From contig CP099846.1 in NCBI GenBank assembly GCA_030062745.1, positions 3,348,001-3,412,000 on the forward strand: 64,000 nt of DNA, given 5' to 3'. The notes beneath the pieces are model-generated. The model did no database searches, had not been told where the DNA came from, and was given only the letters and a program-made list of their open reading frames with translations. The DNA comes from Capitulum mitella. Its lineage: Eukaryota > Arthropoda > Thecostraca > Pollicipedomorpha > Pollicipedidae. A program made the position numbers and the translations under genes. This document shows, piece by piece, positions 1-64,000 of this stretch (the first letter of the stretch is position 1; each line of letters starts with the position of its first letter).

Positions 1-283
1 GGTGGCCACCGTCTTCGTCGTAAGTCGGTTCGTAGTATTCTCCTTGTTTAGGCTTAAGGTCCGCTAAGGAGCTCATGCTAAGAGGGTTGAACGATCTGCC
101 GTCTATTTCGCCGAGTAATGTGGCGCTAGCATCTTTTCCCGCCAGAAATACCACGAACTTCTTGAAATCGAAATCACGTTTCCTCTGTTTGTTCCTTGTA
201 ACTATGCGGGATGTAAATAACTTTCCCGCCTTTTCAGCCGCGTCAATAAACCTTGTTAAATCGAAATGTTGCCTACCATTCAT
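1..283 (-). CDS. Unrecognised partial open reading frame, left window edge
   Basis: Reading the minus strand from an ATG at 283-281 gives 94 codons without a stop, running off the left edge. The frame stays open upstream of the ATG to about 325, so this could also be an internal exon with a start elsewhere. The peptide is hydrophilic and mixed in composition: FDLTRFIDAAEKAGKLF near the start, a basic stretch RNKQRKRDFDFKKF, FVVFLAGKDASATLLGEIDG in the middle and an acidic GEYYEPTYDEDGG at the end. I do not recognise the family. Codons are much richer in A and T than those of the JARID2 or tyrosine-rich exons, so a mobile or foreign origin is possible. An open frame of this length in mixed-composition DNA with a protein-like sequence is suggestive but not proof of a gene. 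Confidence 0.35.
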   Translation of the reverse strand, partial: MNGRQHFDLTRFIDAAEKAGKLFTSRIVTRNKQRKRDFDFKKFVVFLAGKDASATLLGEIDGRSFNPLSMSSLADLKPKQGEYYEPTYDEDGGH

Positions 284-922
284 TTTTCTCGCAAAATATG
301 TATCGTAAAATTCACTTGGAACTTTTTATTTAGGTTACGTGAGTGTCATGCGGTAAATTTATTTACGCTCTCGTGGTGTAGTACCACCTCATCGAATGGC
401 CCGGTGGTTATGAAAATTATTACAGCTCTTGAGCATAAATATAAACATGTTTATTTTGGTGTACTTGAGCAGAATATTTTCTTTGACACAAGCTTTATTG
501 GACACTAGGGCATACTTTGCTTTAGTTTGCTTTTTATTTGTTTTTTCGATGTCTCGAACCATATGGTTCAGTTCATCACTCAGTTCGAGTAAAACCTCAG
601 CCGAATATACACATTAGAATGACATTACTCTTGGTGGTATGTCCGAATGCTATATCTATATGTCCGAATGCTATATGCTATATCCGAAACGTTTTATTTA
701 ACGTTTCGGATATAACACTATCCACTCCCAAAATTATACAGCGACACTGCATTTCCATTACACTTAGATTCGAAAATAAACCACAATACACGTTCGCTAC
801 TCGGTTGCTACACTTCCGCGATACACGTCACATCAACACAGTTATGAAAGGCCAAAACCTCCCTCACACCTGCTCACGCATTCTGTAAAATTATCCGAAG
901 AGCTTCAAGGATACTCAGGCGT
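284..922. other. Non-coding stretch, unassigned
   Basis: No supported gene. The short frames here are of low complexity. It holds a duplicated 17-bp motif (tatgtccgaatgctata) at about 640-675, followed by a perfect 15-bp-arm hairpin at 679-714. Confidence 0.4.
679..714. repeat. Perfect inverted repeat, 15-bp arms, 6-nt loop
   Basis: TATATCCGAAACGTT at 679-693 is followed by a six-base A/T loop and its exact reverse complement at 700-714. Nothing coding lies next to it. It may be the end of a small foldback element or a protein-binding palindrome; the sequence alone does not decide. Confidence 0.7.
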
Positions 923-1300
923 TTATTTTTTGTTTAGTGCTGGACTGAACTGTCTGATGCATAATGCTTCGAGGATATTGAGTTTTCGTCGGTCAGTTGC
1001 AGATGTGATGATTTCTGTGTTGCCTGTGATCTGTTGTCTGGTGATGATGCTGCCGTGGGTGTCCTGCATGTGTGTCTTTGTTGCTCCCTCTTGCAAATTC
1101 ATGATGAGACGTCTTCAGAGTGTTGTTGTAGTCACACCAACGTAGCCTAAGCTGTTATGAAATATGCAATCTTCATGTGGGCGGGTTAACTTGTAGACTA
1201 CGTTGGTGCGCTTTAGGTGTCCGTGTTTCTTGGTGGCGTTGTTCTGCATGAAGTGGCTGGTTTTCTTGTTCTTGTAACGGTTGGTGAGCTTCAGACGATG
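923..1300 (-). mobile_element. Penelope-like retroelement fragment: C-terminal GIY-YIG nuclease region (decayed)
   Basis: The minus strand reads as the end of a Penelope-like element polyprotein: NATKKHGHLKRTNVVYKLT, then a GYVGVTTTTL block that corresponds to the GIY-YIG core, an RR basic pair, TKTHMQDTHGSIITRQQITG, and a final RKLNILEALCIRQFSPALN ending at a stop at 923-925. The pattern NVVYKxTxP, YxGVTTTTLSRR, EALxIRxxxPxLN is characteristic of GIY-YIG domains that follow the reverse transcriptase in Penelope-like elements. Only this terminal part is present and it is decayed. No 5' part was found in the flank. Confidence 0.72.
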
Positions 1301-1426
1301 TTCTGTGTTGTTGCATTTTGTGCTTAGTTTTCAGTATTTGACGGATGATTTTTTCGTCCGTCTTATGGGCTCATGACATTTGATTGCAGTAAAACGGTTG
1401 GTGGGTCTTCGTCTCCTCGTCTTCGT

Positions 1427-1537
1427 CATTATATATGTGTATATATATATATATATATATCATATACAGATATATATATGTTTGTATATCTATATAATAT
1501 ACAGATATATATATATATATATATATGTTTGTATATC

Positions 1538-1580
<43 letters not shown>
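1427..1580. repeat. TA microsatellite, interrupted
   Basis: Long runs of alternating T and A, interrupted by catatacaga and gtttgtatatc. It produces artefactual YIYIYI open frames on both strands. Confidence 0.95.
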
Positions 1581-1584
<4 letters not shown>

Positions 1585-4313
1585 ATCCCCTGAGGCCATA
1601 ATCAAGTTTTCTGTTTCACAGTTGATCCAACAGCCAAATATCCTCACACTGTTGTCCAATGGCTCTTTCGCTTCGATGTGCAAGCAAAAATGCCTAGCAC
1701 GTGGTAAGATGAAAAGCGGCTGTTTAGCGATCGATGAACAAATGCATTCGTTGCACTTGAAACTCCTGAAAGCAAACATTAATCTTCGCCAAGTTGGGGG
1801 ATGGACACCCCCTCAGGTTTTCTAAGGTTAACTAAAAAACGAAAAGGCGCAGAGGTGCAAAGCTAGGAGTGCCTTTTTATGTGTCATTTTGTTCATCTTG
1901 CATAAATTTTTAAACTCAGGGCCGCCTTAGGCCATTGACCTAACACAGGCAAAGAGGACTATGTTCCAAAGAAATGAAACAGGAAAATTTTGTAAAATGC
2001 ACCGATGGAAATGAAAACTGCTGCATTGATAGAACATGACAAATGGAGCACTTCTGTTATCTCAAATTTTTAGGGAATTCTGTTATCTCGAAATTTTAGA
2101 AGATCACTGGTCTGAGGTCGGCTAAGTTTTCGGTTTTTACGTTTGCTATTGAATCTGTGAGATTGGTTTGGCGGTTCTGAAGCTTAGATATACACGCTGG
2201 TGTTTTTCACAACATTCTCACACATAACTGTTTTCCCTGACTGGTGACCTGGGGTCAAGTCACGTTTCACGATGAATTTTCAGACCTGGATCGAGCACAA
2301 TTCTTTGGTCTACAGTCGGGGAATGTTTATTGGTCTTGGTCGTCATATGTGCTTTGGAAGTACTATTACATGATAAAACTTACTTTGCAAGAGTAGCCCA
2401 ATTCAGCTTGACCCAGGCTGACCTGATTGAGCTTTTTGACATATTATGTCTGTTTTTAATGCAAACACACTTCGTATTGCCATAAATTATAAGAACTACG
2501 ACTGGGGCTTACTTCTACGCAGTTTGTGCTGCCAAAATTTTCTCATTTTTGGTCGCGAAAACGAAAATCCTTGCCGTCGCGAAAAAAGTCTCCCACTAAA
2601 TATTAAGCTTTTGAATTGCGGTTGTGCCCGCCGCCCGGTATCTGAGTGACGCGTTAAAAAATGTTTTTCGGCACGGGTTTGATGATGTAAAATGGTTATT
2701 ATACGACTCAATGCTATGAAATTTTATGCTATATCGTGTCTGATCAATTGTAATGTGGCAGGTGATACGACAGACACCAGAATCGCCCGACGTATCGGCG
2801 TCGATACCTTGACCTAGTTTGGCGTTGTTTGACTTTAATATAATAGCTGCAGGCTTCACATACGTGTCAGACACATTTCTAATACATTAAAAAACAAGAT
2901 TCTTGCCCACACAAAAACATGACTTTTGCCTGCATCTTGCGCTTTCCTTGAAATGGTCACATTCGTCTTCAGGCGCCCTTTTCCGCCCTTCATAGGTAAT
3001 TCAGACTTGCTTTTTACAGTTAAACCCCTTTTGAGCCACGCAGAAACACAGTTATCAAGGTTTTCTGCCAAAAATGCCGACAGCGTAATTTGGCCTCTGA
3101 TGACCTCTGATGACCTTATTATTGACTGCATTTAAAAAAAATGTGTTTTTCTTAGCTTTGCCAAGGGTTTTCGAACGTTATTTTTCCTTGTACTGTGGGG
3201 CTTAAAGTTTTCGAGATCTTGGGGGTGCTCATCCAACGACCCCCCCCCCCACCCCATCCCGGCCTGGCGAAGGTGGATCCAGAGGCCGGCCCGGCTAGGG
3301 TTGAATTCTCAAAACTAACCAGGGACTAGTAAAGTACCCATCAGTAGACCACCAGTGTAGGAACAAGTGAGGGAATTTTAGACCAGCAAGATTAGATAGA
3401 CAGATGATGAGACTGGAGACGCATTGAAACCTGAAGGGAATAGCTGATAATGATGATCTAACGTCTGTCCTAATGGCTCAAAGGCGCCGCATAAATGACG
3501 CAACTTAGGCGAACTATGTCGTAATAAATTTTCGTTCTCCCTGGTAGAGCCAGGGAAAAGCTATCAGGCATGCCATAAAGATCGCACATAGGTTTGCGGA
3601 AGTCATTCAGTATGAAGCACATGCAGAGTCATTAGATGGAATTGTAGGTTTGGTCCTCAATGCTTTTTATTATGGTTTTAGGGCAAGAATGTGGTTCTGG
3701 TGCTATACGTTATGGCCGCAAGGATGCATTTATTAAATATAAGTGCATTATTGCAAGCAGTTCTGCTTGCAGATATGAGGTAATTCAACAGTAAAGCTGT
3801 GTAGCCTTATTCAGCTACGTGACTAGGATTGGCATCGAGTCACTTTGTCACCAGCTAAATCTTACAAACATAAAGTGCAGTGCAATGAAATTAGACGTTT
3901 TCACCCAACCTTGCACCGAATTTACCATCAACGTCCGAAAAGGTCGTTTCCAGAAACACATTGAAATGGCCATATGTGTCCTTCGTTTCCATTTTCATGC
4001 CGGAAGCCATGCATCATCTACGAGAAAATCAGGATAAACGTTCCGTGACTGTTTTGATTCCCCTAGCTGTAAATGATGATATGACGCGCCATCTATGAAT
4101 TGAATTGGAAAGCTATTGTACCATTTGGTTCCATCTCAAAGGTTCACGATTATAGCTCTTCCGGTGATGGTGGGCTGGCAGCAATTCTTCAAGAAATGTA
4201 ACCTTTTTAGAAGTTAAATACAAACGATGTACCCAATTAGTTTGGGGATGTTCAAAATCAGAAATCGTACTAACTAGAGTTTGTGGTAAGAATTCTGAAC
4301 TACATGGGTATAC

Positions 4314-4350
4314 GTATAATATATATATATACGTATACGTATGTATATAC

Positions 4351-4394
<44 letters not shown>
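4314..4394. repeat. TA/TACG microsatellite
   Basis: Alternating TA with interspersed acgtatacgtatg units; no coding value. Confidence 0.95.
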
Positions 4395-4396
<2 letters not shown>

Positions 4397-4983
4397 TATG
4401 CAATTCCCAATGGCTTTGGGAATCGATCCAATCCTGATTCGTGGCCCAAAACGTAATTGTAATTCTGATTCTGATTCACAGAGTGTGATTCTGATTCTGA
4501 TTCACAGTCTAACACTGATTCATATTGAGCTCCGCCCCCCCCCCAAAAAAAAAAAAAAATAAAAAATCAGGCTTCGTCCTTGCATGAAATCTTTTATCTT
4601 GGCTAGTTCTAATAAACCATTGCTAAGTAACTCGTCTAACTAATTAAGGCATGTATAGACAACACACGAAAGAGACGTGAGGTGTACCAAGAGCAAGCGA
4701 CAGTGCCTCAATCCGTTATGCTTTATAAAGAACATGATAAGCACGCAGTTCAAACATCCGGTAGAAACATCGTGACCAGCGACCTTCGGCAAAGGACCAA
4801 ACGAACATGCAAACATTTGTTAAACGGATTACATGAACTGAGAACATTACGTTAGTCAGACTTCCCACGCCATGTTCACTGAATTTTCTGATATGAAATA
4901 AAAATCACCGAATCATTGAAAATAGCTGTTTTTTTCCGTGAAGGCATCATCTATATGTGTCGCCCTTGTTCTCTGGGCTAACA

Positions 4984-6200
4984 TTAACCCTATTCCCGGC
5001 AGGGGGGGCGGAATCCGCCCCCCCTCGGGTTTTTTGCTTGCCAATTCCAGGCTTTTTGACGCAGCTTCACGAAACTTGGTCACTTTTTCTAGCTATTCCT
5101 TCTACGCGCCGTGACAAAATTTCGAAATTCTATTTTGCTCAGGGGCGGAGCCAGGCAACGTTTTTGGGAGGCACCTCAGGTCATTTTTGGCCATGTTGAG
5201 GGTAAAAGGAAAATGTCTGCCAAAAACAGAGTTTTTAAGATAGAACTTAAAACTTTATATAAATATATAGCTAAATACTTGAGCAATGTGCATATGTAAT
5301 TTTGTTTATCTGAGGTCACTTTACAAGGTCAGGTCAAGGTCAAAAGTCAAAATTTGTTTTTTCGCAATCATTTCGGCGCCGTTTTTTCAAATGCCAAACC
5401 CGAAATATATATGACGTAGAAAGATGCCCTCTACTTGTGTACCAAGTTTCAGCTTGATATCAGGTCAGACCACGGAGCTATGACCTAAAATGTCAGTGCA
5501 CGTACCCTATATCGCAAAAGCCAAAAAATGAATTTTTTGGAATAGAGTGAATTTAATCGATTAAAAACGTTTACAGATAATATTGAATGCACACGACATC
5601 ATTCCAGGTGACCCCAAGGTCACTGGAGGTCATTTAAGGTCAAAGGTCACAAGTTGATCTGAGAAACGTGTGACCATGACAGTTCCCCCTTTTTTATGTC
5701 CCTGGCACCGCCTATGCTAACATTATACAAACATTGTAATGCGATTTGTACTTCTTTAGCATAACATGACTAGCAGAAGCTAAAAAAGTGTTTTGGCCTC
5801 TTTTGTTCATTCCGTTATTGGAAAACTAATCCCCCTATTTTTGAAACCCTGTGAACGCCCATGAATTTTCTCAAAATTTCAAATTTACATACCCATGTTA
5901 AAAGCCCTATCCATAATCTCTTGATTCATGCCAGTTTCATCGAAATCGGTCCATAAACAACGGAGTTATAAGAAGTCAAAAAGTACCCCCCATTTTGACA
6001 TTTTTGCCCCCCTGTATCCACAAATTTCAAAATTTTGAAAATTTCTTTTTATCAAAATGTAGTTCACGTCACGGCAAATCGATTGCCGTTTGTTGCGATG
6101 AAATCGATAAGTAGTTCTCGAGATCTCAGGGGGGGGCCGAATCCGCCCCCCCTGCCGGGAATCGGCCATACCGTCTAGCCCTCCGGGAATAGGGTTAACA
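4984..6200 (+). mobile_element. Family A non-autonomous piggyBac-like element, copy A1 (complete)
   Basis: This 1,217-bp element begins TTAACCCTATTCCCGGCAGG and ends CCGGGAATAGGGTTAA, so it has a 16-bp terminal inverted repeat including TTAA. The TTAA at each end together with CCCTA is the signature of piggyBac-type transposons, which insert at and duplicate TTAA. Just inside the left end is a self-complementary tract (a G-run, cggaatccg, then a C-run); a matching G-run/C-run lies inside the right end. There is no transposase frame, so it would need a helper in trans. Inside are several AGGTCA half-sites, including a perfect direct repeat with one-base spacing at 5637-5649. It is about 98% like copy A2 by eye and belongs to the same subfamily. 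Confidence 0.9.
5637..5649 (+). promoter_or_regulatory. Perfect DR1 nuclear-receptor-type site inside element A1
   Basis: AGGTCA-A-AGGTCA, two half-sites in direct repeat with one base between them, the arrangement known to be bound by HNF4- and RXR/USP-type receptors. It lies in a stretch with further half-sites (accccaaggtcactggaggtca just upstream). Binding is inferred only from the motif. Confidence 0.5.
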
Positions 6201-6228
6201 TCATTTTTAAGCTCGTTTCGTTAAACGT

Positions 6229-6283
6229 ACCTCACACACACATACACACACATATATATACATATATATATAAATATATATAT
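6229..6283. repeat. CA/TA microsatellite
   Basis: Runs of acacac then atatat directly after the right end of element A1. Confidence 0.9.
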
Positions 6284-6589
6284 TCTGTTTTATGGCCTTT
6301 CTGGTGTATTTTTTGATGGTGAGGGCTCTTTATGGCACAGCTTAGACGTGAAATTAGATGTACAAAATTGCCCATATATTGACGTTTTAGAAATGCCATT
6401 TTCCAACTTCAGAATAATATTTTCACAGTGTAGCACAGAGTTTCTTTCTCAATACACATGCACGGAAAGATTGTTATTCATATTATTCGAAATGGAGTTC
6501 ATAGTTGGTCACCATGCGTAAAGAGGTTACTAATTTACCTAGTGCTTCAATTTAGGTAGCCCCCAAAGCGACAGTGTCATACAAGATTG

Positions 6590-7215
6590 CATTTCTTTCT
6601 TTAAGTCGGTCCTTAAGGAATGTACGAACGGCGCCTCGGTGATTAGGAGGCTCCTGTGGTCATGACATTTCTTTAAGTCTAGTCATGTTGTCCGACAAAA
6701 CTTGTCGAGTAAGTCGTTCGTCATGGTGTTACATGTGTTGGACAGATGTCCCATCTCGTAAATCCATCGTCTAGATAAAGTCGTGGTCGTTGCACCAGTG
6801 TAGTGCACAGGACGAGGCTTACGGACTTCTTGTGGACAAGTAAACCGGTACACTACATTGGCATTTTTTTTTAGTTATTGGTATTGCCCCAAAGGTTGTT
6901 CTTCACCGGAGGGTTCGTCACTGTTTTGCTTTTGTAATAAACGATTTGTTGTATTTCGTCTCATAATCTTTGGGGCCAACGTGTCTTTTTATAATGTTTC
7001 GTAAACCTTTCTCGTCAGTTTTATAAGAGGGCGTTTTCTGTTTTTTTTCGCAAAATAATCTATGGTTGTTTTGACGTCGTTTTAAAGTTTCATTGTTCGT
7101 GCTACTCGTCATGTGTCGAATTTCTCTGCCAATGTCCATGTCTGAGTAACCGTTGTAGATTAAAATCCGTCGTATTCTATTAAGGTCTGGGTCAAGACTT
7201 GTCCAATCCGAGCAG
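6590..7215 (-). mobile_element. Penelope-like retroelement fragment: end of RT plus start of GIY-YIG (decayed)
   Basis: On the minus strand DPDLNRIRRILIYNGYSDMD resembles the thumb end of a Penelope-like reverse transcriptase, where an RIRxxLxxNGY motif is usual. It is followed by a linker with CEKKQKTPSYK and then, in another frame, by NVVYRFTCPQEVRKPR and HYTGATTTTLSRR, the start of a GIY-YIG domain. It is the same class as the fragment at 923-1300 but clearly a different copy. It is incomplete and decayed. No second end was identified. Confidence 0.68.
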
Positions 7216-9077
7216 TTATTAGGAGCGCGCTTTACAATTGCGCATACATATATTTATATCTTATATATATTTATCTGACGTGATGGAGCAATGAAACAAG
7301 ACTGAGAGTTTATGTTGATTCTTTGACTACATGACTGTGTCCGGTTTTGTCCTCTTTAGGTGACTCAGTTATCGCCCAGGCGATTTTAAAGGGTGTCATG
7401 TCAGTGGATTCTGATTTCCATTTATTCCTATCGGACATATCCCGTAGGGCGGTTCTGAGGGGACTAGATCATTTCCTGACAATGAATAACGGCCGAAACT
7501 AGTGTTCATATGCAAATCAGCATTCCCGAATATCTACTAAGCCCTCCGAGGCGAATAAAAGGTCAAAAAAAAGAAATGACCTCAATTCATAATTCTGACT
7601 TGATGTGACTGAGACTGAGCATAGAAAAATACCGACAAAGACTGAGACGAAGACTGAGCATAGTAAAATACCGAGGAAGTAAAATACCGACAATGAAGAT
7701 GACTACTGCTTCGATATTTTGACGTGACGGTCTTCAAGGAGGTCATAGGCCAGTGATCTTTGTCGTTTATGACCCACATTTTCAGGGAACAAGTGGACAA
7801 GTTTTGAGGTCAACTATGCAAAATTCCAAAGCAATAAATAGAGTAATTATCGGTCAACTTCCGAAAAAACCTGAGGAGCGGCTGCCTCAGACTCCTTGTG
7901 CTGGAAAGAGTGACGAGAGTAGTTACAGCAACAAAAGATGAATCTCCGTCTCACCTATTCATTCAGAAAAGTCCTGATCATTTGGCTGAGAACAGATCAT
8001 AAATCAGTGGCAGTCCTTGCCATTCAGCTTTCTGCGTGTGTTTCCACGTCCTTGGTTAGCCTGCAGATACTGATTTCAGATGCACACGGACTTCACAGTG
8101 CACAAACAACGGGAAACCGGCCTTGAGCCTGCCCCGGTCTGCGGAGTTGACCAGATGTTTTGCGGGAACCTGTCGCCCTGCTGAGACGGGACCTGATGAT
8201 GTGGATCACTAGACCGCAATGGGCGTAAATATATTTTGTGAAAGCTATCCCGCTGACTGCGATAGCAACTAACTTGATGGAACACCAGATTCCGGTGTCT
8301 CTCAAAAAAGTTTGGCGAGAGCCTCTGTTCGCGCTGGGTGTGAAATTTCCATCATGAACCACAGAATTCATAGTTTTCTCCAAACATTGTACATACCTTC
8401 AGTTCACCTTCGCCACGTAAATGAACATGTTTTATTTTTATAACTTTCGTCCTAATGTGTGGTTTGGATGGTGTTGGGATGCTGGTCCATACTAAACAAG
8501 TCTCGTTGAGCAGACTTCGGTGCGCAAGTAAGCTTAATTATGGGGTTAATTTCGTCCTAAGCATAAAACTGCCGTACTGAGGTTTATCTGGCGTGAAAAA
8601 ATGTCAAAACACTGATGATCCGTGGCCTCCATCTGGTAATACAGCGCAGGCTGCCTCTGAAGATCGAGCCTCTACACCTCACGTACAACGTGCATGACCC
8701 GACATTTGTAAGCACCGTGGAGACTGTATGCTTGTTTTGTGCGGTATGTCGCGTCTCCGATTAAACGTATACCGACCTGAAGAAGCCCCTGAGAAACCTA
8801 GAAAAACTCAAATACCTACTGGCTCAAAGCTTCGAATTAAGCCGAGCTTCCTTTTCGATTTGAACTTGCTGGTTTTGTATTAAGCCCGCTGCCGCTATTC
8901 GACTATTTATAGCCGTTTTTTTATTGTGATGGGCATTTCGCTTCGCGGCCAATGCAGTGCCTACCGCCTAGTAGGTAACATCGGTACCGTGTATCTATTA
9001 CAAATAACAACAACCCATATGTGCATGTGCGCTTGTTTTAATTTAAGATGTGTGCTTCTTTGTCATAACCAAATAGA
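7216..9077. other. Non-coding stretch, unassigned
   Basis: No supported gene. It holds a short TA patch near 7250-7275 and a small degenerate tandem repeat near 7590-7700 (units built on gactgagcatag and aaaataccgaca). The short open frames have no protein-like character. Confidence 0.45.
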
Positions 9078-9226
9078 TGTTCATAGACGATAAGAAAAAA
9101 GACGAAAAGATTAGCCTCGGGTACGTTCAGGCTCACAAGAAAGAGTGCTTCTTTACTTCGTGCTCTCCTGTATGTCTACTGCTGCACCGAGGTCAGTCTT
9201 TTCATCTTTTTTGTCGTCTATGAACA
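9078..9226. repeat. Inverted repeat, about 40-bp arms, 66-bp loop
   Basis: The left arm (9078-9120, starting TGTTCATAGACGATAAG and ending CCTCGG) is matched by the reverse complement of 9187-9226 with a few mismatches and one small gap. The size and arms would suit a tiny foldback element or a long RNA hairpin. No TTAA or obvious target duplication was seen at the ends. Confidence 0.65.
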
Positions 9227-9386
9227 ACTAGAGTTTCTGTGTTCAACACAAAACAAACAGCAAGTGCAGTAATGCCTGGCATTCAAGGGGCTTTTTGAGA
9301 ATTACAGCCAAGGGATTGTTAACGTTCCCGAGAGCTCTCTCAAAAATGCCTTCCCTTGACAGACTGTGGCTTTGGTGAGAGATGTT

Positions 9387-10606
9387 TTAACCCTATTCCC
9401 GGCAGGGGGGGGGGGGGAATCCGCCCCCCCTCGGGTTTTTTGCTTTCCAATTCCAGGCTTTTTGACGCAGGCTCACGAAACTTGGTGACTTTTCCTAGCT
9501 ATTCCTTCTACGCGCCGTGACAAAATTTCGAAATTCTATTTTGCTCAGGGGCGGAGCCAGGCAACGTTTTTGAGAGGCACCTCAGGCCATTTTTGGCCAT
9601 GTTGAGGGTAAAAGGAAAATGTCTGCCAAAAACAGAGTTTTTAAGATAGAACTTAAAACTTTAAATGAATATATAGCTAAATAATTGGGCAATGTGCATA
9701 TGTAATTTTGTTTATCTGAGGTCACTTTACAAGGTCAGGTCAAGGTCAAAAGTCAAAATTTGTTTTATCGCAATAATTTCGGCGCCGTTTTTTCAAATGC
9801 CAAACCCGAAATACATATGACGTAGAAAAATGCCCTCTACTTGTGTACCAAGTTTGAGCTTGATATCAGGTCAGGTCACGGAGCTATGACCTAAAATGTC
9901 AGTGCACGTACCCTATATCGCAAAAGCCAAAAAATGAATTTTTTGGAATAGAATGAATTTACTCGATTAAAAACGTTTACAGATAATATTGAATGCACAC
10001 GACATCATTCCAGGTGACCCCAAGGTCACTGGAGGTCATTTAAGGTCAAAGGTAACAAGTTGGTCTGAGAAACGTGTGACCATGACAGTTCCCCCTTTTT
10101 TATGTCCCTGGCACCGCCTATGCTAACATTATACAAACATTGTAATGCGATTTGTACTTCTTTAGCATAACATGACTAGCAGAAGCTAAAAAAGTGTTTT
10201 GGCCTCTTTTGTTCATTCCGTTATTGGAAAACTAATCCCCCTATTTTTGAAACCCTGTGAACGCCCATGAATTTTCTCAAAATTTCAAATTTGCATACCT
10301 ATGGTAAAAGCCCTATCCATAATCTCTCGATTGATGCCAGTTTCATCGAAATCGGTCCATAAACAACGGAGTTATAAGAAGTCAAAAAGTACCCCCCATT
10401 TTGACATTTTTGCCCCCCTGTATCCACAAATTTCAAAGTTTTGAAAATTTCTTTTTATCAAAATGTAGTTCACGTCACGGCAAATCGATTGCCGTTTGTT
10501 GCGATGAAATCGGATAAGTAGTTCTCGAGATCTCAGGGGGGGCCGAATCCGCCCCCCCCCTGCCGGGAATCGGCCATACCGTCTAGCCCTCCGGGAATAG
10601 GGTTAA
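9387..10606 (+). mobile_element. Family A non-autonomous piggyBac-like element, copy A2 (complete)
   Basis: 1,220 bp with TTAA at both ends, the same CCCTATTCCCGG terminal repeats and the same G/C tracts as copy A1. It shares A1-type bases along its length (for example gaatgcacacgacatcattccagg), so A1 and A2 form one subfamily. The DR1 site seen in A1 has changed here in its second half (aaggtaac). No transposase frame is present. Confidence 0.9.
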
Positions 10607-11076
10607 CGATCATGGAAATATGCAGTATATTGCAAATGGTATATTTCTTGTAGGGGTTTCAAGTCTTCGCCGTACTCTCTCAGTGGGAATCACTCTCTCC
10701 CTAAAAGAAGTCTCCAGAATCCCTACACAGAAACAAAATGAGAAACGTACAAGTTGACACATTTGATACATTTCTAATTTTCCGCTTGGTTCTTGAACAG
10801 CCTACGTAACTAATGTTGCGAAAATAATTACTGTTCAGCTTTTTCTTCTGCTCCACGCAATCTATTGTCTTGTTAGTCACACCAGACTATTGAGCAAGAT
10901 GCACGGCTAATTAAAAATAACAGACACAAGCCTTCTTTGTGTATCATTGTGCAGTGCTGCAAAGAAGAAGGTCGTATAAAACTGGTTTCTTCGGGCATGC
11001 AAGTTTTAGGAAGGCGTTGCTGCTAAAATTGGATCTGATTGGCCCACTCTAAGGTGTGTCTTTAGTCAAGCCCTCG
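10607..11076. other. Upstream flank of the tyrosine-rich precursor gene
   Basis: About 470 bp between element A2 and the TATA box. No frame or strong repeat was seen. Any enhancer of the precursor gene within this interval would lie directly next to a transposon copy. Confidence 0.35.
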
Positions 11077-11110
11077 TATATAAGCAGGCAGTTTCACCCA
11101 TCCAGCATCA
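11077..11110 (+). promoter_or_regulatory. TATA box and likely start site of the tyrosine-rich precursor gene
   Basis: TATATAAG at 11077-11084 stands about 30 bp before an initiator-like tcatac (A at 11110), and the ATG follows 22 bp later at 11132. The spacing is what is expected of a TATA-driven RNA polymerase II core promoter, which many highly expressed secreted structural protein genes use. Confidence 0.7.
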
Positions 11111-11131
11111 TACAGCTGATTTCCTCCCATC

Positions 11132-11143
11132 ATGAAGTGCATT
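11132..11143 (+). CDS. Precursor gene, exon 1 (MKCI)
   Basis: Four codons (MKCI), then a strong donor gtgagc at 11144. A four-codon first exon ending in phase 0 is a common layout in arthropod cuticle-type genes. Confidence 0.85.
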
Positions 11144-12204
11144 GTGAGCGAAGCAAGCTTGTGTTTACCATTACACATAATACCGCCGTTACAACACAAA
11201 TAACGACTACCTCTGTACTTTTCTAGTAAGCCAAAATAGAAAAAAGCATTTCAGCGTTTACGTCAGCATCCCTTGCATGGGCGGCCTGGTAATTTGCGCT
11301 AAGTGAGAGTGCGGCTTTGTTCCAGGCGCTGCTGTTGGTTGTGGCCACGTGCGCCTCGGCGTACTACTACACGCCGGTGGTGTACAGCGGGTACTACGGC
11401 TACGGCTCTGCCATCTCTCCGCTCTGGGTAAGAGAGGTTCATGTATATTTGTAACGTGTAGTGTCGGGACAATTTTGTTCTGCAGGACTTGAGACTATTC
11501 GTAACTTAGTAAAGTACGTCCATCGAGATGAGGATATTTCTGGGTTCTTCATGAAAAAACGAACGGTATTGGGCAGATGCGATATCTTCGCTTTAGGTTG
11601 GAAAACAGCTACGCTTAAGCACTTCACTGTTTTGTGTAGCTGCCTACTTGGGCCGACTGAGACTAGTCTGATTCATGTCCGATTCATACACTTCGGACAA
11701 ATGCGACAGCACACGGCAACATTCTGAGCATTGATGTCTTTTCTAACTCTGCAGAGGAAGAAGCGGGCTGCCCCGGAGGCTCCCGCCGAGGACCAGAAGG
11801 CTGACGAAGCACTGCTGTACAGCTACTATGCTGCCCAGCCTTACTCCTACTACGACTACGTTCACCTCCTGAAGAAACGCGAGGCTCCCGCTGAGGACCA
11901 GAAGGCTGACGAAGCACTGCTGTACAACTACTATGCTGCCCACCCTTACTCTTCCTACTACAACTACTATCACCTGCTGAAGAAACGTGAGGCCCCCGCT
12001 GAGGATCAGAAGGCTGATGAGGCCCTTCTCTACAGCACCTACTACGGTGGCTACCCGTACTACTCGTCCTACTTCGGCACTCCGATCTTCCGCAAGAAGC
12101 GTGATGTGGACCAGAAGGCCGACGACTCTCTGATGATCTACTCCTCGCCGATGGTTTACAGCGCCTACGGGGCCTACGGCTACCCGTACATCTACAAGAA
12201 GTAA
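11132..12204 (+). CDS. Secreted tyrosine-rich multi-peptide precursor (three coding exons, 187 aa)
   Basis: Joined exons 11132-11143, 11326-11427 and 11755-12204 give 187 residues; both introns have GT..AG ends and phase 0. Residues 1-16 (MKCIALLLVVATCASA) form a signal peptide with an A-x-A cleavage site. The rest is a chain of blocks separated by basic sites RKKR, KKR, KKR and RKKR, which furin- or PC-type enzymes would cut. This predicts a 22-residue leader peptide (YYYTPVVYSGYY...), three related peptides of 35, 33 and 34 residues each carrying EAPAEDQKADEALLY followed by a Tyr/Ala/Ser/Pro tail, and a last 33-residue peptide with DQKADDSLMIY. Each joins an acidic head to a tyrosine-rich tail. 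I do not recognise the family: it could be a cuticle or secreted structural protein, or a peptide precursor. The two middle blocks are very alike in DNA, so they duplicated or converted recently. Confidence 0.88.
11326..11427 (+). CDS. Precursor gene, exon 2 (rest of signal peptide and leader block)
   Basis: The acceptor ttccag ends at 11325 and the donor gtaaga begins at 11428. It encodes 34 residues, from ALLLVVATCASA through the tyrosine-rich YYYTPVVYSGYYGYG to SPLW, with phase 0 at both ends. Confidence 0.87.
11755..12204 (+). CDS. Precursor gene, exon 3 (repeat blocks)
   Basis: The acceptor ctctgcag ends at 11754. The exon opens with RKKR (11755-11766), then block 1 (11767-11871), KKR, block 2 (11881-11979), KKR, block 3 (11989-12090), RKKR and block 4 (12103-12201), stopping at TAA 12202-12204. 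The repeat period is 108-114 bp. Confidence 0.9.
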   Translation, partial: RKKRAAPEAPAEDQKADEALLYSYYAAQPYSYYDYVHLLKKREAPAEDQKADEALLYNYYAAHPYSSYYNYYHLLKKREAPAEDQKADEALLYSTYYGGYPYYSSYFGTPIFRKKRDVDQKADDSLMIYSSPMVYSAYGAYGYPYIYKK

Positions 12205-12217
12205 ACTGCACAAACTG

Positions 12218-12322
12218 ATTAAAAATACTGCAATGACTGTCTGAAACCGTCTGTTATTGCGAGGTCAAAGGGCCTTTCACGCAATGCAGGACTCCTTCTG
12301 CGTTTTTTCGTCTAGCAATAAA
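12218..12322 (+). terminator. Polyadenylation signals of the precursor gene
   Basis: ATTAAA at 12218-12223 and a canonical AATAAA at 12317-12322 lie 14 and 113 bp after the stop codon. The second is the likelier main signal. Confidence 0.6.
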
Positions 12323-13394
12323 TCATCGCCATGAAACTGCCTTTTACGACCCATGTGTTGAATCCAAACTGCTTGGCAACATGGGTTTAGAGACCCATGG
12401 CGCAGGTAGGGCAGCGACGCTACTAACTTGTGACTTTTTACGTTAGTCTGGTGCCTCTATGGTTTGGTAAGGAATGAAATTACCTCAAAATAGCCTTGGC
12501 CTTACCAGCTCTAGAACCGTTCCAGGCACATGTTTCGCAATGTGCCAAGATGCCCTTTACATAAATCGTTTCTCGCTTCAAGGGTATCATAGAAAGGAAG
12601 GCCAGAAAATGAAATAACCAAGAAAACTCGCACATTATACATCCAGGGATACACATAGGCACGACGTGAGGCACACCTAAAATGCACGTATCCTGCGTGG
12701 TGCATACTCTAGTTCTTCTCATAAAGTTTAATACATGGATCGATTACATATAACAAACCTTATAAGCATGTCGTCTTCATCCTGGCTTGCATTCCCATGC
12801 ACAAGCAATGCTTCTCACCAAGATCGCTTTTTAGATAGATTCAGACGGGTGACAAAGATTTTTACGTGATGACACCAATCTCCTTTAATTTTTGTCTTTC
12901 GGAAAGGAACTGAGCCTGCTCCGAAGGCCGAACAGTTAGACCCTTAAACCCTACACCCTTATGCGCAGAGGAGGGTATATTTTAGTAGGGGGACATTATT
13001 TAAACCTTTTTGCAATTTGGTTTTTTAGATATATATTATTCACATTTTCCACGCATTGTGAACACTCATGGATTTCATGAATTTCTAATCGTACAGGCTT
13101 ATAGGAAAATTCTAACTGATTAGTTGGTTTGGTTTATTTAATGTCCATCCGTGCACACACAGTTCTTTCAGGACATCGCGTGCTACAAGATCACAATAAA
13201 ACGCCGCTAAAACGTAAAAGACAAAAAAGGCGCGCACTAAAACGGAGAAGAAAGTTGATCAACTCCAGAGGCGTCTAGTGCCTCACTGGGCAAACTGTTA
13301 CACGCCGACACAGGGCACCCCTGGGTGCTGGCAAGCCGCACGCTCGGCAGGTGGAGCCGTTCTGTGCGCGTCAGGCGGGTATTGCTCACAGCCG
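12323..13394. other. Non-coding stretch; possible left part of a diverged TTAA element
   Basis: No gene supported. A TTAA followed by accctacaccc at 12944 could be the left end of the diverged family A relative that ends at 13688, but the match is weak. Confidence 0.35.
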
Positions 13395-13688
13395 GGTCAC
13401 ATCGGCGAATTGCCTTTCGATTCATCCCAAATGCATCGAAATCGGCTCACGAACGGCGGAGTTACAAGCAAAAAAAAAAGGCCCCATCTGGCCTTGCCCC
13501 TGTATTCACTCCTTTTCAGATTTTCAGGACTGTTGTTTATAAAAATGTGTTTTACGTCACAACAAATCGTTCGTCATTTGTTGCGGTGGAATCGGACGGG
13601 TAGCTCTCAAGATCTCGGGAGGACCGAATAGCCCCCCCCCCCGCGTGAGGGAATACGCCTAGCGCTATGAGTACTGGACCAGGGTTAA
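13395..13688 (+). mobile_element. Diverged relative of family A, right end only
   Basis: The sequence follows the last 300 bp of family A in order (cgattcat..., catcgaaatcgg, cggagttac, acgtcac..caaatcg, tttgttgcg, gagatct-like, C-run, ccaggg) and ends in GGGTTAA at 13688, but identity is low, so it is an older or separate subfamily. Confidence 0.65.
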
Positions 13689-15210
13689 CATAAGCGACCA
13701 CAGCTTCTCTAGAGGCTAACACTTGACAAACAGTATGTTTTCCAAAACTTTTTGTCGAAAAGAGATTCTTTAACCTCTAGGAGTCTGCAGCAGAACCTGG
13801 TTCATTGTCACCATGAATAGTCAACTGGAGTCACGTAAGATGTCAAAACGCGTTGGACTAAATCTTATGGCCTGAATGCCACGTGATGTGTTCGAGCAAA
13901 ACATACTAAATCGTTGTAAACTGGTCATGAAAAATCATCTGGAGTGGGAAAGGAAGTGTAAACAGTTGCAGCTCTGTCATGCCAAATTACGTCAGATGAG
14001 TAATGCAGCTAAAACATTGCAGTCTAACGTGTAAAATTAACGTTCGGCAGTTTACATGGCATGATATAGCCTCAAGATGCGTGTGACCAATAACACGAGT
14101 TGCAGGGTTAAAGGATGCATCATCTCAGATGCGGTCATGTGTGGTCAGCCTAGGTCAAGTAATAACTTGTTTATGTCATGAGAACGAATAGAGACATGAA
14201 TGTAAAACCGGCAATGCGCGTCGACTTAATCACTTTATGCACCACCGGAACATCGGAAGTAATCTAAAACCTCTCAGCTTATGTCAAGGCATGTCAGATG
14301 CACATGTGCATGAGTTTAGACCGGGTCAAATGGACACCTGTCATACATCACAGGAAAGAAACAGTCGGTGCAGGAGCCAGAACATCGCTTGTGTCGAATA
14401 TTGCGACCGTGTAAAATGAGAGATCATACATGGGCAATGCAGAGTTGGACGGCCACTTCAGCGTAAAGATCTCTGAAAAGTTATCACAAACATCAGGTTT
14501 TCCGCAACACATCATCACTTTCTCGCCATATACCTTAGGCTGTCCCGAAAATTGTCGCTAGACCTGGGGATTTTCTTCAGGACACGCGAATTTTATGGGA
14601 AGCGCAACTGGCCACCGAGGTACCCATCTGTTGCCATATCGCATTACGCCCAGTGATCAGCTGATTGCCATAGCATGCTGGATTACCATGCCAGAGCGGC
14701 AAAACTGGAAAAACGCGACCCCCTGAAACCTCTTTTTATATTGACAGAAAGAGGCTGGTATTGCATTTGGTGATGGTGATCGTCAGCCACAGGTATTGAA
14801 AACGGTATTTCTTTGCCGTTCGCACACCACCTCTGACAACGGGCGGGAAAACAAGCACAAAATTGTGACTAAATATGTTTTTGTTTAATCAAACGGTGCC
14901 AGACTGCAGTGCACATCGCAACTCTGAGCTACAGCGTGTCATCCGAACGTGAACGTGAAGTCGCCATTTTCCATTGTGAACATTATGACGGGTTTGCGGG
15001 TCTGTGCGACTCGGACTTATCTTGCAGACTCGGTTTTCCTTCGATTTCGGAGGTCCACCTGTACGTACCCGGATCTAACATGTTTCCTGCGGTAAAAAAA
15101 CTATGTTCAGCTAACATAACCGATCTGTATCCGTTTTCTGCCTCTCGCCCTCCCTCTTAACAACATCCTCATTGTATCAGTCCAGCAGTGTTCAGATGTC
15201 ATCAGCTGAG
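13689..15210. other. Non-coding stretch, unassigned
   Basis: About 1.5 kb without a supported exon, element or obvious repeat. Short open frames look random. Confidence 0.4.
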
Positions 15211-16579
15211 TTAACCCGCGCACTGGAAAGAGGGTCTTTTTGTGCCCCCCCCACCACCTGTTTTTTTTTTAATATCTCGAGAATGGGTCGGAGCTGGCTG
15301 CTGCTTCTTGATGACATATGCGGCAATTGAATAAATCGTCGATTCACGCAGAAAAGTTGAAAATCGGCCGGAACTTTTTGGAGTTTTAAGCATCTGAAGT
15401 CAGACAAACGTAACGAAAACGACGGTTGTCGCTGACAAATGGGAACTTTGTGACAGGACTAGCGTTCTACCAAAGATTTCCGTTTGAACACAACCACGCG
15501 ACGTCATTCGGACATAAGTAATGGATGTACCAAGACCAAAGCCAGGGTCAGTACGGGTCAAGGTCATCAAAGGTCAAGGCCAAACAGCTTGTGACCTGAT
15601 CAAGATTTGCCTTGCAACATGTCAGTTTATATGAAATATGCATTCAAAGACCCTAATAAAAACGCGTGTACGTACACTAATACGATTACATATACCAGGG
15701 TCAGTGAAGGTCAAGGTCATCAAAGGTCAAGGTTAAATGTCTTGTGAACTGTCCCAGATTTGCTTTGCGACATGTTGATTTGTATGAAATATGCATTCAA
15801 AGACCCTAATAAAAACACGTGTGCGCATATGGATACGCTTCTATATACCAGGATCATTTCAGGCCAAGGTCATCAAAGGTCAAGAGCGACTATTTTGTGA
15901 CCTGGTCTAGATTTGCTTTGCGATATGTCGATTTGTATGAAATACGGATTCAAAAACCATAATAGAAACACATTTGGCACATTGATACTCACATGTGTAT
16001 ACATATATACATATACATACATAGATAAACATGAACGCTGGAAGTGACCAAATGTACCGATGTTAGCTACCTTCACTGAAAATACGCCAAAAGATGCGCG
16101 TAGACCCCTTATTTACACTCAAGATATCCCGTGTTGCTCCAAATCTGATCTGCAAAGGATGAAAAAATGATGTCATTGTCAATGGCCTGACATGACCTCA
16201 GCCCGAAATCCCCAGTGAAGACATCGACTGAATGGAAATTGTCGTATTCCACGTCTTAACGCCCAAACAAACACCCTTTTCCCGTTTTGTTCAAAAAGTC
16301 GTACGGCCTGTAGGTGACGAAAAAGTGTTCAAAGTTGACTTTTTCGACCCCGTTTGATCTTGAAGACATTTACCTAGGGCCATGAAAATTGCACACATTG
16401 TAAATCATTATACTCCCACCCTGTCCATAAAATTTCATGCCGTTAGTTCTTTCCGTTTTTGAGATCGTTCCTGAGATCTGAGATCGGAGATCGTTTCTGA
16501 GATCGCACTGGGGGGGGGCACTGTTGTGCCCACTTCCAGTGCGCGTTAGTGCGAAACTCCCTTCCACTGCACGGGTTAA
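15211..16579 (+). mobile_element. Family B non-autonomous TTAA element, copy B1 (complete)
   Basis: This 1,369-bp element begins TTAACCCGCGCACTGGAA and ends with ttccactgcacgggttaa, an imperfect inverted repeat flanked by TTAA. A gtgccccccc tract lies inside the left end and a ggggggggcac tract inside the right end, giving the same architecture as family A with different sequence. The middle holds three tandem units of about 153 bp (from 15541, 15696 and 15848), each with ccagg-tca, aaggtcatcaaaggtcaagg and caaagaccctaataaaaac. No transposase frame is present. Related pieces occur at 35216-35745, 41290-42224 and 42345-42747. Confidence 0.82.
15541..16000. repeat. Three tandem units of about 153 bp inside B1, rich in AAGGTCA
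   Basis: Each unit carries one or two TCAAGGTCA or CAAAGGTCA motifs, the extended half-site bound by FTZ-F1/SF-1- and ERR-type orphan nuclear receptors. A microsatellite of catatac units follows at about 15995-16025. The same array, inverted, is found in B2. Confidence 0.75.
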
Positions 16580-17059
16580 AAGAAAAGTTCGATTGGGTCC
16601 TATTGCCCTGTTTTCCTACAACATATTGGACTGAAAAGCATAGGGTATGGTCTGCTGAGGCCATAAGTGCAGTTAAGACACGAGTCTTCCCTTAGTTGCT
16701 CGCTAAAGGGTAGAAGGATGGGTATCGGGACTGGCATAAGAGGTCATTTCCAATGACTGGTGGTGTCATGCATATTTTTTTATCGTTGGACTTGGTCCTT
16801 TACGAGCTCCGACCCAGTCGTCATTGGCCGTCTATTGTTTCGTAGCTAGCAGACACATCTAATTTGCGTTTAGGTTTAAACAGGCCTTTTTAGCCGATTG
16901 ATCCGACCTCCGGCCACTGACCTCTGGCATAAAAGCTAGCGCTTCTTCGTCAGATGAGGACAATGTGTCTCCTCTCTCCATACACTCAAGTATCCTGCTC
17001 CGCGTTATTTCTAGCAGAAAAGAGAAGACAGACCTTAAGTGAGACTGATCTCAAATCAG

Positions 17060-17550
17060 ATCAGGCACAGGCGCAGGCAAATGGGGGCCCGTGGGCCCAG
17101 CCCCCTCCCCCTTAGGCCCTCTTTCTGTGAAAACCGTTGCACATCGTCTTCCTAGGTAGTGGTTTTCGTATGATTTCATGTAGGTTGTATTTGACACGAA
17201 TTAAGAGCAGACGAGAACACGCTGGAAACGAACAGAAAAGCAATGACCTCGGCTCCACTTCACTACGCCGCACAACACTGCTGGCGAGCGCGCTCCCGCA
17301 CGTCCTCACCAACGCTCCGATCCCCGCACGGCCTGTCCTCCCCAGAAAACGTTCTTACCACCACGCACCGACATCGCCGCGCCCGCACCACAACAACCAA
17401 CTCTGCTGGCGCTGCCAATCTTCTCCATGACGTCACGCAGGCGTACTACGGTAAATCGCGCTGCCGATTTGCACCGTATGTCACATTTCATTTCACACTG
17501 AGCTCCGCCCCTCCCCCCCTCAAGAAAATCCTGGCTGCGCTCCTGATGTC
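17060..17550 (+). repeat. Dispersed G/C-tract repeat, copy 1 (interrupted)
   Basis: The motifs gggcccagcccc, ccttaggc, gaaaaccgttgcacatcgtcttcc and ttcgtatgatttca, then cacactgagctccgcccc, are shared in the same order with 23905-24060. In this copy about 290 bp of unrelated CpG-rich DNA separates the two halves. Confidence 0.6.
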
Positions 17551-20500
17551 AGGTTTGTAAAAGTTACGAGATTTGAAAGCATACGTTCTATAGAAAATGA
17601 ATCGGATTTGTGCGGTTGTCTTCTTTTGTCCTCCGCTCTGGCAATCTCTGGTTCACGCTCAAACTTCTGAAGAGCGAGCCGAGGCCCGACAACCTAACCT
17701 CCCTCCAAATTTGGGTTTCTCGACGGATTTAGGCCATTTTATTTTGACCAAAGGAAATTTTTAACTTTTTTGTTATCATTTACCAAATAAGAAATTGCAT
17801 ATATCCTCACGTATATAGGCATATATATGCATATATATATTCATAGATACAATATATAAAGATAGACAGATGCATCATTTTATGCCTTATTCCGTCTTGA
17901 TGCGGCCGTTCTTTTCGTTACTATTGGCCATTTCCCTTAAAACGGCAGAAAATATTGGAGGACTCAAAACAACATTGGAGGCGCCCAAATCAACATGAGG
18001 GGGAGAACCAGGGCCCTTTTAAAAGAATGCAAATCGACACCCCTGACTTTTAGCCGGATCCGATAGCACAGCAGGTCCTCGAGAGCAGACCTGAAGGTGG
18101 GTGGGTTAGCCCCACTTTTTACTTGTCAACAGTTGCTAAAGCGTTCCCGCCCATTCTACCGGGAACGAGCCACAAGCTCGCGCTGCCTTCTGCTTGCAGA
18201 GCGCGGGAGGCACCACCGCCGAATTGCAGAGCTCGGGAAGCGCAGGAAAAACGGGCGGTCTGTGTACGTTATTGCGGGACGCTCCCGACGATGCGCGTTC
18301 CGTCGTTGCGGCGCGCTCCGGCCGCGGCGCTGCGGGGCGTGGCGACAACTGTGAACCCGCGCTGCCTTCGCTGTCGAGTGCAGTGCGCAGCGAAGGCGGA
18401 ACCCGGTCTCGGACGCACCGCAAGGTGAGAGGCGGGCGTGGGGCTGCTGTACGGTGGGTCGCACGTGCTCTGTAGGTCTGACACGGCGAGCGGAGCCAGT
18501 GTGGAAAACCGGGCCGCCCAGCAAGTGGAGACGTTCGGTCGTCGTCCGCTGCGGCGGGCAGGTGTTTCTGCGAGCGCCGGCGGCGGGCCTGGCGCTACGC
18601 CATCTCTGTGCAGCGGGTGCGTGTTGGCTGCATTGTTCCAGCGCCCGCAGCCAGGCTGGTCTGCACGCGGTAAATATCCTGGCCCGGGGCGGGCAGTTCG
18701 TATGGAGTTGGGCCGGAGAAACCTCAGCTCGGCAGTGGAGTCGTCTCAGCTCCCCTTGAAGCGTCAGCAGTTCCCCCCCCCCCCCCCAGGTGGATCTCCG
18801 AGGAACCCTATTTATTTTGCTGTATTTTATTTTAAGTCATTTAGGCCCTCCATATTGCATCTAGGTCCATATTCCATACTTCCATCATCGCTTAATCGCG
18901 AAATGGCGCTCAGAATGTTTCTGAACAGGGCCTCGGATATACATAAAGGTGTACGAAATATTCAGCAAACTGTCTTCTTCCTTGATCTTCCCTGTGCGTT
19001 TTCCTCCACAGCGCTGTGCCTCCCCCCCCCCCATTTGAATGCAAGGGATAAAAGACAAAACGGCCACACAGAAACTCTTGTCCTGCGGTGGGGTCGCGTG
19101 CTGTCATTAAGCTTGGTGCCTGGACAACTGGCAACACAGCTGACAGGTGTGCAGATTGCCGAACTGTTTCTTTTTTGCTGCCCAACGTCGCATGTATCGC
19201 ATATGACGTGAGGGCGGTCCACGTCGTGAACGGTTCGAGATGGCCGCCCGTCAGATCAGCACAAAACGACTTAACAGTGTAGAAGGGCAGAAGTGATGGA
19301 AAAGGCAATGAAGCACTGAAAGATACAAAATAAATAGCAACAAAAGCATGGTCCGTGGGAGTTAAAAAAGAAATATCGCCAGGAACGTACTGTGACTCGG
19401 GTCTCAGCAGTGTGAATTGTCAGCGTCTTTCCGAAGGTGCTGCTCGAGCTGGTTGTGATATCGGCTGGTAATGCGTTGACCAGGGCAGACGCTGCGTGTG
19501 GGAACTGGTACTGACCGGCAGAGGCACGGGTGGAGCTTTTCCGAACTTAATGCGGATACTCAGGCTGTTTTGATGTTCGGTCTGCGCAAGCAACGTCATA
19601 AACGTAATATGAACTTGTTCGTAAAGACTCGGATGGACTTGCGTTCCCGTTTCAAATCATAGCTGCACTCATGATTAGAAGCGCGGCAGAGCGGTGCGGT
19701 CTTGTCAGGAGTTCACGAAACCAGCCATTGCTGGAAATAAAATCACACAAGGCATTAGGCTAACCGGACAGAACAGGTTTACTAGCCGGGAAAACAAATG
19801 TGGCAAGTGGCCAGATTCCTTGCCTTTACCCGGCCAAGGTCTCAAGCGATATCGGTAAAGGAGCGTTCTGAAAGTTGGAAGGGTCGAAGCTATTTTTCGG
19901 CAACTTCTTGCCATGCAACATCGTAGAGATAACGTCAAGATTTCTCAAAGCTGGTAGGGCCACCGCCAAGTTGATATGGCCTTCACCCTGTCTGCCCTGT
20001 TGGCTGTTGCACACATGCAAGCAGGCCAGGGACATGGCCAAGTTTTCGTCTCATGAAAAGATGTCGAGAACTTGGTTATCTGCCCCACCTGTTGAGGGGA
20101 CCGCACGACGATGCCTTGCAGTATCTGACTGCCGAAAAAAATCAGTCAAACTTGTAATGGCGAATTAAATTGCGAAATAATCTGCGTCTGGGTGGTCCTT
20201 GGCGATCCGCCTGCGATGACAGAACCTGTTGTCATGAACGTCAAACAATGCGGGCGGGCCGGCGAGGAGAGCGCCACCCTGCATGGCCGTTGTGACGGCC
20301 AAGAGTAACGCCGGAAACCCCTCGTCCGTCACGGCCGCGCGCCATAAACGCAGTGACGTGTGACGACCGGGTGTGACGACTACGGCGCTCGCCAACCCTC
20401 CCCACCGCCACCCGACCCGTGACTCCACTCATACACCAGTGTAACAGGCCGAAGAACATCAGCCGGACGACTGTTGGAAAGTCGTAGCAGGACCGCCTTG

Positions 20501-23500
20501 GCAAGGCCCAGAAAGCAAGCACCTCAGAATGACCGCTCCGACCAATTTGAAAACGTTCCTACGCCAGTGCCTGCACATTACCAGCGCCACAAGCGCACTG
20601 CGATAAGGCTGCGCGCATCTGGGGAGCTTCACGCAGCCGCTGCGGCTGGCGGTGTGTCGCAACCCGGGTGTTGACTGCGCGCCGGCTCGCCGGGGACCTT
20701 GGCCGGACGCTCGGGAACCGGTTACGTAAGCCCGAACGCGGACGACGCGTCGTCGCTGCCGTGAGCACGCTACCCTTCCGGTGTCGCGTGGACGCCGTAC
20801 CGCGGCACCGTCCGTGCTCGGCCGTGACGTGGATGTGCAGCGGTTCTGCACGGATGCAATAGACAGACCGCAACATGACCGCCATTGCACGTGTCGAGAG
20901 CGTTGGGATCGGCTTACGCCCGACAGTGTTCGGCAGGAGTGGGCTGGGTCCTGCAATTCTGCCCTTCGACGCTCTGAATCGCGTCGTTTCGAAAGAGTTG
21001 GAACTGATGTAACGACAGTTTCAGATCACGACAGTCGGTCATCAGGTCGGGCATACAGGCCAGAGCTGTCCTTCCGGAGGATGAGCAGTCCCATCAGTTT
21101 TCTTGCAGAATTCGACGTGATATTTTCGGGCGTTGGATGGAAGGAAAGGCCTTCGAAACCTCGTTGTCACGCATACTCTTGGCGCTGTCTGTGGATACAG
21201 AGCTCTTTTCGTCGCTTGCGCCATCGCATCGTGCACGAAATATTCAAATATGTGCATGCCTGTCCGACAATGAAATATTCCTCGTAGTTTGCAGCTCAGG
21301 GAAGTATGCGCGGGGCCAAGAGCGCGACATCACAGGGACAGTAGGAGGTGAGAGAGAACCGGAGACAGTCGGCTCGGTGCCAGCGTTCCAGCGCGGGGGG
21401 GAGGAGGGGGAGGGTGCTAGAAAAGATCAGGGACGTGGTCGGGGAAAGACCCTATGAATAAACACCAGACATCGCGCATCCAGCACGTCCGTCGGATGGC
21501 TGGCCCTCCCTTTCGTCTCCCGTCGCCAGTGTTGCCACCAGCCAGCCGTCCGGAATGAAGGCCCGGTGTTTGCGCAGGGGATTAGAACCAGTACAAATTA
21601 ACGTCCGCTGTATTTCAGTCGAACTTCGACGGGGTCCCTCTGGCAGAGAACATCGGCGTTTCGTTCGTTGAACTCTGCAGTCAGCGAGATGAACTGTGGT
21701 GGATGACCCCGCTCTCGGTGACCCCTGGCGGTCAACGCGCCGCTTGCCGGCCTACTCCTGACTGTTCTGGCCTCGGAGCCGGGGTGTGAGTTCCAGACCG
21801 AGCTGCAGACTTCCGATCCCCTCCCCCCCCCTCCCCCTTCCTTGCGTTCCGCATCGAGAGGGTAACGCGGTCTGCTGCCTGACGTGTACCAGCTGGCGTG
21901 TTGGCGGGGGTGAGTCACATCCACGTGACGCCGGCACGCCACGTGACGTCCGAGCGCCACGTGGGGACCTCACTCCCGTCGGAGCGCGGACAGCTGTCTG
22001 AAACTGACGCCAGTGTTTCGCCAACGGACGGCTGCAAAACCGAAGCAGAAAAGAACCGTTATGAAAAATGGTGCCTTGTTTTAACGAAATGTTCCCTGTA
22101 GGTCGGTTTGAACGTGAAATGTTTGGTACACAATAATCTGTAATCAAAACATGTATCTCCATTCAAAATGCTCCAGATTTATGGCGTCGTCCGTCATTCA
22201 TGACATTTTCGTGGTTCGCTGTCACAGCACGTTCGCACCTTAACATATGCGGTGACTGTGCAATGACCGACACGCGCACGACGCATTTACGAGTACCTGA
22301 ACCACAAGGTAACTACGTTTATTATCGCTGTGAAATACAGATGTACGAAAGTAGCAAACTGTCACGGAAAAGATGAATCAACTGATACCTGGTGGTAGTC
22401 ATTGCAGGGCTCGAAGTGTTTCGTTTGTAGGCGACTCGGACAAATATCATTTCTTCCAAGTGAGAGAATGCCAGTGGATGAAGACTATGAAGTTAATGAG
22501 GAACCGACTTCTTGTGGCTGATATCCGAGTGAAGGGCTGTAGGTAAGAAATGAATTCAGTTCGATAAAACGCATAGATTAATTGGGGACTGCCAAATCGT
22601 CGTGGAGCCGCTCCGTGGAACCCCATTTCAGAAATAAAACAGGTGAGCGACTACGAAGCAGCTCTCCCAGCCGGAATCAGTTTCCCCTCAGAGGCTCAAG
22701 AGCATGATGTCATGGCCGCTGAAGTCACCGGGTCCGACGCCCCTCCGCTGCAGGCGGACCCGGTGAAATCCAGGCAGGTTAAATCATCAGGACCCGCACT
22801 CGATCGCGTCCCCTGATCGCCGGACGCGGTGAAATTTGAGGTCGGCTCGCCGCCTCCCACCCCGCACAAGCTGCGTTTCGAATGTCACGCGCACAGTCGG
22901 CTCCCAGGTACGGCTTCAGGCCGCAGACCTCGGATCCCGTGACGGCGTGACTGGCTTCAGTCCATTTGATCGGCCTGTCGACCTGTGATGTTATGATTGG
23001 TCTCTTCTGACCTTTGTGCTACCTGTTCATACGTCCGCATAGGTTTCGGACGAGGGTTGACAATCACGTCAGGAAAGTGTGATATTCAGTGACATGTACA
23101 CGACGAAATTTTATTCCTCCGTTCATTTATTTATTTCATTTATTTATTTCAGTTCGGTCAGATGCTGCAGGTTTACTCGTTGCGCCATTAAGAGGAACTC
23201 CAGGGCGACTCGCTAGCGATTGTAACGGCATAACCATTCTCACGAGAGGACACAGTCCTTAAGCCACAACTTATGCTCAGAACGATTCGAAGCTTGCCCA
23301 TTACTGTGACTGTTTTTAGGTCTGGTTTGTGACGGTATAGGTGTCTCACACGGATGCTAATATACCAGCAAGTGGTTTGGAGTAAAGCAATTAAATGAGC
23401 TCTGACCGCCTTCTCATCCAAAATCTGAACGCTGACGCACTCCTGTCTCTTCTCATGTCCCAGGCGGGGCCTCTATTTGGGCATGTCAGCATTGTGTGAT

Positions 23501-23904
23501 AAGGTGCGTGAAGATGACATGATAAAGGGTTGAACAGAATGACGTCCCCGCCATAGCTATACATGGACACCGTTGGTTCCGAGGCCCTGCTGGATGCCGG
23601 CTGCGTGGTGGCGTCGCGCCCCTTGGGCCTTGAACGTGACGTCAGGTGATGGGTCAGGGAGCGCAGCGTCGTTGGCACGGCTGGTCTTTTATGTTACAGT
23701 TGGTGTAAATTAGGGAAAGATTGGTCGTAATTACCTTTAGTCACGGAGTATTCATTTGTGTACTCATTCCAGTAAAACGTACATTTTCACTCAGTAAAAG
23801 TCATGAATGTATGTGGGACTGAAAAAATGATAGGATAAATTTGAATAACAGTTAAGTGTTAGCGTGGTTGCTGAAAAACCATAATAGGATAGTAACACAG
23901 GCAC

Positions 23905-24060
23905 AGCCAGGGGGCGGGGGTCCGGGCCCCCATTCCTTAGGCGTGCATTTCTTTTGAAAACCATCGCGCATCGTCTTCCGGACATGCGGATTTCGTATGA
24001 TTTCAGTTCACACTGAGCTCCGTTCCCGTCTGCCCCCCCCCCCCCGTACTGATTCCTACA
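23905..24060 (+). repeat. Dispersed G/C-tract repeat, copy 2
   Basis: Compact copy: cagccagggggcggggg, ccattccttaggc, gaaaaccatcgcgcatcgtc, ttcgtatgatttca, ttcacactgagctccg, then a C-run. The family resembles the many gggcggagccagg-type dispersed repeats but I cannot assign it. Confidence 0.6.
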
Positions 24061-25370
24061 ACACAAAAGGAAGAAATGCAGATTTGTGACAATTAGTAGG
24101 TTGGGAGACACGCTTCGAGAGTTTGCACTTGTTGATATACGTCTAAGTAAGCAGGGAAGACTCATGGTGAATCCACGTCGCCTTTGGTTCTCTCCTCAAC
24201 TTCCGTTGACATGGCCTCTCTCGACCGAGGTCGTAGGATTGCCACCGGTGCTCTTTGATAATCGGACCACGCAAAGATGGACCGGAAAATGGAGTGTCAA
24301 TAGTTTGGACAATTTCAGCAGTTCCTCCGCACGGTCACACGCTGCTAGGGGCATTTGTTACTGGGAATGAGCTCTCCATTGGAAAGAATGTGGTCACACG
24401 ACTACCGTGTCAGAAAGTTGTGCGGGCGGACATGGGACGATTACATTGGGCGAATGAAGACCGCTCGTGCAAGCAGCTTATCCGCGACATCCACTCTCTC
24501 CTTCCCAGCGCCGAAACATTCGTCTGCGTTCCTGTCAGATACAGGATGTCAAAATGGCCGCCGTTATTTACTCACTGCATAACGAAATAACACCGGCGAG
24601 AAGACGGCCTCTGTTTTTGTAGTTCTTACCACCATTTCTGGTGAAGCTGATACTTGATATCACCCACAACAGACTCAGTTCTGGCCGTTTTTACCGTCAT
24701 GTTTTCATTCAAACCACTTGACACTTGATATCCCTCTGTGGAGATACCTGGCCTTGAACAAAGGTGAGCTGCCCCACTTCGATGCATCACAACGGCTCGG
24801 CTGCGTGGATGTTGTGAGGTTATGATAAAAATTTACTGAGGTGTCTTCATTGACTACAGATTCTTCGAAATGTTTCTATTTCGAACGTCTTAGCCCCCAA
24901 AAAGATTTGCTTGGTTTAAAATATACTCCTTTCCAGGCGGTTTTTGTGGCATTTATGGAGTTATCATTGCGCCGAACATTTGTTAAGGTGACTGTAAACG
25001 ATCTGGTATCACAGCTAACTTTTTCAGTAAAATGATCTGCTTTCTGCCAGGCATTTGAGCAATTGCTTTGGAAAGTTTTACTATTTCCACGCGTACGTGT
25101 GGTAACGATTCGGCTTGGTAAATTTGTGCTTGTTTGTCTGTTGTACTTTGAGTACTTGTTGCGTCATTCAGCAAGCAGAACAGTTGTTGCAGGATAGTTA
25201 TTGTAGCAGAATAGTTGCTGGAGCAACGTTATCGCAGAAAATTTAAATCTGATGTTAGGCACATAATTACCATGGTTCCGAGGCAGACATATATAAGTTT
25301 GTTCCTTTGACTGGCTCCGAATTTTGTGCATTCTTCCGACAATTTTCTTGTAAAGAAATGTGGAAGTATT

Positions 25371-25480
25371 GACGTCCCGTACGGCACGATGCTCTCTAAA
25401 AGCAGGGACGTCCTGTACAGTACGGTATTCACGGAAAGGAGAGACGTCCAGTACTGTTCGATACTGTCATTTGATAGACG
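25371..25480. repeat. Degenerate tandem repeat, about 36 bp, three units
   Basis: Units start gacgtcccgtac, gacgtcctgtac and gacgtccagtac at about 25371, 25408 and 25443. Because the period is a multiple of three, the minus strand reads a 12-residue repeat (YWTSLLS, YRTSLLL, YGTSIL), which is probably a by-product. Confidence 0.6.
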
Positions 25481-25929
25481 CAACTGCCAGGCGGCCGTCT
25501 TGATTGACAAAGTTGTCCCAGATTAAATGTCTGTGTCGCTTTCCTCCCCGAAGACTGGCCCCAGCGATATTTCATCTGCAACAACTTTTCTCGTGTCCTG
25601 TGTCAGCTTCGTTTTGCGACGCGCCCGTGCCGCCCATGAGTGCTCAAAAGGGAATTACATGGGCTCAGCTCCAAAGCTTATTAGAGCCGGGTGTGTAAGA
25701 AAATGGTCGGAATAACTGAGTTTCATGATGTTATGAGGTTATTTCTTCTCAACGCAGCCAATTTTCATTCGCGTTCTCTGGGTTTTTGGGGTGTCTGCCG
25801 ATCGGCATTGGCTCAGAGAAGGTTCAAAAAAATCCCGCCCTGTAATTAAGTCTGGACACTGGTGTGCTATATGATTGGGGCAGCATTAGACGTTTGCCGG
25901 GCTCTGTCTGCTTGCATGCAGGTGCCAGT

Positions 25930-26640
25930 GTTGAAAAAATGGCCACCAGATCGTCCCGTCAGATCGACTCTGACGACGGCACGTCGTGTTGTGAACATGA
26001 CCGACACTGGAATATCCCGGCACGACCTCCGGTCTCCGAGTCCGTGGCGTCGATGGGGAGCGACTGCGGGTCGGTTCACCGTCACGCGTGCAGCGGGCGG
26101 CCTCCCGTCGGCCTCGGCTGCCGGCTGCAGTTCAGCTGCAGGCTGCCCCGCCCCGCACCGGCGCCGGCAGGCCGACAAACAAGACCCGCCAGTCGCTGGA
26201 GGAGGCCCGGCCGCGGGCACTTGACGCCGCCGGCCCCTATTAGCTCAATAACGCATCCAAATGAGGCGCCGGCGCCACGCCGCTCGCTGCACGCTCTCCG
26301 CAGCGACGGGGGGAAGGGTCCGACAGGCTCGGGCTCCGGCGCTGAAGACAGTCCACGGCTCCGTGGTAATGACGTCATTAGGGCTGTTTGGGGTGCCATG
26401 GCGGCCTGAATTGGCGGCCGGCGGAGCTGCTTGGCGGGCGCGGTCGTTACGGGCAGTGGCGCCCTCCTCACTTAGTGGTTGGCGACTGCAGAGGGCGGTC
26501 ATCCCGTGTGGGGTGTAATGACGCCTGAGGGGTGTACACCCGCGAACGAGAACGTGGGTGTGCGGGATGACCGCACACCCGCGGGCATCCCGAGTCCCTG
26601 GCGGCTTCGAATTCGGTTCGGTTCCCGTGAGGGTACACCT
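25930..26640. promoter_or_regulatory. CpG-rich stretch with a palindromic CRE, possible promoter region
   Basis: A dense CpG patch about 1 kb upstream of the 77-residue membrane protein gene. It holds TAATGACGTCATTA at 26367-26380, a perfect 14-bp palindrome containing the CREB/ATF site TGACGTCA flanked by TAAT/ATTA homeodomain-type cores. The gene's ATG lies just after a splice acceptor, so a non-coding first exon upstream is expected; this patch is a candidate for it. Confidence 0.3.
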
Positions 26641-27449
26641 TTGATGGCCACAAGGGGTGCGTGTCAAGAGGCAGTCCGTGAGATTACACTGATGCCGCTT
26701 ATTCGTCTGTCGGGGCCTCCGACTTGGCCATCTCCTAGGAATGAGAGACGGGACGGTGCAATAGATCGTTGATTGCTGCTATGTTTGGAACCAGATGTGG
26801 CTGCTGCAGATCAACGCTCCGAGACAATACAGTAGCCTCTACGTTTTCCTCAGCTATCTCTGCACCGTTGCAAACTGCTGCGAAGTTCTCCGGACATTCT
26901 TTCATAACTGAACACTATCAATTTGAACTGATAAGGCTATCGAACTATGCTTGCCTTCAAGGAAGACGCCTTTTTGCGACAATCCCACGTACTTTAGATT
27001 GCTGTAATCTTATTTCCCATTTGTTCGATTTCTTCTGCATGGCCGTTGTCAGTTATCGTCTGTGCCTAATTTCGCAAGCTTAATTGAGTCCAACATGTTG
27101 TTTGTTACGCTACATGTGCTTGGGCCACGCGAGCAATGTAATCATTGTGTTTGTTCTTAAGATATTCTCTGGTACACGTGTCTTTAGGATTGTTTTGACT
27201 CGCTGTAAAGGTCGTTATCATGCAAAAGACATGGCCGCCCCATATGATCGTGAAGTCGGCCTACTGACATGCTCGTTAACTCCAATAACCAACTCATCAT
27301 GCATATGGGATGCTTCGAACAACGATTTGCTTAAACATGTCGCCAGGAAATGAGCTGGCGCTGTAGGCTTTCACCGACCATTTTCGTTTGACGGAAAACC
27401 TCAAGCCTAACGCTGAAACGGTCATAACCTCATGTCCCTATGCTGCAGA

Positions 27450-28165
27450 ATGGGTCACGGTGGAGGATCGGTGGGCTGCGTCTTCTGGGGCCTCATTTGG
27501 CTTCTGATCCTGTTCTTCATCAGCTTCTGCATCGCCGGCTTCTGCGCCGGCTGGTACATCCTCATCCTCCCGCTGACCGTCTGCATCAGTGGACTCACTG
27601 TGAGTGGTGCAGACGTCCGTAGCTGAGTGGTCCGTATTCTATTCGTCAACGATCAGTAAGTGGTGCAGGCGTGAACGCAGTAAAGCAACAGCAGCCCGTT
27701 AGCAAACGTTGCCTCCTCCAAGCAGTCAAATTCGAAGAGTAGCGCAGTTAAATGAAAGGAGCAGCCAAAGTTTGCCAGGAACCCGCCGGTAGGCTGCTGC
27801 CATCTGTCAGCTGGCCGAACCTTTGAATACCAATGGAACTTTTGCGCATATGAAGTGCAATTTTGATACGTATAAGCGTTTCGTTCCTTTCCTCCTCGAG
27901 CGACATCCGAAAATCAAATGTTGATCCATGTCCAGTATGCACACGGAAAATATCTAACCTGACATAAAATTGTGTTTGCCCACGAGAGAAAACCAGTGCG
28001 TTCCTTGAATAATCATGGGCTATTCATTTTCCACTCATCATTGTGGAACCTGATGCACTGTGATCTTCGTGTCGACTGCAGGGTCTGACGGACACGTTGC
28101 TGAGAGGAGTGCAGTTTCCGAAGATCTGCGCCGAAAACATGATGGCCGGGCGACCCCTGTGCTGA
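27450..28165 (+). CDS. Small cysteine-rich membrane protein, 77 aa, two coding exons
   Basis: Exons 27450-27599 (50 codons) and 28082-28165 (27 codons plus TGA) join in phase 0 across a 482-bp intron with gtgagt and ctgcag ends. The ATG sits two bases after an acceptor-like ctgcag (27448), so a 5' untranslated exon probably lies upstream. The product starts MGHGGGSVGC, then has a long hydrophobic stretch (residues 11-46, FWGLIWLLILFFISFCIAG, then CAGWYILILPLTVCI), and ends with a polar tail GLTDTLLRGVQFPKICAENM and GRPLC. Cysteines stand at 10, 27, 32, 45, 66 and 77. The hydrophobic part could cross the membrane once or form a hairpin. The layout (FCAGxYI, PxxxCI, TDxLLxGVQFPxxCAxxM) looks like a conserved small animal protein family of unknown role that I recall only loosely, so I give no symbol. 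Confidence 0.72.
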
Positions 28166-31100
28166 TGGCGCCGCCTGCTGTTTCGTCTGCGCCAGGGGTG
28201 CGTTCCTTGGACGAGACTGACACTGCCGTCTTTATCAGAGCCATTCTCCCCTTGAGGAACAAGCACGAGGCGTATGAATGGACTCATCGCCGCGGAACCG
28301 CGACGCTGAGCGGGCATTCTTCAATTCCTGGAGCGCCCGGGGCGGCATAATTCCAAAAGTGTCAGTACTTCCGATCTGAGCCAAACGCATCTCGGATGGA
28401 GCGATTGCGACCTCCGTGCCGGGTGATGGAGTTGCTTGTTTCATGCGCATCCAGCAATTGCCCCACTTGTTGTCTTCTGCTTTGGAGGATGGCTAGAAAA
28501 GCACTGGTGCGAAGGAGACGTGACAGAATGGATGCATGTTTGTTTATAACGAGTTGGGCCTCATGCCCTTAACTGATAGCCTGATAATTACGTTTTCAGA
28601 AACGCTTTTGTTATATTTCAACTAGAACAAAGGAATAGTTATTGAAAAGGGGATGATGGGACAAACGATCTGTTCAATATATTTAGCATTTTGATGTGTG
28701 TTTATATGACAAGAAGTAGTTGAAATGTTCATAACTGTATCCTGCTTTGTTGAAGTGGTTGATCGTCACTCGTCTGGTAAATGGATGAAGACCACTTATA
28801 CTTTCGCTCATCTGGATATCGTTTCTGGTAAATAGAAATGTTTATGAAATGTCCGTCACTTTTTGTCACAGATGACACAGTAACACTTGTAAAATGGTGT
28901 TTGTTTGGCCTGGAATAATTCATGGGTTAACCTGCCATTGACTGAAAGGAAAATTCTTCCCCGCGCCCCTGTCGAGTTATTTTCGTGATGCCCGGAAAAG
29001 AAACGAAGGCATCCGTTTTTTTATTCAATCCGAACACTGTCAGGGCGCCTCGGACTCATAACTCGCGCTTAGCAATGCCTGTTCCTCGGAGTCCGACCTC
29101 TACCAGATCGCTCAGTTCCAGGTTAACGGGTTAACTGTCAGCGATAGTTTAACGTGCCGACGTGCCGACATCAACAACGTGGTCGAGGGGTACCAACATC
29201 TCCGTCGGTCAGTTGCCCAGTGGGAGAAACGCGAGCACCGAGGCCTCTCGAAACCACTTTGCCAGAGCGGGGAGCGGTGACAGACGCTCCACCAGCTGAC
29301 CCACCGACACGACTTACCGGCATGAAACTCTCAGTTCTCTTGCATCAAACCTGCACGTGTTGGAGCTCAAATTTTTTATCAAGTTCAAGCAGTCTCATGT
29401 TAGAATGACTTTATGAAGCCAAACGTGGCCAAGTTTGCGAATGTTTTCATCTTATTCAAATTCAGTTGCTCGTTGCGTATACAAATGAATTCCAAGATGC
29501 TGGTACGTTTCGATGCGTGTCATGTCATTAGAGGCCAATGCTAACACCCTTGATATATTAGGTCCTCAGAGATAAGAAAAAAATAATCGCATTTATGACT
29601 GAATTATAATGACGTAGATTTCTCATGAGGCACGCATTTTCCGGAACCGTAAAACACAGGGTTATCGAATGGTGTTCGATTAATCGACTTTATGAAATTC
29701 GTGCAGGAGTTTCTGAGATAACACACCTCGGAAAAGATATAGGATAGAATATCCAACTGATTATTATTATTATTGTTTTTTTTTTTTTTTGATTCAGCCA
29801 AGAGGACAACGTGAGTTGAAGATAACACAATGGTAATGTCGATGTGCATGATAAGCTTGAACTATTTGCATTATTTTTTGCTGTGTGCGGATGAAATACA
29901 ACGACATTTTTTCCACCGGTGATCATTTAAAGATACCACATGGCACCTGACCTTGACTTGTGGTCGTATTATTTCCCCAAAGCTTAATTTTCGATGTACT
30001 GAGATCGCATGATGCAGGGCTATGGATTGTCGTATTAATCACTCAGATCATTCCAGTAGTTCGGGAATATCCTGGACGACAGGGTCAGTTTTCGCCCCCT
30101 CACTGAATGCCGTTACGTTAGATACAACACTCAGAGGCGGGTTAGTTTTCTGCTTGAAAAACACGCATCGTTTCGTAGGCAGTCGAATGTTGCTCCGCGA
30201 CTGGTGCTACGCAAGAGACTGACTGATTGACTGACTTATTTATGTGTGCATTGCACTGAAACCAATCCAATAACAAAACATTGTATTTCTCCAGTTATCC
30301 TCCGAGCAGCGCGTGCCGCGACCTTGCCGTCTCTTCGTTTCAGCGTACTCCTTGATGTTGGGCAGGGTCCTCTGTGCAGCGGTTGTCTGTGGATGACGAG
30401 CGCAGCTGGTGACCTGAGCATGGGCGGCGGACTTCAAAAAAACGATTTCTTGTGTCTGATACATACTGTGTCGTTCATTTTCTAAGCAAGACACGCAAGA
30501 CGACGCCCCGGTGACAGCGAAAGTACAGTTAAAGGAAGGTTCCTTTGAATGCTGCCAGCCACCTGCCTAATTTGTTTAATCCACCGAAGCTTATCTCCAT
30601 GCCGAGTCCAGAAATGTAAACAGTGGTGACAAAGGCGCACCAAGTGGTTTCCTGTAACGTTGTTGCTGAGGGCAAATCCAGGCCGAAAATTTGTCCGTCT
30701 GAATGGGTATGCTGCAAATTGGAGCTTCAACTCGGGCAAGTTGTGAAGGCATGGGGCAGAACCCTCTTGTTGCGCCTTGGAGAGGCGATCGAGCTGTGGT
30801 GGCAGCAGCAGGCCATGACCCGCTGACGGCGCTCACAGACGTCGCGGAGATGCAAACCCTCCCTTCAAACGCTGGAGAGATGCAAACCCAGCACTCCGAC
30901 CTATCGGAGATGCCAGCGAACCTCCCTCTCGGACGTCGTACAAACCCTGCACTCGGAGCTCGCATGGATCCAAACCATGTCTCTATGCCTTGAGAAGGTG
31001 CAAGTCTGCGGACGGGCTTTGAAGAGCTGCAAATCCTGCTTCTCGGCATTAAAGGGATGTACACTTTAACTCTCGTCCGTCTCGGGGGGCGGTGGGGGTG

Positions 31101-31343
31101 ATGCAGTCCCCTGAGGTTTTCCGAGAGCAACTTCCGAACGGTCTACTTGAGCCATCTGAGACTTGGTGCACCTTGTGGAGCATCATTTCCGCATCTTATG
31201 GTGGAAAATTTCTCTTTTACGTTCCCATGGTAAGGAACTGTGACGTCATAACGAGAACCATGTCAGCCGTTTTTGCGCGCCGACGCGGCCGGTTTACAAC
31301 GGTCTCAGTTTTGTCTCACTGTAGACGGTTGGAGTGCATAAAT

Positions 31344-31345
<2 letters not shown>

Positions 31346-31394
<49 letters not shown>
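31346..31394. repeat. TA microsatellite
   Basis: About 24 TA units without interruption. Confidence 0.97.
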
Positions 31395-31396
<2 letters not shown>

Positions 31397-32215
31397 ATTG
31401 ACTTCAAATCGTGTGTTCTATACGATTATACAAAAGATCTCATATGCTTACGCTCACGATCGGAATTACCGAGGGTGTAAACTAAGGTCGTGGCCTACGG
31501 CGGGAAACACGTTACTTTCTATCTTTGGGAATGCGATCGGAAATAGTACCCCAAAACAACCTATATATTCAGATTGCTTGAGGTGAAATGAATTTAATGA
31601 TATAAATTTGATGCACTTTATCTTATTTCATCAAAAGAGGGCGCGATGCAGCGAACGTCTGACTTGCTCCGACTGGCGGAGCGGCGTCGGCCGCTCCGAG
31701 TGATGAGTCAACAATACCACGGTATGCCTAAAATTAGATTCTGTGTTGGATATCAGCTCGAAAAAAACGCTTTTAAGGGATCTAAGCAACGATTTTTAGC
31801 TAATTCGAGGTCATTCTACGTCAATGGTTTTACACACCTTGGGGCTAAGATGGCTTTCGATGACTTAAGATGACTTTGATATGCTATTCGACAAAAGTGC
31901 TTGTTGATTGAGATGCTACATTTTACTTCCTCGTCTACTGCAAAAATGCTTCTGCAGCTCCGAAACGCATTTAAGCCGACGATTCCGCATGAAAAGGATT
32001 GACCCAGCATGACCTGGATCGGACTCCGTGGGTAAAATACAATCATGTGATGTGCAGATAAACTCATAATTAATTGATAAACATTGATATCCGTTTCGTC
32101 TCATCATTTATTCTGAGGCGTTTATCTGTGCTTAAACTTGAAAGAGCAACTCTTCCTGCCAATTTTTGACATTTGACTTGACCTGGAAAGTCATCCGCTG
32201 ACCTGACACCTTAAA

Positions 32216-32366
32216 AGCAGATACCAGTCGCGAGACCTCGTCACGCGCAACACGCTGTTGTTTCCGCGACGTTCCCAGAATTTACGGTGTGGAAATGGCC
32301 TGGGGGGTCGTACCAACCCCCCATACGTTCGCATTATGTAGAAGGCCCTATACGGGCGAGGGTTAA
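32216..32366 (+). mobile_element. End of another TTAA element (family D)
   Basis: Ends tacgggcgagggttaa at 32366, preceded by a self-complementary pair ggggggtcgtaccaacccccc at about 32300-32322. The inverse of its end, TTAACCCTCGCCCG, follows the same plan as families A, B and C. Its other end was not found. Confidence 0.45.
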
Positions 32367-33213
32367 ATCGAAACTTCTCAGAAATGCAGACATTGTCGTT
32401 GAACGTCGAACAATGTAGTAATCCCACACAGAGACGCAGAGGACGCGCAAGACTGCTCCTCTTTGTCCTTGCGATCGTGTCTGACATCAATCACTACGAT
32501 GCCATCGGTCTGCTAGTGCAAGCTGTTTTCGCTCACCCATCTTCTACCAGATCAGATAGATCACTCGCGAAAAACGGCGAACAGGAGCAAAGATGGAAGA
32601 ACGGGAGATCGGCAATAAAATATCACGACTGATTTCTTCCACTGCGCAACAAACCAACAAGACGGGCCCTCCCCTCTGCTAATGACCGACCAAAATGCGC
32701 GCGTGCCCTATTGGCCGGCTCGGTCGTCGAATTTGCGATCCCCCCGCGGCTATGACAGTGCGGCGATCGGGACCACGGGCGGAGCCAGGATTTCGCCAAG
32801 TGGGGCGGGGGGGGGGGCAGGACAAACCTAACCCCCATCAGAACCGGAATCTCTTCGGATTTCGGCCACCTGGTTTTCGAGTCCCGAAAAGTCGTATTTA
32901 TTTTGGTTTTTGGTGCGTAAAAAGACGTTTCATTATCAATCCCAAGATGGGAGAACGTCATGTCCCCCCCTTTGGCTACATTTTTATTCCGAACACGGCT
33001 CTCTGCATAATGTCGATAGCCATAGGCTGAGCAACCGACCGAGAGGTGCATAGTAAAATTTATAGCAGTTCTTACCACTTTTACGAGTATTTTTTAACCT
33101 TTCTGAGCGCATTGGCACCAGAGACGCCCTCAGTGTTCCGGGGATCGGGACAAACCGCACTGCCCCATTTCCCTGATCGCGGCGCACTCTTGCACGAATC
33201 AGTTGTCGGTCCG

Positions 33214-33241
33214 TGCCGGTGTTCCCCCAGGAACACCGGCA
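33214..33241. repeat. Perfect inverted repeat, 12-bp arms, 4-nt loop
   Basis: TGCCGGTGTTCC, loop ccca, GGAACACCGGCA. It lies in a G/C-rich patch at 33110-33430 without a supported gene. Confidence 0.8.
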
Positions 33242-33526
33242 TCAGGGGCTCCCGATACCAAGCAGCAGGACGGCGCCGGGGTGGCTGCCGGCTCCAGGAC
33301 GTCCGGGGCCGGACCAGCGGCATGACCGGCAACTCCGTCAGCCAGGAGGTGCTCGACGCGCACCAGTCTACGCATGCCGTCGACCAACGGGCCGGCTCTT
33401 GCCACTACCGTGGCTCGACACCACTTCTGTGACGAGCCCAGTCCCTAATTCCGCAACAGCACCACGTCAACTGGAACAATTTCCAGTGGGACCTTGGAAC
33501 ATTTAGCTCTCTCATTCGAAGCCAGC

Positions 33527-33646
33527 TGCCGTCTTGTAATAAGTCCGTTATGTTCTTTTTTCGCGTGTATGTCGCGCCTGCCCAACATATACGCACCTGC
33601 CAAACACAGACGCGAAAAACATGACGGACTAATTACAAGACAGCAA
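33527..33646. repeat. Imperfect inverted repeat, about 43-bp arms
   Basis: The left arm (tgccgtcttgtaataagtcc, through tttcgcgtgt) is mirrored by cgcgaaaaacatgacggact and aattacaagacagca at 33605-33646 with a few differences and a loop of about 30 bp. It resembles a tiny foldback element. Confidence 0.75.
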
Positions 33647-33780
33647 CTGCCATTATACTGAGGGCATGGGACGACCCACGATGGCTGCCAGTTTTCGAGA
33701 CCGTGTATAGATGCACGAACTTCCCCTTCTTTGAATGAACAAGTCAAGTCTGGTGTAACTCTGGTGCTGGGGTGGGGCGG

Positions 33781-34052
33781 GCTAAAGATGCAGTGAAACG
33801 TGGCAATGGGTACATGGAGGCGCCATTTTTGTGTCTGTCATATTTCAAAGGGATGAAAAAACGTGTGTTTTATGGCTCTTGAGTGTTTAACCCTATTCCC
33901 GGCAGGGGGGGGGAGGAATCCGCCCCCGTGCCGGGAACAGGGTTAAACACTCAAGAGCCATAAAACACACGTTTCTTCATTCCTTTGAAATATGACAGAC
34001 ACAAAAATGGCGCCTCCATGTACCCGTTGCCCCGTTTCACTGCATCTTTAGC
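33781..34052. repeat. Near-perfect palindrome, 124-bp arms, 24-bp centre
   Basis: 33781-33904 matches the reverse complement of 33929-34052 with about five mismatches. The arms contain 106 bp of flanking DNA plus the first 18 bp of a family A element (TTAACCCTATTCCCGGCA); the centre is the G/C tract of that element end. The body of copy A3 continues directly after the right arm at 34053. Confidence 0.93.
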
Positions 34053-35219
34053 CTGCCAATTCTAGGCTTTTTAGCGCAGCTTCACGAAACTTGGTGAATT
34101 TTCCTAGCTATTCTTTCTACGTGCTGTGACAAAATTTCGAAATTCTACTTTGCTCAGGGGCGGAGCCAGGCAACGTTTTTGGGAGGCACCTCATGCCATT
34201 TTTGGCCATGTTCAGGGTAAAAGGAAAATGGCTGTCAAAAACAGAGTTCTGAATGAAGCTAGAACTTAAAACTTTATATGGATGTATAGCTAAATAGAAG
34301 GGCAATGTGCAGATGTAATTTTGATTATCTGAGGTCATTTTACAAGGTCAGGTCAAGGTCAAAAGTCAAAATTTGTTTTTTTCGCAATAATTTCGGCGCC
34401 GTTCTTTCAAATGCCAAACCCGGAATATTTATGACGTAGAAGGGTGCCTTCTACTTGTGTACCAAGTTTCAGCTTGATATCGGGTCGGGTCACGGAGCTA
34501 TGACCTAAAATGTCCGTGCGCGTACCCTATATCGCAATAACCATAAAATAAAATGTTTGAAATAGAGTGAATTCAAATGATTGAAAACGTTTGCAAATAA
34601 CATTAAATGCACACAAGATCATTCCAAGTGACCCCAAGGTCACTGGAGGTCATTTAAGGTCAAAGGTCGCAAGTTGATCTGAGAAACGTGTGACCATGAT
34701 AGTTCCCCCTTTTTCAGGTTCCTGGCACCGCCTATGCTGACATTATACAAACATTGTAATGCGATTTGTACTTCTTTAGTATAACATGACTAGCAGAAGC
34801 CAAAAAGGGTGTTAACCTCTTTTGTTCATCCAGTTGTTAGAAAACTAATCCTCCTATTTTTGAAACCCTGTGAACGCCCATGAATTTTCTCAAAATTTCA
34901 GATTTGCGGACCCATGGTAAAAGCCCTATTCATAATCTCTCGATTCATGCCAGTTTCTTTGAAATCGGTCTATAAACAAAGGAGTTATAAGAAGTCCAAA
35001 AGTACCCCCATTTTGACATTTTTGCCCTCCTGTATGCACAAATTTCAAAATTGTGAGAATTTCTTTTGATAAAATGTAGTTCACGCCACAGCAAATCGAT
35101 TGCCTTTTGTTGCGATAAAATCGGACGAGTAGTTCTCAAGATCTCGAGGGGGGGGGCCGAATCCGCCACCCCCTGCCGGGAATCGACCATACCGTCTAGC
35201 TCTCCGGGAATAGGGTTAA
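33887..35219 (+). mobile_element. Family A element, copy A3, left end rebuilt by an inverted duplication
   Basis: The left TTAACCC end is at 33887 and the right end GGAATAGGGTTAA at 35219. The body from 34053 (tgccaattctaggctttt) matches family A in order, but the normal 40 or so bases after the left G/C tract are replaced by an inverted copy of the left flank. It shares subfamily-2 bases with A4 and A5 (ggatgtatagc, gattgaaaacg, ccaagtgacc). Its right TTAA (35216-35219) is also the terminal TTAA of a family B piece. Confidence 0.85.
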
Positions 35220-35745
35220 AACGCGCCGCGGAAGCAGGCTTTGCGCTAACGCACATTGATGGGCAGTTTTGTGTTCCCCTCCGATTTCAGAAATGGAAAA
35301 AGCTACAGACATGAAATTTTAAGGGTAGGTTGAGTCATGAGAAGACACCTTGTGTGCATTCTTCAAGACTAGGCTTATATCTTCAAGGTCAAATGAGGCC
35401 AAAAAAACAACTTTGGGCACTCCTCGGTCCATACAGGTCCTTTCGTACAGTGTTAGTGGAAAAGGGAAAAGGGCGCGTGTTAGAGCGTTAAAACGTGGAA
35501 TACAATTTCCATTAATTTTATGTCTCAGTGAATATTTTTGGTCGAGGTCATGTTAGATCAATGACCAATTACGTCATTATTTATCTTTGCAGATCAGATT
35601 TCGAGCAACGCGGGATACTGGTGCAGCTTGAATGTAAACAAGGGCGCTGAACGCATCATTTAGCGTACTTTTGAGAAAAGCGACATCGGTGCATTTGGGC
35701 ACCTTCAGCGTTCACTAATCTCCGAAAAGTCAAATGAAATGGGGC
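35216..35745 (-). mobile_element. Family B partial copy B4, abutting A3
   Basis: The sequence from TTAA at 35216 follows the reverse of the right half of B1: gctaacgcaca, catgaaatttta, cttcaaggtcaaa, aaaagggaaaagggcg, cgtggaatac.., gcagatcagattt.gagcaac.cgggat, then ttcagcgttca. It stops near 35745, where a 16-bp minisatellite takes over. Confidence 0.7.
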
Positions 35746-35747
35746 GT

Positions 35748-36070
35748 GCGAACGGCAGTACTGCTAATGACAGCGCTGCTAGCGACACCGTTGCTAAAGG
35801 ACTTTATTACTTACCACACCACTGTTAAACGACAGCACTGCTAACGACACTACTGCTAAACGACACTACTGGTAAGGGCACTGCTCTTAAATAGCAAAAC
35901 TGCTACTGACGCTTCTTCCACCGACACTACTGCTACAACATGACAATACTGCTTAACGACGACATTGCTAAACAATACTGCTAAATGACAACGCTATTAT
36001 CGATAACGCTGATAATGGCACTACTGTTATACGACACCTCCGACGGTAAATGCTACCGCCAAAACAGCTA
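35748..36070. repeat. Degenerate minisatellite, about 16-bp unit
   Basis: Variants of actgctaaacgacact repeat roughly 18-20 times with drift. It replaces the inner part of family B at the break of copy B4. Confidence 0.75.
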
Positions 36071-36920
36071 CCGTCATTGCTGTTAAATTCGCACCAGAAC
36101 CCTTCCTTAACCGGGCAGTTGCTGAGCTATGTCACCACATTTGACTGCTGCGGAGTGGTGGAAGGCCTGGGTGAAGTGTTGAACACCCCCACTCAACAGC
36201 TCTTGAAACAACAGACCGATTTCACTTATTCAAACGCCAGTCGATACGTATAATCTCGACAGCTACAACATTTTTGAATTTGGGATCATGGAAGACTTTG
36301 CAGGTCAGTCAAGCCTCGAAACTGTGAAACTCTTCATTCTCGCTTAGTTCCAACTGCAAAGAGGCCGCAGAGCGAAAAAAACCTACTGCCATGATGCAGA
36401 TAAACTGACTGGACAAACAACAACAAAGATCAAGGTTACAGTCAAGGTCAAATTTCGGCTTCAGCATGAAGTTCGACACATGCGATACATGTCCTGGTTC
36501 AGCTTTAATTGAGAACTCCATAAACCGCGTCAAGATATTCGGTATCTGCACCAGGAAGTCTTCAAAGGACAGACACCACGTGTTTTGTAGTGCAAAGTGA
36601 CTGTTTAGAACATTACGATTATGCAAATTTGACCTATGATGAACTTGTGTGTAGTCACGGTAGCCTACATTGACCTCTCATGACATAAGAACATGTTACA
36701 CAACCAGTCAGCGTCTTGCTGGTGGAGATGACTTAAATCAAGATCAAGATCAACACCATGGTCAAGATCAAGAGAACTCGAAAAACGACAAAATCGTAAA
36801 ACATGGCTGTCTTTATGGTATTATTTTAACATGAGCTTCGATGACCCGTGCCGGCGCAGCGAACCGGAGCTTTAGCGCACCAGAAAAGTGAGGGCGATCC
36901 CCCCCCCCGCAACTGTCTGG
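36071..36920. other. Non-coding stretch, unassigned
   Basis: No supported frame. It contains caaggtcaa and aagatcaagatc-type repeats at about 36430-36450 and 36735-36775. Confidence 0.4.
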
Positions 36921-38951
36921 TTAACCCGCGACCTTTTGGGATTGCGGACATGGGCAGAATCTGCCCCCGGGTATTTTAAAAATAACTCAACGAGCAGTGG
37001 TACCGATCTCAAACTTTCAGTGCCTGTTCTCTGAAAAGTTTCACAGCTTACTGAAAAAAGCACAGGTTATCTTTCTACGGGTCGGGCATAAGTGACGTTA
37101 TAACGATGTCGACAACCGCGACTATTGAACGAAAAGGGTGTACTGAAGAAAAACTCCAAACGTAGAGGAAAAAATTTAGTTCATGCCAAATTACAGATAA
37201 TTCAGAGACAGGCGTTTGCCCGAAGGCCGAAAAACGGAGTCGTCCTATAATCGACACAGTCCTGGATTTTGAATAGTTTAACTCTTGCTTGATTTATTGC
37301 TTGCTTGATTGATTGCTTCCTTCCTTGCTTGCTTGCGTGCCTGGGCGCAGCAGATTACAGAGACTCGCATCGCCAAATATGACAATTTTGGTATCAAAAG
37401 ATAGGTGCGCGATTTCCGCTGAACCCCAAGCAGGTGAGAGCATGGAACGACTTTTTGATAGCTTGGGTCAGGTCAAAAACTCTTTTATTCACGCGACAGA
37501 TGTGCATTGGTAAAAATGTTCGCGCTGAAATTATTTTGGTTTCTTTGTCGCTTGGGGATACATGTCAAATGAAAAATAGATAGGAAAACTAACTGCTGCA
37601 TACGGTTGCAAAAGATTTCTTCACCTCAGAAAATCGCTTCTCACATTTATGCGGTAACCGTATCGCCCCCAGTTCCGAAGACAAACGCCGGCAGGAAACC
37701 AATCATGCGTGGTAACACGCATATATTCCCGCCCCCGACTGGGGGGTTGAGGTTTTCCAAGGTTTTCCGGGTTGCGAGGGCCCCGAAGTTTTCCAAGACA
37801 GCGAAAGAACGAACGAACGCAACGCCACGAAACTTTGTGCGTCTTTTTCTTGATTATTTTTACACCTTGCGTCAAAGCTTTGATCTCAGGTCGAGTCAGG
37901 TGTGTGAACAAAGTCAGGTCAAGTGGACCTATGTCCAAAAAAGTTCAGCGTCCTGTAACTTTCTCGGAAAATATGATATCACAATGAAAGTTTCGGAGAT
38001 TAGAGATCTTGATGAATGCAACAAATCTGCTATCTCAGATTTCTGGATCTTCCGGGTCATTGACCTAAGTCAACCCCATTTTCATGACATGTCGTTTTTC
38101 GGAATTTGGCGGAATTTTTTTACAACATTTTTAGTGTGAGGTGATGCAGACATCGTTTTGCCGTCCATGGACAGAGTATCAATAATTTCCAGTCATTGAG
38201 CTGAGGTCAGGTCACGAATAACTGTTAAGAGCCAAAATGCGCCGCCGTCAAAATCCGAGATGAATTACTCAGAACGAGTAGAAAATGGCAGAACTAGCTC
38301 GCATAGTTGCGAGTAATACCAAGAAGCTCAAAAAGTTTCCAATAAAATGCATATTTTGGAAATAAAGAGATTGTCGCGAATAAAGCTCCGCCATCGCGTA
38401 GATATATAACTAATGATTTTTCCCAAAGTTTAAGCATGAGAAACCATTGAAAAAACACAAGGATTAAAAAATGTTCTTAGGGAAGTCCTATAGCGTGAAA
38501 ATAAAGATACGCTGAAATTAGTTCCCGTTAATTTTATACCGCGTTCGGCTACGGCGCCCGCCGGCAGTCGGTGCGAAAATCGTCATCTTTAACTCAACGT
38601 TTCGGCGTTTATATTAAACAAGCAAGGGAAGTTAGGCGTTTATCGACATCTGCGGACTTTTACCTGTTCGTTGGTGCCTTTACCTAGGCTTCATTAATCA
38701 CAGCCTTTGCGATCCAGGTCGCTTCTCGGTTTCATGCAGTCGGCAGTGAGAAAAAATAGACAGGGCTTAAATGGCTTACATAATATCCAAAACTAAAAAT
38801 GAGACCAGTTTCAAGCTCTTCTTGTCAGAAATCTTCAACGGTGTGCTTATTTTTATCGTGCAGTCAGTCGCTCGTGAGATAGAGGGGGACGATAGCCAAC
38901 CTCTCACGGTCGAGAATGATCGGCACCGACTGCCAGTCGGGCGCGGGTTAA
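36921..38951 (+). mobile_element. Family C TTAA element, copy C1
   Basis: Begins TTAACCCGCGACC at 36921 and ends cagtcgggcgcgggttaa at 38951, 2,031 bp. Inside the left end gggcagaatctgcccccggg is self-complementary, the counterpart of the ggcggaatccgcc tract of family A. The part from about 37735 (ggggttgaggttttcc) to the right end is shared with C2; the first 800 bp are not, so this may be a composite. The 177-residue frame at 37606-38139 is not conserved in C2 and is not taken as a gene. Confidence 0.6.
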
Positions 38952-39043
38952 TCACATGCGACATGAAAGAAATGTAGTGAGTTTGCACCGTGTCTTGTCC
39001 TTCCATCATTGATTTTCCCTTCAGTTGTTCTAATGTTGCATGG

Positions 39044-40260
39044 TTAACCCTATTCCCGACAGGGGGGGCTGAATCCGCCTCCCCTAGGGTTTTTTGTTTG
39101 CCAATTCCAGGCTTTTTAACGCAGCTTTACGAAACTTAGTAACTTTTCCTAGCTATTTTTTCTACGTGCCGTGACAAAATTTCAAAATTCTATTTTGCTC
39201 AGGGGCGGAGCTAGACAACGTTTTTTAGAGGCACCTCAGGCCATTTTTTGCCATGTTGAGGGTAAAAGGAAAATGTCTGCCAAAAACAGAGTTTTAAAGA
39301 TAGAACTTAAAACTTTATATGGATGTATAGCTAAATAGTTTGGCAATGTGCAGATGCAACTTTGTTTATCTGAGGTCATTTTAAAAGGTCAGGTCAAGGT
39401 CAAAAGTCAAAATTGTTTTTTTGCAATAATTTCGGCGCCGTTTTTTTCAAATACCAAACCCAGAATATATATGACGTAGAAGGGTGGCTTCTATTTGTGT
39501 ACCAAGTTTCAGCTTGATATCAGGTCGGGTCACGGAGCTATGACCTAAAATGTCAGTGCGCGTACGCTATATCGCAATAGCCATTAAATTAAATTTTTGA
39601 AATAGAGTGAATTCAAATGATTGAAAACGTTTAAAGATAATATTAAATGCACGCGAGATCATTCCAAGTGACCCCAAGGTCACTGGAGGTCATTTAAGGT
39701 CAAAGGTCACAAGTTGATTTGAGAAACGTGTGACCATGACAGTTCCCCCTTTTTCATGCCCCTGGCACCGCCTATGCTAACATTATACAAACATTGTGTT
39801 GCGATTTGTACTTGTTTAGTACAACATGACTAGCAGAAGTCAAAAAAGTATTTTTGCCTCTTTTGTTCATTCATTTGTTAGAAAACCAATCCTCCTATTT
39901 TTGAAACCCTGTGAACGTCCATGAATTTTCTCAAAATTTCAGATTTGTGTAGCCATGGTAAAAGCCCTATCCATAATCTCTCGATTCATGTCAGTTTCAT
40001 CGAAATCGGTCCATAAACAACGGAGTTATAAGAAGTCCAAAAGTACCCCCCGTTTTGATATTTTTGCCCCCCTGTATCCACACATCTCAAAATTTTGAAA
40101 ATGTCTTTTTATAAAAATGTAGTTCACGTCACGGTAAATCGATTGCCGTTTGTTGCGATGGAATCGGATGAGTAGTTCTCGAGATCTCGGGGGGGGGGGC
40201 CGAATCCGCCCCCCTGCCGGGAATCGACCATACCGTCTAGCCCTCCGGGAATAGGGTTAA
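39044..40260 (+). mobile_element. Family A non-autonomous piggyBac-like element, copy A4 (complete)
   Basis: 1,217 bp between TTAA ends, with terminal repeats ccctattcccg/cgggaataggg. Subfamily-2 bases throughout. It carries the intact direct repeat AGGTCA-A-AGGTCA in ttaaggtcaaaggtcac near 39696. No transposase frame. Confidence 0.9.
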
Positions 40261-41289
40261 GTTTATTGGCCATGACGTGGAGTGTGGATGTCTACAGTTT
40301 TTTTTTTTCCTGCCAGCAGCTGTGTGTCGTATCCCTTTGCATCTCATAATACCATCATTTCAAGGTATCCCAATCTCTCACGAAACCGCCTCTCCCCTCT
40401 TACCATTCACATGTTACTTTGCAGACGCTAGTAATTTGGGAACGTAGGAAAACCCATAGGGGCAGTCTTGTCTCGATACCCGCCGATGGATAATCATAGG
40501 AATGACTTTTTGTTAGGTATTGAAAAAGTTAAGGCGACAGTCCTGTCCGGAAATTCTCAGTCCCTGTTCGGAACGTGGTCGTTACACACGACAGAGGTCA
40601 GAGAGTTCATTCAATAGAGCAAATAAAGACTGTATGAACCCATATGCTACGTAGGAATGCTACCAGAAGACCTGAAATTGTACCTGTGAATCATTCAGGT
40701 GTTCCTAGCGTCTCCCAAGGACAACAGCAAGTCAAGCACTACAACAACGTAACAACATGGTCATTAGCTTGGCCAAACTGAGATTCATCCCTCCGAGTTT
40801 TGCGGAAGTCAACTTTACGACTATAGTTTGCATGAAAAAAGGCATGGTAAAACAAAACTCGATCAGGTCGTGCATGGTTATTGGGGTTGGTTTTGTGAAA
40901 AAATTACATCATGTTCAATGCTGTTGTTGTGCGATATCCCTTGCTTTATCTCCCATGCGGTTATCATATGCATTACATGGAAGCACATTGTTATCTTTAT
41001 CATCATTTTGTCTTCATCGCCATAATATCATTAATCTGTGTTCCAAACTGCGCATTAACATGTTCCAACGGGCTTGACTCCACTACCGTGAAAATATTTT
41101 TCTTCGCACATATGCGACCCGAAAACCGCACCAGAATGTCAATGAGGCTATCTGGGGCAAAACGCAAGGCAACATTTGAGCTGGCGGTGGACAAAACATA
41201 AGGTTGGTGTAGTTTAAATGAGGTTATCGCTCATGAGAAGGTTAACAATCGGGGAAAAACATTCGTTTTCAAGACAAAAATGCAAAATG
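40261..41289. other. Non-coding stretch, unassigned
   Basis: A T-run at about 40300, otherwise unremarkable. The three overlapping frames at 40757-41201 look random. Confidence 0.4.
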
Positions 41290-42224
41290 GATTTTAAGCA
41301 ATACGGGATAGCCTGAGTGTAAATAAGGGTTCTACACGCAACTTTTGGCGTGTTTTCAGTGAAGGTAGCCAACATTGGTACATTTGGTCACTTCCGGCGT
41401 TCATATTTATGTACGTATGTATATGTATGTATGTATGTATGTGCATGTGAGTATCAATGTGCCGAGCGTGTTTTATTGCGGTCTTTAAATGCATATTTCA
41501 TACAAATCGACTTATTGCAAAGCAAATCTGGACCCAGTCACAAAATACTCGCTCTTAACCTTTGATGACCTTGACCCAAAATGACTCCGGTATAAAAAAG
41601 CGTATCCATGTGCGCACACGTGTTTTTATTGGGGTCTTTGAATGCTTATTTCATACAAATCGACATGTCGGAAATCAAATCTGGGACAGTTCACAAGATA
41701 TTTGAACTTGACCTTTGATGACCTTGGCCTTCGCTGACCCTGGAATATGTAAGCGTATCAGTGTGGGCACCCGTGTTTTTATTAGGTTCTTTGAATGCAT
41801 ATTTCATAAAAACCGACATCTTGCAAAACAAATCTGGATCAGGTCACAAACTGTTTGGCCTTGACCTTTGATGACAATGACCCGTATTGACCTCGGATTT
41901 GGTCTTGGTACATCCATTACTTATGCCCGAATGATGTCGCGTGATTGTGTTCAAACGGCAATGTTAGATAGAATGCTGGTTCTTTCCAAAGTTTCCATTT
42001 GTCAGAGACAACCGTCGTTTTCGTTATGTTTGTCTGACTTCAGATGCTTGAAACTTCAAAAATTTCCGGCCGATTTTTAGCTTTTTCTCAGCCAATCGAC
42101 GAATTATTCAATTGCCATAAATGACACCCGGTAGCAGCAACCAGCTCCGATCCGTTCTCGAGATATTTAAGAAAAACCGGCGGGGGAGGGGCACAACAAG
42201 ACCCCCTTCTAGTGCGCGTGTTAA
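41290..42224 (-). mobile_element. Family B copy B2, inverted, one end missing
   Basis: In reverse it matches B1 from its TTAACacGCGCACTaGAA end (42224) through ctcgagaa.ggatcggagctgg, the ggccaaggtcatcaaaggtcaagg units and gaacgccggaagtgacc, to atcccgtattgctt. The right terminal 480 bp of B1 are absent. A (TGTA)n patch lies at 41404-41445. Confidence 0.75.
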
Positions 42225-42344
42225 GATATAGGCGAATTTTTCGTGGTCTCATTTTTTCACCATCGTTCTACGTAGATGCTGCTGGAACACCAGGTTGGAA
42301 GACCCTAGCACCCTCCTCCCCAGTCAAAATTCCTTAGACTTAAA

Positions 42345-42747
42345 TCTACATGTTGCAAAACAAATCTGGATCAGGTCACAAGCTGATTGACCTTGACCTT
42401 TGATAACCTTGGCCGCCACCGACCCTGGCTTTGGTCTTGGTACACCCCTCATCCTCAGTTATCTTCGGATGATGTCTAACGTTCAAACGATACTCTTACG
42501 TAGAATGTTTGTCCTCTCGCAATGTCCCCATCTGTCTGGTGAAAACCTTTTTTATGTCTGTTTCACTTCAAACGCCTCAAACGTTAAAAATTTCCAGCCC
42601 ATTTTCAGTTTCTTTGCGTTAATCGACGAGTCATTGAAATGTCATAAATGTCACAAAGCGGCAGCGACCAGCTCCAATCCGTACTCGAGATTTTCAAGAA
42701 AAACGAATGGGGGAGGCAAAAGTGCCCACTTCTAGTGTGCGTGTTAA
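42345..42747 (-). mobile_element. Family B copy B3, terminal piece, inverted
   Basis: In reverse it starts TTAACacGCaCACTaGAAG at 42747 and follows B1 through ctcgagtacgga and ttgaccttga-like half-sites. It stops after one internal unit. It lies in the same direction as B2 only 120 bp away, as if the two were a tandem or a rearranged pair. Confidence 0.7.
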
Positions 42748-43362
42748 TCGTAGCATATTGTGTTGCTACCCAAATGTATCCTTTCCTTCCACGAAGATAC
42801 CAGTTTTTCCCCATTCACGCGACAAGGATTTCATTTTAATTGCTAAACATATGCAAGAAGTTTTATTCTGAAGATGAGTAAAGTACTCTAAACGTTAATA
42901 ATTTGCGGCGTAATTCATGTTTTTGTAAATGCAATTTCCCCATAGACGACTTCACTAAAAAGCAAAGTTAAACTGCTTAAAAAAATGCGCCAAAAAGATT
43001 CATACACACAGAGAATGCCGGGGTTTCGAACAGTACATATATCAGTATGACCAAGTTCATTTTGGAATGGGTACCAAGATGCAGCAAAAAATCAAAAGAT
43101 GTAAATATTTCAGTGGTCATCGCAAATATAAAGGCTGCCAACGGCCACAATGTTCAAAAAATTATTTTTTGTTACAGATGTAAAAACTGTGAAGGGATGC
43201 CTGAATCCTGCGGAGAAAGATGCATTCTGATTCAATGCTGGACGGCGAAGAAGAAACATCAGGAGCTGTGCACATACCCTTTGCTGCCAAAATGATTTTC
43301 GGATGTAATTATTTACAAAATTATGATCCACGTAAATGTATATCTATGTATATATGCATATA
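42748..43362. other. Non-coding stretch, unassigned
   Basis: The frame at 43047-43295 includes a few cysteines (CRYCKNCEGMPESCGERC-like) but has no intron signals or relatives I recognise. Confidence 0.35.
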
Positions 43363-43620
43363 TAACCCGCGCCCAACACACATCCTGGCCTGCCCGGCCG
43401 GGGCCGGGGAGGGGGTTGGCTCGACGTCCCCTCTATCTCGCGAACGAACGTCGGATAAAAATAAAACCGGATAATCAATACGCTTGCCATGACTATCTTC
43501 CAAAGCACTCAAAATTTCGGGTAAATTTTGGAAGGTAATGCAACTTTTTCGCATATTTATGTTAAAAATGAATTTTTTAGAACAGATCTAGCTCCGCTCC
43601 TTATAAAGCTGGGGCAATTC
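43363..43620 (-). mobile_element. Family C partial copy C3, inverted end
   Basis: taacccgcgcccaacac, ggggaggg, cctctatctcgcgaacgaacg, gataaaaataaaac matches the reverse of the right end of C1 and C2 in order. The target-site base has changed (ATAA rather than TTAA). The inner limit is uncertain. Confidence 0.55.
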
Positions 43621-44553
43621 TCAACATGCCAATGGAAAGCTAACAGAATTTTCATCACGGTGACATAATTTATACCAAACGACATGTCCTGTCAGGTGAC
43701 CTGATATAATGTAATTTTCCATTTCGCTATATTCCAAGTTTTTCAATGTCGCTGGCGAATTGTAGTCAATGTATGCTACCAAAACGTTGAAATCATTCGC
43801 AAAACTTTTTTTTTCCAAATACCAACAAACTAGAATTCCAACGACCACACGTGACCTGACTTTGTCTTCCGGGCTGACCTAACATTTAGCCGTTTTCTTT
43901 TATTTGTTTCTTGTCCTGTCAGCGATCAATAGCAATGCAAACAAAAGGGTAAGGAGTACCTTAGGACTGAGACTCCTTTGGTTCCACAACCATGATCAAT
44001 AGGGAGCTATATAAGGTCGATCATATGACCTGACTTGACATGCGATCATGGTCTGATTTGAAGCACGCTTGGATTTCATCTTTTTATGCCTAGATGTGTC
44101 ATTTACTCATGAAATAGACCAGAGACATAAAGCTGTACATATGGGTATGAATTCAGCTTCTACCGCGGTGATCTCAAAAGACCTTAGGTGACCTAAGGTC
44201 ATTTCACAGCTTGGAAACGTCTTGATGCAATTTTGGACTGCAAAATCTATTTCAGTGCCTATTTTTACCCCTGGATTCATCAAAACGGGCTTTTACGCTC
44301 CTTATTGCTGGTTCACTCCAAATGTGTGACCTAACCTGACCTCATGACCCTTTATGTGGGTTTACACCATTTGTCGCGTTCAGTGAATTTCTTGGCTCAG
44401 AAATGCATTTCAGGCACCAATAGGCCAAGAAAACGGTTCAAACCCATTAAACCCACAAAGAGGGAAACAGGGCGGAAATTCAGCTATTCGTGGCTAAACC
44501 AATTTTCGTGGCTACGTGTCATTTTTCACCCAAAACAGCAAATCTGACCGTAC

Positions 44554-44601
<48 letters not shown>

Positions 44602-45367
44602 TAATGTCAATGCAAACACGGGACCCCAAGTATACGTATAGAAGAATGCCACGGCAAAATATGCGTCCCTCGGAAGTGAGAAGTTCAATCAAAACATTGC
44701 GTTCTCAGATAAACTGATAGGCACCAAATTTAGTTTGCTATGAAATATCACACAGCATCAAGGTTGGAAAAGGCGTTGTTTTTTGATGTTCAGAAAAAAT
44801 GTGCTCCAAAAATGTTTTATACTCCAAGAGCCTGATCTTGTGCCGCCTTCAAAAAGGTACATTATAACCATGCTGAGAAATTCATAACTCTGCAAGCAAA
44901 TGGCTCTGTCTCCATACCGTAAGAAGCAGGCATGATGTCATAGCTGACTTACACCAAGAATTCCAACTTAAGCATTACTGTTGGCAAAATTTTGTATTCC
45001 AAAACAAAAATTGTACTCCGACACCACGAACAAAACCAAATTTCCAACCATGAGCAGCATGACATGCCACCGGGTATGCCGGCCTCTAAAACCATTTCAT
45101 ACTGTTTAACGGCCCGCGGCCGCTTACTCTTCAGCTCAGCAGGGTTCGCTTTACGTCAGCTAGGGCTCCTTTGCTGTGGAGAGAGCATAATGGCTTCTAA
45201 AAGAAGCTCGTGGTGTTTACAGGAAAACAGATTCCCTTCAACAGGGAACGGACCTTGTACTTGGGTTCCGTGTTTGCAATGACATTTGTCAACGGCCAGA
45301 GCCCGGTGGCCATGTTTGAATTGGCCGCCCCGCCATCCGGCACATACTGGCCAGATCCGGAGCCCGC
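43621..45367. other. Non-coding stretch with a TA microsatellite
   Basis: TA array at 44556-44596; many gacctgac-type words; no supported gene. Confidence 0.4.
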
Positions 45368-46585
45368 TTAACCCTATTCCCGACAGGGGGGGGGCGGAAT
45401 CCGCCCCCCCTCGGGTTTTTTGCTTGCCAATTCCAGGCTTTTTAACGCAGCCTCACGAAACTTGGTGACTTTTCCTAGCTATTCTTTCTGCGTGCCGTGA
45501 CAAAATTTCAAAATTTTATTTTGCTCAGGGGCGGAGCCAGGCAACGTTTTTGGGAGGCACCTCATGCCATTTTTGGCCATGTTAAGGGTGAAAGGAAAAT
45601 GTCTGCCAAAAACAGAGTTTTTAAGATAGAACTTAAAACTTTATATGGATGTATAGCTCAATAATTGGGCCATGTGCAGATGTAGTTTTATTCTCCTGAG
45701 GTCATTTTACAAGGTCAGGTCAAGGTCAAAAGTCAAAATTTGTTTTCTTCGCTATAATTTCGGGACCGTGCTTTCAAATGCCAAACCCGGAATATATATG
45801 ACGTAGAAGGGTGTTTTCTACTTGTGTACCAAGTTTTAGCCTGATATCAGGTCGGGTCACGGAGCTATGACCTAAAATGTCAGTGCGCGTACCCTATATC
45901 GCAATAGCCATAAAACGAAATTTTTGAAATAGAGTAAATTCAAATGATTGAAAACGTTTAAAAATAATATTAAATGCACAGGAGATCATTCCAAGTGATC
46001 CCAAGGTCACTGGAGGTCATTTAAGGTCAAAGGTCACAACTTGATCTTAGAAACGTGTGACAATGACAGTTCCCCCTTTTTCATGTCCCTGGCACCGCCT
46101 ATGCTAACATTATACAAACATTGTAATGCGATTTGTACTTCTTTAGTATAACATGACTAGCAGAAGCCAAAAAAGGGTGTTTGCCTCTTTTGTTCATCCA
46201 GTTGTTAGAAAACTAATCCTCCTATTTTTGAAACCCTGTGAACGCCCATGAATTTTCTCAAAATTTCATATTTGCGGACCCATGGTAAAATTCCTATTTA
46301 TGATCTCTCGATTCATGCCAGTTTCATCGAAATCGGTCAATAAACAACGGAGTTATAAGAAGTCCAAAAGTACCCCCCATTTTGACATTTTTGCCCCCTT
46401 GTATCCACAAATTTCAAAATTTTGAAAATTTCTTTTTATAAAAATGTAGTTCACGCCACGGCAAATCGATTGCCGTTTGTTGCGATGAAATCGAACGAGT
46501 AGTTCTCGAGATCTCAGGGGTGGCCGAATCCGCCCCCCCTGCCGGGAATCGGCCATACCGCCTAGCCCTCCGGGAATAGGGTTAA
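45368..46585 (+). mobile_element. Family A non-autonomous piggyBac-like element, copy A5 (complete)
   Basis: 1,218 bp with TTAA at both ends. Subfamily-2 type, close to A3 and A4. It retains the AGGTCA-A-AGGTCA site. The G-run inside the right end is shortened (cagggg.tggccgaatccgcc). Confidence 0.9.
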
Positions 46586-46629
46586 GGATCTGTAGATAAG
46601 CCCCTGCCGGCGTATAAAGTACTCGTACA

Positions 46630-46760
46630 GGCATTTAAAGGGTGACCTGTTGGCCAATAAAGGCCCCATGCTAGCCTAAAAAGAGGCCACCTATGAACCT
46701 TTAGACGGCCCCCTGTTGGCCTTTAAGGCGGCCTTCTCTACAGGCCAGTGGTGGCGGACG
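46630..46760. repeat. Small copy of the 30-bp ggcc minisatellite next to A5
   Basis: Units such as gtgacctgttggcc, cggccccctgttggcct and ttctctacaggcc match the array at 51330-51800 and begin about 45 bp after the end of A5. Confidence 0.6.
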
Positions 46761-48036
46761 CGTGGGGGGAGGCAACGGGGCAAAGTGCCCTCCCCATCCA
46801 AAGACATGGGGAAACATATTGTTTTCCCTCCGCAAAAATGGTCGCGAGCCACGTACAAGTTTTCAGCAGCCGGGTCTCCAAACGCGAACTTTTTATTTTT
46901 ATTTTTTATGGTGCTGGCCCGTTGCAGACCTTCATTGCTTATACCGCGGCGCCACTAGGTTCCTTGAACAATTCTGTACACGTATGTAAAAATAATTGGC
47001 CGTGTTTCTCTAAGGCTGATGCAAATGAAGGCGTACGAAAAGTTTACATGTCGTGTTTTGCGTGTTTTCGCTGATCGCGATCCAAACCAGCTCGTTTTGT
47101 TTAAAGCTGAAAATGAAATTGTTCGATGTTGGTGGGTTCGACGCACCCTCCGATTTCGGGATTTCAAAACATTATAAAAATTATGTCTAGCCAGAGATGA
47201 AGTGAGACATCAAATAAGGAGAAGACAGCGACATGTTCTGGAACAGAACAGAATCAGAACGAGATGGTTTCGTTAGTGACTATAAGTACCCGTTTGCCTT
47301 ACTGTGCACAAGCACTTGAAACAGTGGCGTAGCCAGTTTGTCCTAGGGTCCCAGGACGAAATTTTGTGGCACACAAAATGTCCCTTGTGTAGCAGATTTC
47401 CAACTGCCTGCGTGATAGTTTTACTAACGGTGACCACGTTTGTGCCAGTCTTTTCTTTCGACTTGGTTCTTGCAGCCTTTACCGTTAGTCGGTCACTCGA
47501 CACCGAATCAGACACGAATATATGTTCCTCGCTAACACTGTGTTATCTTCTTTCACACGCTGACGCTAGATATAAGGCCACTTTCGCACTAACACTCTGT
47601 GCACCGTCACTCCTCACACTAACACCAAGAACGCCACCAGTCTTCCATGCAGAATATCACTGAGCCTGAGCTTGAGCCTTAACATACTGAGCAAAGACCT
47701 AGCTGACAAACAAAAACAAAAACAAAAAGCAAACGGTGCTACTTATATACTACCTACAAACGGAAATGATTGCAGGATATGATGCAATCTTGATATCACA
47801 ATGATATTATATGTAACCAATTAGAACGCGGGGTTTAATCTGAACGTTCTAGAATGCCGCGATTTAGCCAATCAGAGAGCGTGCGAACGCCTTGCAATTT
47901 CCAAGAGTGGCTGATGAAATGCTGCTGAGATTTTGTGCTATGAGAGCACTTTTCGCTTCAGGAGAAAGGAAATATCGTTTTACGTTACGGATACGAATCA
48001 CCTAGAGGCACTGCGTCGCGATTGATCTACTTAAGA

Positions 48037-48078
48037 CATAAAAGGGTTGTCAGACGCCTTGTCTGACTCCCTTTTATG
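48037..48078. repeat. Hairpin, 18-bp arms, 5-nt loop
   Basis: CATAAAAGGG-tt-GTCAGAC, loop gcctt, GTCTGAC-t-CCCTTTTATG; nearly perfect. No associated gene is visible. Confidence 0.8.
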
Positions 48079-49526
48079 GCGACTCTGAGAACTAGAACTG
48101 AAGACGTTTGGTAGCTTTGGCAAGTCTTCATAAACAAAGGGTTTTAGGTAAGTCTCTAAATCTTGAGAAATTTAGAAAACACTAAAATTTGGAGGCTTTC
48201 AGATAAGGGAACTCCAAAGCCATAATGCACACTTTGTTACACCTTGGCATTCGACTAAAGGGACCCCCCTGGCTGGGAAAGGCAAACCCCCTCTTCAGCA
48301 AAAGGCCCCCAGTCCCCAGGCAAAGACCCCTCTGGCAGGTAACGGTGCGCCCCCTGACCGGGAAAGGTAAGTGGGTCCCCGGTATGCATGTACCTATCAA
48401 AAGGCAAATGCGAGGACCGGAAAGGATGCTCCTCTGCAAACGAGCCGCCATCCAGAAAAGATCCTCATGCCATAGGATCTTTTGTGTCGGCGTGTTGGGA
48501 AGGCAGCCCAGTGACGTAACCCAAGCCAAGGACCGTAAGGATCTTATCATCCCAACTTCAGGAACTCTCAGTCCTCAACCAACCAATTCCCAACCAGTAA
48601 CACAAATATATAAGAAGGTGTTTTGAACATTCGTTTAGACAGGTGTAGATCTGGAGGCGCAAATGCTGCAGTCGCACCTACACAAGTCCTCAGGACTCGA
48701 ACAAGTTAACAAGGTACGCCTGCCGCACTCCCCAGCTACTTGCCGTGGAACGACACGGCCACGCTAAGATGTCACTGTAGCACTGGGAAGCTGCACCCGG
48801 TGCAGCTTACAGTGGAGGCTCCGCTGTGTCCCGCAGTTCTGCTAGTTATCACCACGGCGCGGGGAGTCAGCAGCTCTGCCGACACTTCGCACCACAAACC
48901 GGGCCTAGGCGTCGGTACGTCCCGGGCTGGGAATCTGCGTGAAAAGGGGCATTGTTTTCAAACTGTTCATCATATTTTGTTCTTTTTACATTGTGAGAAG
49001 ACTGGATGATACCGATGCATCGTCGAAATGTGTATACCTAGTATACAGGAATTTCGACCTGGTCATTTTTAAAGCGCAACTTCTACACTGACGAAATTGT
49101 TCACATTCACCAATCGATGTCAGTTGTTATGTACTACTGAAGCATACCTACCTGTGGGTCAGACCCAGAGACAGGGTATGTGGTTCTGGGCAAATTCCTA
49201 GACAACATAATAAAATCTGGTTGTAGCGCCGTAAAGCACAAGTAACTTGAATAGCGCTGAGCGTATAATTTACCTCTGCAATTTTCAGGGTCTGAGATGC
49301 GGGATGAACTGGTGGATAAAGTAGGAGACGGTTCGAAACCTCGCTCAGCGCGGAACAGAAGTCATACACATTAAATGCCTATATGATTTAGTTCTGTCGG
49401 TGTCAGGCACACTTATCCAGGGGCGGCGGATTAGGACGGAAGTGTTGGGAGTTGCCCCCATCTCCAGCGAAATTTAACATGAACCATATGGCGTTGCATG
49501 GAAAGAAACCAGTTAAATAATTGGCT

Positions 49527-50607
49527 TGACCCCCCCCCCCCCGAGGTTTTCTAGGAGTGAGTGAGAACGAACAAACACAGCGCTATGAAACTTCGTGTCT
49601 CTTTTGCTTGATCATTTTTACACCTTATGTCGAAGTTCTAACCTCAGGTCAGATCAGGTGTCTGACCTAGGTCAGGTCAGACGGACCTATGTCCAAAAAA
49701 GTTTAGCGCCCTGCAACTTTTTCGCAAAACAAGATATCACAATAATACTTTCAGGGACTAGTGATCTTGATAAATGCAACAAATCTCCTACCTCAGATTT
49801 TTCAGAATTGTCTGGGTCATTGACCTAAGATCAAGCCCATTTTAAGACGTCGTTTTTTCGGAAATTGGCGGAATTTTTCATAACATTTTTAAATGTACCA
49901 CCATCAAAATCAGTGGTGAATTAGTCAGAATGGGTAGAAAATGGCAGAACCGGCTTGCACAGACGCAAGTAATACCAACAACCTCAAAAAGTTCTAAAAA
50001 ATTGCATATTTTGGAAATAAACAGGCTCTCGGCAGTAAAGCTCCGCCAATTGTGTAGGTTGGCAAGTAATGGATTTTTTAGCATGGGAAACCATCGCAAG
50101 AACCACTGAGATCCACAAAATTTAGCTGGATAGGCTTATGTCGCGAAAATAAAGGAACGCCAAAATTACTCCCCGTTTATTTCTTATTGCGTACGGCTGC
50201 GGCGCCCGCCGACAACCGGCGTGAAAATTGTCGTGTCTTTAACTCAACGTTTCGGTGTATTTATTGAACAAATATGAGACATTATATATGTATCGGCATC
50301 TGCGGACCTTTACTTGTGCGTTGGTGTCTTTACCTATGCGTTATTGGTCACAGCTCTTGAGATTCAGGCCGTTTCTCGGTCTCATGCAGTCATCTATGAG
50401 AAAACATATATAGGGCATAAATTGCTTACATTTTATCTAAAACCAAACAATGAGTCCAGTTCTCGAGCTCTACTCGTCACAAGCTTTCCAAAGGTGTGCT
50501 ATTTTTACCGTGCGACCAACCGTTCGTGAATTAGAGAGGGGTTCGGCGAACCCTCCCCCCCAGCCGGGGGCGTGATCGTCGCCGACCGACGGTTGTGCGC
50601 GGGTTAA
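49527..50607 (+). mobile_element. Family C partial copy C2
   Basis: From the C-run and gaggttttct it follows C1 (gaacgaacaaacacagcgc.atgaaactt.gtg, ttttacacctta.gtc, ggacctatgtccaaaaaagtt, cggcgcccgccg, aactcaacgtttcgg) to gcgcgggttaa at 50607. The left part of C1 is absent. Confidence 0.7.
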
Positions 50608-51329
50608 TAATGACACTGAAAAACAGCTACCAGTACCCTGGTGTTTTAGCCATGCAGACCTCGTAATATTTAAGGGGCCCCGTCAGTGTTGGGCATCCTC
50701 GCTCTCTGCTCCCCCCTAAAAAAGTGCTACGCCACTGATTTGAATCGTCTTGACTGATATTCAAGATATCTTTTCAAAGCCTGCTGTTGTTGTTGTTTTT
50801 TTTTGTCAAAGTATTTGCGCTTTGTTGCATGCATGTGCTACACACTTGCCAGCCTGATAGTCATATGAAACATTCGCTTGCAGACTGCAATCCCAGTGCT
50901 TCCGGCATATTGAACCAGATGAAGTGTTGGCGTAAATGACAAGAAATTGGGTAAAAAACGCGGTTAGCATCATTGTTTAGGCGGCAAGTTTAGTGCCTTT
51001 GGCACACCAAACCAAACCATTTCCATCAAATGAAGCGACATTCTTTGTGAACGCCTGGTTTATGCGGCGTAAAACATGTGATAGATTACTACGACCTCAT
51101 TGCTAGCCAAAAATAGGAGTCCAGTGATGTTTTAATCATCATCACCGTAAATCTGTCACATTTATTTCTTGTCACGTCTGGTCTGAATCCAGAAGAAAAT
51201 TAACCAAATCCGAGGAGAAACCAGAATTTAGGAGTACCTAAGGTTCCTCTGAATGGGATGGCTGGGTCCGCGAACGGTTCGCCCCCCCCCCCCCCACTCA
51301 CCCCAAAATAGCTTCCGTCGCCCCTATTA
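50608..51329. other. Non-coding stretch, unassigned
   Basis: Contains a T-run at about 50787-50805 and a C-run at 51281-51295; no supported frame. Confidence 0.4.
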
Positions 51330-51800
51330 CAGGCTAGAGAATCGGTAGCATGAGGCTCCTTAAGAGGCCAACGGGGGACCATCTAGAGGGCCATAGGCGT
51401 GTCCTTTACAGGCCAACACGTGTCCTTTATCGGCCACACCTTGCAGGCGTGCAGTGACACTTTATGGTCCGGCAGGGGTCCCTTCTATAGGTCCGTAGGC
51501 GAGCTCTTTACAGGTCAGCATGGGGTCTGTCTGTGGGCCAACAGGGGACCTTTTAAAAGCCGACATGGAGCCTGGTCATAGCGCCCTCTTCAGGCCCACA
51601 GGGGACATATGCAGGGTGGTACAGGATCCATTCAGAGGCTAGTGGAGAAACTCTAACAAGTTGACAGGAGGCCTATCTACAAGCCCGTAGGTGGACAAAC
51701 CACCAGGGGCCCTCTTTACAGCCCAGAAAGTGCCTTCTTCACATGCCAGCTAGACCTCTTAGCTAGCAAAGCAGCCTAACTAGTAAGCAGACCTTTAGTA
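51330..51800. repeat. Degenerate minisatellite, about 30-bp unit
   Basis: Variants of ggccaacaggggaccctctt and ttacaggcc recur about 15 times with heavy drift. It explains the short 60-residue frames here. Confidence 0.75.
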
Positions 51801-52147
51801 TAAAAAGCTCCTTATAATGTTGTTCCTTGCCTGACGGGCCCCAATACAGAGTAGCCAGGAAATATCTCCATTCAGAACCCTGCACCTTCCAGCTCAAATC
51901 CCGGGCTCCTCCACGCTGCGCGTGGAGGTTCCCCAGATTTTGGCCGCAGGGGGCCTCCTACGTCAAGGAGCTGGTGATAGTGTCCCCGCCGTCAGTCTGA
52001 GAATGTGTTACAAATGGGTGATGTTCAGCGAGCCGAGTAAATTGTCGACATATATATCGATGAAATTGCCTAACGACAAAACAGAAAAAAAAGAAAAAAA
52101 ACGGCCAGAACCTCCCGTTTAATTTGGCACTGTTCTGCTCCGTCGCG

Positions 52148-52631
52148 CTAAGTGTAGGGGAAGCATATGCCCACCGTCTTCTCCACTCTGTCTGGAAACA
52201 TACATCTCACAGACTCCCAGCGGTGAGGCATTACGGAAGTTTTCATCGGTGAGATGACATCAAAATCAGTAATCAGTGATTCAATGCTTGTGTATTGTGT
52301 TTGAGCAATGATACTACATGTGGAAAATCCTCTTGACCCTTCCTTGTCTAGTTCCATACGGTTTCCATCTTCGTCAAATCATGCAGTGGTTTTAGTTCAA
52401 ACATTTGACGGAAACTTAGAGTTGTACGTCATGACATCCACGGTCACTGAAGACAAATATGAATACATCCAAAAATTTAATAACAAAAAGAAGCGGTGAC
52501 ACATCTGTGATGCTCCTTATCCACTCATATGGGATGTCTCCAATCGCTTTATATCTATGCATCTCATGTCCTGCCGGTGGTAAAAGTCGAAACTCATTGC
52601 ACTCAGGAAGCAGACGCGTTTCCACTATCAC
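52148..52631 (-). other. Two adjacent minus-strand frames of protein-like composition, unassigned
   Basis: 52631-52416 encodes 71 residues (with LLPECNEFRLLPPAGHEMHR and AIGDIPYEWI) and 52357-52148 encodes 69 (with ISPMKTSVMPHRWESVRCMF). Both are mixed and protein-like and lie in the same direction, but I recognise no family and see no clear splice pair joining them. They may be remnants of one gene or element. Confidence 0.25.
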
Positions 52632-53039
52632 ATCTACACTGCTGTGAAAACATTAAGTTGGGTCTTTAACTAACGATCTTTCTTTGAGATTCTATGACGT
52701 CATTCATAATGTTGCTGGTAATATTTGCATGAAAAGCCAGTTAGATTGATTTTTCACGCTTATTTTCTCAACACCAATATATCTGAAAGGCAAAATTTGC
52801 GTTGATGTCGATATGTCATCAAGTATTTTGTCAGCCAATACATATTTGCTCGATACGATCTCTGGCGCATTTTATTGTACTTAGCGCCATCTACGTATTA
52901 ACGACGCAGAATCCTACAGCTGCCTCGAGCGTGGTTGAATGAATGGCGACAAACGAAAGCGATGGGCTGAGATTGGCTGTTCAGGGGTGTCGCTAGTGAG
53001 GACTTTACTGTCGTTTCATATGAAAGGGGCTGCCATGAT

Positions 53040-53071
53040 CGGATAAGTTAGCATCAGACTCGGCTGGAAAG
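53040..53071 (+). other. Possible non-coding first exon end of Jarid2
   Basis: tcagactcggctggaaag is followed by a good donor, gtaatgtg, at 53072, and the CpG-poor block begins within about 130 bp. Exon A of Jarid2 opens with an acceptor, so some upstream exon must exist. This is a guess from position and signal only. Confidence 0.2.
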
Positions 53072-53219
53072 GTAATGTGTAGTCCAGGTAGTACTCCTGA
53101 TATAAACTGGATAAAGCTGTGGGGGCTATCGATCATCCACTTAGCCCGTTTTGTATAACCGACCAAAAAATAGACTTACGTGGGCCAAGTTGCCGAAGAG
53201 ATGCAAACCCAAATGTGTG

Positions 53220-56070
53220 GCTCTTATTGTGGTAGGGCTTAAGTGCTGATGGTTAGCTCTGTCAGAGAGTTACCATTTTGTGTCACCAAGTTTGTTTATT
53301 TTCAATTATGAATGCAAAATGGATTCCTTAGCTTGGTATTGTCACCATAATTTTTGAAGCCAAACAGTTCCTTTCAGCTATAGACAGATTTGCAGTGATT
53401 CTGTTGATGTGCTTGTTTATAGTGGAAAGCAAAAGAATTGTCATAAAAGACAAGGAATCGATTAAAGCTGGGAAGGCTGTGAGGAAGCATTACAAAACAG
53501 GTCATTGTAAGTTTGAGAGATCTCATTTTTTGTGTGGGGGAGGTGGGTAGGGAATAAAACCCATGATGTACCATCACATTTTTCTGCCTGTTGCTGAATA
53601 CCACATTAACCAGTTGTAAGAACACCATGTTGAATGCATTGTTTTAGTCAGACAAATGTGTGGTCAATACAGCTGAATAAAGGCAGTTGTACAGTAAAAC
53701 ATGCTATGGAAATAGTTTGACTAGGCATAAAAATGCAAGTGGAACAGGACCTTGTGCACAGTTAGGCCTTGCACCAACTAGGAATAAAAGTGCAAGTGTG
53801 ACAGAACCTTGTGCATATTAGGGGCTGTGCACCAGCAACACCTCATCAACTCTACAAACTATGTCATGGTGCAGTGCAGTTTCATGGTTACTGCTGTTTG
53901 AGAAATGTTTTTCATCATAGCTGTGTGTGTTGTGATCCATTCCTCTTCCCCAGAGCATGCTGAGCAGTCCATTGTGGGCTCTGTTGCCCCAGTTTTAGTA
54001 TATCTGTCCCCAAAATCTGGAAAGTTATGCCAAATCAATCTGCTCCGATTTTGCCTCAGTGATATCTGATTAAAATCTGTTAGAGATGTAGCCAAGGGGG
54101 CCATGGGAGCTGTGGTCCCCCCATGAGCCAAGCAGTCTACACTGGATGTAAAGTGATTTTGCAGGAATATGGAATAGGGATCATATATGTGTTGCAAAAA
54201 CAAACATCATATGTTTTTCTGTACATTAAATATGGGATAAATTATGCAGAATTGTTGCCTTGTACAAATTTCATCTTATGTTAGTAATATGTGACAAAAT
54301 TTAACATTGGCCCCCCACCCTTTCCTGAGGAAAATCCTGGCTAGGGCTTGAAACCTGCCATGTTGCATACTGCTGCATTATTACATGCACTTTAGATAGA
54401 TCAATGTATTTTTGTAAAGAGTGCCAAATTTCCTTCTGCTTAAAGTAATCTACTCAAAATGTTGATTTCTCTTTGTGTTTTGGCCACATCATTTTGTCAC
54501 TGTCCAAACCAGTGTGTGGAAGCCAATTTTTCTTTTGACAGCAAAATATTGACAGTTTCTGTTTGATGAGGCATGCTGGCCCTGGATTTTCATTGGCAAG
54601 TGGGACCATGGCTCTGATGGCCTCTGGATCTGCCAGTGTCTGAATAATAATATAATAGTACCTTGCACCAAGAAAGTGGCATCTTTCCTTCACACATTCA
54701 TTGTTCAGCTGACATGGAGTTACCTGATGTGATACAATATATCACACAAGGAGATATCGGGATGCTAATGGAGCCATGGTGTGTGACAGAGGTATCAAAT
54801 GATAATGGAGCCATGGGGTGTGACACAGGCATGGTGGTGAAATGAATTGTGGGTATTGTAGCATATTCTTCATATGCTTCTGGGGCTTGTTGTAGTTCAG
54901 GTGAAGCTAGTGCACCCAGTTTATCTCTACTTTGGTGGTGTGTAATGCATTGTGATCATGAGCCTGTTCTGCTGTCCATGTATCATATTATGCAGCATTT
55001 TGCTTGCAGTTTTGAGCAAGTGTGCAGTGTTCCACCATGCACAATGTTCTGAGCATTACTGACATATTTTGGCTGGTATGGTTTGTTCAAGAAAACATGG
55101 AACTGATGGTAACTGTGAAGTTTCTAAGTTGAACAACACTTACCTACTTTTGATTTACAGTTGTAAAAATCATAGCCAGTTAATTTGTTTTGACATTGCC
55201 TGCTAGATTACCAGTTATGCCCCATATGTTTTGTTTTGTCTGAATTAACCTCATTATTTCTGCATTTGCCTCCGTGCCATGCCATGGCTGTGCCATAGAC
55301 CTCACCTGCTAGATGCTGCTATTTCTCATTCCTGCATTGGTCAAACAGCAGGAGCAGAGCAGTTGGTGCAGGTGTTTTGGCATAAACAGACTTCATTTTA
55401 AGTAACTAGTAGAATTATGGCAGTTAATAGTGCTTTGTTATGTACACTTACTGCTATAGTTTTCCTATGACTTATACTTTTCTGGGAGATTTTTACTCAT
55501 TACATTATGTTCATACTTGTGCCAAGTTGATGCACCTGCCTCAGAGTTTGGTCATTTTTTGTGCTGGGTGATCCATAAAACTAGCTTTCATGTTTTTTAA
55601 CGTGTGCATTATGCAGAAGATGGTGAAAATTGGTCCTGTGATGCCAGACTGATCTTAGAGCCTTTTTTCATTCCTATGCTTCAAAAGTGCATAAAAAGAT
55701 CAAATGGTGTTACCTGCAAAACTCAAGTACTATATCTATTGTTTAGAGCTGCACAAATTGTGTTCCTTTCACAAAACTCCTTGTCATAAGGTAATGTAGA
55801 TATGCACAGACAAGCAGTATTGTTTGTCAGAGATAACACTTTTTGTACATAAGATACAAATCATTCTTACCCTGCTCACATCCCAGCAGGCATCCCAGTG
55901 CCTTTTTAAGTATCCAACATGTTCCTTGTTAAAATTTGTGGAAAGGAGCATTGAAAGTCCATCCTGATGAAGCTTTGCATCACTAATGAATGCATTGAGG
56001 TTGCATTTGGCCTTGTCCAGGCAGCAGGTTCATTGGGCAATGTGTAACTTAGGCCTCAAATGGGATGCTA
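53220..56070. other. CpG-poor block, probable 5' intron of Jarid2
   Basis: Over nearly 3 kb CG dinucleotides almost vanish (about one in the 600 bases from 54481) although TG and CA are plentiful, in contrast with the CpG-bearing DNA on both sides. This is the mark of long-term germline cytosine methylation, which in invertebrates is typical of transcribed gene bodies. No exon was identified inside. Short tandem repeats occur at 53728-53840 and 54762-54840. Confidence 0.6.
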
Positions 56071-56159
56071 TGACACAGCGACCTAGTCTCGATATTTACG
56101 TACAGGGTACACATATGTACAGGGGATGCCATACCTGGCTCCAAATGCAACATGGTGAA

Positions 56160-56290
56160 GTTGACCTGTTCCCCAGGGTTTGGATGCAGCCCTCCAAACA
56201 TGACACAGTATGTGACACAGTGACCTGACCTTGACCTGCTCCCCAGGGGCGGGATGCCGCGCTCTAAGCGCGACACGGTGACGGGCCGCG
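56160..56290. repeat. About 70-bp degenerate tandem duplication covering the exon A acceptor
   Basis: ttgacctgttccccaggg at 56161 and ttgacctgctccccaggg at 56231 each continue into ggatgc, a ctc, and gacac; a third, weaker unit may lie from about 56118. Differences between the copies are mostly CG in the exon copy against TG or CA in the upstream copy. Confidence 0.6.
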
Positions 56291-56509
56291 GCCCGAGCGC
56301 GCCCTCGCCGGAGTCGCCGATGCTCAAGAAGCGCAAGGTGTTCGCGCAGCGCAAGTTCGCGCAGGGCGTGGCCACGCCGTACGGGCCCTCCGCGCCGCCG
56401 TCGCCGCCGGCGCCGCCCGGCTCCCGGCCGCCGTCGCCGCTGCCGCTGCCGCCACCCGACGGCCCGCTGCCCAAGACCGAGGACTTCATCACCTTCCTCT
56501 GCTTCAGAG
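56254..56509 (+). CDS. Jarid2: Jarid2 exon A: EED-binding lysine motif and TEDFITFLCFRG
   Basis: The acceptor gctccccag ends at 56246, the ATG is at 56254, and the donor gtgccg follows 56509 (phase 1). Residue K34 in FAQRKFAQG is the counterpart of vertebrate K116. The donor is weak apart from GT. Confidence 0.88.
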
Positions 56510-59500
56510 GTGCCGCCCGGCGGTTCGGCGGAGGGGCCGCGGACTGGGCGGTCTGAGCGGGGCGTGGAGTCAGCGCGACGTCGACCTTTGGTCTGACGAT
56601 GAGGGAGGGGTAGTGGACTGCTTGAGACATCTGTGTCGTGGGGTGTGTCTCGGTCTCTGCATGTCCATATTTGGCAAAATATGCTTTTTTCTTTTGTCGG
56701 CATTTGTGATTTCTCCAGCGCAGTTCCAGCTGACAATCTCACTCAGTCCCTACCAATGCTCTGTGGAAACTTTGTTCGGTAGCTGAGCCATGGTGATGGT
56801 ATGATAAAGCTCTGGGCGTGAATTATTTTTTATTGCCATGCAATGACTGACCTCACCAAAGCTTCATGGTTAAAGTGATGAACCAGTTGTTCATTTCACA
56901 CTGCTTTATGTCTTCTCGACTTTGATCGGGCCGCTGTGGGGCTGTGACCGCAGCGCGCCGTGGACAACGTTTACGTCTGACTTGTTTCAACGGACCCGTC
57001 TGACGTGACCCATTTGCCGTCCGCCGCCAGGCACGGACCATCTGCCGCCGCACCTTGAGAAGTTCAATCACCCGACGGTGTACCCGCTGTCGGCGGGCAG
57101 CCGCGCGCGCCAGGAGGCCGCCCTGCCGGAGGATGAGCCCGCACCCGGCCGCAAGGTCAGCGCACCGCTCATCCCTGGCAGTCCCTTTGCGGGGGGGAGG
57201 GGCGGGGGGTGGTTCGTGGACTTGTTCCTGGGAGGTCTTTCATGGGGAGTCGTGAGCGGGGCTGTTTATGAAGTTGCTTCCTTCTCACCAGGTAGCTTGT
57301 ATTGACGGTGTGTATATTTTGTGGCGGCCTCTGAATGTGGAACCTGGAAAAGAAAACATTGTTCCCTAGTGCCATAGAAAACGTTGCACGATCAAAGTAG
57401 TTGGCCCATGTAATGCCAGTTTTGTGACGTATCAAGGTGAATTTTCTTGATTATTACCGATTTATCATGTATGGGGTGCTTTTGCAGGAGCAGAAGTCAG
57501 CCAGCTGCCTGCGACAGAACGGCCATGCCAAGATGTCAGCATCCAAACCACTGTTTCAGAAGCACAGTAGTGGTGAGTTTTGGTCATCTTGGTACCTCCT
57601 GGGCCCCTACATTCGTAAATGCACTGACTGGCAGGCATCGCTGTTGTGCGGTGGCCTCTGTGACTATCTGTCCCAGATTCAACTGACCCATCAGATCTGA
57701 CCCATGTGACCTCCCTGTCTAAGCCATCTGGTCCATGTGACCGAGGTGGCTTGACCTGTGTGAGCTGTCTAGTGGCCTGTTGGCATAACCCATACAACCA
57801 TTGTGACCTGACCCATACAACACATCTGGTCTAACCCACCTGACCCATGTGACTGGGCCCTTGTGATGTGCTTGTTTGACACATGTAACCATTGTAGCCT
57901 GACTGGTGTGGCCCATCAGTTGTAACCCATATGAGCTTTGTGACCAGGCCCATGTGAGCCGGCCATGCAACCTGGCCCGTGTGACCGGGCCCTTGCGACC
58001 TGACCTTTGTGACTGGGCCCATGTGACCTGACCCTTGTGCCCTGACGCGTGTAGCCCGAGCTGCGTGACCTGACACGTGTGACTTGGCCCATGTGGCCTG
58101 ACCCATGTGACCTGACCCTTGTGACCTGACCCGTGTGACCTGGCCCTTGTGACCTGACCCATGTGACCTGACCCTTGTGACCTGACCCGTGTGACCTGAC
58201 CCGTGTGACTTGACCCGTGTGACCTGACCCGCGTGACCTGACCTTTGTGACTGGGCCCATGTGGCCTGACCCGTGTGACTTGGCCCATGTGGCCTGACCC
58301 ATGTGACCTGATCTGTGTGACCTGACCCATGTAACCTGGCCTGTGTGACCTGACCTTTGTGTCTGGGCCCATGTGACCTGACCCTTGTGCCCTGACGCAT
58401 GTAGCCCGAGCTGCGTGACCTGACACGTGTGACCTGACCCATGTGACCTGACCCATGTGACGTGGCCCATGTGACCTGACCCATGTTGGCCTGACCCATG
58501 TGACCTGCCCCCTGTGACCTGATCCGTGTGACTTGACCCGTGTGACCTGGCCCATGTGGCCTGACCCGTGTGACCTGACCGTGTGGCCGGGCCTGTCGCC
58601 AGCGATGCGCAGTCGGCCCCGTGGCTCGCCCGTCTCCGGGCCCCGGCCGGACAAGGTGGCCTCGGCGCCGGCCCTGAAGCGGGCTCAGGTCGTGCTGCGC
58701 AAGCTCTCCCACTCGAGCCTGATCGCCAAGAAGAAGTCGCAGTCGGCCAAGCTGCGCGCCCAGAAGGCGGAGGACAAGAAGGCGCGCATGTTGCAGAGGT
58801 GAGCGGCCGCGGGTGGGACGACCGGCTGCCTTGCACGTGGTCCAGGCGGCCCTGCGGCTGTTTTTGGCTCAGTGCGGGAAGGCTGCGCAGGGACTTGGTT
58901 TTGTGGTCGGTTTCTCAAAACTGAGGTTTGGCGAGGCAAAGGAGTGAAAAGCGGAAACAGTGAACGGCGAGTCGTTATTACCTGGCGGTGAACGAAGACT
59001 GCTTTTCTTAAACCGTTTAAAGGAAGGAGCTTTCGGAGGCAAGGGGAAGCTGAGGAAATTCTGAGTTTGGATTAATTTTCCCGGCATAAAACGAGTATTG
59101 TTGAAACGTGTGTTTTTTAGCATATGTCTAATGCGGCATTTTTGTGCTAAGCTAAATGGCGTGACGGGATACGTGAGCTCTGCCGTCATTCTGTCAGGTC
59201 ATACCTTTTAGTAAAGATATAAGCGTTGTATGATCTGCTGCCGTGTCCGCCGGACGCCGTCGGACCCTGCACGTCGACCCGGCGTCCCTCCTGGTCCTTG
59301 CGGGCGCCGCCGTGCCCTCCGCGCTCACACGGTGCCGTGACGCTGCGCTCCCCTCGCGCAGACTGGTGGTCTCCAGCAGCCTGCGCTACCCGTCCGCCGG
59401 CCCGGCCATCAAGCTGACCGCGCTGAAGCAGCGGCCCTTCGCGCGGCTGACGCGTGCCCAGATGGCGCGCGGCGGCCGGCCGGGCGCGCGGCCGCCGGCC

Positions 59501-62500
59501 GCCGAGCCGGGCCGGCCGACGCCGCGGCCGGCCGCCGCCAAGACGTCGGCCGTGGACGCGGCGGCCCGTATCCGCCAGCGGGCCACCAAGCTGGCCATGA
59601 TGAGGAAGCTGACGGAGCAGCTGCGCCGGCCGGGCGCCCGGCCCCGCCTGGAGAAGACGCCCCTGCGGCCGGACGCCAGGTGGGCTGAGTGGGACTGAGC
59701 GCGCTCTGGTGCTGGCGGTTACGTGATGGCCGTGCGCGACACGGTGGTGACGTGATGCGAAGTTGTACGTTTGAGCCTGACTTACGAAGGCTTATATTGG
59801 GCTTGAAGCATTCTCTGCGTTTTGTGACTCGTCAAATTAACTGGCCCCGTGTCGCACTTGAAACATTTGACTTTGCAACGATTCAGACACTCGTGTCTTT
59901 GTTTGACTTGCGTACTGTTCGGCCTGCACTGACCACGCACCGTCCTGTTCCAGGTCGGCACGCGAGGCCGGCGCCAAGGTGACGCCAATGCGCCGCTCCT
60001 GGGTGGGCGGCGTGCTGGTGGGGCGCCCGGCGCGCCGCAGCGAGGACGAGCCCGCGACCCGGCCGGCCGGCGGCGAGCGCGCGCCACGCCCGGCCGGCGA
60101 GCGGGCCGCGCGGCCGGCCGCCGCCTCCGCCGCCGCCTCCTCCTCCGCCGGCCAGGGCCCGGCCCGGCCCAAGCTGGCGCTGGCCAGCCGCTCCAAGAGC
60201 AAGTTCTGGTTCTGGGTGGAGGAGCCGGTGCCGCGCAGCGACGGCGAGGAGCCGGCGCCGGCCGAGCGGCCCGTCAGCCCGCGCACGCTGCGCGACGGAC
60301 GCCGCGTGGAGGTGGCGCCCTCCTCGTCGTCGTCCTCGGAGGACGAGGAGGACGGCGGCCGCACGCTGCGTGACGGCACGGTGGTGCGGCCTGCCGGTCC
60401 GGACTGGGAGCGCGGGCGGGCCTCGCGCGCCGCCGCCGCCGCCGCGCCGGCCGCCGCCCGGCCGCTGGCCGCGGCGCCCGCGCCGGCGAGACGACCAGCG
60501 GAGGAGTCGGCGGCGAAACGGGCCGCGAGGTCCGCCAGGGACGCCGAGACGGATAGCAGCTCCGAGGAGGAGGGTGGCAAGGAGAAAGCAAGGTCCAAGG
60601 AAGCCGACAGAAAGAGCTGGCGGCAGAAGAGGAAGTCGGCGGCGGAGAACGGGAGCGGTTTGAGGGGTAACGGCCGAGATCAAACGAAGCCCCGCCTGAT
60701 GGTCGAGTCGAGCTCGTCAGAAGATGAAAGTGTTGCAAATCATAGCGGAACCAGAGAAATCGCGCTTCGGAAGATGGATAAGGTGAGGGCGAAAGGCTCC
60801 GATAGGGAAACCTTACGAGTGAAGACGCTGAAGTCGACTTTGGGCTCGGCAAAACAGTCCGATTTTGGCTCGAAGAGCGATGCGAAGAGATCTGGCGGCA
60901 AGGCGCAGCCAAGGGACGATTCGTCATCGGACGAGGACGAGAAGGAAGAAAGGGAGAACAGGGCGGCGACCAGAAATCGTCGCAGTTTCACCAGTAGAAA
61001 GAAGCCGATGTATAGCTCTGACGAGGAAAGCAGGGATGCCACAAATCAAAACGCAACGAGGACGAAAAGATCTCGGGTCATCCACCAGAAAGCCGATGAC
61101 AAGCTGGTCAAAGGAGAAGCCAAAGACGTGCCTGTGCTCAAGACGAAGGCCAACGGTCGGTCGGCGCATCCGGTCACATCCCATTCGGAGAGGGAGTCCC
61201 GCGACGAGAAGCCAAAACGAGACGGGTCGCACAGGAGCGAATGGAGCAGCTCGGAGGCCGGCACGGCCAGGACTCGCCGCGCGTCGCGGCGGGCCGGCCC
61301 CGTCTGCGACTCGTCCAGCTCAGAGGAGGCTGCGGCGCCGCGCGCGCTGCGGCCCAGCTCGGCGGTGCGCCGGCCGCCGCCGCCGCCGCTGCGGCGCCGC
61401 TCCTGGGAGGCGGCGCCGGCGCCGGCGGCCAGCTCCGGCAGCGAGCGGGCCGCTCGCGTCACCCGCTCGCAGCGGCCCGAGCCGCCGCCCATCGCCGGCG
61501 CCGTCCGCAAGCGCGCGTTCGTGCCAGGCCGGCGCGGCTGGGCCGACAGCAGCAGCGGCACCGAGGAGCGGCCGGCCAGCCCGCCGCGCGCCGCCCGCCG
61601 CCGCCGCCCGCAGCCGGCCGCCGCCAGCTCCAGCAGCGAAGAGCGCGAGCAGGAGCGGCCGGCGCGCCGCGACGGCGCCAAGGCGGCCGCGCCGGCCGAG
61701 CGGCCGCGCCGCACGCTGCGCAAGCGCAGCGAGGCCTTCTTCTCGTACGACATCATCGACTCGGACTCGGACGACGAGCCGGCCGCGCGCGCCAAGCGCA
61801 CGGCCGCGCCCAAACCGGACGCCGCCGCCGCCGCCGCCGCGGCCAGGAAGAGCGGCGGAGACGCGGCGCCTCCGGCCGGGAGCAGGCCGGAGTCGGCGCC
61901 GGGCCGCGCCGCCCCGCCAGCAGTCCTGCCGGCCGACGTCAGGGCGGCCTCGGCCGGCACCAGGGCGGAGCGGGACGTCCGACGGGATCCGCCGCCGGCC
62001 AAGAAGCCCGAGTCGGACGCTGGCGAGCGGCAGCTGAAGAAGAAGCCGCGGCCGCCGTCGCCGGCCGGCGCGCAGCGACCGCCGGCCAAGAAGAAGTCGC
62101 CGGCGAAGGGCGCCGAGGGCACGTTCCAGTCCAAGCTGAAGGAGACGGCCCAGCGGCGGATCACGAAGCTGACGCAGCGGCGCGGCGGCGGCGCCGACCG
62201 CGCGGGCGACGCCGCCGCCAGCCGACCGGCCATGGGCGTGTACGAGTTCGACTCGGACGAGAACCTGGCCTCGCTGACGCTGCGTCAGACGACGGCCGGC
62301 GGCGGCGTCCAGACCGTGTCCGAGGCGACCTGCACTGGCGACGACCGGCCGCCGGCTCCGGCGCCGGCGCCGCCGCCCCCGGCGCCGGCCGAGCGCTCCA
62401 CCTGCACCATCGCCGTCCAGGTCAACATGGACGAGGAGTCGGCCGCGTCCACGGCCTCCCCCGATCCGGCGGCGGCGGCGGCGGCGGCAGCGGCGGCCGC

Positions 62501-64000
62501 CCAGCCGCAGACGCAGGCTTCCGCCGAACAGCAGACGCAGACGCCGCCTGTCCAGCAACAGACGCAGACGCAGACGCCACCCGCCCAACAGCAGACGCAG
62601 ACGCAGACGCCGACCACCCAGCAACAGACGCAGGCGCGAACACAGACGCAGGTCCCGGCGCAGCAGCAGACACCGACGTCCAGCCAGCAACAGGCGTCGA
62701 CAACTCCTCCAGCCTCCGGTACAGCAGCGGACGCAACCGCAGCTGCTGCCGCTGGCCGCCAAGCTGCCCGGCCAGCCGCCGACATACGCGCCGGCGGCGC
62801 CGCTGCTGCCGGCGCCGGGCGTCTTCATGCCGATGTCGCTGCTGCGCGCGCCGTACCCCGTGCAGGAGGCCAGTCGGCCGCTGCAGCTGGTGTCGGTGAC
62901 GGGCCCGCGCTGCAGCGTCCAGCCGCCGCCCGGCCTGGCCCAGCAGCTGGGGCAGCAGCAGTCGCCGGCGCTGGCCCAGCAGCCGCCGCGACTCCAGCAG
63001 GTGGGTGTCCGGCAGCGGAGGTCCATCAGGATTTTAGGATGTGGAGCTGGAAACCCGCTGGCTGAAGAGTCATAGATGATTGATGTGTGCAGGTGGAGTC
63101 GTAGTGTTGGTTTACGTTGTGCGGTCATGTGTTAGCGCTGAATTCTCCGATGTTTATTCCAGACGTAACTGGAGGCTCACATCAAAACACTGGGCTGGCT
63201 GCCGCGGATTATCATTCACTGGTTTTTGCGGCCTCACATGAGATGATGTTCAGACCGGACGCCGTGCTGTCTGTTAAGTGCTGTCCCGTCCCCAGGTGCA
63301 CTACCAGCTGGGCGCTGGCGGCCTGCTCGCCGGCGCCGTGCCGACCGCCCCGTATTCGGCCAGCCCGTTTGCCCTGCTGCCGCCGACGCCTGCCGGCAAG
63401 CGGTCGCTGGCGCCGGCCACGTGGGCCGCCTCCAGCGGAGCCGCGCTGCCGCCGTCCGCCGCCGCAGACCGGCTGGCCGCCATCAAGCCGGTGCATCCGC
63501 ACGTGTCGGCGTCCGGAGACGGCTGGTGGCGGCCGGCCGCGTGTGGCGCGTCGGCCGCCGGCGCGCCGGGCCGCTTCTACCCGCGCCCGCCGCCGCCCGG
63601 CCTCATCCGTCTGCCCGTGTCGGCGGCGCCGGTCAGCAGCGGCGCCGGCGGCGGCCTGCAGTACCGGCTGGGCGCGCCGCTGCCGTACTCGGCGCCGCTG
63701 CTGGCGGCGGCGCGGCCGTACGGCGCCCGGCTGACGCTGCTGGGCGCCTCCCAGCTGCACGGCACCGGCGTGGCCGTGCTGAGCGCGCCGCCGGCGGCGG
63801 CCGGCCGCACCGAGTCGGCGCCGCAGCGCGTCGCCGCCGCCCGCGCGTCGCCGGTCGACAGCAAGGCAGCCGTGATGGCGCAGTTGCGCCAGGCCAACCT
63901 GCTGCCGGTGGCGGCGCCGGCGCGGCCCGAGCCTGGCGCCGCCTCGCCGGCCGACGTCAAGGTGCCGCCGGCGGTGCTGGCCGCGCTCGGCGCCGGCCGG
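56254..64000 (+). CDS. Jarid2: JARID2 (Jumonji, PRC2 cofactor), N-terminal 1,553 codons, runs off the right edge
   Basis: Exons 56254-56509, 57031-57155, 57488-57572, 58603-58798, 59362-59679, 59954-62651, (small gap) 62725-63000 and 63296-64000 join with matching phases at every junction. JARID2 is a nuclear, catalytically inactive Jumonji protein that recruits and stimulates Polycomb complex PRC2. Recognition rests on VFAQRKFAQG (residues 29-38), matching the vertebrate AQRKFAQ segment whose lysine 116 is methylated by PRC2 and binds EED, followed at 73-87 by PKTEDFITFLCFRGT, nearly the vertebrate PKTEDFLTFLCLRG. Later parts are basic and low in complexity, with at least eight serine/acidic clusters fit for CK2, poly-Ala and Pro runs and a Gln/Thr array. 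ARID, JmjC and zinc-finger parts lie beyond the window. The ATG is preceded by a splice acceptor, so the true N-terminus may be further upstream. Confidence 0.9.
57031..57155 (+). CDS. Jarid2: Jarid2 exon B
   Basis: Starts after ccgccgccag and completes the split glycine codon to give FRGTDHLPPHLEKFNH. Ends GRK before gtcagc (phase 0). The peptide TDHLPPHLEKF fills the place of vertebrate SPALPNSMVYF. Confidence 0.88.
57488..57572 (+). CDS. Jarid2: Jarid2 exon C
   Basis: Between tttttgcag and gtgagt: EQKSASCLRQNGHAK, then MSASKPLFQKHSS, ending in phase 1. It lines up roughly with the NGHVFNGSS-type linker of vertebrates. Confidence 0.82.
57690..58592. repeat. 14-bp minisatellite in the Jarid2 intron, about 60 units
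   Basis: Unit gtgacctgacccat with variants, degenerate before 57960 and tight after it, ending about ten bases before the exon D acceptor. Three units make 42 bp, so all three minus frames stay open and spell the same 14-residue repeat (built on GQVTRVRSHGSGHM); these are not genes. Each unit holds a TGACCT nuclear-receptor half-site and a CTGAC branch-point-like word. Confidence 0.95.
58603..58798 (+). CDS. Jarid2: Jarid2 exon D
   Basis: Acceptor cctgtcgccag, donor gtgagc; phase 1 in, phase 2 out. Encodes AMRSRPRGSPVSGPRPDK, ALKRAQVVLRKLSHSSLIAK and a lysine-rich SAKLRAQKAEDKKARMLQR. Confidence 0.87.
59362..59679 (+). CDS. Jarid2: Jarid2 exon E
   Basis: Acceptor ctcgcgcag, donor gtgggc; phase 2 at both ends. 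Encodes LVVSSSLRYPSAGPAIKL, TALKQRPFARLTRAQMARGG, a Pro/Arg/Ala stretch and IRQRATKLAMMRKLTEQLRR, a basic region in the place of the vertebrate [20 protein letters not shown] segment, known for nucleosome and RNA contacts. Confidence 0.87.
59954..62651 (+). CDS. Jarid2: Jarid2 exon F, long low-complexity exon
   Basis: Starts after gttccag, completing an arginine codon. Includes RSWVGGVLVGRPARRSEDE, KSKFWFWVEEP, two RTLRDG motifs and RRTLRKRSEAFFSYDIIDSD, acidic serine clusters such as VESSSSEDES and DDSSSDEDEKEE, GVYEFDSDENLASLTLRQ, STCTIAVQVNMDEESA, a poly-Ala run and a QTQT array. I end it at a possible donor (cag-gtcccg) at 62652; otherwise the exon runs on to 63000 with a change of frame. 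Confidence 0.85.
62725..63000 (+). CDS. Jarid2: Jarid2 exon F2 (frame +1 relative to exon F)
   Basis: QRTQPQLLPLAAKLPGQPP, then FMPMSLLRAPYPVQEA, RPLQLVSVTGP and a Gln/Pro end, stopping at a donor cag-gtgggt in phase 0. The next exon also starts in phase 0, so this frame, not the one continuing from 59954, joins the rest. The 73-base GT..AG interval 62652-62724 would restore phase exactly. Confidence 0.72.
63296..64000 (+). CDS. Jarid2: Jarid2 exon G, runs off the right edge
   Basis: After gtccccag the frame is open for 235 codons to the edge: VHYQLGAGGLLAGAVP, TAPYSASPFALLPPTPAGKR, DRLAAIKPVHPHVSASGDGW, GLIRLPVSAAPVS, then VDSKAAVMAQLRQANLLPV and DVKVPPAVLAALG. Proline, alanine and leucine prevail; no domain is recognised. 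Phase 0 agrees with the preceding donor at 63001. Confidence 0.82.
   Translation, partial: MHYQLGAGGLLAGAVPTAPYSASPFALLPPTPAGKRSLAPATWAASSGAALPPSAAADRLAAIKPVHPHVSASGDGWWRPAACGASAAGAPGRFYPRPPPPGLIRLPVSAAPVSSGAGGGLQYRLGAPLPYSAPLLAAARPYGARLTLLGASQLHGTGVAVLSAPPAAAGRTESAPQRVAAARASPVDSKAAVMAQLRQANLLPVAAPARPEPGAASPADVKVPPAVLAALGAGR

Follow-up and report, generated by a model that had tools for sequence, protein, structure and literature searches.

The locus at 11132–12204 on the + strand of a 64,000-nt (64 kb) stretch of Capitulum mitella DNA, called the window here, raises the question of whether a repeated, tyrosine-rich precursor supplies the units of a structural material or a family of long peptides. 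A sequence-only reading had put forward both answers. As anatomy, what the two share is well supported: a secreted, repeated, Tyr-rich precursor bearing convertase-type sites. Between them the structural reading fits better than the peptide family, because the heads of the units are fixed in sequence and the tails mainly in composition, and because amidation glycines and disulphides are absent. The start, the stop, two GT..AG introns, the signal peptide, the RKKR/KKR sites, the acidic heads, the Tyr-rich tails and the TATA box were all found in place, as that reading had them. The features of the gene are listed below.

11077–11084, + strand: TATA box TATATAAG, a consensus match only, starting 55 nt 5' of the ATG
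11132–11143, 11326–11427 and 11755–12204, + strand: gene of three exons, product of 187 aa
11132–11143, + strand: exon 1, 12 nt from the ATG at 11132, encoding MKCI
11144–11325, + strand: intron 1, 182 nt, phase 0, GTGAGC...TTCCAG
11326–11427, + strand: exon 2, the remaining signal peptide (ALLLVVATCASA) and segment N0
11362–11427, + strand: segment N0, YYYTPVVYSGYYGYGSAISPLW, 22 aa, a tail without an acidic head, pI 5.52
11428–11754, + strand: intron 2, 327 nt, phase 0, GTAAGA...TTTTCTAACTCTGCAG, also given as GTAAGA...CTAACTCTGCAG
11755–11766, + strand: site 1, RKKR, fitting furin R-X-K/R-R
11767–11871, + strand: unit 1, 35 aa, pI 4.05, an acidic head followed by a Tyr-rich tail
11872–11880, + strand: site 2, KKR (LLKKR/EAP), dibasic, without P4 Arg
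11881–11979, + strand: unit 2, 33 aa, pI 4.49
11980–11988, + strand: site 3, KKR (LLKKR/EAP), dibasic, without P4 Arg
11989–12090, + strand: unit 3, 34 aa, pI 4.05, head with silent differences only from units 1 and 2
12091–12102, + strand: site 4, RKKR, fitting furin R-X-K/R-R
12103–12201, + strand: unit 4, 33 aa, pI 4.58, head DVDQKADDSLMIY shortened and diverged, C-terminal KK
12202–12204, + strand: stop codon, directly after the KK of unit 4
12218, + strand: ATTAAA, a further poly-A signal candidate, 3' of the stop
12317–12322, + strand: AATAAA, poly-A signal candidate, 3' of the stop

The product begins with a 16-aa signal peptide whose hydrophobic N-terminus (MKCIALLLVVATCASA) has a Kyte-Doolittle mean of +2.97 over residues 4–13, and whose cleavage we take to occur after ASA by the -3,-1 rule. 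Entry of the chain into the secretory pathway is thus strongly predicted. The mature chain is divided by RKKR, KKR, KKR and RKKR into five segments of 22, 35, 33, 34 and 33 aa, with the ends of the basic sites spaced by 38, 36 and 38 residues. In the DNA, a 41-nt stretch of the head is present in four copies at spacings of 105, 108 and 105 nt, giving a unit period of 35–36 aa. The codons of the first RKKR form the exact start of exon 3, so that most of the signal peptide and N0 lie in exon 2 and all acid-headed units in exon 3. Each head carries four or five acidic residues and one Lys, and the tails are 30–42% Tyr with little charge (one Asp in unit 1 and the final KK in unit 4). The 187 residues include 36 Tyr and 8 Gly. 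No Gly precedes any of the four sites, and the mature chain has no Cys, both cysteines being inside the signal peptide; the common hormone end-modifications are therefore absent. The claim of four acid-headed peptides stood in that all four are there. Its count needs amending, since full cutting would give five segments, the first of them headless, and the head of unit 4 is shorter and diverged. The terminal KK of unit 4 may perhaps be the remnant of a further, lost site.

The case that this frame is coding comes from the silent-only differences between the heads, the basic runs and the correctly ordered signals (TATA box, start, splice sites, stop and AATAAA), and not from its length. An open frame of 158 codons was reached in 48 of 200 second-order Markov simulations of positions 8001–16000, so the length is not significant, and two antisense frames are open across the same region. 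The 15-residue head EAPAEDQKADEALLY is identical in units 1–3, while its DNA differs at eight sites, all eight of them silent third positions. About 29% would be expected to be silent, giving a rough p of 6e-5 when sites are taken as independent, transitions are weighted 4:1 and codon bias is ignored. These changes, silent in the + frame, alter both of the open antisense frames. Units 1 and 2 differ at a single site, and unit 3 differs from them at 8 and 7 sites, respectively. When the mature sequence was shuffled 200,000 times, four runs of at least three basic residues never arose, a result that overstates the case because the sites lie within related repeats and are partly copies of each other rather than independent. 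The third-position GC of the gene is 80%, Tyr is encoded by TAC in 33 of 36 cases and AAG is used in 13 of 15. Across the 64 kb, the word TATATAAG has four + strand and two - strand occurrences. The preferred codons and the TATA box near the ATG would fit high, stage-bound expression.

We compared the tails with one another in all ten pairs. The pair of units 1 and 2 is the sole one that beats all shuffles (0/1000 as good); for each of the other nine, between 17 and 668 of 1000 shuffles did as well, and three pairs (17, 22 and 23) stand weakly above chance. Conservation thus concerns the sequence of the head but mostly the composition of the tail. Such a pattern would be expected if the work of the tail is bulk work, such as packing and cross-linking, and that of the head is specific, and in this respect the tails resemble structural proteins. 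The repeats arose by duplication, and the near identity of the heads of units 1 and 2 at the DNA level (one silent difference) may merely reflect recency.

On these grounds we lean, at a little better than even confidence, towards a secreted structural precursor that would be cut by convertases into acid-headed, Tyr-tailed units joining an extracellular matrix. The chain would enter the secretory pathway through its signal peptide, and proprotein convertases would cut at RKKR and KKR, to judge from the motifs, releasing one bare Tyr-rich peptide and four acid-headed peptides of 33–35 aa. The minimum consensus of furin is R-X-K/R-R, which the two RKKR sites fit and the two LKKR sites do not (2/4 each). 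L-K-K-R sites suit PC1/3-, PC2- or kexin-like enzymes. Furin would then suit the outer sites, and the inner ones would need a convertase that accepts K-K-R without a P4 Arg, so the sites may be cut in steps. Inside the granule, the fixed acidic head might hold the sticky aromatic tail in solution; alternatively, it might bind cations or mineral. After release the tails could pack and their tyrosines could be cross-linked by oxidation, or they could bind other matrix proteins; the destination would be cuticle, shell, eggshell or glue. The signal peptide, the 36 tyrosines, the spaced basic sites, the silent-only head changes, the tails kept mainly in composition, the preferred codons, the TATA box and the absence of Gly before the sites and of Cys from the mature chain support this cut structural precursor. 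It is weakened by the lack of a Pfam domain, chitin-binding or other, by the failure to recognise a tyrosinase or peroxidase in the window, and by the two sites off the furin consensus. Peptide hormones are usually made as multi-copy precursors cut at dibasic sites, which also counts against it.

A more specific form of the proposal, which we offer tentatively as a possibility, is a polyprotein of self-assembling blocks. It would consist of several near-equal 34-residue amphiphiles, each with a fixed acidic head and an interchangeable aromatic tail, cut stepwise by furin at the outer sites and by another convertase at the inner ones, with secretion triggering assembly and cross-linking. If so, the processing of peptide hormones would have been turned to the production of a material.

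The chain may instead never be cut. The KKR/RKKR motifs would then serve as basic patches, either matched to acidic heads on adjacent chains or bound to polyanions, and the product would form a coacervate or a sheet; we consider this possibility rather unlikely. The alternation of acid and base at a regular 35–36-aa period agrees with it, as does the end of the chain in KK, beyond which there is nothing to free. However, the basic residues cluster into four runs, three or four residues long, each with a terminal Arg as convertases require, and a plain patch needs no such arrangement. This point loses some force because the runs are in part copies of each other.

That the units are long regulatory peptides, freed from a multi-copy signalling precursor in neuroendocrine or gland cells, is doubtful in our judgment. 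As far as sequence goes, a signal peptide, repeated units and dibasic sites form the standard layout of such precursors, and the head, being the most conserved part, could be the active part. Against this, there is neither an amidation Gly nor a disulphide (not every hormone has them), the 30–42% Tyr tails are little conserved in sequence except between units 1 and 2, and the units, besides being acidic, are longer than is typical of multi-copy peptides. We regard as very unlikely a precursor of defence or host-interaction peptides, or a kexin-cut RiPP-type precursor with chemically modified tyrosines. The kexin-type sites between repeated Tyr-rich cores do resemble the repeat precursors processed by Kex2 in fungi, but the headed units are acidic (pI 4.05–4.58, with N0 at 5.52), unlike most antimicrobials, and a fungal origin seems to fit poorly with the intron lengths (182 and 327 nt), the dispersed repeats and the lack of any recognised Pfam domain across the 64 kb. 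A non-functional gene, that is a chance or decayed frame, is extremely improbable: the frame length is ordinary for the local DNA, yet the eight silent-only head differences and the correct order of splice sites, signal peptide, TATA box and poly-A signals speak against it.

The search for a known family matching the 187 residues, which the sequence-only reading had proposed, returned none in Pfam or NCBIfam and a chance match only in the PDB. COX14 was the single hit of the Pfam hmmscan at E<=10, with E 1.8 and a score of 8.8 bits that falls short of its cut-off of 25. By the same scan the Rebers-Riddiford domain (Pfam Chitin_bind_4) of RR-type cuticular proteins is absent, and other Pfam cuticle or shell families had no match above the cut-off, although low-complexity families may be without a Pfam model. 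NCBIfam at E<=1 gave no match, and the single PDB match at E<=10, to a DnaJ homolog (E 0.27), was taken as chance. For the DNA collections we used exon 3 only (149 of 187 aa). Bacterial and archaeal genomes gave 51 pattern hits and viral contigs 8, none confirmed in either, and plasmids gave no match. These collections hold bacterial, archaeal, viral and plasmid DNA, and although Pfam and the PDB cover animals, they do so only for families already described and structures already solved; the lack of a match therefore carries little weight as to novelty. A narrow literature search found, among the matches listed, no family joining Tyr-rich units with convertase sites, and none of the four head strings tried is printed in the papers covered. 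One paper, whose available text deals with a hormone precursor of a beetle and how it affects cuticle genes (PMC7224569), does not describe a relative, and a further one (PMC3654919) proved not relevant. An AlphaFold2 model of exon 3 made without an alignment has a mean pLDDT of 54.8 and is too weak to use; it places helices on the heads and tails between residues 11 and 97, and its pLDDT falls below 50 for residues 98–149.

For a second copy of the gene in the 64 kb, tblastn at E<=10 gave the gene's own repeats matching each other and weak matches at E of at least 0.56; other Tyr-rich frames in the window are AT microsatellites. The search thus showed no further copy nearby. The six-frame Pfam scan of the window, made in 126 pieces of 3–4 kb with X at stops, so that exon- or piece-split domains may escape, found no family at E<=0.01 or at E<=0.05. 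As a control, E. coli K-12 DNA in four pieces was run the same way and yielded seven families, all in the piece with thrA in frame. Since the window has no recognised Pfam domain, no tyrosinase or peroxidase is recognised in it. Rfam at gathering cut-offs and the tRNA search each gave zero in the 64 kb, and a bacterial promoter and terminator scan, not relevant here, was empty.

The window contains dispersed repeats and microsatellites, and its content overall points to eukaryotic, most likely animal, DNA. A repeat of about 310 nt lies at 5895–6204, 10300–10650, 34914–35219, 39955–40260 and 46282–46590, all on the + strand. The four other copies are 90–97% identical to that at 10300, and a diverged copy lies at 13414–13640 (72%); the copies at 10300 and 13414 flank the Tyr-rich precursor gene. 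A 153-nt unit rich in AGGTCA-like words forms two tandem arrays on opposite strands and a single partial copy (86%), at 15542–15971, 41451–41897 and 42348–42428, the units of the second array being 79–88% identical to the first unit. At 57970–58585 there is a satellite of 44 copies of the 14-nt unit ACCTGACCCGTGTG (76% matches); each of the three minus frames is open there over long stretches. A stop-to-stop frame of 1052 codons at 59907–63065 (DNA about 74% GC, third positions 83%) is by eye rich in Ser, Asp and Glu, followed by QTQTPP repeats. It had no match in Pfam at E<=10 or in the PDB at E<=1, and it may belong to a GC-rich gene for a nuclear-type protein.

Tyr-rich secreted proteins that evolve fast are numerous in arthropods and molluscs; the unusual part here is the regular order of head, tail and site. 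If the units are freed and cross-linked, this would be a natural material with a short acid-headed, Tyr-tailed peptide as its monomer and proteolysis as the switch, which would be useful to work on peptide materials and a simple test case for convertases in matrix assembly. If the chain stays uncut, it would be one more fast-evolving low-complexity structural protein.

Several known systems share part of this anatomy. The cuticular proteins of arthropods (RR, Tweedle, CPF, CPAP and low-complexity) are secreted, often Tyr-rich, and have a short first exon ending inside the signal peptide. The present gene is like them in predicted secretion, Tyr richness and such a first exon, whereas its product is without a Pfam cuticle domain, and those families are not known to have regular KKR/RKKR sites. 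Multi-copy neuropeptide and prohormone precursors also have a signal peptide and similar units between dibasic sites; the units here differ in being 33–35 aa long, acidic and Tyr-rich, without an amidation signal or disulphide. Fungal Kex2-processed repeat precursors, for example those of dikaritin RiPPs, combine a signal peptide, Tyr-rich repeats and kexin-type sites, whereas the introns here are longer than is usual for fungi and no Pfam domain was recognised in the window. Mollusc shematrins and similar Tyr-rich shell matrix proteins are secreted and carry basic clusters. In contrast to shematrins, the basic clusters of this product repeat inside the chain and are followed by acidic heads, and Gly makes up 8 of 187 residues. 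A precedent for convertase-cut secreted matrix proteins is given by the cuticle collagens of C. elegans, which are cut by the convertase BLI-4 (PMC10538796). In the available text of that paper they resemble the present case as secreted matrix proteins with a dibasic furin-like site, whose cutting is needed for efficient secretion. By the same text these collagens are cut N-terminally, whereas the Capitulum product has no collagen repeat and carries four sites between its repeated units.
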